A stretch of DNA of 64,000 bases from Pegea sp. RAD2-039 (Eukaryota; Chordata; Thaliacea; Salpida; Salpidae), in contig JAQGEQ010000297.1 of NCBI GenBank assembly GCA_034620365.1, forward strand, positions 186,001 through 250,000, written 5' to 3'. The notes beneath the pieces were generated by a model. That model had not been told where the DNA came from. It searched no databases and saw only the letters and a program-made list of their open reading frames with translations. Below are positions 1 through 64,000 of the stretch, piece after piece. The position numbers and the translations under genes are program-made. Positions within the stretch are counted from its first letter, which is position 1. Each line of letters starts with the position of its first letter.

Positions 1-639
1 TAATAAATAAATATAGAAACAGACGGAAATGTTTGTATTTGTCAATATTGAAAAAGTATTGGAGATTACCAACATCGTAGATAACAAACAATTAAACATA
101 AAGAGTGACAAAAGAGCTAAACATAAGAAACATCAACTATCTGAACTGGAAAAGTTTTTGTTTCAGTATATGTTTACAAAAAAATAAATCTACCGACTTT
201 TGAAAAAACTTTTTACTTAAGTCTTTCTTTTCATCAAGTATCTTTTTTAGATTTCATCGTATTTTCACATTCACTAATACCATGAAATCATCACTTCGAT
301 AAATTCCGACATTTTTCGAATAACTAAAATTTGTTAATATGCTTAACATTTGATTTGATTCTTCATTCTGCCAATCACATATTATTTAGAGCTGAAATGA
401 AGTCTTCCAACATTCAAACACGATTAAATAAGGAACTTCATTGTAGAGGATCCTTAAATGTCAAGTTAAACATAAAAATTAAACTCCGTTTTTCTCTTTT
501 AAGATAGTGAACGAAATGCTTCCTTTGAAAATTAATTTAGTTAATTGAATCATTGTTTTATGAGAAACTTGGGATTTTAACTGACCCACGAAGACTTCTG
601 ACTTTGATCAAAGAAACAAAAGGATTAGTGGCATAGGGG
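1..639. other. AT-rich stretch, no gene seen
   Basis: I see no convincing exon, RNA gene or repeat here. The sequence is AT-rich with frequent stops in all frames. It adjoins the end of the minus-strand copy of the inverted gene-like pair. Confidence 0.5.
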
Positions 640-1700
640 TTCGTCGTTTTACAAAAAATATGAAGAGTTTCTGTCAAAAATGTTCATAAATTTGGAGGTG
701 CTTTCTAGAATCCTACTGGACGTGGTGAGTGGTGGTGACGTCACTCATAGCGGCAGGCTAATTTATTGTATGAAGAGAGCGGTAGACCTTTGAACATTGT
801 TATCCAGCCGTGTGTGAGCCACTCGCTTTTTGATTTTGTACACGACTTGCTAAACCATAACAATGAAAAAACTAAATTTCCCTTCTTCCTTTATCTTTTG
901 CTGAACGCTTTAAAAAGTCAATTTAGTAACTTTACTTTATTTTCTGTAGTTAATATTAAACTGGCTTCATCTGTTTTATGCAGTATTTAGGATTACAAGT
1001 GATAAAATATCTGCTTCTTACTCTGATCATTTGTATTAATGGTAGCTTGGACTCACTAGAGTTCTTGTCAATATATGAAGATCTGTAATGACAAGAGTTC
1101 CAGTGGTATCAGGTTCAGTCATAGTCTTCGTAGAAACAACATATGAGAATGAGAGGAACTACTATAACGGTATAACATGGTAGAATTTAGAGATCGTTTG
1201 CTTTTCAATTATTCATTGCACAAACGTACTGTACGATAAAGACGAAAAATATGATTGTACATTAATAAACCGGCTTATGTCTTAATGATATAAGGTTACC
1301 GATATTGATTGCAAGAGGAGAACAAGGGATAAATGGCTGGTAGTGTGTGTTATGGCGACAAGTTTTCTAAAATTAATGAGGTCACTTACAAGAGTGATAG
1401 TTTTCGTAAAGTAAAATCGTAAAATAGTCTTGAACATACAATCTATATTTAATTGTTTAGTTTTGCTTCACTCTAGTAATTCTTGTTAGTTTCTTAAATA
1501 ATAAGAAATGTTGATAAATTTGCACAAGTATTCTGTTCAACACCTGCACAAACTGTGCGAACAGGTAGTTGACTTTAGATTAGTACGATAAGACTACTTT
1601 AAAGTTTCAGTTCAGAAATATTCTTATCTTAACGGTAGTCTTGTGCTAAACAAGAATAGTCATCTATTTATAAAAGCTTTTTGCTGAATTTTATCATTAA
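640..1700 (-). pseudogene. Inverted gene-like unit, copy 1 (degenerate)
   Basis: Read on the minus strand, this region matches the plus-strand region at 3120-4790. The best block is about 1020-1130 against about 4350-4470. There a frame runs to the same end, LTR(T/I)LVSPSYH plus stop, in both copies, and the upstream residues align as LSFSYVVSTKT versus LSNSWAVSKKP. A second block (about 1540-1670 versus 3130-3260) carries HKTTVKIRIFLN / HKTTARIEIFLN and then VNYLF. A third block keeps an EASL(I/M)(L/M)TTE(N/K)KVKL segment. Copy 1 has in-frame stops inside the third block, so it looks dead. A GTGAGT and a GTAAAG, both usable as splice donors, are conserved between copies, so part of the apparent frame changes may be introns. 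I do not recognise the protein family. Confidence 0.5.
736..743. promoter_or_regulatory. Perfect CRE-like palindrome TGACGTCA
   Basis: An exact ATF/CREB consensus site sits in a short GC-richer patch (about 720-760). It lies at the 3' edge of degenerate copy 1, so a role in that unit is doubtful. It may be chance or a leftover promoter element. Confidence 0.2.
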
Positions 1701-3119
1701 ATGTAACCATATGTGTGTTGTGCAATCATTAAATTTCAGTAAAATTATAACAATTTTCTTTTACAAAACTTTCATTTAAGTGTTAATCAATTGTGTGTAA
1801 ATCTATTTAATAAATTTAATGTCTCAAACTACCTGAAATGAAATAAATGAAAATTTGGGACAATATCCAAAGTTGTTTCACCCTTTGTAGTTGGGATTCT
1901 CAAGAGCACAATACGCTATCAATTAAAGATACAATTTTCATATTGATATACTCAAAAATTTGTTGTTAATAATAAAGATAAATGCTATAATATAAAATGC
2001 ATACGGAAAAAATATTTTGTTAATACTAGTACACACTAAAAGGAAACAATTTCCATAAAATTTTGAATTTAATAAAAAATAAATTATAGAAAAAATTTAT
2101 TCTAAAATGAAGAGCTATTGGCAAATCGTTTGACGTGTAGTAGATCAGTTGCATGAGAGTTTGATGGTATTAGGTTATCTGAATTAGGCAATACATTTTC
2201 ATGACATCTGTTTGTTGTTTTAGTTTATTATCTATGACATGACCACAGCATAATGGGGGTGCTATTATTTCTTGACATAAACATACCTTTCAAAGATCAA
2301 ACGTCGGTTATGATGTCATGCTAAAGTAAATAAACTTAGTAAAAATATTTGATGGCATTCAAATTTTATTTCCATTTGTAAATTACTAAAATTTAAGCGA
2401 TTCAACGATACACAATTTTTTTAATAATAGAAATATGACAATTGCAATATTAACAGCTATTACTAGACTTTATTCGATATTAGTTTAATGTAAAGAATTG
2501 ATTTTTAGTAAAGTGTACTTTTGTTGACGTGTAATCATGCTGTAACCTTTTGATTACCTACAACATATAAAAAAAAGTCTTTTAAAAAAAAGTCTTTTAC
2601 TCATTTGTTTAAGGGATTTCTAACAAATCGAAGTATTAACAACTTTATCTTTTAAATTTGATTTTTGAGATAGTACTACTCACATTAAAACTATCAGTGA
2701 AAGTAGAACCTTCACTTAAGCTTTCATTGTATACAGTAATAGTTTTGCCCAACAAATGTATGAGCTTTAGAAATACTCATTAGCTTATAACCAATGTTTG
2801 CCAGAAAAACCATTGTCATTACATAACAGATACTTATAACTAACACAGACGTCCGTTTAAATAAAAGATAAGTATATAATCCACTATATTAGATTATTTA
2901 GAAAGAAAAGTGAATTGTAAATAACTACACTACTGGTTAAAAAACAACCCATTAACATATATTGGGCAAAAAGAGTTGGACAAAATTGCTCTATAATTAA
3001 ATACAGGATTTATCGAAGAACAAAGTTATATTATTACAAAATTTAGATGATTGCGCAACAGGCAAATGATTACACTAAGTCGGAAAATGAAAAAAACAGC
3101 TTTTATAAATACATAACCT
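1701..3119. other. Spacer between the inverted gene-like copies
   Basis: AT-rich spacer between the two divergently oriented copies. No exon was recognised. If either copy is transcribed, its promoter would be expected here. Confidence 0.4.
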
Positions 3120-4790
3120 GGGGCGCACTATTTCTTTATAGCACAAGACTACCGCTAGAATCGAAATATTTCTAAATTGAAAATAGTTTTATCGTACCAA
3201 TCTTAAGTCAACTACCTGTTCAAGCACTTTGCGCAGGTGTGTGCCATGATATTGACAGCTAAAATCAAATAATTGATCAGAAAGCCATAAATATTCTTGG
3301 TATGAAAGATATAACCATAATGTTTGGTTTTTATATTTTTTTTGGTTTTGTTGTAATTAGTGAACAAGAAAAGCATATAAAATGTTTGATTTTAAGTTAT
3401 TAAAGATTATACTAATAAATGTTTGTACAATGTTCCAAAACTTTAATAACTAATAATTAAAAGTTGACTAAAATGTTTCTTTTTCTTTCTGCGATCAGTT
3501 CCACATTTATTTAAAAAAAAACTAATATAAAAGTATAGTCAAGGGCTTCATCTACAAATGAGATAGATTATTTTTTCCAAAAGCAATCATTTAATAAACG
3601 TTATATAAAGTTGAACAAACGAAGTCCTTGTACTAAAAGCATGAGAAAGTTAAATACAGAAAATTATTTTTGATAGATATATTAAAACATAAATCGTCCA
3701 AAAGTCAAGTAGAAAGAAAAATTCAAGTAAGAATGTTTGTTTTGAATTATATTGTAAGAAAAATGAAATTTGTTGATAAAATCATAAACTTTCAAAATAA
3801 AAATTTTTAATTATCAACAATGATAATATTATTATTTATATTCCTGTTTACAAAGTTTAATGATTTATTTTTAAAAGTTTAATCTTATCATATTTCGAAC
3901 ATAGCTACAAGTCTGTCAAATGGTAGAACGAGAACTTTCTAGTTCTTCAAGAAATTACTAGCTGCTAAACATCAAAATTGTATTTTTAGACAATATACTC
4001 AACTTTATTGACCCAGAGTGAGAAAGCCTTATCAATTTAGGGGTTTTATACTGCAAACAAAAACTATTAAGAACTAAACAGCTTGCATAAAAATGTGGTT
4101 TTATGTGTTTTGTACTCGATTTGTCCACTTAAGTGGGATATAGAGAATCTTAAAAGCATTTACCACTTTGATTAATGTTTGCTTTTTGTAGTTATCTTCT
4201 TCTCTCCTTGGTCTCAAAATCGTTTTGAATTTATTAAATATAAACTGCCTGGCTTCTTTATGTGTTCTAATAGGATGAGTGTGATTTACTGCTTATGAAT
4301 GTTAGAAAACTTCTTTATGAAAACACAAGTCATATTTCCTATCAAATTCATGGGCTGTTTCTAAGAAGCCTTTGGTTGAACCTGATTCCACTAAAATTGT
4401 TGCCGATACAGATGTTCATGTATTGACAAGAATTCTAGTGAGTCCAAGTTACCATTGATACAAATACTCAAAGTGAGAAGCAGATATTTCTCTACTTACT
4501 AGTTCAAACAGCGCTTAAAACAGTTGAAGCCAGTTTGATGATGACTACAGAAAAGAAAGTAAAGTTACAAAGTTGGGTTTTTAAATGAATCTGTTAGAGA
4601 AAAAAGAAAAAAGAAAAAGCGAAAACTAAAAAAGCCAAGACAACATTTTAGCGGACTTTTTCATAGTTATGGCTCATTAAGTCATGCACATTAACAAAAA
4701 GCGCGTAGCACACACACGGCTGTAAAACAACAAACACACATTTCTCTCTCGTTGAACTAAATAAACTAGTCTTTCATAGCCAGCTGCTTG
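3120..4790 (+). pseudogene. Inverted gene-like unit, copy 2 (unknown family, possibly intact in part)
   Basis: Plus-strand counterpart of the minus-strand unit at 640-1700. Coding-like segments in order: HKTTARIEIFLN (about 3150), VNYLFKHFAQVCAMILTA (about 3210-3265), then about 4330-4460 with WAVSKKPLVEPDSTKIV continuing to HVLTRILVSPSYH and a stop. Next is about 4470-4590 with QIFLYLLVQTALKTVEASL followed by MMTTEKKVKLQSW. A lysine/arginine-rich run (about 4593-4635) resembles a nuclear localisation signal and is followed by FSGLFHSYGSLSHAH. The segments lie in different frames. GTGAGT after LTRIL and GTAAAG after TTEKK could be donors of introns of about 40 nt, slightly shorter than the 44-nt minimum seen in the dsRBD-DZF gene of this window. 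Without an outside homologue I cannot say whether this is a gene or a remnant. Confidence 0.45.
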
Positions 4791-5814
4791 TTTAATAGAT
4801 TTTTGACCCGATTTACAGCTTGGTGAAATACAATAATCAAAAAATCTTTTCATCTTTTGCTTCTTTTACATTAGATATTTTATCAAAAAAAGTTAAACAG
4901 CTTAAATATTTGTTAAAAATGGAATAAGTTTCTTTATTTTTCATCTTCTAAAATAGAACTTAAAAGTAAACAAAGTTTGATTTTATATAAAGAAACCAGC
5001 TTTACTTTAATATAAACTTTATAAGAAAGTATTAAATTATTATGATTTCTAAGAAAGATGACTTTGACATTATTAATGTTTTGTTCTTCAGTCAGGGTGT
5101 TACTTGTTAAAGTAAGGTGATTTTATTGTTTTCTGTTGATATTTCTAAATAGTTATATTTATAAGTTCCAAAACTTTGATAAAAAAGATTGAAAATCTAT
5201 GTTCGGAAATGTCACATAGCTGAATCAAATAATTGTACAATTGTATAGTTCTTCAATACTATCTGTCTTATGGCCATAATTGATCATTTATCTTTTAAGT
5301 AGGGGTGATCAAAATAAATATCAAATATAATAATGGTGCTTAACAACTTAAAAATATTATAACATGTAGTTTGTTTGATTTTTAGTTGTCTGAGATTTTA
5401 CTGCCATAAGTTTCTTTATCTTTCAAAACTATTGTAAACTTTTCCCAAACTATTCTAAATTAAAACTACCTGAAGTGAAAGCCAGTATTTTTTTGTCCTA
5501 TTGCTTTTACAAAGAAAATCATTGTAAATGTAAAACGAAAACTTCGTCTAAATCAACAGTTTTTTTTAGTTTTCAAAAAAGAAATACTTAATAAACGCTA
5601 TAAAAATTCGATTAACTAATGTAATTTATGATGAAAGCTATACAAAGCCAATTTCAAATTTCAAATAACCATCCTAGACGTTATGTCTTTTAGGTATTTT
5701 CTTATATCTAAAAATGTTTAGAAGAACCATTAAAATGTCACTGAATTAAATTGACAAAAATATATTATTTTTAAATAATGTTTAAACATTTGTTTAATAA
5801 AAACAATCACTTTT
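4791..5814. other. AT-rich stretch, no gene seen
   Basis: Nothing recognisable was found between copy 2 of the inverted pair and the partial third copy at 5815. Confidence 0.45.
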
Positions 5815-5950
5815 TAGCAAGTGACCTCATTATGTGTATCGAAACCTGAACAATGGCACATTCCTTATCATTCTCTTCTACTTCTCTTAAACTAAACTTT
5901 GCAAACGTAATTTTTCTTAAACATAAGCCTGCTCATTCATGTATAATCAA
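5815..5950 (+). repeat. Partial third copy of the inverted unit
   Basis: On its minus strand this block resembles plus-strand 1264-1400. Shared landmarks are the AGGCTTATGT / CGGCTTATGT block, a purine-rich run ending near AAGG(G/A)A, and AATGAGGTCACTT. The segment is not found between the matching landmarks of copy 2 (3260-4350), so either copy 2 was broken up or a third partial copy exists. Confidence 0.4.
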
Positions 5951-6174
5951 ACTGATCATGTTTGGTTTACAGGAGAGCCTGCAATCATTTTTTGTTAAAA
6001 AAACGAAAACATAACTCTTTCATCTTCAATCATTAAAGTAGATCTCTTAGTATACATATGTGCTACCCACTAACGTATTATGGTTAAGAAGAACTAGACA
6101 CAATTGGTTTATACTAAATAGAAAGTTTCTCCAACACAAATGTTTCATTGTTACTAACAATATATTTCCTAATT

Positions 6175-6329
6175 TTTTCCTTATTATTTCCTTATTATTT
6201 CCTTATTATTTCCTTATTATTTTCTTATTATTTCTTTATTATTTCCTTATTATTTCCATATTATTTCCTTATTATTTCCTTATTATTTCTTGATTATTTC
6301 CTTATTATTTCCTTCTTTATTATTTACTT
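6175..6329. repeat. 11-bp minisatellite (CTTATTATTTC)n
   Basis: About 13-14 imperfect head-to-tail copies of an 11-bp unit, one strand pyrimidine/A rich. The open frames over it (6060-6342) are low-complexity strings of L, I, F, S and Y created by the repeat and are not genes. Confidence 0.9.
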
Positions 6330-6342
6330 TCGACAGCAATAA

Positions 6343-7150
6343 ATAAATAAACAATTTTTAATATTATCTTTTAATCAAATAAAATTGAAAAAAACAAATA
6401 GGAGATTAAACTATTTTCGAATCATCTCTTAAATAGTTATAAATTATATCATTCAATTTAACTTATCGATAAAACCTCAAACTCATTTGTTTATCGATAT
6501 TTACTACAAACTGATTTTATAAAAAAAATTATTTATTTAATGTTGCTATAAGGATTAAACTGCTTTAAAGGAATCGGCAGTTAATAAAAAAACTGATTAA
6601 AGGGAATATTATCATAAGAAAGAAAATAATTTAAAAAAAAATAGTTTGCGTTTTTAGCAAAAAGAAGTATTTTATTTAAACCTATTTATTAAATTAAAAG
6701 AATCAATGACCGTTAGAAACAGTTAAACAAGATGGGGAAACTTAGAAAGTTATTTTTATGAACAGAAGAAAAAAGAAGGAAATTATAATTGATCATATAT
6801 ATTATCTCTAAAATAAGTATTTATGAGTACCATAAGAAAGGGAAAAACTAATTTAAGCAAAATGAAGAAATTATTTTGTTAAATCAATATTTTCAAAAAA
6901 GTATTAACTACATTAAATAACTTTCAAACATATATTTTTATTTTTCATTGTCAAAAAATATAATAAAAAATATTGATAAAAGTATCCTTTTTCATTTCGC
7001 TGAAGATTATTTTTGTCTCCAACGAATCTTCGAAACCTTTTAGAAAGCTTCTGTAATTTATCTAATGAGTTACCTCCGATAAAACTACATACCAAGATAT
7101 ATCTTTGATTTGATCGTTTCTTATTACTTCTGTAATTATTTTGAACATCC
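6343..7150. other. AT-rich stretch, no gene seen
   Basis: No exon, RNA or repeat was recognised apart from homopolymeric A/T runs. Confidence 0.45.
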
Positions 7151-7151
7151 T

Positions 7152-7555
7152 AAATCTTTATTTACCTTAATGAACCTTATCTAAAACTTTACAAATCTAT
7201 CTATGAGCATTTAAGCAAAAATCCCATTGCTCTGCATAATAACATTCAAAAAATCTTTTGTATCAAGAACTCTTTAAGGGTAAAGATAACATCAGTCGCC
7301 TTTGTCTTTGTTCTAAGTGTTCATGCAAGCGCGATAGGAAATAGATAACACTTAATAGGACTATATTTCTAATTGGCGCTTTCTACTCTATAAACAACTA
7401 AAGAATCGTAAAAGTAAATGTCCAAGATCAAAAAGAAACTCCAATAAGGTTTCTAGTTCGGTTGCACTAAACCGTGTTTTTTTGACACTATTTGTACAGC
7501 ATACCCGAAATGGCCGAAATAGTACTCATTGGTTACCACTTAAATAGTGGTCATT
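7152..7555 (+). pseudogene. Unidentified broken coding-like frames
   Basis: Three neighbouring plus-strand frames have protein-like composition but no common reading frame. About 7156-7283 reads YLNEPYLKLYKSIYEHLSK then NPIALHNNIQKIFCIKNSLR. About 7265-7348 reads QELFKGKDNISRLCLCSK then CSCKRDRK and a stop. About 7363-7555 reads SNWRFLLYKQLKNRKSK and ends HTRNGRNSTHWLPLK and a stop. The second contains a Cys cluster (LCLCSKCSC). This could be an old transposase or a spliced gene whose exons I cannot join. I do not recognise the family. Confidence 0.3.
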
Positions 7556-8993
7556 TTAATTATTAAATTGTACTCTATTTAGTTTACTATTAAATTGAAT
7601 ATTGTTATCTTAAACAATACAGTTTTTGATTATTGTCTCAGTTTAAAAACATTAATTTATAGTCAATATAAGTCTAATCTAAAAAGGTAATAACTTTTCT
7701 ATCAAATAAATGCATCCAAGAGTTTGTTGATGAGCCATTTTTTTTAGATAAATTTTAGCATTTCTCATAAAATCTATAGTAAAGAAGCATAAAGTTTCAT
7801 TTAGAATCCTTATATAACTTTTGGTTTTACACTTTTTTTGTAATTACTTAAATATTATGGTGCTGTTGGAGAAGTATCAAGACATAAACATTTTAAACAA
7901 AATTTTCTAGCTCACTTGGTTTGATGTATGAGGTTAGTAAAGCATTTTGCTTCATAATAATAGCAATCTCTTTGTTTACTGAGAATATGTTAGTTTTCAC
8001 GAGAATATAAATTAACAATAAATTTTACTTTATATAATAACACTCCTAAAAATGTTCTGTTTAATTAACGAGTTTTTGTGTATTTTCATACAGATATTTA
8101 TACCAAAACCTTTAAAATTAGATAATAATAATTAGAATATTTTATTTCTTAATAAATTTAATCATTAAAGATTCTAAACAAAATAATAATCAAACTTTCT
8201 TAGAATATCTCTAAAATGGTCTTTTTACAAAAATAACTTTCTAGACAAAGTATAAGTTGCATAATGTAGTTTACTTCACTAAATAGCTTTCTGGTGATTT
8301 TCAATGTTAATTAAACATCATCATTTACTTATATGTTTTTAATTATGTTAAAAGTTTTTAAATCATATTTTTAAATTTTTGTTTTTAAACATAACTTTGC
8401 TGTAAATAAATTTATACAAATTCTGTATTTAAAAACTGTTTTTTTTAATATATTGGACTAATTCTATGTTTATAGAATTTTAAGAATATTTTAAATTAAA
8501 TTAGAATAATTATATTTAATATTGAACTAGTAATTTTTAATAAAAAAAATATATACTTTCTAGTATTTTAAAAATTTATCTATTTGATAGATATAAATTT
8601 ATTATTACTATTTATTAATATTCAATCAACTTATTTTATATAAGTTGTTTTTTAAACTCAAGATTTTCCTTTTAGATTTTATTCTTAATTTTCAATTATT
8701 TTATTTGTAATTTTTATACATTGTAGTCATATAACATTTATAACTTCTATAACGAGTTAATATGGTAGATATGATAAGTGAAAACCAGAATAAATTTTTT
8801 TATTTATTTATAAAATTGAGGCTTTCATATCTTTCATAATAGATATAATAAATTTAAAACAGTATTATCTATTTATATAATATATATATATATATATTTA
8901 TGTGTATATTTTTATGAATATTGACTTGTTATTCTACTTGAACAAATAACAACCAATGATTTATAGGTAAAAAGCAGGGATCGCAATAAAGTC
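7556..8993. other. AT-rich upstream region of the dsRBD-DZF gene
   Basis: Extremely AT-rich, with an (AT)n tract at about 8875-8898. No gene was seen. The promoter of the gene starting at 8994 should lie in the distal part, but I see no confident TATA or initiator element. Confidence 0.45.
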
Positions 8994-11900
8994 ATGGATG
9001 ATGTTGAATGTGTAAATTAAATTTTTTTTATTTGATTTAAGCAAAATAATTTAAGTGTTTTGTATTTAAATGATAGTGGGTAATATAAAATGTTGTAAAA
9101 TCTTATCATTGTTAGAAATAGCTGTTTCATTTATATAAATATTTTTATTACTCAGCCTAAAGTTCATAAACCCATTAAAGCAAAAGAGATCAAAAGTTTT
9201 CTTTATGCTTGGTGTGGTCAGAGAGGTTATAAACTTCATTATGAATACTCTGGAAAAGGGTCTCCACATGATATGCAGTTTACTTGCATTGTAAGCTACA
9301 ATTCTTTCATGATTTTCTAATTAATAAAATCTTGTTCAAAGCTTTCAGTAAGTGGCTTTGATAATTCAGAATGTGCTAAGGGTAGTTCTAAAAAAAAAGC
9401 TCAAAGCAGAGCTGCATGGAAGTTCGTGAATTATCTTATTCTTAATAATTTAATGTCACCTTTTGAAGCACCAGAACGACCAGTAAGTGTCTGTTTGATT
9501 TACATCCTCTGATTTGTCTCATTTAGGAACAAGACTTGAATGTTGATGATTCTTCAACTATATCCAATTCTGTTTCAAAATTTCACAAGGAAAGTGCAGA
9601 AGAAGTGAATTGCATAGAAGTCATATGAGAAAATATTTAGTAGTTATTTTTAGGTGTACAATAATGGTGGATGGGTTTTGAGTAATTGTGTGACGAGACT
9701 CACTGAATTTCTCCAACTAAATCATTCTTCTGCACCAACTTACCTATTTAGCAAAAATGGAACAGATCAAAATTTTGAATTTACCTGTAAGATGAAGATC
9801 ATACTTTTTATTAAACAGAAAGGTTTGTTGCACTTAATTCTTAAGCTACTATTCTAGGAGTTGTTTATTATAGGAGAATAAAATAAAGAAAACTTAGTTA
9901 TATTTCCTGCTGGATATTTTGATATAATTTTAACTACATATAAATTTTGAAAATTTAGGAATCAAGTATTCTATTATATAATATTTAATTTGAAATGTAT
10001 ATATTTAAATACAATTAGTTATAGTTATATTTATAGGTTCATTAATTAATTTCATAAATTGTCATAATCTAATAAAAAGCAAAGAAATTCCAATAGGTTG
10101 AAAAACGACTAATATATGAGATGAATTGATTTGAAACATGGCAATAGATAATAATAAATAAACTCGTTTTATAACCTTTTGGAATTTCTTTGCTTTTTGA
10201 AAACTTACTAGATTCTACAAGTTAGTAAGCTGTGATTTGATTAAACAATTAATGATTTAGATTTGATAATAGAAAGTTGCTCTATCACATGCTTCCAAAA
10301 TACAGCCTTTAACGTAAGATTACAAAACATTCAAATTGTTATATTTTTTCTTTAGCCAAAATGTCTTCAAGTTTATCTATAAGACTCATTAACTTAAAAA
10401 ACATATTTTTATCGCATAAAACCTCTTTTATAAGTTTCATAGCGGTTTTTATCTTACCTGCTTAGTCGCCCGTAAAATGTTTATTTTGAAGTTTAAATGA
10501 TCGCTACTTAATACAACAATCTCTTATGGCTACAAAATATTTACAACAAATTTATTTGTTGCTTCTGGTAGAATATAGTTCATCCGGACGAGGAAAAACT
10601 AAGAAGCAGGCTTCTTCAATGTGTGCTTGTATAATAGTTCGACAACTGTTTCATGAGGGGCTTATTGAAAGAGCCAATGGCCGTCATTTGCCTAAGGATC
10701 TCAAGTACTCTGCAGAAGACCAACAAGATGAAACGTTTTCATCTAACTCCAAACCTGAGGTAATCAAAAATCCGGATGTTTTAAGGTTGATCCGAGTAAA
10801 AGATACAATTGAGAAGATTAGCTAGAGATGAACTGATGTAAATTATCTCAAATTTTGCTGTTTAGGTGGGTCGGGATGTTGGTAAATTTGAAAGCTTGAA
10901 ATTAGAGGAAAGCAAACCAAAAAGCTCAGTAAGTTATTAAAGTGGTTTTTTGAGTTACTTTTAACTTGATGTTTTAGGAATTAGAATTTCAGAGTCCATC
11001 TTCTGATCAGGTTTGATTGATGTAAGATTTGATTTAATCTCTGAGTAATCTGTGTGTAACAGAAGAAAAAAGAAGAGGACCCGTTTTTTATAATACGGCA
11101 TTTCATCTATTCCAAACATTCTGAAGTTTATCCAAGCGATGGAGAATGTGACTCGCTGATGGAAGTGATTAAAAGAACAAAACATGCTTTGAAGAAAACA
11201 GTTGAAGATATGGAAGATCCAAGCAAAAAAATTGATCAAGAGTCAGTTGATTTATTTTTGTTGTATATTGAAACCCAAATCAGATTTTCTTCAGTTTAGA
11301 TTTTAAAATGTTTTGTAATCGATTATTTTGCTCTTATTTCAATTTTTAACTTGAAATGTTTCTTTGATAAGATGTTGTTATTCATAATTTTTAAACTGAC
11401 AAATAACATAACTTTTACAATATTTATTTTTTAGCAATTTTATTTGGCGGATCAAGGTAATGGGAGCCATTGCCAATCAAACCGTGTTGAAAAACGACCT
11501 CCAAGTTGAATATGCTCTTCTGAGCAGCTCTTTTGCAACTAAATCATTGTTATCACAAATTTACGAGCTTTTACCTAAGTACTTACCGGTAAGCAGTTCC
11601 TAACTACTTCATCCTCGTCTGACCATAATATTTCAGGGTAATAATTATCAACTATCGATTGATAAAAGTTCAATTAAACTGGTTTTCGACACATCAGAGT
11701 TTGATAAAACTTTTCCCGATGCAGAACCAATCTGTCATCCAGTTGTTGTCAAAATGCACTTAACTTCTGAAATCATGCTAGTATTTCGAAATGGTATGTA
11801 ATCAATATATAAACAAGTATTAAGCTTTAGTTTTTTCTAGGTGTTGGCAAAGTCAGATCAGATACAAAAGCTAAAATACCTTCTGATATGTTGGATATAA

Positions 11901-12588
11901 AAGATTGCTTACAAACGCTGACCCAATTACGACGCTGTGTGTGGTTTGAGGTATCAACTGATGTCACATTATTTTCAATAAAAAGCTCGAAATATTTGAT
12001 ATCAGAATAAAAAGATTTAATTACTCTGCCAGTCTTATTCAATAATTAAATCTGTTTACTAGCAATATGCAAGTTCACATCCCTACTACAGGCTTACAAT
12101 TCGATTGCTTCACTATCTTCGTAAGACTTCTGAAACATGGGCTTTACTGAATGAATGGGTAAGTAAAGTTTTCTCTACTGATGCTGTTGAACTGGAAACT
12201 TTTATCTGCAGGCAGTTGAATTGTTAACAGCAAATATCGAGACGTTTCCTACAAGCGTCGGTGGTGATATGTCTCTTGTAGAGTTTTTTGAAGCTATTCG
12301 TGAAGGGCTTTTGTTGCCAGGTTGATATTTAACTGGCTTTTAGACTTGGTTTTTACCGTTTTTCTAATGATGACAGGGGGCCCCAAAGTTCTAGATCCTT
12401 GTGAGATATCAAAAGTAGATGTCATCGGCTATTTGACTCCTCAAGTTCGCAAGAATTTGACATCAGCTGCTAAAGTGAGTTAGAAATCATCACTAGATGT
12501 CGTCGTGACGATTTGTTTTTGTTTGTAGTTGGTACTGGAACAATTTGCTGATAGCTTTGGTCACCTCGATAGTCTGAAAAGAGCTTGA
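8994..12588 (+). CDS. Double-dsRBD plus DZF-domain RNA-binding protein (DHX9-like N-terminus, NF90-like C-terminus), 16 exons
   Basis: Exons: 8994-9011, 9156-9290, 9342-9482, 9527-9604, 9654-9822, 10572-10759, 10866-10928, 10978-11010, 11063-11241, 11435-11588, 11637-11793, 11841-11950, 12063-12158, 12212-12320, 12377-12474, 12529-12588. All junctions are GT-AG and phase-compatible, giving 595 residues. dsRBD1 (about 17-84) opens EIKSFLYAWCGQRG and has SSKKKAQSRAAWKFVNYL, very like DHX9/MLE dsRBD1. dsRBD2 (about 130-208) opens GGWVLSNCVTRLTEFL and ends GKTKKQAS...VRQLFHEGLIE, as in DHX9 dsRBD2. Residues about 285-590 form a DZF domain: SKHSEVYPS, VMGAIANQTVLKNDLQVEYA, LTQLRRCVWFE, LRKTSETWALLNEW and DPCEISKVDVIGYLTPQ follow the NF90 order. 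No helicase follows. DZF proteins pair through this inactive nucleotidyltransferase fold, so an NF45-like partner is likely. Least certain joins: the six-residue first exon, and exons 5/6 across a 749-nt intron. AATAAA lies at 12765. Confidence 0.85.
10074..10198. mobile_element. 125-bp MITE-like palindrome inside intron 5
   Basis: Inverted terminal arms at 10074-10108 and 10164-10198 match at 32 of 35 positions; the left arm begins AAAAAGCAAAGAAATTCC. The loop between them is about 55 bp. It encodes no protein. It lies in the long intron splitting dsRBD2. No clear target-site duplication is visible beyond AT-rich flanks, so MITE is a structural inference; a hairpin regulatory element is the alternative. 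Confidence 0.65.
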
Positions 12589-12800
12589 ATGGTATTTTGA
12601 ATAATCAATTCAAACATATCGATGTTATATTCTTTTCAAATTTGTTTTGATTTTTTCTGGGTTGTGTGATCATTTTCTTGAAGTTATTTTTGATAATATT
12701 TTCATTATGCCATAAACATTATTATATTTAAGTTCTCTATATTTTATAAAATGGTGTCTAGATTAATAAAATATAATAATGACAAACTGGTAGTTATCTC
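12589..12800 (+). terminator. 3' UTR / polyadenylation region of the dsRBD-DZF gene
   Basis: T-rich sequence after the TGA at 12586-12588 with AATAAA at 12765-12770, followed by an AT-rich run. This is the most likely transcript end and also marks the start of the opposite-strand remnant. Confidence 0.5.
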
Positions 12801-12809
12801 TTACATTAC

Positions 12810-13700
12810 TGACAATTGATTTGAAGTGATTACAAGTTTACATCATACATCTAAAAGTTGCTTAAGATGTTTGTTAGTCAATTGGTTACGATGTCTAATT
12901 TTCATTCTAATCATTTTACCTAAAAGATACGAAAACAACATTTTAGATATTTACTATTTGGGTATTTTCAGTAGGAAACCAATTCCAAAAGTACAACAGA
13001 GTTTACATTTAAGCTCCTGTTTCAGCCTAAGTTATGTTTGTATCCTAGAAATTGTAACTGAATAAGATCATAAGCTGCAAAGGCTTCCATTGTCATAAGA
13101 TTTACCAACAGCTTAGCTAATAGCACTAAAGAAACTATTCGATGTTTCTTCTCGTTTACTTAATTGCTAATAAGTCTCTCTACGCATACAGTCTCTTAGT
13201 ATAAACAGATACCTCACCAAATAACTTTTGGTATTTTTACAACTTACTCTATCTTGTCAGGAGTTATTAAGCAATGCATAGTAATATCAACCGCAGATTT
13301 CCAAGCTTTTTCAGTTATCAACCTAAGAGATATCTTCCTTTCCTCCGACAAGTGATTTATTTTAGAGAATACGATCGCAAACTCAGTCAAGACAGTTAGT
13401 ACAGTGTAACCATCATACTTTTGTAAAAATTGTTCAGTTTCCATATTCGGCATCAACAGCATTTAGAAAAGAGCACAAATGATTGTAGTAGGTTGTGTTT
13501 GAGTATCCTGGTTCTATAGTTTCATATAAATTTATAAATACTATTAGAGAAGACTCATCACTACAGATTCTGCTTATATCTAACAATCAATTTAATTGAT
13601 CTTTTTGTGATCCTAGTTTATAGTTTGGAGAATGATTCACATATTTTAAACAGTAATAAAACTCTAAAAGTGAAGTTTTAAATCCTTTAGTTGACGACAA
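12810..13700 (-). pseudogene. Unidentified minus-strand gene remnant
   Basis: Reading from high to low coordinates, several coding-like segments follow one another: ISRICSDESSLIVFINLYE, then YSNTTYYNHLCSFLNAVDAE (about 13580-13450). After a frame change come EQFLQKYDGYTVLTVLTE and KAWKSAVDITMHCLITPDKI (about 13440-13245), ending at a GTAAGT-like donor. Then TVCVERLISN (about 13175), LLAKLLVNLMTMEAFAAYDL (about 13110), LKQELKCKLCCTFGIGFLLK (about 13020-12950), and after a TTTTAG acceptor KMIRMKIRHRNQL to a stop (about 12890-12815). Some joins look like introns, but at least the YGN/EQF and the KHNL/LKQ joins need frameshifts, so I call it a pseudogene. The composition suggests an all-helical protein; I do not know the family. 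The 13244-13462 frame alone is open for 72 codons. Confidence 0.4.
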
Positions 13701-16700
13701 AATAAGCAAAACAAAACGTACATCAGAAGTTGAGGCAAGATTGTAGCTTCATATTAGAATTCAACGAGATCAAATGAAAAATTCAAATATTGAATGAAAT
13801 TAAATGTAGAATTAACTTCAAATCTATTCACTTTATCCCTATGATCTAACTGTCTACTGATTATCAGATATATGAACAGCTTTAATAACTTATTCTAAAA
13901 AGTTTCATAAACTACAATAAATATACTTTGTAATCAACTTTTTAAACAGGTTTTTTATTAAAAATTTATGATTGATTGACGGAAACAATTAAAATCAATT
14001 AAAGACTTGAATTTGCCCTCAAGCATTTAATTTTTGCATCATTAAGGAAATCAAAGTTTTGTTTATCAGAGTTGAATGCTGTTAACGAGAAAATATCTGG
14101 TTTCCAGAAAGTTTTTAAAGCAGTGTAATTTAGCAGAACACTCGAGTTGTTGTTCCAACATCTACACTTACATTTCCTAACTTTGGATAAAAACTTTTAT
14201 ATTTTTTTCTCTTAACTAGCTTCGCTATGAGCAGCTCAATTAAAGTCCATTGAAGAACTTAACAGTTTTCAACTTTTCATACTAATCTGTAGAGTTCTAA
14301 TAAATTTTCCAAATCGTGTTAATAATCGTTTTTAGTTTTTAATAGTTGTTTTAGGCAAACTTGCTTTACTTAGTCTATAATTGAAAAAAAAATTATTTAA
14401 ACTCGTCTATAATAGGAGAAAACATTTATTTTTACAATAAATATTCTAGTAAAGCCCTTTTAAGAGGATTTAAGGTACTGGATGAGGTATTAGAATAAAT
14501 TAGTTTACCGCTGAGGTAAATTTGTTAAACATCAGTTTGGTATAAACTATGTTGAGGGTAGCGCATATTGTTAGTTAATATACTTATTGTTGTCGTTATC
14601 CGCCTCAATAATTTGCAGAAAGCTTTATATAAAGAGTCATTGTCATAACACTAAAGACTACCAAGTCAATTTTCGCTTGGATAACTAGTTTTAATTAAAT
14701 TAATTTTGTTAAGGAGTATTTCCAACTCAAACTGGTGAATTGACACAACTAGTGCTCTAGTTTTTTGTGTATTGTCAAAACTGATTAAGTGTCCTTAATG
14801 CTTCAAAAATTTTACATCTCCAAACAATAGTTTTGAAAACCTTTATTTTATTAGAGCACTACACACAAAATTAACAGTCACTAAATTATACAAACTCGTT
14901 TTGTGTGCTATAAAACTATTAACAAATAAATTGGAACATAACATATCAGAAGAAACTTTAATACAAGATTTAATACCAAACTTTTATTGTAAGATTTCAT
15001 TTTTTATCAAACACACTTAAGAGAAAATAATTAAAGTATATTTCAGAAATTTTATATATGCTCACAAGCATATAAGACCAGAGCAGAAATTTCAAATGCT
15101 ACTAAATATTTATACAAATACACATTTTATAAGAATGTTTGAAAATGTGAAATAGTTGTCACCAGATAAACCACTATTACACTAAAAATATTTTTATGCA
15201 TTATAAATTTAATTCAAAAGTAGCTTTTGTCGCAATTCACCTGGGAAAGGAAATTATGTTATGAAACCCACTATCCACAAGCCTTGAGGTCACTGTCCCA
15301 GGTCACAAAATCCTAATTGTTCATAAGATGTTTGGTGTGCCTTAAAACAGAATCACTTCTTTAAAATTGCGTTGATATATATGCTTTTATAGTTACAAAG
15401 AAAGGAGTATCAACATCTAGTTTCTTTTACATGGTAATTTATATCAAAGATTACTTAATAGTAAAAAACAAGTTGTTTATTTTGAGTTATATTCTTTACC
15501 TTTGTCAATTATAGTCTTAAAGAAAAATGTATCGAGTCAAATCTGTCTCATTTTAGATCATGAACATTAAATTAAGATCTTTAGCAGCCTCAAACTTTTC
15601 CATCTTGATTTCTATAACAGCTTCTATAAGCATTGCGTTAGATTGATAGACCGCATTAGTGAAATCAACTTATAAGATAAAATATTTATTTTTAATTCAT
15701 TTTATCATTTTAACAACGAAGCAGATATATATTAATAATATAAAACAATATTTCAAGTTATTTAGTTAACAATTACTTACAAAACTAAAAATAATTAACA
15801 GGTACACGAGAGGATTTTGTAACCAAAGTTACTCAATGTTTAAACGACTTTTTTTTAACTTATAAGAGCTTTTGTGTTCAAAAAATTGTTTACTTGTCAT
15901 ATTTTGTCGAGACTTCAATCTTTTTCAAAACGTTTTTCATAATATAATAAATAGATTACGAAATTTCTTCAAAAAGTATTCGCCTAATACTTTGAGAAAC
16001 TAATATTCCTATTTGTTATCATTAACGCTACTAATAATATGTGTTGCAGTCGTGTGCATGCTTCAAAACATGAAAAATATAGATAGTTTTAGCGAAACTA
16101 TTTTCAATGAGATACGTGCTACTCAATATTATTTAAAAAAAATATTGACTGGCTTGAAACATTGTTGAAAAACGTATCTAGCAGAACACTTACTTTGTTC
16201 ATACTTCCAATAACACGTTTTAAAACAAATATTTTAGAATTTTCTGTTATGTTTGTAGTAAAATTTATTATTCCGTTAAAATTAGTATGACATAAATAGA
16301 AATAAATGATTAAGACCACATGATTTGAAATTGAAGTGATGGAACTAAAGAAATAGGCTTGAATTTCTAACTTAAGAGATATTTGTTTTGAGAATGTTTG
16401 TTGGCGGGAAGTGCTCTACTCAGACACCCTCCTTTGCATTTATTAAAATAAATAAACTAAATAATGTGTATATAAGCTTTTTTGTATTTCAAGTTTGTAA
16501 ATTTGCAAATAAGGCTATTGAAAATTCCTAATTTATGGTTCATCTTTCATTGTTAAAAGAAATCCATAATACAATTGTTTATTTTTGTAACAACAATGTC
16601 AAAAATGATTCTACATCAAAACCATTCTTCAAAGAAATCTCAGATAATTTGAATCTTCTTAATTAACAGCTGAAAGTCGGTTAAAGTATGCAATCGTAGT

Positions 16701-19700
16701 GATTAGTACATTATTAATTTGCAACAAAATAGAAATAACAGTACAATGTATGATACAGAAAAGAAATAAAACATTATGATTGAATGATGTATCTCCTGAG
16801 ATTTGTAATTAGCACTTTTAATTCTATCACTTTAAAAAATCTAAATCAAGTAAGAGCGTTGGTTAGGTATAAATGCATTAATCTTAGTATCAGTAATTAC
16901 AAAGAGTAATAAAATTACCGAAAAAATTGTCGAAAAGTATGTTTACTGAAACAAAAGACAAGAAATTGGAAGAAAGACAAAATACAAATAGATAATTTGC
17001 AGTTCTTATTTTATTAATTCAACAAAAATAAAATCAACTTGCGCAGCAAATTTTATTTTTATAATTTTGAACATCTGAATAAAATACTGTAAAGATTCAA
17101 CATTTGCAAATAAACAGCTGTAAAATAACCTTGATTGTGTAAGATAAATCGTTTTTTTATTAAGAAGTGAAACTGCTTAATTGATAGTTATGCTTCTAAT
17201 ACAAAAGTTAAAGCACATTTATAACAAACTAAATTATTAATGGAATCTTTCGTAATTTGATTTATCTTTAAACACATTATTTTAAAGTGTTATTTCCTGA
17301 AGTTGCTAAGAAAATAGATTTGAATTTTACATATGGATTCCGCACAGTATCTTTAGTTAAGTTATTTAAGTTTTTTCCATTCTTATTTTGCTTCATAGTT
17401 AATTTTTGATGGCTGTACGCTGATAATAAATTTCTTAGGACTTAATGGGTTAAATAAATTAAAAACATTTTAAATGAAAAAAACGATGATTAATCACTTC
17501 TGTATCATGGAAAATTAATTAATTGGAATTCAATCAACTCGACAATTCCTATAGTTATTAATAGATCTTGTAATTATTCTTCGTAATTTGTAATCTGTAT
17601 ATTTTTCATTTTATACAACTTAAAGCTATTAAGACGTTGATAAAACTGTTTCTTTATTAGTCCATCTAAACTGATAAGCTATAATTTATAAATCATTTAT
17701 TATTGTTTGATTCTCTAGAAAGTAGACTTCAGCTACCTCTGTATAGATATCAAACTAAGTGTTTATCATAATGAGTTTATCTAAACTAAAAACCGTTCAC
17801 TGAAAAAATGCACCAGTGAAAGTGTGTAAAAATCATTAGACTTTATTTGGCACAAGCCGCATCTGGTAAAATAGTTTTGATTATTGTTATGAAATTTTTT
17901 TCAACTTTAATAAAACCTGCTAGCTAAACTTTGTTCGATTAAAAAAGCAGTCAAAGTAACATGGTATAATTAAAATTAAAAAAATAAAGAATAAACAGAT
18001 GTGTATAATTGATTTAACAAACCAATACTGCCGTTGATCTACTTATTAATTAATTTTCCGATTATTTTTAAAAGCAGTTGAAATATCCGAATAATTTTGT
18101 TTATTTAAGAAAAAAAGTATACTAATACAAATATTTGTCTAGACCTAATGAAGTGTTAAATTTGATGATTTTGGTGGAAATAATTAAAAAAATAGTTTTT
18201 ATTTTGCTGTGTAATCTTATAACTAGCAGTAGGTATTTCATCCAGAACTGTTTTCTATTTATTTTACAACTTGTCTTCTAATAAGAATTGCAATAATTAA
18301 TCATTTGTAAAAAGTTTACTTTAAAAAGTTGAAAGTTTGACAATGTTGTTGATTTTGTATAGCGATAAGAATAATGTGCTGGTATCTGATATCAATCTTA
18401 TAACTGTTAAACATTTATTGAGCTCCTTGAAAAATTAAGAAAAGTTCGTATATTATAGGTTTCGTATAGTGTAAATATGTTGAACTAGCAGCAAATATCA
18501 GAAAGTTAACTGAAATGAGTAATTTTACTTTTATCATAAACTTTGCTCAAAACAATGTGATAAGGCTTTCATTGTAATGTTTAAAAAGATTTTACCTTTA
18601 TGATAAAAATTGTTTAAATTTAAATTGTTTTATAAATTTCTTCATATCTCTGTGTTTATTTATGTAATTCAAGTTGGTAAAAAATTTTTGAAAAGTTTAT
18701 GAACGACTTAATGTCCTAATTCCATTTCTAAACTACATATCAGATTCTAAGGTCTTTTATAAGCCACAGTCATTTTTGATTTTTAGCTTTCGTTCTTACA
18801 GAAAATAACATGTTCTTGCAAGCAAATACGTTTAAAGATTTTTTTAATGTTTTCCTGATACCTCTGCCTTATTACACCCTATTATGTCTTTATTTAAAAA
18901 AAATACTTCACTCTAACTAAATATATATTTAAAATAAAACCGAAGAATTAGTAAATAAAAGTCTTACAGAAATGAAACTTCTTTTTGGAACTTAAACTTA
19001 TTCTAATTCTTAAAAATAATTTACCGAAAATGTAATTGTTTGGTAAAAAATCTATCAATTAACCAACTATCATAATCTAAGTAAATTATATGCAACTTTA
19101 ATAAACTTACCACACAAACTGTTTATTAAAATAGTGTCATTTGTTAACTGTATACATTTTCACTTTGCAAAATTTGTTTATCATATAAAAAAACTCCTAA
19201 AAGAAATTTACAGTACAAGTTTAGAGAAGTTTAAAACTTACGATTTAAAAGAAATACTTTATAACTGTTATAGATAATTATTTATAATTTTCCACTAAAA
19301 AGATATTAATTCTTCATACATAATTACAATGATTTAACATTTGATATTATCTCTTTTTCTTAACATTTTATTAAGTGTATATAATAATAAACGTTATTAA
19401 ATAATTTAAAGATGAATTACCAAATGCGACAAAAAACTAAAAATTTGTTTTTAAAACCTACAAGCTTTGATCCCTAGTTTGTCAAGAATCTACGAATTCT
19501 ATGATTCAAACTAATTCATTCTAATGATTCCGATTAATTTACCATTGCTTAGAAATTTTAGATTCTAAAATTTTTTTGAGTTTCGTTTGTTAAGAGTAAG
19601 ATTTCAAGCACAAAAAATCACTTTTTTATTTTGAATCTCAAATTTATTTTTGTTAGAATGATTCTTCTGCATCAAACTACAGTTCAGAAATTATGTATAC

Positions 19701-19775
19701 ATATACACAAACAAAACATTAAGAAAGAGCAAAATAAAAGAGTTTTAGGGACAGTATAAATCACGGTATTTCATC
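13701..19775. other. Gene-poor AT-rich stretch
   Basis: No gene was recognised over about 6 kb. A GC-richer patch at about 15220-15350 has short protein-like frames (for example SQFTWERKLCYETHYPQAL on plus) and could be a decayed exon. The minus-strand frame at 16119-16319 is lysine/asparagine/phenylalanine-rich, as expected from AT-rich chance. Confidence 0.45.
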
Positions 19776-19779
19776 CTTA

Positions 19780-19920
19780 TAGGCGGCACGATTGCGACTA
19801 ATTAACCGGATGCACGAAAAGCACATCCGGCTGCCTTCTTTGCAAGGAAATGATTAAGATTGTTGATACACCATAGAGCCATTATCTATTTTGCGATTTC
19901 CTTGACATCTGCAGCCTTTG
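19780..19920. ncRNA. Candidate structured RNA with nested stems (strand unknown)
   Basis: A GC-richer island in AT-rich surroundings. Stem I is CCGGATG at 19806-19812 with CATCCGG at 19824-19830. Stem II outer is GGCTGC at 19829-19834 with GCAGCC at 19911-19916. Stem II inner is CAAGGAAAT at 19843-19851 with ATTTCCTTG at 19896-19904, separated from the outer stem by an internal loop of about 6-8 nt per side. The outer-stem, internal-loop, inner-stem shape resembles an H/ACA guide hairpin, but I see no H or ACA box. It does not match the tRNA, 5S, U1, U2, U4, U5 or U6 patterns I know. It could also be a mobile-element end. Confidence 0.35.
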
Positions 19921-20841
19921 CTTAGCTCACGTGAGATGTATTATCCACTACAATTTTGAATAACTTGAAGTTACTGCTAAAGAAGATGGCTAAACAGAAT
20001 AAACAAACATTACTCTTGCTAAGAATAGTATGAAAAGAAAAAAAGATAGCAATATGAGTATAAATTAATTTTTTAAAAGTAAAATTTTTACATTTGAGCA
20101 TTGACAATCATTAATACTTTTATTTATAATGAGACATGCAACGAGACATGCAATTAATAATCATTTATGATTAACACAAGTTGTTTAGACCTAGAAGTTT
20201 TCGAACATATTTCAATAACTTTTAATCTTAGAAAATTGTATGAAGTTTTTAAAGTCGTAAACAAAATACTGAAAATAGCAAGCTATATAATTATCTAATA
20301 GTTTTTTGTTATTGTTGATATTTAATTTTATTGAGAGAAAGTAAATAGTATGAAAACAGAAATTATGAATCGACTAAATTGGTTAAAAAAGATTGAGAAA
20401 TTTTAAGAGTGAGATTCAAACACAGCTTTATTAAAATATGATTTTTTTTATTTCAGTGTAGTAGTTTAATTTGAGTATTGGATATGTAACTTAAGTAGTA
20501 AAGATTCTTGATTAATTTCATATAAGTTAATTTTCATATCAAAACAACTTTATTTTAGAATAAATATAATCTACTATGTATTATAGAACTAAGACTCATT
20601 AAGCATTTAAAATAATTTTAAAAAATTATGAATTTTATTTGATTGTAAAGAAAATTTTGTGAACTAGTAAGATTTTGATAAGAGTTTGATATGAACTCTG
20701 CATAGACGCGACGAGGAAAACCTATAAATTGCCTCGGGTAACAATAATTTCTTTTTTCGTGCAAATTGATTCTCTTTTTAAAGAAGAATCATCGATCTTT
20801 TCATTTACTAATCAATAAAGTACGGAAGGTATAGCGACATC
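19921..20841. other. AT-rich region upstream of the four-TM gene
   Basis: No exon was seen. The core promoter of the gene starting at 20842 presumably lies near 20700-20840, where the sequence is locally less AT-rich. Confidence 0.4.
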
Positions 20842-23070
20842 ATGACAATAGCTACATTGCGTAAGTATTGTTCATCAAATTTGTGTTTCATAATTAATAT
20901 ACTTCCTGATAGTTATAATCTCTTTTCTTCTTTTTTTTTAATATTCATGAAAAGATTAATAGGTAGATAATAGGAACTAGTTTCGAAACTAATTAAAACT
21001 TAACTCTCTGTATTGAATCTAAATTATTTGTTAGTCTATGCCGAATATTTATAAAACTTTTAAAATTTAATTTGTAGGAGATCTATATGAAGAAGAAGAG
21101 GCTGTTTTGAGATCCCCGAAGAAACTTTTTAAGTTTGTGAAATTTTCTACATAATCAGCAAAATGTTGCAAAAATAAATCGTATTAAAATATTTATTTTA
21201 AATTAAAATATTGTCTGAAAAACAGTGTATTTTGATTTTCACTATCTTATTAATACATTAATTATAAATTTTATTTTCAGAATTAAAAAATGGATTCCTG
21301 GAAATAGATTTAACGCATTAGCAAGTTTAATATTGTTTGGTCTATTTACCTGCGTGTTTCAATTATATGATCTTCCATTTGAAGGAGTTGAATGTACTTG
21401 CGGACTGAATCTTGGGCGTCCAAGACATAGTGCTGGTAATTGTTTGCAGTTCTAAAAATATATAAAAAATAGTTCTTTTAATGATTTTCTATTAAATCAA
21501 ATTACAGCTGTTATATTTAAAGCGATTAATATAAAATCTAGGCTCGTTCAACTGATTAATAAAATTATTAATGTTCTTTGCTGCTTGTCTAGCTCCTTGC
21601 GAGAAGTGGAGAGAATTTATCTTTCACTAAAATACTAAAAAACTCTTGAAATATAAAAATAAAGCTTTCTCCTAAGGCCTCTTTAACTCTAAAAGGTTGC
21701 ATTAGTTTACGGAAATGCTGTTATGTCAACTTAACTATTTACTGAGTAATAGTTTCGCTTATTAAGCTAATAGCTTAGGTATAATGGTTAAGAATTTTTA
21801 TCGGTCTTTAATAATGTTTGGCTTACCTTAGCTAAGCGGAAATATATATTTCCAACAAGCAAATGATTTATAGCATCATAATTTAAGTAAACTACTTCAA
21901 TATTTCATTTTTGTTGCAATTATTTAAAAATTAATACCTAATATTTTAGTTTTAATCAGTTGGAGTACATTATAATATCATGGTGCATATAATGTTTTGT
22001 AACTGACTCTACAAATTATTATTTTTAATCTACTTAACTACAAAAAATAAAACGTCAAAACTTATTATTAATACCCATTACCAAATTAGTTTGACTTAAA
22101 AATACTTTTCACAGCTAATTAATGTTTTCAATTATAGTGAAGGAAGTTTCCGAAGATCATTTCAACTACGGCTGTATTTTGTTTGTAAGCTACCTTCTCA
22201 CCATAACTACGACAATCTGTAGCTTGGTCAATGCAGCACTTCTGTTTAATAACAAGTATCGTTATGCATTGAAAGCAATTTGTTCTGTTACCTATGTAAT
22301 GATTGGTGAGTTAACAGTTTTTTATTAGAAAGTTATTTAAACTTCTTCACCTTTTTAAATAGATAATAATTAATTGTAACCAAAACTTCTTTTATAAAAA
22401 TTACAAAATACAATTATCAGACATTTATTTAAACGTTTTTTGCTTGAACATCAATTAGCTATTCAATGTCTTAAAAAATATTTTGTTAATAGAAAATCCA
22501 TTGAAAAATGTCGGTATACAAATAACTAGTAATTTCTCAAAGTATTGTTTTTTAAATTGTTCTAAGCGTAACTTGTTTAAGTGAGTTTTTTTTTCAAAAA
22601 GATTTTTTGAAAAATTTTATCGTGAGCTTTATATAAAAAGTGAGATATTTATTCCTTTTAAATATTGATCAGTCTCTAACGAGCTATTATATTTGCAGTT
22701 TAAGATTTCATGGAACTTTCATTCATTTGTTTATCCAACAAACTATTAAATTTTTGTTTAGTTTTTACTTACGTTCTTTTCAAATAATAATTTTATGGTT
22801 ATTTGTAAAACATATAATAACTAATTGTTTTATACAGGATCATTGTATATTTCTGCCAATATCTACACAGTAGTGTGTAAGGAAACCTTGGGAGTCGGTA
22901 ACCAGAATAGAATGTTGATCCATTGGACCCTTTCTGCAGTCTATATAGCTCATGGGTGTATCGCTTCATATACTTTCTATCTGGGATATTTGCAGCATAG
23001 ATTTGGCGAATACCTTCTTACTCTTTCATGGCGTTTTCATAGTCCTGATGACGTTCCTACTTGGATTTAA
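20842..23070 (+). CDS. Predicted four-pass membrane protein, five exons, family unknown
   Basis: Exons 20842-20860, 21078-21132, 21281-21435, 22138-22305 and 22838-23070 join in phase through GT-AG introns (217, 148, 702 and 532 nt) to give 209 residues. The N-terminus is acidic then basic and probably cytosolic (LYEEEEAVLRSPKKLFKIKK). Hydrophobic segments lie at about 36-55 (FNALASLILFGLFTCVFQLY), 88-112, 121-145 and 161-184. The first loop holds a CTCGL motif, and the C-terminus ends PDDVPTWI. Four TMs with a short first loop recall MARVEL- or tetraspanin-like folds, but the tetraspanin CCG signature is absent and I do not recognise the family. The second donor (GTTTGT) is non-consensus but gives the only phase that keeps exon 3 open; the same donor type occurs in the dsRBD-DZF gene. 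AATAAA lies at 23077-23082, seven bases after the stop. Confidence 0.8.
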
Positions 23071-23082
23071 TCGATAAATAAA

Positions 23083-26000
23083 CATAATCAAACTTCATAT
23101 ATATTCCTGGTAAATTGTTAGTTAGTTTACTCAAGTTTGTGATATATTTTAGATAAAAGATAATTTCATTATTGTTAGAAAATTAATTTTGTATATTGTT
23201 CTGTTAAAAGCCCAATTTTTGCAAGTTGCTGCCAGTATTTTTGTTTTAAAAAAAATTGTTTTTGATGAAACTTCAACGAACTACTACTTCACCGATTCCA
23301 GAATAGTTTATTTTTGCTTTGTTTTTGTTGAAAACTTTTTAAATATAATTTTAAAGCAGTTTTTCTATAGACGATTACTAGATCAAACACTTAAATGGCT
23401 TTTTTTAGCAACTTAGCGTTTGTATATTGAGTAGTTTGACAACATTTGAGTAATATTTTGTTATTTCTCGTGTTTTACATTAAATACTGACTTATTTGAA
23501 ACATTTTTTTCGACAATAAGTTTATGTTTGACTTGAATATTTTTGTACACTCTTTTATGAAATAAATCTAATAGCAAAAGCAATTTTGATGTGTTTACTT
23601 GAAGAATTTAATAAAACAATGGTAAGAGGTGTATTTCATTGCAAAAGCTTCACACTGTTTGATCTAATTTCATGTTAGAGAAAAGTAGTCTTTTGACATT
23701 TTGTGTTATATTCTATAAAACGTTGCCGACTTTGATAAATTTTGCATAAGTATGTTACTATGAAAACTGAATGTTTTGGTGCAGGATAATTTTGTTTATT
23801 TATTCATTTTCATTTAACTTTCTTTTAGCTAAATAAAAGCTTTTAATTTATCCCACTAATGAAATTTAAGTTGTTTGTTCAGTTAATTATTGCTAAGATG
23901 TTAATATAAAAAAAACCGGCATAAATTGAATTCTCTTGGTTAAAAACATGTTCAAGAAGCTTTGAAAAAGAAATTTTGGTTATGAATCAATCATTCATCT
24001 ATGATACGCTACTTAACATAAGATGTGAAACTACACAGGGAACTCTTTTATTGTGTACATCAATAAATATTACTCAACCTTGCGCACACAATGATTTTTT
24101 GAATTTAACTCTTATTAAAGTTGGCAGTTGAAGCAGATAGCTCCTCGTTAATATTTTTTAAGACAAGCGTTAAAGGACTTTTTCTTTGACTCCAACTCTT
24201 AAACAATTTATTCTTTGTGAAAGAAGAACAACTGCTGTTTCGTGAACCAAGTTATACTTTGTTTTGTATCATAAACAGGTTAGTTATTGAAAAATTTTGA
24301 TTTCAGTATAAATATTGTAGGGATATCTCGAGTGTTAGGATTTACTTTAAACAATAATAAACAAGTAGAAGCAGCAGTTAAAAAATGAATCTACTCGAAC
24401 AAAATTAAGTAGTAAAGTATGCATGCTTTAATTCTGTGTTTAGTACAATTTGAAGCTGTTCATTCGATATCTTACCATCATTATTTGTTGATCATTTTGT
24501 TGATATCAGAATATGTCTAACTACATCACCCAGTCTTTTAATCAGCAAAAGATTGTTTCAATAAATGAATTAAATAGTACAAATGTGTTTTTGAATTTGA
24601 ATTCTTTTTTTTCTTTTTTTTCAAGTGTATTATAAAATAATTTCAAAGGATTTTTTGTTACAAATTGAAAACATATAATTAAAAGATTTCCATAAAATTA
24701 ACTTTAGAGTTTTGTATACGTTTATGGTAAAATTGGTCCTGCATAACCTACAGATGATACAGATTCAAATCTTAGTGTAGTGCTGCTCTCCACGAGCTGA
24801 TCATACAGTGTTTTATTAATTTTACAAATTATTCATTTTCACAAAACTTCTACATTTGGTTAAAATTATTAAATGAAAAATAACACCAACCAAAACAAAT
24901 CAATTTCTGCAAAATCTTGACCGATGATAACAATTCATCTAGCTTTTAAAGTAAACACGAAATGTTTACAAAGAGGTAAAATTAAAAAATAAAGTTTCAA
25001 ATGCCACATTTAGGAAAAGTTTAAACATAATTTAAAAATGAAATAAGAGCACACAATCTATAACACAGTCAAGACTTACACAAAAAGTACAAAAAATGAA
25101 AAAATGGCAAGCTAAAAAATTTAATGTCAAAAAATTTATTTTAATATTACTTTTAAGCCTAACTTAAAGATGATAAAATTTGCTGTAGGGAGCTGAGAAA
25201 AGATTCCACTCCGTGATTACTGTATCAAAAATAAGTTTAGTAGTATTTGTAAATTTTATTAAGAAATATTGTTTTGATTTTATTTGGCTATGATCAAGTC
25301 ATTACAACATCTCTAAAAAAAGTGTAACTGGGTGTACTACTTGTGCATTTTCTTATTTATTCCGGAGCGAGCTTGTGAAAGTATAACTTAATTCTCTCTT
25401 ATAATATTCTTTCTAATGCTCTTTCTCGCTGTAACTTCCTTGTATGCATTATTACTGAACTTGAAAACTTTGCCAATAATAACAGTAATAGCTGTTCAAT
25501 AACTATTAACCAAAACTTTTCCTTTTATTTTATAAAGTTAACTATATGGTTAAATATGAAAGCAGACTTATTCGAATCAGACATTTTTAGCATATAGCCT
25601 ATATTTTTCAGTAAATGAAAATGGAAAACAAACACGTTGTCAAGTTAACATCAACTTTTTTTATCTGTGTAGTATACAGACAAAAAATCAGATTTTTTTA
25701 CTTCTATGTTTTAAACAAAAATTTGTCATAAGTTTACTTGACATATCAGTTTTTGAATAATTATTGGTTTAACAAATAGACTTGCTTCATCAATACGTTG
25801 TTTTTCTTGCTGTAGTTTAAAATGACTTAAAATAATTCTTACAATGCTTATATTGCTCAACAAGTCGAATTTAAAATTAAATTTCATTTAAAAATCAGTT
25901 GACTTAGTTAGATGACACAGTTGTTAAACAGGTATACCAACAATATTATACTCTCAGTCTTTTGAAAAAAAGCTTTTTTAATGGAAAATCTTTTCTATTG

Positions 26001-27446
26001 AAAACGATTCAACTTCAAGCTTTGATTATAAGCTTTTAAAATATTAAACTCACTTATCGAAATTGAAAAGTTAGTAAATATATGAGAAATTTAGTTTAAG
26101 GTTGACTGTGCAAAGACAGTTACTAATTACGGTTTAAGTGCACCGTTTTATAAGTAATCTTAAGTTAAGGCCTATTAAACTTTTTTTGTAACTCTTTTAG
26201 TTACACAAAAACTAAATTTTCTCATATGCAAACTTTTTTCTAATATTTTTTCGTAAAATCTTCCAAAATGTCGTTACTTCTAAAATTTTTTATTTGATAT
26301 CTTCGTTGAAATACCAATTATAAATAATTTTTTTAAAGATACTGCAGAAGTATAACCAGCGTTTGAAAAGTGTTTAAATCAGTTTTGCTACATAAACTAG
26401 TGCAAAATTACTATTATTATTTGTGAGAAGCTTGTTCTATGAGAAAAAATGTAGAAATTTTGTTTTTGGAAGCATTACAAAATTGTTTACGTATGTGGAT
26501 TGTTTTCAGATAATTGTTGATCTTACTTTTTTGTTGAATTTTTATCGTTATGTCACTCTAGTATTGTTTAAACAATAATATAAATGAATTGAGATTTAGA
26601 AATTTGTTTCAAAAAGTTAGTGAATAAAAATTTACCTGTAAATGAGCTAGGCAAACGAAAGTAAAATTTCAATGTTTTAACCAGAATTTTGTTATCACAA
26701 AACTTAGGTTTGAATGTGACCATTGTTATATTACAGATTGATGTTTTTAATCTGAACGTGGCTTTTGTATTTATCCAAAAAGACAGGTATTGATAAACGA
26801 CTTGACAAGAGCTTGAAACAAAATGAATCAAATTTATTTTCTTTTTAATTTTTTTAAATTTTAATGTTAATTTTAATCATGAGTTTTCAAAGAGCTTTTA
26901 AAAGTGTTCATTCAAACTTAGTATCAGTCTAGCCATCTTCTAAAAAAGTTGTTTTAGTTTGTTGAAAATCAGGATTTTCTTAAAAATCAAAGTTAGACAT
27001 AGAATTCAAATAAAATAAAAGTGAGAAAGCTCTGAAAAAAAGCTGTAAGCTTACAGCAGTTTAATAAGATTTTGCTTTGTTAATCATAACGCAACAAGCA
27101 AACAAACGCTGTTTACAGTTTAAATTATCTAATCTATAAGATTCTATCCAGTAGATTTTTAGCTAAATCTGAGAAAGTAATTGTGAAAGTTAGTTTTTTT
27201 ATATTACAGAAAAAGTTTTAAGGACATTTTCAGAGCAATATTTTTTGTGAGTTATGACGCCAATTCTAGTAAGTAAGTATTAATATAAAACAACTATGTG
27301 CTTACATACGGACTTTAATGAGACATTTGTTTAGCTATTTAAAATCTTATAATATTTTTCTAGATTAAGTTTAAATTTCTAGAATAAGTTGTAGTTTAAA
27401 CTTTCTTTCTTTTAATTGTCCCAAAATCCAACCAGTAAGTTTTAAT
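23083..27446. other. Intergenic region; possible short coding remnant near 24 kb
   Basis: Mostly AT-rich with no gene. At about 23980-24130 (plus) a 49-codon frame begins MNQSFIYDTLLNIRCETTQ and ends LNLTLIKVGS, and just before it, in another frame, is VQEALKKKFW. The composition is protein-like but the family is unknown. The frames at 23189-23416 (plus) and 26568-26831 (minus) look like chance AT-rich ORFs. Confidence 0.35.
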
Positions 27447-28682
27447 ATGGAAAAAACTGTAAGGAATGATCGAAAAATCCCATGGGGTGTTCTGTGGAGT
27501 GGGAGCAAAGAAAAGTTGCTCCATTTCCTAGATGAAGATGAAAATATGTTTGGTCTTGTCAAAGTAAGACAAAAAATTTACTCGAGAAAAATTTTGATTA
27601 ACAATGGCGAACATTTAATTATTGACTGTCCAAGTTTTGTGGTGAAGAAGGTTGTGCAGGACGAACAAGTCAAAATTTTTTTTGTGACAAGTAAAAAAAG
27701 TGACCCAGAACTTTTTGGTTATAGTCACCTTCAACCAGGATTAATTGAACTCGATCCTAAGAAAGATGACTTTATTGTTAAATTTTACAATATGAAAATA
27801 GTTCTGTTCAAGAATTTTACTGAGGTTGCCCCTACAGTAAAAGAAGACATTAAATTTGTAAAAATAATTGGCAAGGGAAGATTTGGAAACGTTCTAAAGG
27901 GATTTTCAATGAGGCAAAAGAGGTTTATTGCAGTTAAAGTGAAATATATTGGTCAGAACAAAGCTAAGAATGATAAAAGTGAGAGAATTTTTCGAAGCGA
28001 ATTAGAGTGGATGCAAACATTAAAGCATCCAAATATAGTTCGTTTCTTCTATAATCAATCGCAGCTTGTTCCTGATACAATCTGCATGGAGTTTGCACCA
28101 TGTGGTGACATGGTCAACTATCTGCGCACTCATTTTGTCTGTGTTGGTTTGTCAAGAGTTGTTTTTTATCAACTTCTTTCAGCAGTTCGATACTTGCATT
28201 ACCAGAACCTGTTGCATAGAGATATCAGACCCGATAATATACTGATTTTTCAACAATCCAATCGATTAAAAATTAAACTAGCCGATTTTGGATCTCTTTG
28301 TAAAATGGTCAACAACCCAACCAAATTAGAAGATCAGAGTACAGTTTCGTTTTTACCACCAGAAATAATACGAACATTGCTTTGGTTTCCGTTTAAGAAT
28401 CCTTGGTTCAAGATGTCTACGGATATTTTTAGTTTAGGAGTTACTATGTATTATATCTTGCACTGTTACCACCCATTCAAAATCTTGTACGACAGCGAAA
28501 ATTTTAAGGATATTTTGTTAACTTGTACTTGGAGTCAAGACCATTACACACCACCGTTTGCTTTAGCTTCTGCAAGACTAAAGAGTCTGATTCTCCCGTG
28601 CTTGGATGTAAGCGAGATGAATCGTCCCTCTATTGATGATCTACTTAATCATCCATTTTTCAACTGTTACAAAAGATATTAG
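27447..28682 (+). CDS. Chk2-type Ser/Thr protein kinase with degenerate FHA-like N-terminus (kinase 1)
   Basis: Intronless, 411 residues. Residues about 12-125 look like a diverged FHA domain: WGVLWS matches the Chk2 PWARLW start, followed by FG at 35-36 and a beta-rich stretch. The phosphopeptide-binding Arg of FGR is Leu (FGLVK), and the conserved S-x-x-H is not kept, so phosphothreonine binding is doubtful. Kinase domain about 138-405: G-loop GKGRFGNV (142-149), ATP lysine K164, alpha-C Glu E185, catalytic loop HRDIRPDN (257-264), DFG 280-282. Oddities: Arg261 replaces the lysine of HRDLKPEN, the activation segment lacks the GTP/GTx stretch (STVSFLPPE), and PPE replaces APE. Catalysis is plausible but not certain. 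Its paralogue lies 4.7 kb downstream on the same strand. AATAAA at 28722. Function, inferred: checkpoint-like signalling. Confidence 0.9.
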   Translation: MEKTVRNDRKIPWGVLWSGSKEKLLHFLDEDENMFGLVKVRQKIYSRKILINNGEHLIIDCPSFVVKKVVQDEQVKIFFVTSKKSDPELFGYSHLQPGLIELDPKKDDFIVKFYNMKIVLFKNFTEVAPTVKEDIKFVKIIGKGRFGNVLKGFSMRQKRFIAVKVKYIGQNKAKNDKSERIFRSELEWMQTLKHPNIVRFFYNQSQLVPDTICMEFAPCGDMVNYLRTHFVCVGLSRVVFYQLLSAVRYLHYQNLLHRDIRPDNILIFQQSNRLKIKLADFGSLCKMVNNPTKLEDQSTVSFLPPEIIRTLLWFPFKNPWFKMSTDIFSLGVTMYYILHCYHPFKILYDSENFKDILLTCTWSQDHYTPPFALASARLKSLILPCLDVSEMNRPSIDDLLNHPFFNCYKRY

Positions 28683-31600
28683 AATCTGATCAATATGACA
28701 CAAATGAAAGGTATAAAAACGAATAAACTGTATACTCCCCATTAGTGACTGCTTATTTTAAATTCTGATGTAATTCGGTACTGTAGTTTGAATTGTGGAA
28801 AGCAATGTTCTTATATCTGCTGATTTCTTTTTGAGATTTTTCTTTCATTATATTTCATAATTACCCCTTCTATACACCACTCTTTAAAACACTAAATTGT
28901 ATTCCCTTTATATGAAGATTCACAATTTGTATAAAGAATTTGATAACAAATGCTGTGTAACTAATAAATTTCTTAAGTTTATCTTTATATTATGTTAATT
29001 TATATTCAAAAATTAACCAACTGTCTTAAATTGTTTAAAGTCTAGTATTTTGTTCTGATCCATTTTGAAATCAAACAGTGAAGCAACTTCATAATTTAAT
29101 ACAACTCCTCATAAAACGATAAATGCCAGCTTTAAACTGCTTAAGCGAAACAAACGGTTTATAAAATTGTTACTGTAACACAATTATTATAAATGAGATC
29201 TTGTAAATAGTTTGTTTGATCTGAAAAACTTATATTTATCTAAAATGTACTATTTATTCTCGCGTGCGACCTTTAATTTATGTTTGTCATATACTAGTGC
29301 TAATTTTTTTCGTCTTAGAATATTGCTGCTGAAATTAAAGTTTAGCATAAGATACATAAAAGTCAATTAGTGATAATACTCACATTTAATCAATATAATT
29401 TTAATTTGTAAATAAAAATTATATTTCGTGTTTTTGTATATAAAATATTTGTATATCTGTTAATTGCTGATAACATTTGTATATATAATAAACTTATATT
29501 ATATTAAACAGTCTGTCATTTTTAGAACACTTTCTTTAAATAAAATAAGCTATCGGGACAAATCTTTTTCTATACTTTAAATTTGAGTTTCTCTTAATAC
29601 AGTTAAATTTAGGTATCTTCAAATACACTTTTTCAATCACTTTTTAAAATGTAATGAAACCAGTTTAAACTCTAACCCTTTCAAAATTTAACTGGAAACT
29701 TATTGAAAAAAAATATTTTATATATAGCAAAAAAGGCCATAATTCCGATAGTTTGTTATACAGCCAAATTATTGTAATTATTTTCTAATCTTTATCAAAA
29801 TGCTAACCCGTTCTTACAAAAGAAATAATTGTCAAAACTAAATCTTAAACTGAAAACTTTCCTTAAGGATTTCCATCAAACTTCCTATTAAGTTTGCTTG
29901 TCGTTCATAAACCTAGAAATATTAAAAAACGTTGAAAAGAAATCAAAGAAAAAAAATTAAACTATTTTGTTATAAAAAGGGATTAAAAAAATGAAAATTT
30001 AACTCGTTGTTCTAACAAGAAAGTTTTAATTAAGGTAACACAAAAGATAGAATTTGTATAGTACTTGTAAGGATTTTGTTTTAATAACTTATAAGAAAGT
30101 ATTTAGATTAAAAGTTTTTAAACTCACACTGGTTTTGTATGTGTATATTGCGTATGTATTGCTTGCAAATTTTTCTTTTTTAATTATTGTAATTATGACT
30201 TCATTTAAAATTTATTATTAGATGTTGGTTTGTATAGTTTTCAATTTTTTAAGATTTCATAATTCTGTTAATAATATAATAACATTTTTTAACTAGTAAA
30301 AATTTAAACTAAGGCTGTTGATCATGCTTTTATAAACCTTTTATTGTTGTTGGTTAAGTTCTTATTTACAGCTGACTTTCATGAACCTCTAATGACAAAG
30401 ATACTATAGCTGTACAATTAATGAAAAATTTGTTTGTTCAGTTTTAAAAAAAGTATTTTAAACACCAAGTTTAGAATTACTTTCAGATCATACTTCTCTT
30501 TAACTAATTATAAACGCTGACTATCTCATATCATTTTCAGATAAACGTTAAACTGGTATAGCTATAATTTTAAAAATCACTAAATAAGAAAACGTACATA
30601 TCTTACGAATCATGCATTTAATAATTCGTTCTTGAACTTAATATTCTGTGGTAACATTTAGAACTTTTTAACTCATAATAATAAAATAGCTTAATTGTTT
30701 CTACCCTTAATAGAAGAATAATAATTAAAAGTATTAATTTACTTACATCAGCATTCCCTTCTAGGCGTATGCTTCTTTCGAGCTTAAGTGCGAGATATTT
30801 TTGATACTTTTTACAAACTATTTTATAATTACAATTACAAACTGAACAGCTTTAAGTAGTTTATTTAGCATCGTTTACCATCCTACTTATATGTAAATAC
30901 TTTAGAAAAGTAGAAACACAGTAAAGTAAACATAAGTTATAAAACAAAACTATTGGAGAGATCAAAATAAAAAATCGTAGGTTAACAAATTTATTTATTG
31001 TTTCAGTTTACGATAAGGAGTTGATACAAGTTACATAAGTTATGCAAGTTGATATTAGTTCTGTTAAAGTAATGAAGTAAAAATCAAATTTCAGGCCCTG
31101 GTTGCCCATTTCAAAAAGCTATTACTAAACAGGATGTTTTTTAAGTAGCTAAAATCAATTAAATGTAATTGTTTAAGACGAGCTGATAAAATGAGTGAAT
31201 GTATAATAGATTGCAAATTGTAAGGAAATCATTTAAATTAACTTAAAATAATCATTAGTTTAAAATAGTAGTAAAAAGTTGGGAATATAATTTAATGTTG
31301 TAGGTATTTAAGTTTATAGAAACGGTCTCAATCAAGTATCAAAATAGAAATAATTTTACTTCTTGTCACAAAATAAGTAGTTAGCCATAGTCAGCAATAA
31401 AATTATACATCATTTCGCTTAAACATGCAAAATTAAAATCTGTTTATACTGGAAATTTTAATATAACACTCTAAAACTTTGGTTTACTGGCAAGTTAAAA
31501 TTATTTTTATGTTAGTCTTATAAGAATTATCAGAAATGGTATGTTCTTTATTATTATATCTAGGTCTAATTTTATTTAATATCCAAAGGATTGTTTTCTG

Positions 31601-33352
31601 CTTTTCCAAATAGAAAATGACTGATACCTTTACTACGTCATCGGTACATTAAAGGTTTTTTTTTTCAAGAACAATAAAGCATTTATATCTTGTTATAATG
31701 ATTTAATATATTAATAGTTAAATAGATAAACCAACAATTGTAAGTATTAAAACTAATTGATTAACTTACTTTTTTAAATTGAAATATTTCATTTCTTATA
31801 ATGATTTTCTAACTACTTCATTTTTAACTAATAAATAAAAATTTAAAATTTGAATAACAAGAAAATTGTGGTCTATGAAACAATTAACAAAACAAAAATA
31901 GTGATTTTTTTATTTATTTAAATCATTTGATGGCTGCATATTTTGAATTATTTTCTGAAGAATGCCTAAAATAATTGTTTTAACTGAAAAACAATTATTA
32001 TTAATTTCAAGTTATCGCTCAAAAATTGTACTAAATTACAAATTGCAATCTTAGATTATGCAGATTCTATATCAGGATACCTGACAAACAAATCTAGCAA
32101 ACATAATTTAAAGTTAATCAAGCGTGGAATTCTAGTTTGTCCGATAAAAAACTGAAATTTTGTTAAAAATATCATTAAAAACAACTTTAGAAAATTGAAA
32201 TTTCAATAAAAACAACAAAATAAAGGTTTAACCTTCTTACTCGTATAAAAATACTATTTTTGGTTCTTGTACAAAGTTGATTTTAATTGGTTAAAGTTAT
32301 TAACAGTTATAAGTAAAAAGCAAAGCTAAGGTAATGTAAAAATGAATTATCTTCTAGGTAAATTAAATGATGGAAAGAAAAAGTAAAATTAAAATTAGAG
32401 AAGTAATGTAAAGTTATGGCTTCAGTATTTCTGAAGATTTTCTTTTAAAAGTAAATTTCTTGCAGTTATACCAACAATCTTATGATAATTTCAGTATTTG
32501 AAATCTTAATAGTAAAAGTCTTATATATATATACTAGTTTAGGCTTAGCAAGAAATTTGTTTTCTCAAATAATCGTTTTATCTTGTTGAAACAGTCTTAT
32601 ATATATTTTAGAGGGTTATATATAGAGTAAACAGAATTATTAATGAGAAGCGATAATTCAAATATTGATTATTATCTTGAAGATGATAATAATATTTATA
32701 TAATTATATGATAAACTTTTGATAATCGCTCAGTTGTTTTATAGGCTAAGTTAAGAAAGCACAGTTAAACTAATTCAAGTCATTTATACCATTTTGAAAG
32801 TAGACTGTTTTTTTCAATGGAAAGCTGTTTTAGATAAACAACAAAGATGTAAAATTTTAAATTAACCATAAATAATCATTGAAAATCTTAACTGCGTTTT
32901 TCATTCAGCTTGCAGTAATGTTTAAAGGCTTAGCTATGGTATAAAACTAGTAATATATGGTTAGTATACAGGATATACAAGTTTTCTTTTATTACTAAAA
33001 GTTCTGTGGTTAAGGCATTTTTCTAGGAAATACATTAAAGCTAAGAAAGTAAGCCTTAATTTCGAAAGTTTTTTGTTTTTTTTTGTTTATATTTGTTTAT
33101 TTTCTCTAATACAAAAATTATTTCGATGAATATTTGATTTTCATTATTTAAAAAAAGTTTATTGACTTAAGCCCAGTTAGTTTTTTTTCAAACTTTTAAT
33201 CAACTTTTCAAAATAACAACTTTTGTCAGATTTTTTAGGGTTTGATTCTTAGTCTAAAGTATTTTTTAGTTAACAAACCTATAGTAAGATTCTAATCTGT
33301 TGTATTATACTTCTTTCTTATTCATTATCAAGAAAGACCATATACAAACGAA
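28683..33352. other. Spacer between the two kinase paralogues
   Basis: About 4.7 kb of AT-rich DNA with no recognisable exon; it includes the 3' UTR of kinase 1 and the promoter of kinase 2. A short (TA)n tract lies at about 32520. I saw no direct repeats that would mark the duplication boundary. Confidence 0.45.
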
Positions 33353-34573
33353 ATGTCAACTAGCAAGCCTGAAGTTTGGGGCATGATTTGGAGTGAGTGC
33401 GAAAGCAAAGTTGCAGCATATCTTAGAAATGACTTTAATAATTTTGAGATTCGAGACATTAATTCTAAGACAACAGCTGTACATGTATCTAACGATAAAC
33501 CTCTGTCTGCTCAACCACGCTTTGCCTTAAAACGAATCATACAAAAGAAAGCAGTAAACCATTATTTCATTACAAGCCGTGATTTCGACCCTAAGCTGCT
33601 TTTACATGTGTACCGACCACCACTTTCGCTAAAACTTCCTAACTCCAGGAGTGAGTTTCGATTTTATCGTGAGAGGCTGACTCTTGTTATTTTCAAGAAT
33701 ACTAGCGAGATGCCTAAGGAAGCTGAAGGACCTATAAAAATAATTTCGAAATTAGGAAGTGGAAGTTTTGGATCTGTCATGAAGTGCTATTCATTTTTGA
33801 GTGACAAAATTATGGCAATCAAAATGTTGAATAAAGCAGATGATACGGAGGCAGATGATTATAATGAGATCGTAAGAGAGATAAAAACAGCAGTTTTGCA
33901 GACTGAAAAAAAATTTTTGCTTTCAGTGGATCACCCAAATATAGTAAAAGCCTTTAAGTCTGAATCAAGACTAAGCAAACATATTTTTTGTATGGAGCTT
34001 GCTGATCAAGGAGACTTACACACTTATGTATCAAAGCAAAAGGTAACCGAAAAAATCGTGAAGATAATAGCACGTCAGCTTTTTGCAGCAGTCTCTTTTT
34101 TGCATGAAAAGGAGTTTTTGCACAGAGACTTGAAACCGGAAAATGTTCTGGTTTTTGGGATGCTGAACAGACCAGAAATCAAGCTCACCGACTTTGGTTC
34201 AATCTGTAAGACTTTTGATGATGATTATAGATTCGAAATCCAAGGAACTCCCGATTTTTTACCCCCAGAAGTACTAAGAAGTATTGAATGGCACCTTCCA
34301 GTGAATTACAAAAAAAGCACTGACGTTTTTAGCTGTGGAATTGTGCTTTACTTCACTTGCTACAAGCGACATGCTTTTAGAGGAATCTATAATGATAGTT
34401 CTTTTCTTAGAGATTTATTGACTGATTCCTGGACGGAAGAACAACTTACCCCTGAATTTCCTGCTGGTTCTCAAGAATTAAAAAGTTTCTTGAAATTGTG
34501 CTTAAAACCGAAAGAGCTAGAGAGACCCTCAGCTGCTGAATTATATGACCATTCTTGGCTCACAAAAAAGTAA
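33353..34573 (+). CDS. Chk2-type Ser/Thr protein kinase with degenerate FHA-like N-terminus (kinase 2)
   Basis: Intronless, 406 residues, paralogue of kinase 1 along its whole length. The N-terminal region (about 8-118, from WGMIWSECESKV) occupies the FHA position of Chk2. Its FGR equivalent is NFEIRD, and the S-x-x-H motif is not apparent. Kinase domain about 128-403: G-loop GSGSFGSV (135-142), K157 (MAIK), alpha-C Glu E185, HRDLKPEN (257-264), DFG 280-282, GTPDFLPPE (298-306) and a conserved Arg at 391 (ERPS). All catalytic residues are present, so this is probably the active member. PPE replaces APE, as in kinase 1, a change shared by the pair. Codon use is less AT-biased than the surroundings, as expected of a functional gene. 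AATAAA near 34999. Likely role, inferred from Chk2/Rad53: DNA-damage or cell-cycle checkpoint signalling. Confidence 0.93.
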   Translation: MSTSKPEVWGMIWSECESKVAAYLRNDFNNFEIRDINSKTTAVHVSNDKPLSAQPRFALKRIIQKKAVNHYFITSRDFDPKLLLHVYRPPLSLKLPNSRSEFRFYRERLTLVIFKNTSEMPKEAEGPIKIISKLGSGSFGSVMKCYSFLSDKIMAIKMLNKADDTEADDYNEIVREIKTAVLQTEKKFLLSVDHPNIVKAFKSESRLSKHIFCMELADQGDLHTYVSKQKVTEKIVKIIARQLFAAVSFLHEKEFLHRDLKPENVLVFGMLNRPEIKLTDFGSICKTFDDDYRFEIQGTPDFLPPEVLRSIEWHLPVNYKKSTDVFSCGIVLYFTCYKRHAFRGIYNDSSFLRDLLTDSWTEEQLTPEFPAGSQELKSFLKLCLKPKELERPSAAELYDHSWLTKK

Positions 34574-35925
34574 AATACTAAAGAAATTAATAATACAAGT
34601 TTTATCGCTAAAGAAAAATTATATTTCTTCCAATTGTACAGAACTTTTCAATTTTTATCTCCAGCACTTTTAGAAATATCAAAACTTTAATTTTCTTATC
34701 ACTATCTATCATCTAAATCACGATTAAAAGCTCATATTTTTAATTTATTACATAAAGAATTAAGGACTTCACTGATACCTTGTGGTTTTTCAAGGTTGAA
34801 AATTTGTTATTTTTTTATCTTGTATCCAATATCACCAGCTTCCTAGACTTTTAAATGTCAGTTGCTGATATAATCCTTAAATTTATTTTGTATAAAGTAT
34901 GTAATCCTTATTTTAACTTGTTGTTAACCTATTTCCATTTTATTCCATGATTGTTTATCTGTTGATACTATCAAATGTAACTAGTAGAATATAATTGAAA
35001 TAAATTGTTATATTTAAACTGTTAATTGCGCTATATAATATTTGGACAGTCTATAACTCTCAAAAATATGAGACTTCCCACTAATGAAAAAGGAACAATA
35101 AGGGATGATCTTTCTTAACGTGATGAAAGCAATGAATTTTATCTGCTTAACAGTTAGAAATTAAAGAATTTGTCATCCCTTGATCGTATGTTTAAAAGAT
35201 TTCGTTGTTGTTTTATTGTGCTTATTCTAAATTACTTTTTCAAATAAAAAGCTGTTCTTGTTTTGATTATTCAAAAGTATATCTGCAGTGCAGGTCCTAT
35301 CAATTATATGTGTTGGTGTTTAACTAGTATAATAAAATCTTTATTCTCGCAATTTATTTGTTACTACATTTTTGTTGGTTGATAATTACAAGTTTAAATG
35401 CAAAGTAGACAGAAAATTAAGTGGTTTTTTGTTAGACAATTCAGATTAACCTCTAAAAATAGATAATTGTGAAACCACTATTAGAAATGATAGTTTCTAA
35501 AAACCTGCAAGGTATAGTCATTCAGAATCTAATTTGCAACTTTGTAAAGTCATACCCAAACATATTAAAATAGTAAAATATAGTAAATACTAACAAGCTT
35601 TGCTATGTCTAATCTAAACAAACTTCAGAAAAAAATAAAAATAGTTTTGTAACGACTTTTATTGAACGAAAATATGTTGACAGGTAATAGTATAGATTTC
35701 ATGGAAACATGCAATAAGTAAACATACTTTTTTTTTCTAAACCAAACATCATAAGTTGTTAAATTCATTTTCTCACTAACTCTTCAATTCGTTAGCGGTT
35801 TCAGCTATGTAGCCCTTTTCAATAAAAAGAGTAAGTTTAAAAAACTTTGTTTTTTCAATTTACGATTTGATACTTCAATATAGAAATCAAAATTTCATGA
35901 AAAAGCTTATGATGAGGCTTCACCT
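34574..35925. other. Convergent 3' region between kinase 2 and the minus-strand gene
   Basis: The 3' UTRs of two convergent genes. AATAAA at 34999 (plus) fits kinase 2. TTTATT near 35659 would serve the minus-strand gene. No further gene was seen. Confidence 0.45.
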
Positions 35926-36854
35926 TTAAAATCCAACTCTTCCGTTTTGTAAAAGGCGCTCGATGCATTCCTTAATCCGAATGATTTTTGGTCTGATACT
36001 TGGACCTGATATTAGTTCCATAAAACCTCGTGGATCTGCATAAAGATTTGACGTTTATTAAAAATTGACAAAATTGGAGTCAAATTTATAAAGGTTATAT
36101 AATATAAATAGTTTTTCACAGTTAAGCACCTGGAGGGACTTCATTTGCAATGACGAACATTGAAGTCCTGTCCTCATCATTCAGTCTTAGAACAAACTCT
36201 AAGGTAAAAGGAAAACAATAGCCTGTAACAAGCAATATTCAAAAATTTATAGAGTAATAATTTTAGAAATCTACTCAGTATAAAGACTTTAAAAAATTTT
36301 AATGAATAGTTATAAGCAAAGCACGTTTGTAGACATACCATTAACCGATAGAAAGTCAAAGTTGATGTACACTTCAAGCCTCACAGTTAAATGGTTCAAT
36401 TTTTCTTGGTCATTCAGGCTTGAATAATCTGAAATCAACGATCTTCACTGTAATTACTCTTTTAAAGCTTATTTTGAATTCTTTATTTATGAAAAAAAAT
36501 TTTGCTTTTTTAACTTACAGGTATGAAAAGCTGTGGGGTCATTTGTGAGAAGAAAGTCATACTTTTCAAAGTCTTCAATTGCCTCATAAAATGAGTCTGT
36601 TGGTAAACGTGAGGTAAACAACTTGATGAACATTTCATAACAAAAGGTACCTGAGTCGTAATTAGAATTCTCATCCATATTTTCACTATTCTCCACACCA
36701 AAATCTGTTTCAGTAATATTTTCATCTTGCATAATTACATTATTAGCTGGAGCTTCATCCACTTGATTGGTTGGTTTATCTGTGTAAAAAGATTTACTTA
36801 AAAGTAAAAATAACATTAATTTAAGTCGTTACCATTGCTTTCAAAGGAAGCCAT
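35926..36854 (-). CDS. Five-exon gene for a 183-residue protein with acidic N-terminus, family unknown
   Basis: Minus-strand exons 36854-36833, 36779-36519, 36428-36339, 36198-36130 and 36035-35926 are joined by GT-AG introns (53, 90, 140 and 94 nt). All internal junctions are phase 1, so any exon could be skipped without a frameshift. The start is MASFESN in a 22-nt first exon. Residues about 10-50 are rich in D, E and N and probably disordered. Residues about 52-183 look globular: CYEMFIKLFTSRLPTDSFYE, NDQEKLNHLTVRLEVYINFD, FVLRLNDEDRTSMFVIANEV, and a basic helix near the end (RPKIIRIKECIERLLQ). No signal peptide or membrane segment. I do not recognise the family. The open frame running upstream of exon 2 (start near 36816) reads into intron 1 and is not the real start. 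Confidence 0.8.
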
Positions 36855-39800
36855 ACTTCTAATCAAATGTTTTTTTAGAGTTCTTAAATCTAAAAGTAAA
36901 TTTTGAAAGTTTTTGTTTGAAAATGAAATCTAAATTATTTAATTTTATATCATTTAAATAAACAATAAATAAACATAAGGCCTTTTACCAAACAATGACG
37001 AATTGAACGTAAACTATTCAAAAAGTTAAAACAAAATTTACAGAAAAACTAATAAACATCCAGAAAATTAGTTTAAGATTAGATTTTAAATATATTTCAC
37101 AAAGTTGACATCAAAATCATAATACTTTATTGAGAAAATTAGTTCATAATATTTCAGAGAAACATACAACCTAAAGTAAATTTAAATAAGAGATTAGAAA
37201 TCCAAAAAATTTCAAATTTTTTAATAATATGTTTTTGATATTTCTATAATTATAGTAAAGAAAAGAAAGCATTTCCAGTAAATTTTTTTGCGTAATAGAT
37301 GCTACCAAAAAACATTTTTAGTGACTTCCTAATGCAACATGCTGAGATCACAAATTAGAATAAAAAGTTAAATTAACTCAAATGTGATAACTGTATTTGG
37401 TAATTGCTGTCGCTACTTAGCGTGGAACTGTTGTTACAAATATGAACCGAAGAAATATGAGATGGTAGTAAGATAAGAGATAGATACATCACAAAAAAAA
37501 TTTATCTTTAAAAAGACGACAAAACAAAGCTGTTTACGAATCCAAAATTTAAATAAAAAACTCAATTGGAGAATAATTAGGTTTAAAGTTCTTCTTATTA
37601 AATAATTACGAAGGATAACTAAAATACAAAACAGTATTTTCAACATAAAACTAACATATAAATGAAAATACTAAATAATCTTAATTTTTATAGAAACTAA
37701 GGAATTTGTTCAGCTCATTGTTTAATTATTAAATTTGATGAAAAGCCAAACAATATAGTTTTCAATAAATTTGTAAGCGGCTTAACAAATATAAAGAAAG
37801 ATACTTAAGATCTTAAGAAATTTCGAATTAAAATCACTTTAAAATATGATAAAACTCTTTTTATCATTAACTATTGAAGATTTTCCGCTTTACTTATATT
37901 TGAAATAGTTTTATCATGTGACCGGAACCTATTCCAAAAAATTCAACTATCTAATTACCATATTTAAAATACATCAACAATGTAAAGAAAAAACTATCAA
38001 TAGATAAAACGAAAATATTTGTTAGAAAATTTTATCATTTGAAGTTACAATGAACTTACAAACTTAAAAATTAGGTTTAACATAAAAAAACTTTGTTTAA
38101 AGCTGATATAAGAGTTATAAATTAATGAATTTAAAATGATCATAATGTTTTCACACTTCTATCTTATCGCCAATACTTTTGTTTATTATAAAACTAAGTC
38201 ATTATTTACACAAAACAATAAAAAAACAGTTTGAGGGTTTTCAGATATAAACTTAAAACAATATTTTATATTTTAAATTACTTTTACTAAACAAAATAAC
38301 ATCAAAAATTGTTAACGACTAAAACCAGCTAACAAAAAAAGCTTATTAATATTAATTAATGTTGGATTTAGATCCGAAATAGAGTCCTAATAGTTATAAA
38401 AAGCTTTGTTGTGAAAAAATCTTAAGTGAGCTTTTATTGAAGTTTGCCGTAAAAATATAAATTCTTTGTTTAACCTTTTTTTTGGAATGTTGTTTACTTT
38501 CTAATTATACAAAGATTTAAAATAAAAGACACATCTAAATTTAGGAGCGAGTATTTTTTTTGTGTACTATTGTTTATAAAATAGCCTATTGTGTTAGTTA
38601 CTTAAAATAACAACGATGGAAATATAACTATCAATTTCTATCAGTGTTTTTAATCAAAACGTTTTAAGCTAAAACACGGCGTTATAACAAATACCAAACA
38701 AGAATAACATAAGACTCAATTATACTAATAGCTAAATAGGGTTAGATAAATATGAACAATAAAAAACTAAACTAATTTGATATGTCATTTAACTCCAGTT
38801 ATAAATAAATGTTTAGCAAATCTTTTTATCAAATAGTAAACTGAAAAAAGTATTTTTATTTTCACGCTTTTAACAAATTTTTCCACAACAGTAAAAATCA
38901 AAAATAATTATTTGAATTTGTCAATCTACATCACAATTCACAAGACTAATTTCAAGGTTATTTAAGACTTATCCTATCCTTGTTTACATTTATTTTTTAT
39001 TTTACTGAGAATACAAAAAAAATTGTATAAGACGTTTCTCATAATCTAATTTACAAAAATTAATCAAAGAAAAGGAGTCTCTTTCAACAAATAATAATAA
39101 TAGAGAAAAATAAAATTTAATACATATGGTTTTGAACACTAGAAAAGTTAATTAAATTACTCTCGACCAGCTCTGGTGAGAATTGATTATCTTATCATTA
39201 AATAAAACAGTAATTTCAAAGTAAAGCAAAATGATTAGTTAGTATTACTTTCTTTGAAATATACCTAAAATGCAAAAAAATACTTGAGAGCAAGCAACAA
39301 TTCATCAGAAGTTAACTCATAAATACTACTTGAACCAGTAAAAACATTGATAAAGATATTTTAAGTAACATTTAGTAAGCTTCTTAGTAAGTCTTTATCA
39401 GTAGAATAGGATGTTTAAAGGAAATAAACAACTAAATATAGAATAAATTTGACTTTTATAAATCAAATTTATGTTTATTTCTTTTCAGTTTATGCTTTTT
39501 AGATAAGAGTTTTAAACTTTTTCTTGTGTATTTATCAACTCAGATAAACAATCTGTAAACAGCAGCATTTAGTTAAATAGTACTTAGTCAAAAATGGAAA
39601 TACTAGCATAAAATAATTTTTCTTGAGAAGCTGAATGAGATGAAAACTTCAGCAAGTGTGTTTAAGATATATATGATAAAACAAAGATAACATATTATAA
39701 ATAATAACAACGGACATGATTTATTGATTTATTAACTGGAAGAAAACTGTAACTTACAACTAAAGTTTGATTTAAAAGAATGATTAAGTTAGAAAAATAT

Positions 39801-42800
39801 CAAAAGTTTTTATCTGTGTTTCCTCATTTTATCTAATTATCATCATATTTCAATTTAACCTATATTAGTTTTAACTGTACAAAAATACATTCTAAAGTTC
39901 TTATGATCAACTAAAGAATTTAATATATCTGAGGAGATTGCTCATTTTCAATTGGACTAGAAAAAAACTGGACAAAAAACTTGAAGACTTTAATTTACTT
40001 CATGACAGAACATTTTTTTACTTTTGATCCAGCAACTAACAAAGACAAATTATAACAAGAGCATTTTAGTGTATCAAAAAAACTAATTTTAAACAAATAT
40101 CAAGCCATATCTACTTATACTTATGTAATCTTAACAAAACATCGTTCTTAGCTTAATCGATTTGTTCAGGATGTATTATATGTTCTATAAAGATAATTTA
40201 ATTGTAAACACAGTTTAATAGTTATAATTCATTAAAAGCTTCAAAATAGTATACAAAAATGTTGAGATTGTAAAGAAAGTTTTTCAAGTAACCCAAATTG
40301 TCATAATGGTTCAAAAAGATAAGGCTTTTATTTATCTGGTCACAAATATATTTTAAAATACAAGCTCAGAAAACTTTTATTTGAATCACTTAATCTCTAA
40401 TTTCACTGCCAATCAATACAATGATCATTTTATTGATAAGCGTGATAATTTAACGTTAGCACTATGAATTAAAAACTCCTTTAAGTATTAAATTATGTAA
40501 TAAATCATGATGGTAAACAAAAGTAATGCAGAGTTGTTATATTTAATCTTTAGATTTTCAAATTTGACCACATAAATTGAGATTCTTCCCAGAATCTCTA
40601 ATAAGGTATGCGAGACATCATAAATAAATTAACTGTTGTTGTGTCAGCATACAGAAAGATTTTAATATGGTGGCTAAAGCCAGCAGCGCACCAAATCTTA
40701 TCCTAATTTAAATATGGCAGGTGCAACATTAAACGCAGAAGAAAAGATAAATTCAAAACTTATTAGGGTTTGAGTATATTTACTATCTTCCATTGTAATT
40801 ACATTCTTCCTTTAGAATTGTTTTAGAAACACTATAGTGCTATTCGAGTCTTACAAAGGATATTTTAAAAAGCAATCTTTAATCTTGTTATAAACTTTAA
40901 GTGTGAGTATAAAACACATATAGAAATATGGTAGTGAGTAAAGTAGTTTAATTTATAAATATCAATCAAAAATAGCTTTTGTTTATTATTTCAGTAAATA
41001 TAAATGATCAGATATAAAAAATAATAAATAATAAGTCTACCATCTACAAATTGTAATATAATCAAACTTTTGATCAATTCGTGCTATAATCTAAAAAAAT
41101 AATTTATCTTTAGCTGAAGCAAGTTTTGCAGAGCTGATAAACTCACAAAAAGACTTAACAAATAGCAGCAAACAACAATTAATGAATAGAGTTAAGGATA
41201 AAAATTAAATCTAATATCTATGTAAAAAGTAAAAACAAATTCTAGGAAATACTTTTCCAGGACATTATACAAAAGACAAAATACAGAATTCCTTAAGTCT
41301 TAAAACAACTGATTAATTGTCATTTAATAAGAAAATAGAACAAAACTTAACCACAACAAAATTATGCTTGTCAAATGAGTTTTAGTATTCTTAGAATCTA
41401 AAACATATAAGGAAAACATTAGAAAGTTTAGCAGAAGTTTCAAAAATTGAAGTCTGTTTGTTAACATTATATAATAGTTAAATCAAAGAAATCAATTAAT
41501 TTTTTTCTTTTTTATCTAATATACAAACTTTTAATTCTCCTTATCTTTTCTTTAAAATGAATCACTTATTTTATTGTACTTGGTTAACCAAAAAGATTAG
41601 TTTTTAGTTAGAAAAAATTACTTTTTTAAAGTTAATATTAATCCGCAAAGAAAACTTTAATTTTATATTTAACGAATTCTACTTTGTTAAAAATGACTAA
41701 AAATTAAATAGTCTCTGCAAGATTAAGGTAAACCTCTTTATATTAAACTCTGGATGCAGTTCTGAAGCACCAGAACATTTTTATATTTATTAGAAGTAAC
41801 CTATTCCTTAAATAAAGCATAAATAAAACTTCATCCTAAATGAAATCAAAAACTTGATCAAAATATTAATATAAAGAAATGTTGGATATTTTTTATGATT
41901 ATTATACTTTATAAGAAATATACAAATCATAATATATCGATTAAGTCTAGACAAATTGTGACAACATTTTCTGTTAGAAGATTAAGTTAAAAATAAGTGT
42001 CATTGCCTATTGACAATAACCTATAATTATTTATATTGAACAAACTTCAAGTAAATTTACAAATGCAGCGTGTTTATAAGGAACTAATTTTTAAACAAAA
42101 AAAAACTTAAATCTAACATTCTGTTATTCGTCTATGGAGATAATCGAGGCTTTCTATTAGTCATACTATAGGCTTTTTCTCACTAAAGCCTTTCTCCTTT
42201 GCATTTCACTGTGTTTTGTTATACTTCTAATAATAATAAACTTTCTTTTTAAACAATGAAACCAAAAAACAATAAAATTTATCCAACTTCAGAAAAAATG
42301 CCCAATACTAAATAGCATGTAAATGCAATTAGTTTGTAAAAAAATACGATTTGAGATTAATGAAAACATTACTGACTAGAACTATAGTGTACAAGATATT
42401 GAGTTCAAAACAGTTTTTATAGCTAGAATATAATATTTTTTTCAACTGATATCAGTTTTGCTGAATAAGGCGTGTTTACTAACATAATAATTGGTTTGTT
42501 TTTTTTCAGCTAAAATTGCTGTTTCACAACAACCTTTTATATGAAAACAACTTTTTTATTTAATAACAAAAAAATGTCATACAGTATGTGTGAGAAGGAA
42601 GTAGTTTTATTAAGGTAAGCATTATCATTAAAATCTCTTAAGTTAGACTTTGTTCTCCACAATTGTTTATTTCAACTTTTTCTAAAAAACCTTTAGAGAC
42701 CTCATGAGAAAATCAACTCTTTAGAAAACAAGCTGCTAAGATCGGATATTTTTATTTTTAAGAATTGTACATGGAATTAAATTTGTAGCAACAAATTTGT

Positions 42801-45800
42801 ACTTACAAATTATATAACAACAAAAAAGAATTTAATAAAGCAATTAACAGAATTCATTGAATTTGTGAAAACTGTGAGCCAAAAGCTATAAACAACACAC
42901 ATTTTTTTAGATGATTTGTTTAACTATTCATTAAACTCCAAAGTACTTTTATATAGCAACAACAACATTATATCAAACTTCATTTGGTTTACAAATGGAT
43001 TGAATTCCTTTTAAAGTGTTGATGATAAAATATTGACACAGGCATTAATTGCTATAAACCTTCCATTACTTATTTTAAAAAATGTTTTAACCTTTTTTTT
43101 AGATTATTTGATAACAAGCTGATTTTAATATACAACAAGAATGCATAAGAAAAAATCTTTAAACGAATGATAAAATTGCTCAGTATTGACTTTTGATTAG
43201 AAAAATGAATATACAATCATAAAGAACTATTTAAAACTTAGTTTGATAAATTTCAATAATTTTAATTTAGGAATAATTGTGTGCAATGCCTTAAAAATAA
43301 TATGACTATGTTTAGTGCCAAAATTTAGCATTTTTCATTAAAAAGTAATATTTAAATAAAACTAATAAAAAGAAGATTTCAACTCATTGAAAACTTTATT
43401 TATCTTTTAAGTTTAAGAAAGCATCAAAGACACCAAAAATTTTAGACTTCTTAAAAACAAAATGAAGGTCAAGAGAACTTTGAAACTTGAATTGAGCAAA
43501 CAATACTGATGAAACTTAACTCAGGATCAATAAATTTTATTTAAAGGAAAAGAAAATAATTATAATTAGTAAGGAGTAAATACTGTTTGGTGATAAATTA
43601 ACTCAAATTTTATTATAAACTCATAAAATATAAGTCTCTATTTGAGACCTTGCTATTTTCTTTCCATTTATTTTGATTCTTAAATTGACAAGAAAGAAAA
43701 TTTTAACTCATAAATGTCATTATACTCAAAAATCTAACTTAGCTGCATGATTGGGATTTTATATAACGAAACTTATTTTAGAACTCTAGGATCAAGCAAC
43801 AACATGTAGTAGTTTCTAAATCAACATTTTGACAAAAAGGTTTATTGTATTAAATACTAAAATTATTAATGACAAAAACTACCTTTAGTTCTACGACATA
43901 CATTCAAGGGTATGGTTTGCTGCTGATACAACAAAAATTGAAAAATAACATGACAAAATTATGTTTGTGAGCTGTTACAAGACGCTAAACTATTGAAAAG
44001 GACATAGAATTGTGAAAATTATAGATCTACTTTTAGAATTGCTTCAAGAAATATTTTTTTCTTTCAATTGTTTTGTTATGAAACCAATTTCTTATGAGAA
44101 AACATAATAAAAAGACGATGTAAACATTTTTTAGTTCAAAATTTTGATTCAAGAAAAAAATCAATGGGACATTTCAGAAAAAAACCTAAACTAAGTTATC
44201 TTATTGTGATTGATAACTAAATTAATAGCTTAAAAATATAAAAATGGTTTTGAAAGTTTTACTTTTATATACATATAACAAATAACTGCTGAAACGTTCA
44301 GATATTAAATCATTGATATAAAATCAACTTAATTGTCAATGTTGTAACTAAAGGGGCTTGCCAAAGCTGTTCTAAAAGTATCCAACTTCTGTGTCTAAAC
44401 AAATAACGTACTAGAAAGCTAAAAAGCAATTTTAAAATTAAATCAATAATCTATTTTCTGTAGATAATTTTTATCATACAGTTTGACAAAAAAAACGTAA
44501 TAATAAGAATTAATGTATGGTAACTACACAGGAATTTTTAATGCAGAGTAACAAAACTGTTATCAGCGCTTGTTTAACTAATAAACTAACTTAAATAATT
44601 GGCAAAGATATGAAGTACGATTTAAAAAATTAAATCATGACTGTAGAACTCTCAAGAAACTAGTTTACTAATCAATAATGGCAAATGATTATATTTTAAA
44701 ATACAGTTCAATTTATATTCAATATAAAAGAATTAATTTTAAAAGTCAATCTTTCTAGATATTCAAAGTAGATAACCTGTCTTATCAAATTATATTATTC
44801 AGTCAAATACTTTTTGTATGATGAGGTATATATTATAATATGCATATATAGAGATATGCATAAAATTATCTATAAATATATAGGAAAAAAATATTATCAG
44901 ACATTAAATACTCAAAATTAATTTTGAATTCTACTTTAATCCTGATCTAAAATAATATAAAAAAAAATCCATCTCAAAAATAAAAAAAATTATCTCCAAT
45001 TTTCAAAAGTTAAAAAAAACTCAGTATTTGATTAAAAAATATAATAATTTAAAAAAACGATGGCAAACTGCTAATAATAGGTTTGTTTATTTATAAAGTA
45101 ATTTATTTGAATCAGTTAAGTAAAAAATTTACTAACATTAAACAAATTATGACAATGTAATTATATTGTCAGTTATAATTGAGGCAATTTTTTAGCAAAA
45201 ATATATCGAAAATGAATAAAAGTATTTTAAACAACTTTTATTTTACTTTTAAATGCTAATTCTAAATTAAATCAGAAGTTTAGTTTAGTTTAAATGGTAA
45301 AAACCGTTCTTATTTTAAAGCTTTAAAGTCATTCTGATGTGTTGGATATATTTTTCAATTCAATTATACTTAAACAAAAATGTTCATATAACTTTAAAAT
45401 GAAATAATTGTATGATGATAATTGATGATAACGGTTTTGAGGATGAAAGAATACCTAGAACAATGCATTTCACAGCTTTTAAAAGTAAAATTGACATCAA
45501 TAAATTTACATAAAAGCTAACTGTTATCTACATATACTCAAGATGCGGATTTTAAAACATAAAGATTTATATTTATTGATTTATACCTTAGGAACTAACA
45601 AATGATGATGATATTGTTGTTTCAAATTTGATTAAATATAATAAACGTTTGATAGAAATTTAACAAAACATGTTGCTTCAATCGATTCTGTGGGTTGAAA
45701 ATTAACAACTGAAACTAATCTATTGGTTTTATTAACTGTCTTATATTGCAAGTCATAATAATCTTTTGGTAACGATAGATAAGATCAATATTTAGTGTAT

Positions 45801-47739
45801 CTCACACAGTGTATTCCTTTTATTGCTACTATTATCAGTAAAGTCTCAAAAAAAAGTAGGCCTCTTGCTAAGCACACATAAAAAGCTTGATAAAACCTCA
45901 AAATATCATTTTTTACTAGCTGGAGTAAAAAAATTCTCAAAAACTAGCTAAAAAATACGAACTATGTAAGTTATTTCTTAAAAGTAACACCTTCGTATTG
46001 ACTTTATAAAAACATTAGCATTTTAAATAAAGAAAAATGTTTTAAAAATACTTTTTAAGAGATAAACAAGAAAGTAAAAGGAGAAACTAAAGATAAATAT
46101 TTATATCTACCAACTGGCATAGATGTATTGATTTGAAAGTATATTTAAATTTGGCAAAATTCTCAAATTACAATTTTGAGAGTGATTTTAAAAGTTTTCC
46201 GAAAATAAAGCTGACCAGAAAAAAATGAGGTCAGACGTAAAATTAAATGTAAATCATTTGAAGATTTTTTCTTGAAAGCTGTCTAAATAATGACTAGATT
46301 GTTATGGTAGGACTTACATAAGAACACAAAATCGTTATCATTATTTATTAAGTTCAAGGATAACACTTATTGGCCGTATAGTAAGTTCTAACTACCAAAC
46401 ATTAATCTATAAAATATTACATTTAACTGCAAATGAATATAGTTCTTAAAAAGGCTAAAACATTTTCGGATAAGACTTTATTGCAAATTACAACGAAACA
46501 AAACTCATATTTTTTTAGTAAAACTTTGTATTACTTTCAATAAATTTTTAGAATGAAATAAGTAGATCAAAAAAATATTCCATCGGTTCTAATCACTAAT
46601 AAGGCTAGGTTTAAGACTTTTGAAAAGGTTTAATATATTTTAGTGAATCAAAACCAATAAATATGTGAGACAGTATTCTCAAATCTCCCACTTAATTATA
46701 ATGGCTATTTAAAGAATGTTATGATTGTTAGGATGAGTAAACACAAATTGGAACACTTCACTATTAAAGTTAAAGTTTAAAAGCTTGTTCCTTTTCAACA
46801 AACACAAATTTGATTTTATTTGTTTAAAGCCAGCACAATAGTGCTAGTATAAATGTGTACTTTATCAGTCTTTATATAGTCTTTGATGCAGATGACTAAC
46901 AACTACTGCTACAACCCCTAAAACTAATCAACTATTTAACCGTTTGTTAGCAATCAACTACGACAAATAGTTAAACAACTCAACAAAAAGTTATATAGGC
47001 AAACTCATAGCATAACTGCGACTTGTAATGAGAGATTTATGTATCTTCCTGAAGTAGTATGTCTACTACAATAATTCTTTATTGAAATAGATCAATTCAT
47101 AAACACAACAAAAACTTAAATAAGAAGCATAGCTTGCTGTACAGATTATACTTAAATAATATATTATCAAAAATCTAACAAAAAATTTAATTGATGACGA
47201 CAATGTAATCACACATGGCTAAGACTCTTATAATTAGCAAAAGAAAAATTTAAAATAACCAAACAAGACCTTAATTAAAGGATCATTATTGGATCAAACA
47301 ACAAAATTTATTTAAACAAACAATAAAAAGGTAAAAGTTTTTTAAATGTAAAATTCATTGTCACTACCTCCAAGAAAAATTACCAAATTCTATTAGTTTG
47401 TTGACTAACATTTTCCATCACAATCTTAAATAAGAACGCAAACCCGGTTATACATTTAAAGCTACCCAGCAATAACATATTATAATTCTTCGTTGATATA
47501 AGTATTTTTGGCAACAACTATTTATGGCTCAAACAGTAAAATAACATTTTAAAAAGAAAACCATGTTGATAAACAACGTGAATGAGAAAGCAATCCACTA
47601 GTGTTCACTATGATTGCAGAATCTGCATTAATTACTTATATCACACTTTTAATTTTAGATTAACAACGGTGAGTAATAAAATTGTGTGAAACAGGTTACA
47701 TTGTGTGACAAAATTTAACCAGCAGAAAGGTTCTATTCC
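36855..47739. other. About 10.9-kb gene desert
   Basis: AT-rich throughout, with stops in all frames; no spliced gene could be assembled. A GC-richer patch at about 40600-40740 has short plus-strand coding-like pieces (MVAKASSAPNLILI) but no usable exon chain. The minus-strand frame at 37434-37646 is low-complexity (F, I, L, K) and looks like chance. Confidence 0.45.
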
Positions 47740-49890
47740 TTGAAATATGTTTTATATTCTACAAAAATGAAACGTATGTAATTCCTGAAAACCATCAAAA
47801 GAAATTAAAAGAAATTAAAAACTAACACATGTTTGAAAAGATAGAATGACAGTTGATGCTAGACCAACCTAACCTGTTTACTATTTTATATTTGAATTGC
47901 AGCAGACTGAAAGAGAATAGTTTAATAACAACAAATTTAATTTAGTAAAAATTGATAAAATCAATATGTTGAAAACCCTACTATACCTAAAGTTGTTAGG
48001 AACAATGTTAAAAACTGTTAAATAGCTTTTTCTAAATAAACCTTTTCAAATTGCATTTAATCATGCTACTAAACTTTCTAGAGACATGACAATAAATTAC
48101 CTCAATTAGCTTTTCAACTGAATCAGGCTTTTAAACCAAAAATGAATCTTAGGCTGCGTCTTAGCCTTATCAAAATGAAAGTGCTACAAGTGATTATCCA
48201 GTATAAAGCTACAACTTACCATTATAGCAGCAAAATAATGTGTCCAGGTCAGTTAGATGTAAGCGTACATTTTCTTTTCAGCTCCAGCAGCAAAGAAGAT
48301 AATTGTTTGCTTTCACCAACGATAGTATCTTCCATTTTCCAGATCTCCTCTCAGTTATTTCCTTTTGGATCACTTTTATTGAAGATTCTGAAACAAATTG
48401 CTTTTACAAAGACCATAAAAGTGAATTTTGTCAAACTTCTTACCTTTTTTTTGATTATGTTGCGTTCAATATTAACTTAAGACTAAAATTTCAAAATTTA
48501 AATATTTGTAAAGAAGTTAGTGCAATCTAGTATTGACGCCGTTAAAACCAAAAAAACATATTCTTATATGTAGTTCTTGATTCGCGATCTTTTTAAGTTC
48601 CAATAGTAATACCTTAAAGGGAAACCCTCAATACAGCGAAATCAAATGGAAATTTTTTATTTTTATATTATCTTTAACATCTTTTAATTTCATGTCATTA
48701 TTTATTACATAATCAGTAGCAGCATTTATACACTAAGTCATTAAAAATTTTATATTAAACAAAAAACTCAGTTAAGATTGGTTTAGAATTTCGATAAGTA
48801 AAAGTTAAAGTCTAAAAACATTCAGAGAATATAATGGAGGTTTATTATTATAGCAAATTAAGGAGACCTTATGCAACTATCTTCCTTCAAAGTAAATATA
48901 TTTTTTTTGTAAGCACACTGTATGGTCATTTGTTAATGAAAATGTTTAGAAAATTAACAAAGAAATATTGTTATCGATTGGTTATGGAAAAATAGATTAT
49001 AAATAGGCTCACTAGCACCCACTAGCTATACAAGAATAGCAAGTTTTTGAGTTTTTTTAAAGCTTCGATTTGTAGTCACAACATTATTACGCATTACTGT
49101 TTTTCCAAGAAAGAATATTCTGTTTAACAGGCTCTCTTTGACGGACTGTATCTCTTTTAACAAACAAACATTTTTTTAAAGAGAGCATATTATGTAAAGT
49201 ACTTTTCAAATGTGTAACAACTTAAATTAAAAATACATCTAAATTCGGTTTCACCTATAGCTAAGTCAAAATATCATAACTGATTATAAATTACTAAGTA
49301 CGAACTTTTGCTAGTTAAACAAACATGACCTAGTTGTTGACGACAGTTTTGTCAGACATATAATCTCTTAAGATTAGATAAAAAAATGTTTTACAAATGA
49401 TATACAGGCATCTAAAAGGAAATTTATTTGATCTGACAATCAAAATTAATTTAAAAACGAAGAATTAGACTAGAACTTATAAAATTTAAAGGTAATTCAT
49501 TATCAAATAAAAGATTTGAAAATGACATTTTATTTTGTGATAGAAGGTTTCATTTAAAGGCTTATTCAAAACCTGGTAGCCAATGATAATTTTGAAGCAA
49601 TCTTGCCTCAACATCTATCAGTTGTTTGTTTTTGAATTAAGATAACACTAAAACGGCTATTTCGGTAGCTTTAACTTACAAAACACCAATTAGCACTAAA
49701 ACTTGAAGCATGTTGGTGAGACAAAATGAACCAACTACCAAGTTAGTCTTCTTTTTGTAATTCTAAATTAAATAGTTTGGGCGAAAAGTTGATTTTCTTC
49801 ACTATATTATCAAGTAATAGCAGAAATGTAAACAATTTGATTTACAAATTTAAAATATTTTTTTAAATTTAGCTATGAAAAAGAAGATTT
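47740..49890 (+). repeat. Array unit 1 (type A)
   Basis: First recognisable unit; similarity fades upstream of about 47740. The frame at 48142-48480 is open for 112 codons and a second overlapping frame at 48303-48530 for 75. The FQIAFNHATKLSRDMTINYLN segment is present but followed by an early stop. Confidence 0.7.
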
Positions 49891-51980
49891 TCTTTAAAGT
49901 CTTGTATGTATTCTTATAAAGGTAAAAAGTCTGGAATTTCTCGAAATTATCAAAAGAAATTAAAAACTAAGCCCAATCTTGATTGAAACAATCGAATGAC
50001 AGCTGATGCTACAACAACCTTGCATCTGTTTACCATTTTATATTTGAATTGGAGCAGACTGATACAGAGTCCTTTAATTTCAACAAATTGAATGTAGTAT
50101 AAATTGATGAAGTCATTATAATCACAACCCTACTAGACCTGCAGTTGTTAGGAACAATTTAAAAAAATTTAAATAGATTTTTCTAAACAAACCTTTTGAA
50201 ATTGCATTTAATCATGCTGCTAAACTTTGGAGAGACATGACGATACGTTATCTCAATTATCTTTTTAACTGAATCAGGCTTTTAAGCCAAAAATGAAGTT
50301 TTAGGTTGCGTCTTAGCTTTATCAATATCAAGGTGCTACAAATGATTATCTAGTATAAAGTTACAACATACCATTATGGTAGCAAAAAATGTGTCCAGGT
50401 CAATGAGACGCAAGCTTACATTTTCTTTTCGGCTCAAGCAGCACAGAAGATCATTGTTTTCTTTCACCGACGGTAGTATCTTCCATTTTCGACATCTCTT
50501 CTCAGTTATTTCCTTTTGAATCACTTTTATTGATGATTCTGAAAACTAATTTCTATTAGAAAGGCCATTAAAACTGATATTTTCAAAAATTGTTCCATTT
50601 TATTTTGATTATGCTGGTTTCAAAATCTACTTAAGAACAACTTCTCAAGATTTAAAAATGTTTAATTAAGTTGGTGTAATATGTTCTTGATGTTACAAAC
50701 TAACCAATCAAAATCTAATATGTAGTTTCTGATTATCAGTATTTTCGGAACTATTAGTTTAATACTTGAAATGGAAAACCTTAAATCAGCCGAAATTAGA
50801 TGAAAATAATTCATCTTATTAAATTATCTGTGTCATCTCTTAATTTACACCTTTATTTTTATCATCAACACTGGCCGTTCCTTGCAGTTACTTTATGTTA
50901 TTACAGTCGTCGGTTGAAAGCACCTGAAAGTATAAAATCAGATTAGCGTATTGCTAAACAAAAATCAACATCAGTTTTTCTACAACAAAGAATTTAGAGA
51001 TCATTTCTTTAATAAAATATAATTTAGGATTGTTTTATACATAGACAAAATAGTTGTTTCTACAATAAATAATTTATAAATAGGATCACAAGCACCCACT
51101 AGCTAATTAAAATTTGCAGTTTTTGAGTTTTATTTAACTTCGATTTCTAGTTACAAACCTGTTACTTCTTAGTATATTTCCAAAAAATAATATTTTATTT
51201 AACAGTATCTCTATGAAAAATTGCGTCTACTCTTACAAACTATTATCTACTCAAACAGGCAATTACACGTAAATTACTTTTTCAAACAATGTAGCTAAAT
51301 AAATAGAAGTTATATCTGACTTTTGTCTTACCTATAGGTAAGTCGAAGTGTTTTGACTGATTATATATTAATAATTAGGAACGTTTGCTGGACAAAAGAG
51401 ACATGGGTTAATTGATGAGGACAGTTATGTCAAACCAAATATTTCATAAGATTAGATAGTAAGACTGTTTTATAAATGAATTACAGGCATCTAAAAGGAA
51501 ATGTATTTGATAAGACAATCAAACTTATTTTGAGAAGGAAGAATTAGATTAAAGCTTTTAAAATGTAAGGTAAATTCACTTATGTAATACAAAAATGGTT
51601 AAATTTTTTTTTTGGGATAGAAGGTTTTATTTGAAGGCTTAATTGAAACCAGGTAACCGATGATACTATTTGAAGCAGTCTTGCATTAACATTAATACGT
51701 TGTTTGCTTATTAAATAAGAACAGACTAAACCTCTTATTTCGCTAGGTTTAACTAACAAAATACCATTTAGAACCTATTCTAAAAGCATGTTGTTGTGAC
51801 AAAATGTCCTAAACACCAAGTCAGTGTTCTTCATTAAATTATAAATTAAATAGTTTTGTTGCAAAATTGATTTTTTTTTACTTTACTTGCAAGTAATAGC
51901 AGAAAGTTAACAATTTTGATTTACAAAGTTAAAGTATTTTCAAAAGTTAAGCTATTAGTAAGATTATATTCTTTAAAATC
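49891..51980 (+). repeat. Array unit 2 (type B, with A-like 5' part)
   Basis: Its 5' part resembles type A (CYNNLASVYHFIFELEQTD from 50007, and PFEIAFNHAAKLWRDMTIRY). Its 3' part is type B. This mosaic suggests gene conversion or unequal exchange between subtypes. The SVISFWITFI frame is broken by TGG to TGA. Confidence 0.65.
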
Positions 51981-54130
51981 TTGTATATACTCTTAGAAAG
52001 GTAGAAAGAATGTAACTTCTTCATATAAGAAAAAGAAAACAAAAGAAAATAAAAACTAAGACAAATCATGTTTGAAACAATAGAATGACAGTAGATTCTA
52101 GAACAAACCTGCATGTGTTTAGTATTTTATATTTGAATTGAAGAAGACTGAAACAAATTGGATTAATTTCAACAAATTGAATTTACTAAAAATTTATAAA
52201 GTCATTATGATCACAACCCTTCTAAACCTGCAGTTGGTGGAAACAATTTAAAAAAATTTTAAATAGAAATTTCAAAATAAACCTTTTAAATTCTATTTAA
52301 TCATGCCGCTAAACTTTCTAGAGATATGATGATACATTATGTCAATTAGCTTTTTAAACCAAAAGTTAGTCTTAGGTTGCGTCTTAGCCTTATCAAAATC
52401 AAAGTGCTGTGAGTGATTATCTAGTATAAAGTTCCAACTTACCATTATAACAGCATAAAAAACTGTCCAGATCAATTAGATGCAAGCGTACATTTTCTTT
52501 TCAGCTCCAGCAGAAAAGAAGATAATTGTTTGCTTTCACCGACGATAGTATCTTCCATTTTCCAGATCTCCTCTCAGTTATTTCCTATTGAATCACTTTT
52601 ATTAAAGACTCTGAAACAAATTGTTTTTACAAAGACCATAAAAGTGAATTTTGTCAAACTTCTTACCTTATTTTTTGATTATGCTGCGTTCAAAATTAAA
52701 CTTAAGACTAAATTTTCAAAATTTAGATAATTGTAAAGAAGTTAGTGAATACTAGTATTGACGCTGCTAAAATCTAAATAACAAATTCTTATATGTAGTT
52801 TTTTATTCGAGATCTTTTTAAGCTCCAATAGTAATACCTTAAAGGGGAATACTCAAAAAAGCAAAATCTGATAGAAATTATTCATTTTTAGATCATCTGC
52901 AACATCTTATAGTTTTATATCTTAATTTATATAATAAACCAGGAACGGCATTTATTCAATAATACATTAAAAATTTTATATGAAAAAAAACTAAGTAAAG
53001 ATTGGTTTAGAAGTTCGATATGTGAAAGTTTCAGTCTAAAAACATTAAGAGAACTTAAGAGATTAAACATTAATTGAGGTTTTTTCTTATAGTAAATGAA
53101 GGAGTCCTAATCCAACTAACATCGTTCAAAGTAAAAATGTTTTTTTAAACACACTGTATGGTCATCTGTTAATGAAAATGCTTGGAAAATTGATAAAAAA
53201 TAATATTATCGATTGGTAATGGAAAAACTTTATTATAAATAGGCTCACTAGAACCCACTAGCTTTTCCAGATTGGCAAGTTATTGAGTTTTTTTAATGCT
53301 ACAAATTCTAGTCACAAACATATTACGTTTAACTATTTTTGCAAAAACTAATTTTCTGTTTTACAGACTCTCTTTGATGTACTGTATTTACTTTAACAAA
53401 TAATTGTTTATTCAAAGAGAACATCTTACAAAAGGTACTTTTCAAGCAATCTAAAAAGTTAAATAGAAATTATATCTCACTTTTGTTTCACCTATAGTTG
53501 TGTCGAAGTTTTATGACTGATTATATATTATTGATTACTAACTTATGATAGAAAATACAAACATGACCTGGTTATTGACGACAGTTATGTTTGACCAATA
53601 ATCTCTTAGGATTAGATGAAAAAATGTTTTACAAATGATATACAGGCATCTAAAAGGAAACTTATTTGACTGACAATCAAACTTATTTTAAAAAGGAAGA
53701 ATTAGACTAAAAGTTATAATTTGTAAAGGTAATTCATTATCAAATGAAAGAATAGAGAAATGATATTTTCTTCTGATACAAGGTTTTATTTAAAGGCTTA
53801 TTCAAAACCAAGTAACCGATGATATTTTTTGAAACAATCTTGAATAGACATACATATGTTGCTTGATAATTAATAAAGAAAAGATTATAACGGTTATCTC
53901 GGTAACTTTAACTTACAAAACACCAATTAGAACTAAAACTTAAAGCATGTTGGTGAGACAAAATGAACCAACTACGAAGTCAGTATCCATCTTGTAATTC
54001 TAAATTAAATAGTTTAGTCGCAAAGTTGATTTTTTTTTCACTTTACTATCAAGTAATAGCAGACATGATAACAAATTTGTTTCACAAATTTAAAGTAATT
54101 TAAGAGATTAAGCCATTAGTAAGATTATTT
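51981..54130 (+). repeat. Array unit 3 (type A)
   Basis: The FEIAFNHAAK region is frameshifted and the SVISFWITFI frame has stops. A different frame (52530-52730, LSPTIVSSIFQISSQLFP) is open by chance or overlap. Confidence 0.65.
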
Positions 54131-55750
54131 TCTTAAAAATCTTGTATTTGCTCTTAAGAAATATAAAATTTGTAATTCCTCAAAAACTTTTGAAAAATTT
54201 AAAGGAAATTAACATGCAAAAAGATTCAGTCTTGAACCAATTATCGGACTGATGCTACTAAAACAACTTAACATATATATAGGGTTACTTTCAAGCAGAC
54301 CAAAACAAATTAATTTAATTTCAACAAAGTGATTTTACCAAATATCAGAAAATCATTACGATCGGAGTCCATTACTGCTGCAGTTATTGGGAACACATTT
54401 TGAAACTGTCAAATAGATTATTTAAACCAACTTTTTAATAAAATTTTTTATCATATTGCCACAGTTTGTAGATAATTCATCATACTTTTGCTCAATTACG
54501 TTTTCAACTGAGTTAAACTCTAAAACGAATGATCAATGTTAAGTAGCAATTGATCCATATCTATTAAGGATGCTTCCAGTGATTTTCTAGTATAAAGTTA
54601 CAACTTACCATTAAGGTAGCAAAAAAAAGTGTGTCCAGGTCAATTAGAAGCAAGCGTACATTTTATTTTCAGCTCCAGCAGCACAGAAGATCATTGTTTG
54701 CTTTCACCGACAGTAGTATCTTCAATTTTCTAGATCTCTTCTCAGTTATTTCCTTTTGTATCACTTTTATTGAAGACTCTGAAAACAAATTGTTATTACT
54801 GAGACTATAAAAACTGATATTTTCACAAATTGTTTCATTTTATTTTGATTATGTTGATTTCAAAATCTACCTAAGAACAACTTCTCAAGATTTAATAATA
54901 TTTAATGAATATCCCTTTTATTAAGCAGTATCTTTAATAAATATTTGATAGCATCTTTAACAGTATCTTTTTATGAGTATCTCTTTGAAAAACTGCGTCT
55001 ACTTTAACAAATAAATTTCTGTACAAACAGACCACATATTACATAAATTAGTTATTCAAACAGTTTAACAACTTAAATGAAAATTATAATTAATTTACGT
55101 CTTACCTATTTGTAAGTCAAAGTGTTTTGACTGATTATATGTTATTAGTTAGGAACGTTTGCTAGACAAAACAGGCATGAGTTAATTGATGAGGACAGTT
55201 ATGCCAGACCAAAAATTTCATAAGATTCGATGGAAAGATTGTTTTACAAATGAATTACAGGCATCTAAAAGAAAATGTATTTGATCAAACAATCAAATCT
55301 ATTTTGAGAAGGAAGAATTAGATTAAAGCTTATAAAATAGAAGTTAAATTCACTTATGTAATACCAGAATTGGAAAAATATATTTTTTTGTGATTGAAGG
55401 TTTTATTTAAAGGCTTAATTAATACTAGGTAACCCGAAATACTTTTTGAAGCAGCTTTGCATTAGCATCCATACATTGTTTGCTTAATTAATAAGAAACG
55501 ACTAAAACTCTTATTTCGGTAGGTTTAACTAACATAACACTCTTAGAACTTAATCTAAAAGTATGTTGGTGTGACAAAATGAACCAACTACCAAGTCAGT
55601 GTTCTCCATTAAATTCTAAATTAAATAGTTTTGTTGCAAAATTGATTTTTTTTTTCACTTTACTAGCGAGTAATAACAGAATTGTTAAAAATGTTGATTT
55701 ACAAAGTTAAAGTATTTTCAAAAGTTAAGCTATTAGTAAGATTATTTTCT
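54131..55750 (+). repeat. Array unit 4 (type B, internal deletion)
   Basis: Lacks about 470 bp found in unit 2 between about 50650 and 51200, including the GCACCCACTAGC block. The exon-like frame from the acceptor CTC at 54673 is open for 45 codons to TAA at 54808-54810 and ends SENKLLLLRL. Confidence 0.65.
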
Positions 55751-57900
55751 TTAAAATCTTGTATATATTCTTAGAAACGTAAAAAGATGGTAACTTCTCC
55801 AAATAATGAAAAAAATTAAAAGAAAATAAAAACTAAGCCAAATCTTGTTTGAAACAATAGATTGACAGTTGATGCTACAACAACCTTGCATCTGTTTACC
55901 ATTTTATATGTGAATTGGAGTAGACTGATACAGAATGGTTTAATTTCAACAAATTGAGTTTAGTAAAAATTGATAAAGTCATTATGATCACAACCCTACT
56001 AGACCTGCAGTTGTTAGGAACAATTTTTAAAAATGTTAAATATAAATTTCTAAATAAAACTTTTCAAATTGCATTTTATCATGCCGCTAAACTTTCTATA
56101 GACATGACGATACATTATCTCAATCAGCTTTTTAACTGAATCAAGATTTTAAACCAAAAGTTATTCTTAGGTTGCGTCTTAGCATTATCAAATTCCAGGT
56201 GCTTGAAGTGATTATCTAGTATAAAGTTACAACTTACCATTATGGCAGCAAAAAATGTGTCCAGATCAATGAGATTCAAGCGTACATTTTCTTTTGAGCT
56301 CCAGCAGCACAGAAGATCATTGTTTGCTTTCACCGACGGGAATCTTCCATTTTCGACATCTCTTCTCAGTTATTTCCTTTTGGATCACTTTTATTGAAGA
56401 CTCTGAAACAAATTTTTATTACCATGACCATAAAAGTATCAGTTGTCAATTTTTTGTATTTTCTTTATTATGTTGCGTTTAAAATTAACTTAAGACTAAA
56501 ATTTCAAAATATAGATATCTGTAAAGAAGTTAGTGCAATAAAGTATTGATGCCATTAAAGCCTACAAAACCAAATTCCTATATTTACTTTTTTGATTTTC
56601 CATCTTTTCAAGCGTTAACTGTAATATCTTACGGGGAAACCCTCAAAACAGCAAAATCTGATTCAAATTTTTTATTTTTAAGTCATCTGCGACATCTTTT
56701 AATTTCATATCTTTATTTATATCAAAATCAGCAGCCTTTATTCAATAAGGCATTAAAAAATTTATATTAAACAATAACTAAGTTAAGATTGATTTAGAAG
56801 TTCGATATGTGAAAGTTTCAGTGAAAAGACATTGAGAGAATATAATGGAGGTTTATTATTATAGCAAATTAAAGGGTCCTTATGAAACTATTTTTCTTCA
56901 AAGTAAATATGTTTTTTGTAAACACACTGTATGGTCATTTTTTAATGAAAATGCTTAGAAAATTGATAAAAAATATTGTTATCGATTGGTTTTAGAGAAT
57001 ATAGATTCCTAATAGGCTCACTAGCACCCACTAGCTATACAGAATAGCAAGTTTTTTAGTTTTCTTAAAACTTCGATTTGTAGTCACATAATTATTACAC
57101 ATTACTGTATTTCCAAGTAAGAATATTCTGTTTAACAGGCTCTCTTTGATGGACTGCATCTCTTTTAAAAAATAATTCTTTATTCAAAGAGAGCATATTA
57201 CGTAACGTACTTTTCAAATGTGTAACAAAATAAATAAAAATTTTATCTAACTTTCGTTTAACTTATAGCTAAGTCAAAATATTATACCTGATTATATATT
57301 ATTAATTACGAACTTTTGCTAGTCAAACAAACATGAGTTAGTTGATAACGACAGTTTTGTCAGACCAATAATCTCTTAAGATTAGATGAAAAAATTGTTC
57401 TACAAATTATTTACAAGCATTTAAAATGAAATTTATTTGATCTGATAATCAAATTTTATTTAAAAAGGAAGAATTTTATTAGAACTCATTAAATGTAAGG
57501 GTAATTCATTATCTAATAAAGGATTTGAAAAATGATACTTCAATTGTGATAGAGGGTCTCATTTAAAGGCTTTTTCGAAAACAAGGAACTAATGATATTT
57601 TTGGAAGCAATCTTGCATAAACATACATACGTTGTTTGTTTTTCAATTAAGAAAATACTAAAACTGTTATCTCGGCAGCTTTAACTTACAAAACACCAAT
57701 TAGAACTAAAAATAGAAGCATGTTGGTGAGACAAAATGAACCAACTACCGAGTCAGTCTTCTTCTTGTAATTCTAAATTAAACAGTTTAGTCGCAAAGTT
57801 AATTTTTTTCCTGTACTATCAAGTAATAGCAGACATTATAACAAATTTGATTCACAAATTTGAAGTATTTTCAAAAATTAAGATCCGAGAGAGATTCTTT
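55751..57900 (+). repeat. Array unit 5 (type A)
   Basis: Holds the longest intact upstream frame, 55954-56139 (61 codons), reading KVIMITTLLDLQLLGTIF and later AFYHAAKLSIDMTIHYLNQL. The downstream frame has a 2-nt deletion near 56338. Confidence 0.7.
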
Positions 57901-59520
57901 TCTATAAAGGCTTGTAATTACTCTTAGAAATTATAAAGTTTGTAATTCTTGAAAATCATCAGAAAAATTTCAAGGAAATTCACATGCGAATAGATTCAGT
58001 CTTCAGCCAATTATCTGACAGCTGCTACTAAATCAACTTAAGATATATATACCATTTTATGTGTGCTTATAAGCATACCAAAACAAACAAAACTAATTTC
58101 AACAAATTGATTATACCAAAAATCAGTAAAATCATTATGATCGGTGTCCATTACTGTTGCAATTATTGGGAACACATTTTGAAACTGTCAAATAGATTAT
58201 TGGAGTAAACCTTATAAAAAGATATTTCATCATACTGCCAAAGTTTATAGATAAATCACGATACTTTTTCTCAAACACATTTTCAAATGAGTTAGGTTCT
58301 AAAACGAATAATCAATTTTAAGAAGAAATTTATCCTTTTCTAATAAAGATGCTACAAGTGATTATCTAGTAAGAAGTTACAACTTACCATTATGGTAGGA
58401 AATAAACCTATTATAGTCAATAATATGCAGCTGTGTTCTCATAAAGTCCTATGCATCTGGCAGTACAGAAGATCCTTGTTTGTTGTCATCGACTATAGTA
58501 TTTTCCTCTTTAAGAGATATTACGGCAGGTCTTGTAAAGTTATCATCTTTTGGATCACTTTTATTGCAGACTCTGAAAACGAATTTCTATTAGAGAGGCT
58601 ATAAAAACTGATGTTTTCAAAAATTGTTTCATTTTATTTTGATTATGTTGATTTCAAAATCTACTTAATAGCAGCTTTTACAAATTAAATAATTTTTAAT
58701 GATGTTGTTGTAATATGATCTTGATGTTACAAACTAAACTATCAAAATCTAATAAGTAGTTTTTGATTAGTGAACTATTAATTTAATACATGAATTGCAA
58801 AATCTCAAATCAGCTAAATTAAATGAAAATAATTTATTTTGTTAAATTATCTGTGTCATCTCTAAATTTACGCCTATATTTATATCTTTAGTATTGGCCG
58901 TTCTTTGCTGTTACTTTATGGATTGGCAGAGATTGGTTGAGAGCATCTGAAAATAAAACTTTAGATTAGTGTATTACTAAACACAACAGCAGTTTTTGTA
59001 TCATTTAAAAATCATATCTTAAATAAAATATAAATTAGGATTGGTTTTTACTTAGACAAGGAGATAGAAAATATTTGTTTGTATAATAAATAGCTTATAA
59101 ATAGGCTCACAAGCACCCACTAGCGACTTAATATTTGCAGTTTTTGAGTTTTATATAACTTCTATTTCTGGTTACAAACTTGTTACTTATTAGTATGTTT
59201 CAAAAAATAATATTTTATTTAACAGTATCTCTAAGAAAAATTGCGTCTACTTTAACAAATAATTATCTATTCAAACAGACATTTATATGTAAATTACTTT
59301 TTCAGACAGTGTAACAAATTAAATTGAAATTATATCTAACTTTGGTTTTACCTATATTTAAGTCGAAGTGTTTTGACTGAATATGTATTATTAAATAGGA
59401 AAGTTTGCCAGACAAAACATACATCAGTTAATTGATGAGGACAGTTAAGTCAGATCAAAATTTTAAATTTTAATTTTAAATTAAAACTTAATCAATTTTC
59501 AAAAATTAAACTATCAGAAA
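57901..59520 (+). repeat. Array unit 6 (type B, 3' deletion)
   Basis: The frame at 58392-58604 is open for 70 codons and ends SENEFLLERL at the same stop as units 4 and 8. About 490 bp are missing near 59460 at an AT-rich junction. Confidence 0.65.
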
Positions 59521-61800
59521 GATTATTTTCTTTAAAATGTTGCATATATTCTTAGAAAGATAAACAGTTTGTAATTTCTCAAAATTATCAAAAGAAATTA
59601 ACAGAAATTAAAAACTAAGACAAATCATGTTTAAAACAATAGAATGACAGTTGATGCTACAACAGCCTTGCATCTGTTTACCATTTTATATGTGAATTGG
59701 AGATGGCTGAAACAGAATGGTTTAGTTTCAACAAACTGAATTTACTAAAAATTGATAAAGTCATTATGATCACAACCTTACTAGACCTGCAGGTGTTAGG
59801 AACAATTTAAAAAAAAATAGATATTTCTCAACAAACCTTTTGAAATTGCATTTAATCATGCTGCTAAACTTTGTATGGTATGACGATACGTTATCTCAAT
59901 AAGTTGTTCAACAAGATTTTAATCCAAAAATTATTCTTAGGTTGCGTCTTAGCCTTGTCAAAATCAAGGTTTTTCAAGAGATTATCTAGTATAAAGTTAC
60001 AACTTACCATTATGGCAGCAAAATAATGTATCCAGGTCATTAAGATACAAGCGTAAATTTTCTTTTCAGCTCCAGCAGCAGAAAAGATCATTGTTTGCTT
60101 TCACCGACGATAGTCTTTTCCATTTTCCAGATCTGCTTTCAGTTATTTCCTTTTGGATTAGTTTTAAGGAAGACTCTGAAACAAATTGGGATTACCAAGA
60201 CCATAAAAGTGGCAGCTGTCAAAAATTTAACCTTTTTTTATTATGCTGCGTTCAAAATTAACTTAAAACTAAAATTTCGATAAAAATAATTCAAAATTTA
60301 GATAATTGTAAAGATATTAGTGCAATATAGCATTGATGCTGTTAAAACCTAAAAAAAAACAAAATCTTATATGAAGTTTTTGATTTGCGATCTTCTTAAG
60401 CTACAATAGTAATACTTCAAAGGAGAACTGTAAAAACAGCGAAATCAAATGGAAATTTTTCATTTTTAAATCATCTGCGTATTCTTTTAAATACATATAC
60501 TTTTTTAAATCATAAATATTAACATAGGCTCGCTCTGAATTAATAAGAATGCTGAGATTAGTTGTGAGCACCTGAACATATGACATGAGATCAGTGTAAT
60601 ACTTAAAACAAAATCAGCAGTGGCATCTATTCAATAAGGCATTAAAAATTAATATTTTAGGCAAAAAATTGAGTAAAGACTGGTTAAAAGCTCGATAGGT
60701 AAAAGTTTCAGTATAATAACATTCAGAAAATTTACTGGAGGTTTATTTTCATAGCAAATTAAGGGGTCCCCTTATGCAACTAATATCCTTCAAAGTAAAT
60801 ATATTTTTTGTAAACACACTGTATGGTCATCTGTTAATGAAAATGCTTAGAAAATTGATAAAAATAAATGTTATTGATTGGTTATAGAAAAAAATAGATT
60901 ATAAATTGGCTCACGAGCACCAGCTAGCTATTCAAGAATGGCAAGTTTTCGAGTAATTTTAAAACTTTGATGTGTAGTCACAAACTTATTATGTATTACT
61001 ATATTTGCAAAAAAAAATATTTTGTTTAACAGACTCTCTTTGATGTACTGCATCTCTTTTAACAAATAATTCTTTATTAAAAGAGAGCATCTTACGTAAA
61101 TAACTTTTCAAAAAGTGTAAGAAATTCAAATAATATTATATCTAACTTTGGTTTTACTTATAGCTAATTCGAAATATTATACCTGATTATATATTATTGA
61201 TTACAAACTTTTTCTAGACAAAATAAACATGACCTAGTTGTTGACAACAGTTATGTCAGACCTATAATCACTTAAGATTAGATGAAAAGATGTTTTACAA
61301 ATGAATTTCAGGCATCTAAAATGAAATTTATTTGATCTGACAATCAAATTTTTTTTTAGAAGGAAGAATTATAACAGAGCTAATAAAATGTAAGGTTAAC
61401 AATCATTATCTAAAAAAAGATTTGAAAAATGATACTTTTTTTGTGATAAAGGGTTTCATTTAAAGACTTTTTCGAAAACAAGGAATTGATGAAATTTTTT
61501 GAGCAATCTTGCATCAACATTCATATGTTGTTTGTTTTTTAATTAAGAAAACACTAAAACGGTTATCTCGGTAGCTTTAACTTACAAAACACGAAATAGA
61601 ACTAAAACTAGAATCATGTTAGTGAGACAAAATGAACTAACTACCAAGTCAGTCTTCTTCTTGTAATTCTAAATTAAGTAGTTTTGTCGCAAAGTTAATT
61701 TTTTCACTTTACTATCAAGTAATAGCAAACATGATTACAAATTTAATTCACAAATTTAAAGTATTTTCAAAATTAATTTCCGAGAGAGATTCTTTTCTTT
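59521..61800 (+). repeat. Array unit 7 (type A)
   Basis: The upstream frame is open from 59655 to TAA at 59808 (51 codons; CYNSLASVYHFI and later KIDKVIMITTLLDLQVLGTI). The downstream exon-like frame is open for 63 codons from the acceptor at 60069 to TAA at 60259 (SLFAFTDDSLFHFPDLL). Confidence 0.7.
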
Positions 61801-63290
61801 AAAAGCTTGTAATTACTCTTAGAAATTTTAAAGTTTGTAATTACTGAAAATCATCAGGAAAATTTCTAAGAAATTAACATGCCAAAAGATTCAGTCTTGA
61901 GCCAATTATCTGACAGCTGCTACTAAAACAACTTAACATATATTTATGTTTGCTTTCAAGCAGACCGATACAAACTAATTTAATTTCAACAAATTAATTT
62001 TACTAAAAATCAGTAAAATCATTACGATCGGAGTCCATTACTGCTGCAGTTGTTTGGAACACATTTTGAACTGTCTAATCGATTATCTTAATCAACCTTT
62101 TAAGAAAATATTTCGTCATATTGCAAAAGTTTGTAAATAGTTCACGATACTTTTTCTCAAACACAATTTCAACTGAGGTAAGCTCTTAAACGAAAGATCA
62201 TTATTAAGTAGCAATTTATCCTTTTCTAATAAAGATGCTACAAGTGATTATCTAGTAAGAAGTTCCAACTTACCATTTTGGTAGCAAAAAAACCTTTGAT
62301 AGGTCAACAATTTACAGGTGTGTTCACATAAAGTCCTATGCGTATAGAAGTGCAGAAGATTATTGTTTGTTGTCATCGACTATAGTATTTTCCTCTTTAA
62401 GAGATATTACGGCAGGTCTTGTAAGGTTATCATCTTTTGTATCACTTTTATTGATGATTCTGAAAACAAATTTCTATTAGAAAGGCTATAAAAACTGATG
62501 TTTTCAAAAATTGTTTCATTTTATTTTGATTATGTTGATTTCAAAATTTACTTAAGAACAACTTATCAAGATTTATAAATTTTTAATGAAGTTGGTGTAA
62601 TATAATCTTGATGTTACAAACTAACCAATCAAAATCTGAAAAGTAGTTTCTGATTATCAGTATTTTCAGAACTATTAGTTTAATACTTGAAATGGAAAAT
62701 CTTAAATCAGCGAAATTAGATGAAAATAATTCATCTTTGTAAATTATCTGTGTCATCTCTTAATTAACACCTTTATTTTTATCATCAATACTGGCCGTTC
62801 CTTAATGTTACTTTATGTTATTACAGTCATCGGATAAAAGCACCTGAAATTATAAAATCAGATTAGCATATTGCTAAACACAAAATCAACAGCAGTTTGT
62901 CTACAACAAAGCATTTAGAAATTATTTCTTAAATAAAATATAATTTAAGATTGTTTTATAATTAGACAGAGTGATAGAAAAATTTGTTTGTACAATAAAT
63001 AGCTTATAAATTGGCTCAAAAGCACCCACTATTTACTTAAAATCTGCAGTTTTTGAGTTTTATACAACTTCGATTTCTGGTTACAAACTTGTTACTTATT
63101 AGTATATTTCCAAAAAAATATATATTAGTTAACAGTATCTCTATGAAAAATTGCGTCAAAAGGAAAAATTGTTGCAAAATTGATTTTTTTTCACTTTACT
63201 AGCGAGTAATAACAGAATTGTTAACAATTTTGATTTACAAAGTTAAAGTATTTTAAAAAGTTAAGCTATTAGTAAGATTATTTTCTTTAA
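61801..63290 (+). repeat. Array unit 8 (type B, 3' deletion)
   Basis: The type B frame is open from about 62352 to TAA at 62489-62491 and ends SENKFLLERL, as in units 4 and 6. About 460 bp are missing at about 63155, and the remaining sequence runs directly into the next unit. Confidence 0.65.
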
Positions 63291-64000
63291 AATCTTGTAT
63301 ATACTCTTATAAACGTAGAAAGATAGTAACTTCTCCAAATAATGAAAAAAATTAAAAGAATTTAAAAACTAGGAAAAATCAACTTTAAAACAATAGAATG
63401 ATAGCTGATGCTACAACAACCTTGCATCTGTTTACGATTTTAAATTTGAATTGGAGCAGACTGATACAAAATGGTTTAATTTCAACAAATTGAATTTAGT
63501 AAAAATTTATAAAGTCATTATGATCGCAACCCTACTAGACCTGCAGTTGTTAGGAACAATTTTTTAAGAGGTTAAATAGAAACTTCTAATTAAACCTTTT
63601 GAAATGGCATTTAATCATGCCGCTAAACTTTCTAGAGACATGACGATACGTTATCTCAATCAGCTTTTTAACTGAATCAAGATTTTAAACCAAAAATGAA
63701 GTTTTAGGTTGCGTCTTAGCTTTATCAAAATCAAGATCCTTATGCAACTAATATCCTTCAAAGTAAATATGTTTTTTGTAAACACACTGTATGGTCATCT
63801 GTTAGTGAAATTGATTAGAAAATTGAAAAAAAAAAGTAATTCAATTGCTTGGTTATAGAATAAATAGATTATAATTAAGCTCACTAGCACCAACTAGCTA
63901 TTCAAGAATGGCAATTGTTTGATTTTTTTTAACTTTGATTTCTAGTCACAAACTTATTATTTATTACTATATTTGAAAAGAGAATATTTTGTTTAATAGA
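63291..64000 (+). repeat. Array unit 9 (type A, internal deletion, cut by window end)
   Basis: The upstream frame is open from 63409 to TAA at 63565 (52 codons; CYNNLASVYDFKFELEQTD). The next segment reads FEMAFNHAAKLSRDMTIRYL to the stop at 63673-63675. At about 63737 roughly 1 kb is missing. Confidence 0.65.

Follow-up and report, generated by a model that had tools for sequence, protein, structure and literature searches.

NF45 (ILF2) is a DZF-domain protein that is not known to contain dsRBDs. Its pairing with the DZF domains of other proteins is reportedly the subject of a 2012 study by Wolkowicz and Cook, the title of which names NF90, Zfr and SPNR. The DZF domain of NF90 is described as pairing with the similar domain of NF45, and Zn72D/Zfr as carrying an NF45-pairing domain; in the same source, NF90 and SPNR are vertebrate-specific proteins for which an origin by joining of ADAR2 dsRBDs to the DZF domain of Zfr has been proposed (PMC4770229). 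Binding to dsRNA is reported to be driven by the dsRBDs, with the DZF pair adding more than 10-fold to the affinity (PMC11952958), A-to-I editing is affected by DZF proteins as well as by DHX9/MLE (PMC8304401), and NF90, NF45 and RHA (RNA helicase A, that is DHX9) have been recovered together on a structured RNA (PMC3046124).

The gene described here lies in a window of 64,000 nucleotides (G000:C260:186001-250000; the genome searched comprises 105.7 Mb in 387 contigs, in which no COX1 was found). On balance, it probably encodes a genuine protein and belongs to a small gene family of this animal genome, in which DHX9-type dsRBD1 and dsRBD2 are followed by a DZF domain of the ILF3/ZFR class, and which would be NF90-like in its mode of action and independent in its origin. 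The gene model, rebuilt by hand and checked with a script, consists of 16 exons at positions 8994-12588 (Table 1), with GT-AG introns throughout and consistent phases, and encodes a protein of 595 aa that ends at a TGA stop codon (12586-12588). Ten of the 15 introns are 44-56 nt long, and the longest, intron 5, spans 749 nt. The 96-nt size of exon 13 recurs in the gene models of three related loci (L029, C246 and C35; see below). No tRNAs, and no RNA families at the gathering threshold, were found in the window.

The first-pass annotation had proposed that a single gene joins a DHX9-type dsRBD pair to an NF90-type DZF domain, in the order opposite to that of NF90 and without a helicase. The architecture itself is confirmed, with two dsRBDs and a full DZF domain brought together in one gene by the 16-exon model, by Pfam and by the two copies and the paralogue described below. 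Pfam detects dsrm in two stretches (whole-protein E of 5.7e-19, above the gathering cut-off), DZF_N (E of 1.8e-8, 35.1 bits against a cut-off of 27.1) and DZF_C (E of 2.2e-8, 34.7 bits against a cut-off of 24.3). The dsRBDs are located within aa 19-219 and the DZF domain at 287-583, with about 12 residues after it, so that the order is indeed the opposite of that in NF90; the Pfam scan, which lists 5 families for the protein, includes no helicase family, as claimed, and no zinc-finger family.

Table 1. Exons, domains and an intronic repeat of the dsRBD-DZF gene, in window coordinates
Feature	Position	Strand	Evidence or remark
Exon 1 as proposed (MDDVEC)	8994..9011	+	phase 0, GT donor; start codon doubtful, ATG absent in three aligned copies
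Exon 2, dsRBD1 first half	9156..9290	+	gene model, Pfam, copies
Exon 3, dsRBD1 second half	9342..9482	+	gene model, Pfam, PDB matches
dsRBD1 across exons 2-3	~9174-9482	+	
Exon 4, linker between dsRBDs	9527..9604	+	gene model, copies
Exon 5, dsRBD2 first part	9654..9822	+	gene model, PDB matches
Inverted repeat inside 749-nt intron 5	10074..10198	.	arms of 35 nt with 91% complementarity, separated by 55 nt
Exon 6, remainder of dsRBD2 (to ~10687) and linker	10572..10759	+	gene model, PDB matches
Exon 7, linker (63 nt)	10866..10928	+	gene model; matched in both copies
Exon 8, linker (33 nt)	10978..11010	+	gene model, copies
Exon 9, linker end and DZF_N start (SKHSEVYP motif)	11063..11241	+	gene model, Pfam, PDB matches
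Exon 10, DZF_N	11435..11588	+	gene model, Pfam, PDB matches
Exon 11, DZF_N	11637..11793	+	gene model, Pfam, PDB matches
Exon 12, DZF_N	11841..11950	+	gene model, Pfam, PDB matches
Exon 13, DZF_N end and DZF_C start	12063..12158	+	gene model, Pfam
Exon 14, DZF_C	12212..12320	+	gene model, Pfam
Exon 15, DZF_C (DPCE motif)	12377..12474	+	gene model, Pfam, PDB matches
Exon 16, DZF_C end and stop TGA	12529..12588	+	gene model, copies

A search of the genome with the window protein yielded 47 matches, all on contigs C260, C12, C31 and C35. Splice-aware alignment recovered all 16 exons in two copies, L026 (~C12:76.2-79.8 kb, plus strand) and L027 (~C31:202.3-205.9 kb, minus strand); both are free of stops and frameshifts, are followed directly by TGA, and show 91% aa identity to the window protein, and relative to each other they are inverted and 99.05% identical. 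Because the end of C31 overlaps the start of C12 (99.8% identity over 4600 bases), the partial copy L028 represents the same copy as L027. The diverged paralogue L029 (C12:950 kb) is 44% identical to the window protein and encodes dsRBD1, dsRBD2 and the DZF domain in the order of the window gene, with exons 2, 3, 10, 13 and 15 equal in size to their counterparts, although the first and last exons of this model are insecure. The fusion is therefore no one-off but a small gene family, and the ZFR-like locus C35 also contains a DHX9-type dsRBD. A candidate third dsRBD in L029, the first half of which resembles DHX9 dsRBD2, is considered unproven: the hand-joined piece matched no Pfam family, the automatic model crosses a stop at this site, and the placement in the tree is unsure.

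Judged by their sequences, the dsRBDs of the window protein are of the DHX9/MLE type, each grouping with its own DHX9/MLE counterpart. Comparison of the N-terminal half with a PDB set that includes dsRBD-containing ILF3 chains produced 18 matches, the best 12 of which, and only those 12, were to DHX9/MLE, and none of which were to ILF3. Similarly, DHX9/MLE accounted for the best 10 of 19 matches of dsRBD2 with the following linker and for all 12 matches of the dsRBD part of L029. In the dsRBD tree (18 rows and a short alignment of 82 columns, with 2 of the 15 inner branches starred), the first dsRBDs of the window protein and L029 group with DHX9/MLE dsRBD1 (84/94), their second dsRBDs group with DHX9/MLE dsRBD2 (94/92), and the ILF3 and ADAR2 domains form a separate group (95/92). 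Both the database matches and the phylogeny, with its grouping with DHX9 and not ILF3, therefore bear out the original assignment of these domains.

The resemblance to MLE is uneven at the positions that contact RNA, of which 8 in dsRBD1 and 9 in dsRBD2 were compared, as given in PMC6451107. In dsRBD1, the window protein is identical to MLE at 4 of the 8 (K4, S5, K53 and K54) and DHX9 and L029 at 5 each; in dsRBD2, only K224 and K225 are shared with MLE (2 of 9), compared to 6 of 9 in both DHX9 and L029. Residues matching K171 and H196 of MLE are missing from the window copy, and single reverse-charge changes at either of these positions are reported to weaken MLE binding (PMC6451107). Most of the MLE-type minor-groove contacts of dsRBD2 are thus predicted to be lost in the window protein, and RNA binding by this domain is probably weakened.

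The DZF domain can be safely assigned to the ILF3/ZFR class from its sequence matches. A PDB search at E up to 1 returned 7 matches, namely three ILF3 chains (best 1e-25), two ILF2 chains (best 2.3e-7) and two CatSper-epsilon chains (0.19-0.2). In the DZF tree, which has 9 rows, with vertebrate ZFR absent and the ILF2 rows partial, the window protein and L029 are sisters (100/100), and both join the ZFR-like C35 at 80/86, where long branches meet. The window domain is equally far from ILF3 (29-31% identity) and from C35 (30%); for ILF2, identity is 31-32% (112 columns), and for the NF45 encoded on C8, it is 21% (231 columns). There is a slight lean toward the ZFR-like paralogue over NF90. Of the original description of this domain as NF90-like, the class therefore stands, and the specific link to NF90 is not supported, given that the tree joins it, weakly, to C35.

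Among the related genes in the same genome, C8 encodes NF45, with 68% identity to ILF2 over 112 aa. C35, which we call ZFR-like given its layout and ZFR motifs, contains a zf-met finger above the Pfam cut-off and a DZF domain. The finger is preceded at a distance of about 0.4 kb, and on the strand that it shares, by a DHX9-type dsRBD1 (scoring 23.5 bits, with the cut-off at 23), for which 7 of 9 PDB matches, the best 7, are to DHX9/MLE; this position suggests that the dsRBD, the finger and the DZF domain belong to one gene, in which no dsRBD2 was seen. C246 contains another DZF domain of the ILF3/ZFR class; its N-terminus, which by eye ends in LPxR like the others, is not counted as a dsRBD, as it matched no Pfam family. 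ADAR deaminase domains are encoded at two loci, C29 and C46. None of the 13 dsrm matches in an exon-by-exon search, which split dsRBDs could escape, follows a DZF locus as in a canonical ILF3, and the dsrm pair on C6, the only dsrm locus examined outside the DZF genes, is TARBP2-like.

A DHX9 helicase was not found by exon-by-exon searches of this one assembly. With the L029 dsRBDs as the query (E up to 10), all 20 matches fell at DZF loci. The Drosophila MLE helicase core, entered as a hand-typed query, yielded 23 matches spread over 10 loci (E up to 1e-5), seven of them longer than 160 aa and 30-43% identical, and the shorter ones 29-52% identical. Four of the 10 loci (C67, C32, C293 and C1:6.08 Mb) are presumably other DExH helicases, an assignment that draws on motifs rather than on a tree. 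Loss of the DHX9 helicase from this genome thus appears likely but is unproven.

The 5' end of the gene is less secure than the rest. The proposed start ATG at 8994 is ATC in L026, L027 and the overlapping contig end L028, and the L029 stretch aligned to exon 1 contains no ATG. Neither exon 1 (8994-9011) nor its ATG can therefore be relied on, and the copies support the protein only from exon 2 (9156), which begins in phase 0; the true start may lie in an upstream exon not yet seen. In flatworms, a terminal ATG of the spliced leader is reported to be usable as a start codon (PMC12582326). Of two spliced-leader patterns tried on the genome, the first had no match, and the second matched only at 3 mismatches, with 23 occurrences versus 15 in a reversed control, that is, near the control level.

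Compared with L026, the window gene shows a dS of 0.044 and a dN of 0.039 (ratio 0.89), and with L027, a dN/dS of 0.99; by region, the ratios against L026, each resting on few changes, are 0.48 for dsRBD1, 0.54 for dsRBD2 and 1.10 for DZF. The exons are no more alike than the introns (96.1% and 97.1% identity to the copies, respectively), and the 54 observed nonsynonymous changes are close to the mean of 50.1 (sd 3.9) obtained when 70 substitutions are simulated under neutrality with a spectrum taken from the introns. Thus, the amino acids give no indication that purifying selection has acted on them recently. One part of the DZF domain, residues 431-448, changes fast, with 10 of the 51 aa changes concentrated there (P=0.0002). 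In 500-base bins, identity is 93-99% from 9000 to 13499 and 83-91% outside, a profile that looks like gene conversion across the gene. We read the window gene as a duplicate of recent origin that is changing quickly, and L029 as the conservative member of the family.

Three other explanations bear on whether the gene is what it appears to be. The best DZF match among the solved structures is ILF3, as would befit an NF90/ILF3 gene rearranged such that its dsRBDs moved to the front; this is extremely improbable, however, and was discarded on the strength of the PDB matches, none of which connect the dsRBD part to ILF3 even though the appropriate chains were in the set, and of the tree, which sets these domains apart from those of ILF3. 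It is hardly more credible that two adjacent genes, one for dsRBDs and one for DZF, were joined by eye across the long intron 5 and two linker exons of only 63 and 33 nt. That intron falls inside dsRBD2 itself, and the linker exons 7-8 stay in frame in both copies; because these copies keep all 16 exons and L029 retains the dsRBD-dsRBD-DZF order, a merging of two genes is unlikely and was rejected, and the single-gene claim is supported. It is also conceivable, although we consider it unlikely, that the gene in the window arose by recent duplication and is now decaying into a pseudogene, with only L029, and perhaps one of the copies, being functional. The near-neutral dN/dS values, the equal divergence of exons and introns, the neutral level of nonsynonymous changes, the non-conserved ATG of exon 1 and the lost contact residues of dsRBD2 all fit such decay. 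Against it, no stops are observed compared to 4.25 on average under neutrality (P(0)=0.0125), none of the 4 indels in the gene span falls in an exon, and every splice site is retained across three copies; the absence of stops and of exonic indels speaks for a coding function.

With respect to origin, we favor the placing of DHX9-type dsRBDs before a ZFR-type DZF domain, independently of vertebrate NF90. A bolder version, somewhat less likely than not, is that an invertebrate lineage that had no DHX9 helicase thereby rebuilt an NF90-like protein convergently; the ZFR-like dsRBD-zinc finger-DZF gene may then be an intermediate that has survived, and the new gene would now be multiplying and changing quickly. 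The family would then parallel the origin of NF90, with DHX9 dsRBDs in front. The other scenario, in which the dsRBD-DZF order is old, so that an ancestral ZFR-type gene carried an N-terminal DHX9-type dsRBD that was later lost in other animals and the window gene lost its zinc fingers instead of being a new fusion, strikes us as rather doubtful. It can draw on C35, where the dsRBD1 barely over the Pfam cut-off precedes zf-met and DZF on one strand, and on the joining of the window and L029 DZF domains to this locus; the missing dsRBD2 at C35 argues against it. The earlier suggestion of a fusion between interaction partners is compatible with the co-purification of NF90, NF45 and RHA/DHX9 (PMC3046124), which would be at most a possible reason for its origin. 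No dsRBD-dsRBD-DZF protein was named in titles or abstract starts among the matches listed for the open-access literature, and automatic domain databases may already list the architecture.

By analogy with NF90, the most likely mechanism would combine NF45 pairing via the DZF domain with holding of dsRNA via the dsRBDs. The DZF domain is predicted to pair with the NF45 encoded on C8, as the NF90 DZF does, while dsRBD1 and, more weakly, dsRBD2 would hold dsRNA and bring the DZF/NF45 pair to double-stranded parts of RNA molecules; as a presumed outcome of this NF90-like working, the splicing, editing or stability of RNA would be affected. If a convergent origin is correct, it would suggest that the linkage of dsRBDs to an NF45-pairing module has been favored repeatedly, here from a second source and in the opposite order. 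Comparison of the window protein with NF90 would then also allow a test of whether domain order or merely the parts determine NF90 behavior. Furthermore, with no detectable DHX9 helicase in the assembly, the question arises whether dsRBD-DZF proteins took over some of the dsRNA duties.

Among the known proteins, the window protein resembles NF45/ILF2 in the DZF domain, and NF45 is its likely partner. With DHX9/MLE, it shares the succession of dsRBD1 and dsRBD2, each matching its own counterpart, but it differs in having no helicase family detectable by Pfam. ZFR/Zn72D has a C-terminal DZF domain as well, and the window domain groups weakly with the ZFR-like C35; however, the window protein contains two dsRBDs in place of zinc fingers, whereas Zn72D is described as lacking a dsRBD (PMC4770229). 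Finally, NF90/ILF3 and SPNR/STRBP likewise combine two dsRBDs with one DZF domain of the ILF3/ZFR class, and the NF45 pairing predicted for the window protein is a further likeness; the difference is that in NF90, the DZF domain comes first and ADAR2-like dsRBDs follow (as described in PMC4770229), whereas in the window protein, DHX9-type dsRBDs come first.

The end of contig C31 overlaps the start of contig C12 of the same assembly, with 99.8% identity over 4600 bases; the two contigs therefore probably join, so that the dsRBD-DZF gene would be present there as two inverted copies ~75 kb apart (L026 on C12 and L027 on C31, with L028 being a partial record of the latter copy at the contig end). 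The window is 93-99% identical to the C12 copy across the gene and just beyond it (window ~9000-13500), compared with 83-91% on either flank, and this higher identity over the gene suggests gene conversion between the copies in that segment.

The duplicated block begins at window position 6323 and is immediately preceded by an 11-bp minisatellite (13.8 copies). Within the long intron of the gene lies an inverted repeat whose 35-nt arms flank a loop of 55 nt; possible interpretations are a small mobile element and a self-regulating dsRNA. The window also includes a degenerate array of 13 repeat families (identity 60-92%) with copies spaced ~2.1 and 3.8 kb apart. At the ZFR-like paralogue locus (L030), where simple repeats are abundant in the introns, a DHX9-type dsRBD is located ~0.4 kb ahead of the zinc finger.

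Features of the window and the ZFR-like locus
Feature	Location	Strand	Pkinase E-value
Minisatellite	window 6163-6314		
Intronic inverted repeat	window 10074-10198		
Kinase ORF 1	window 27375-28679	+	3e-47
Kinase ORF 2	window 33296-34570	+	3.4e-53
Degenerate repeat array	window 47874-63700		
ZFR-like locus L030	G000:C35:148500-158400	-	

Two long open frames in the window lack introns, and each encompasses a protein kinase domain; they look like paralogues with an additional N-terminal region. Among solved structures, the top match of kinase ORF 1 is RAD53 (2.7e-23), with many other kinases scoring close.
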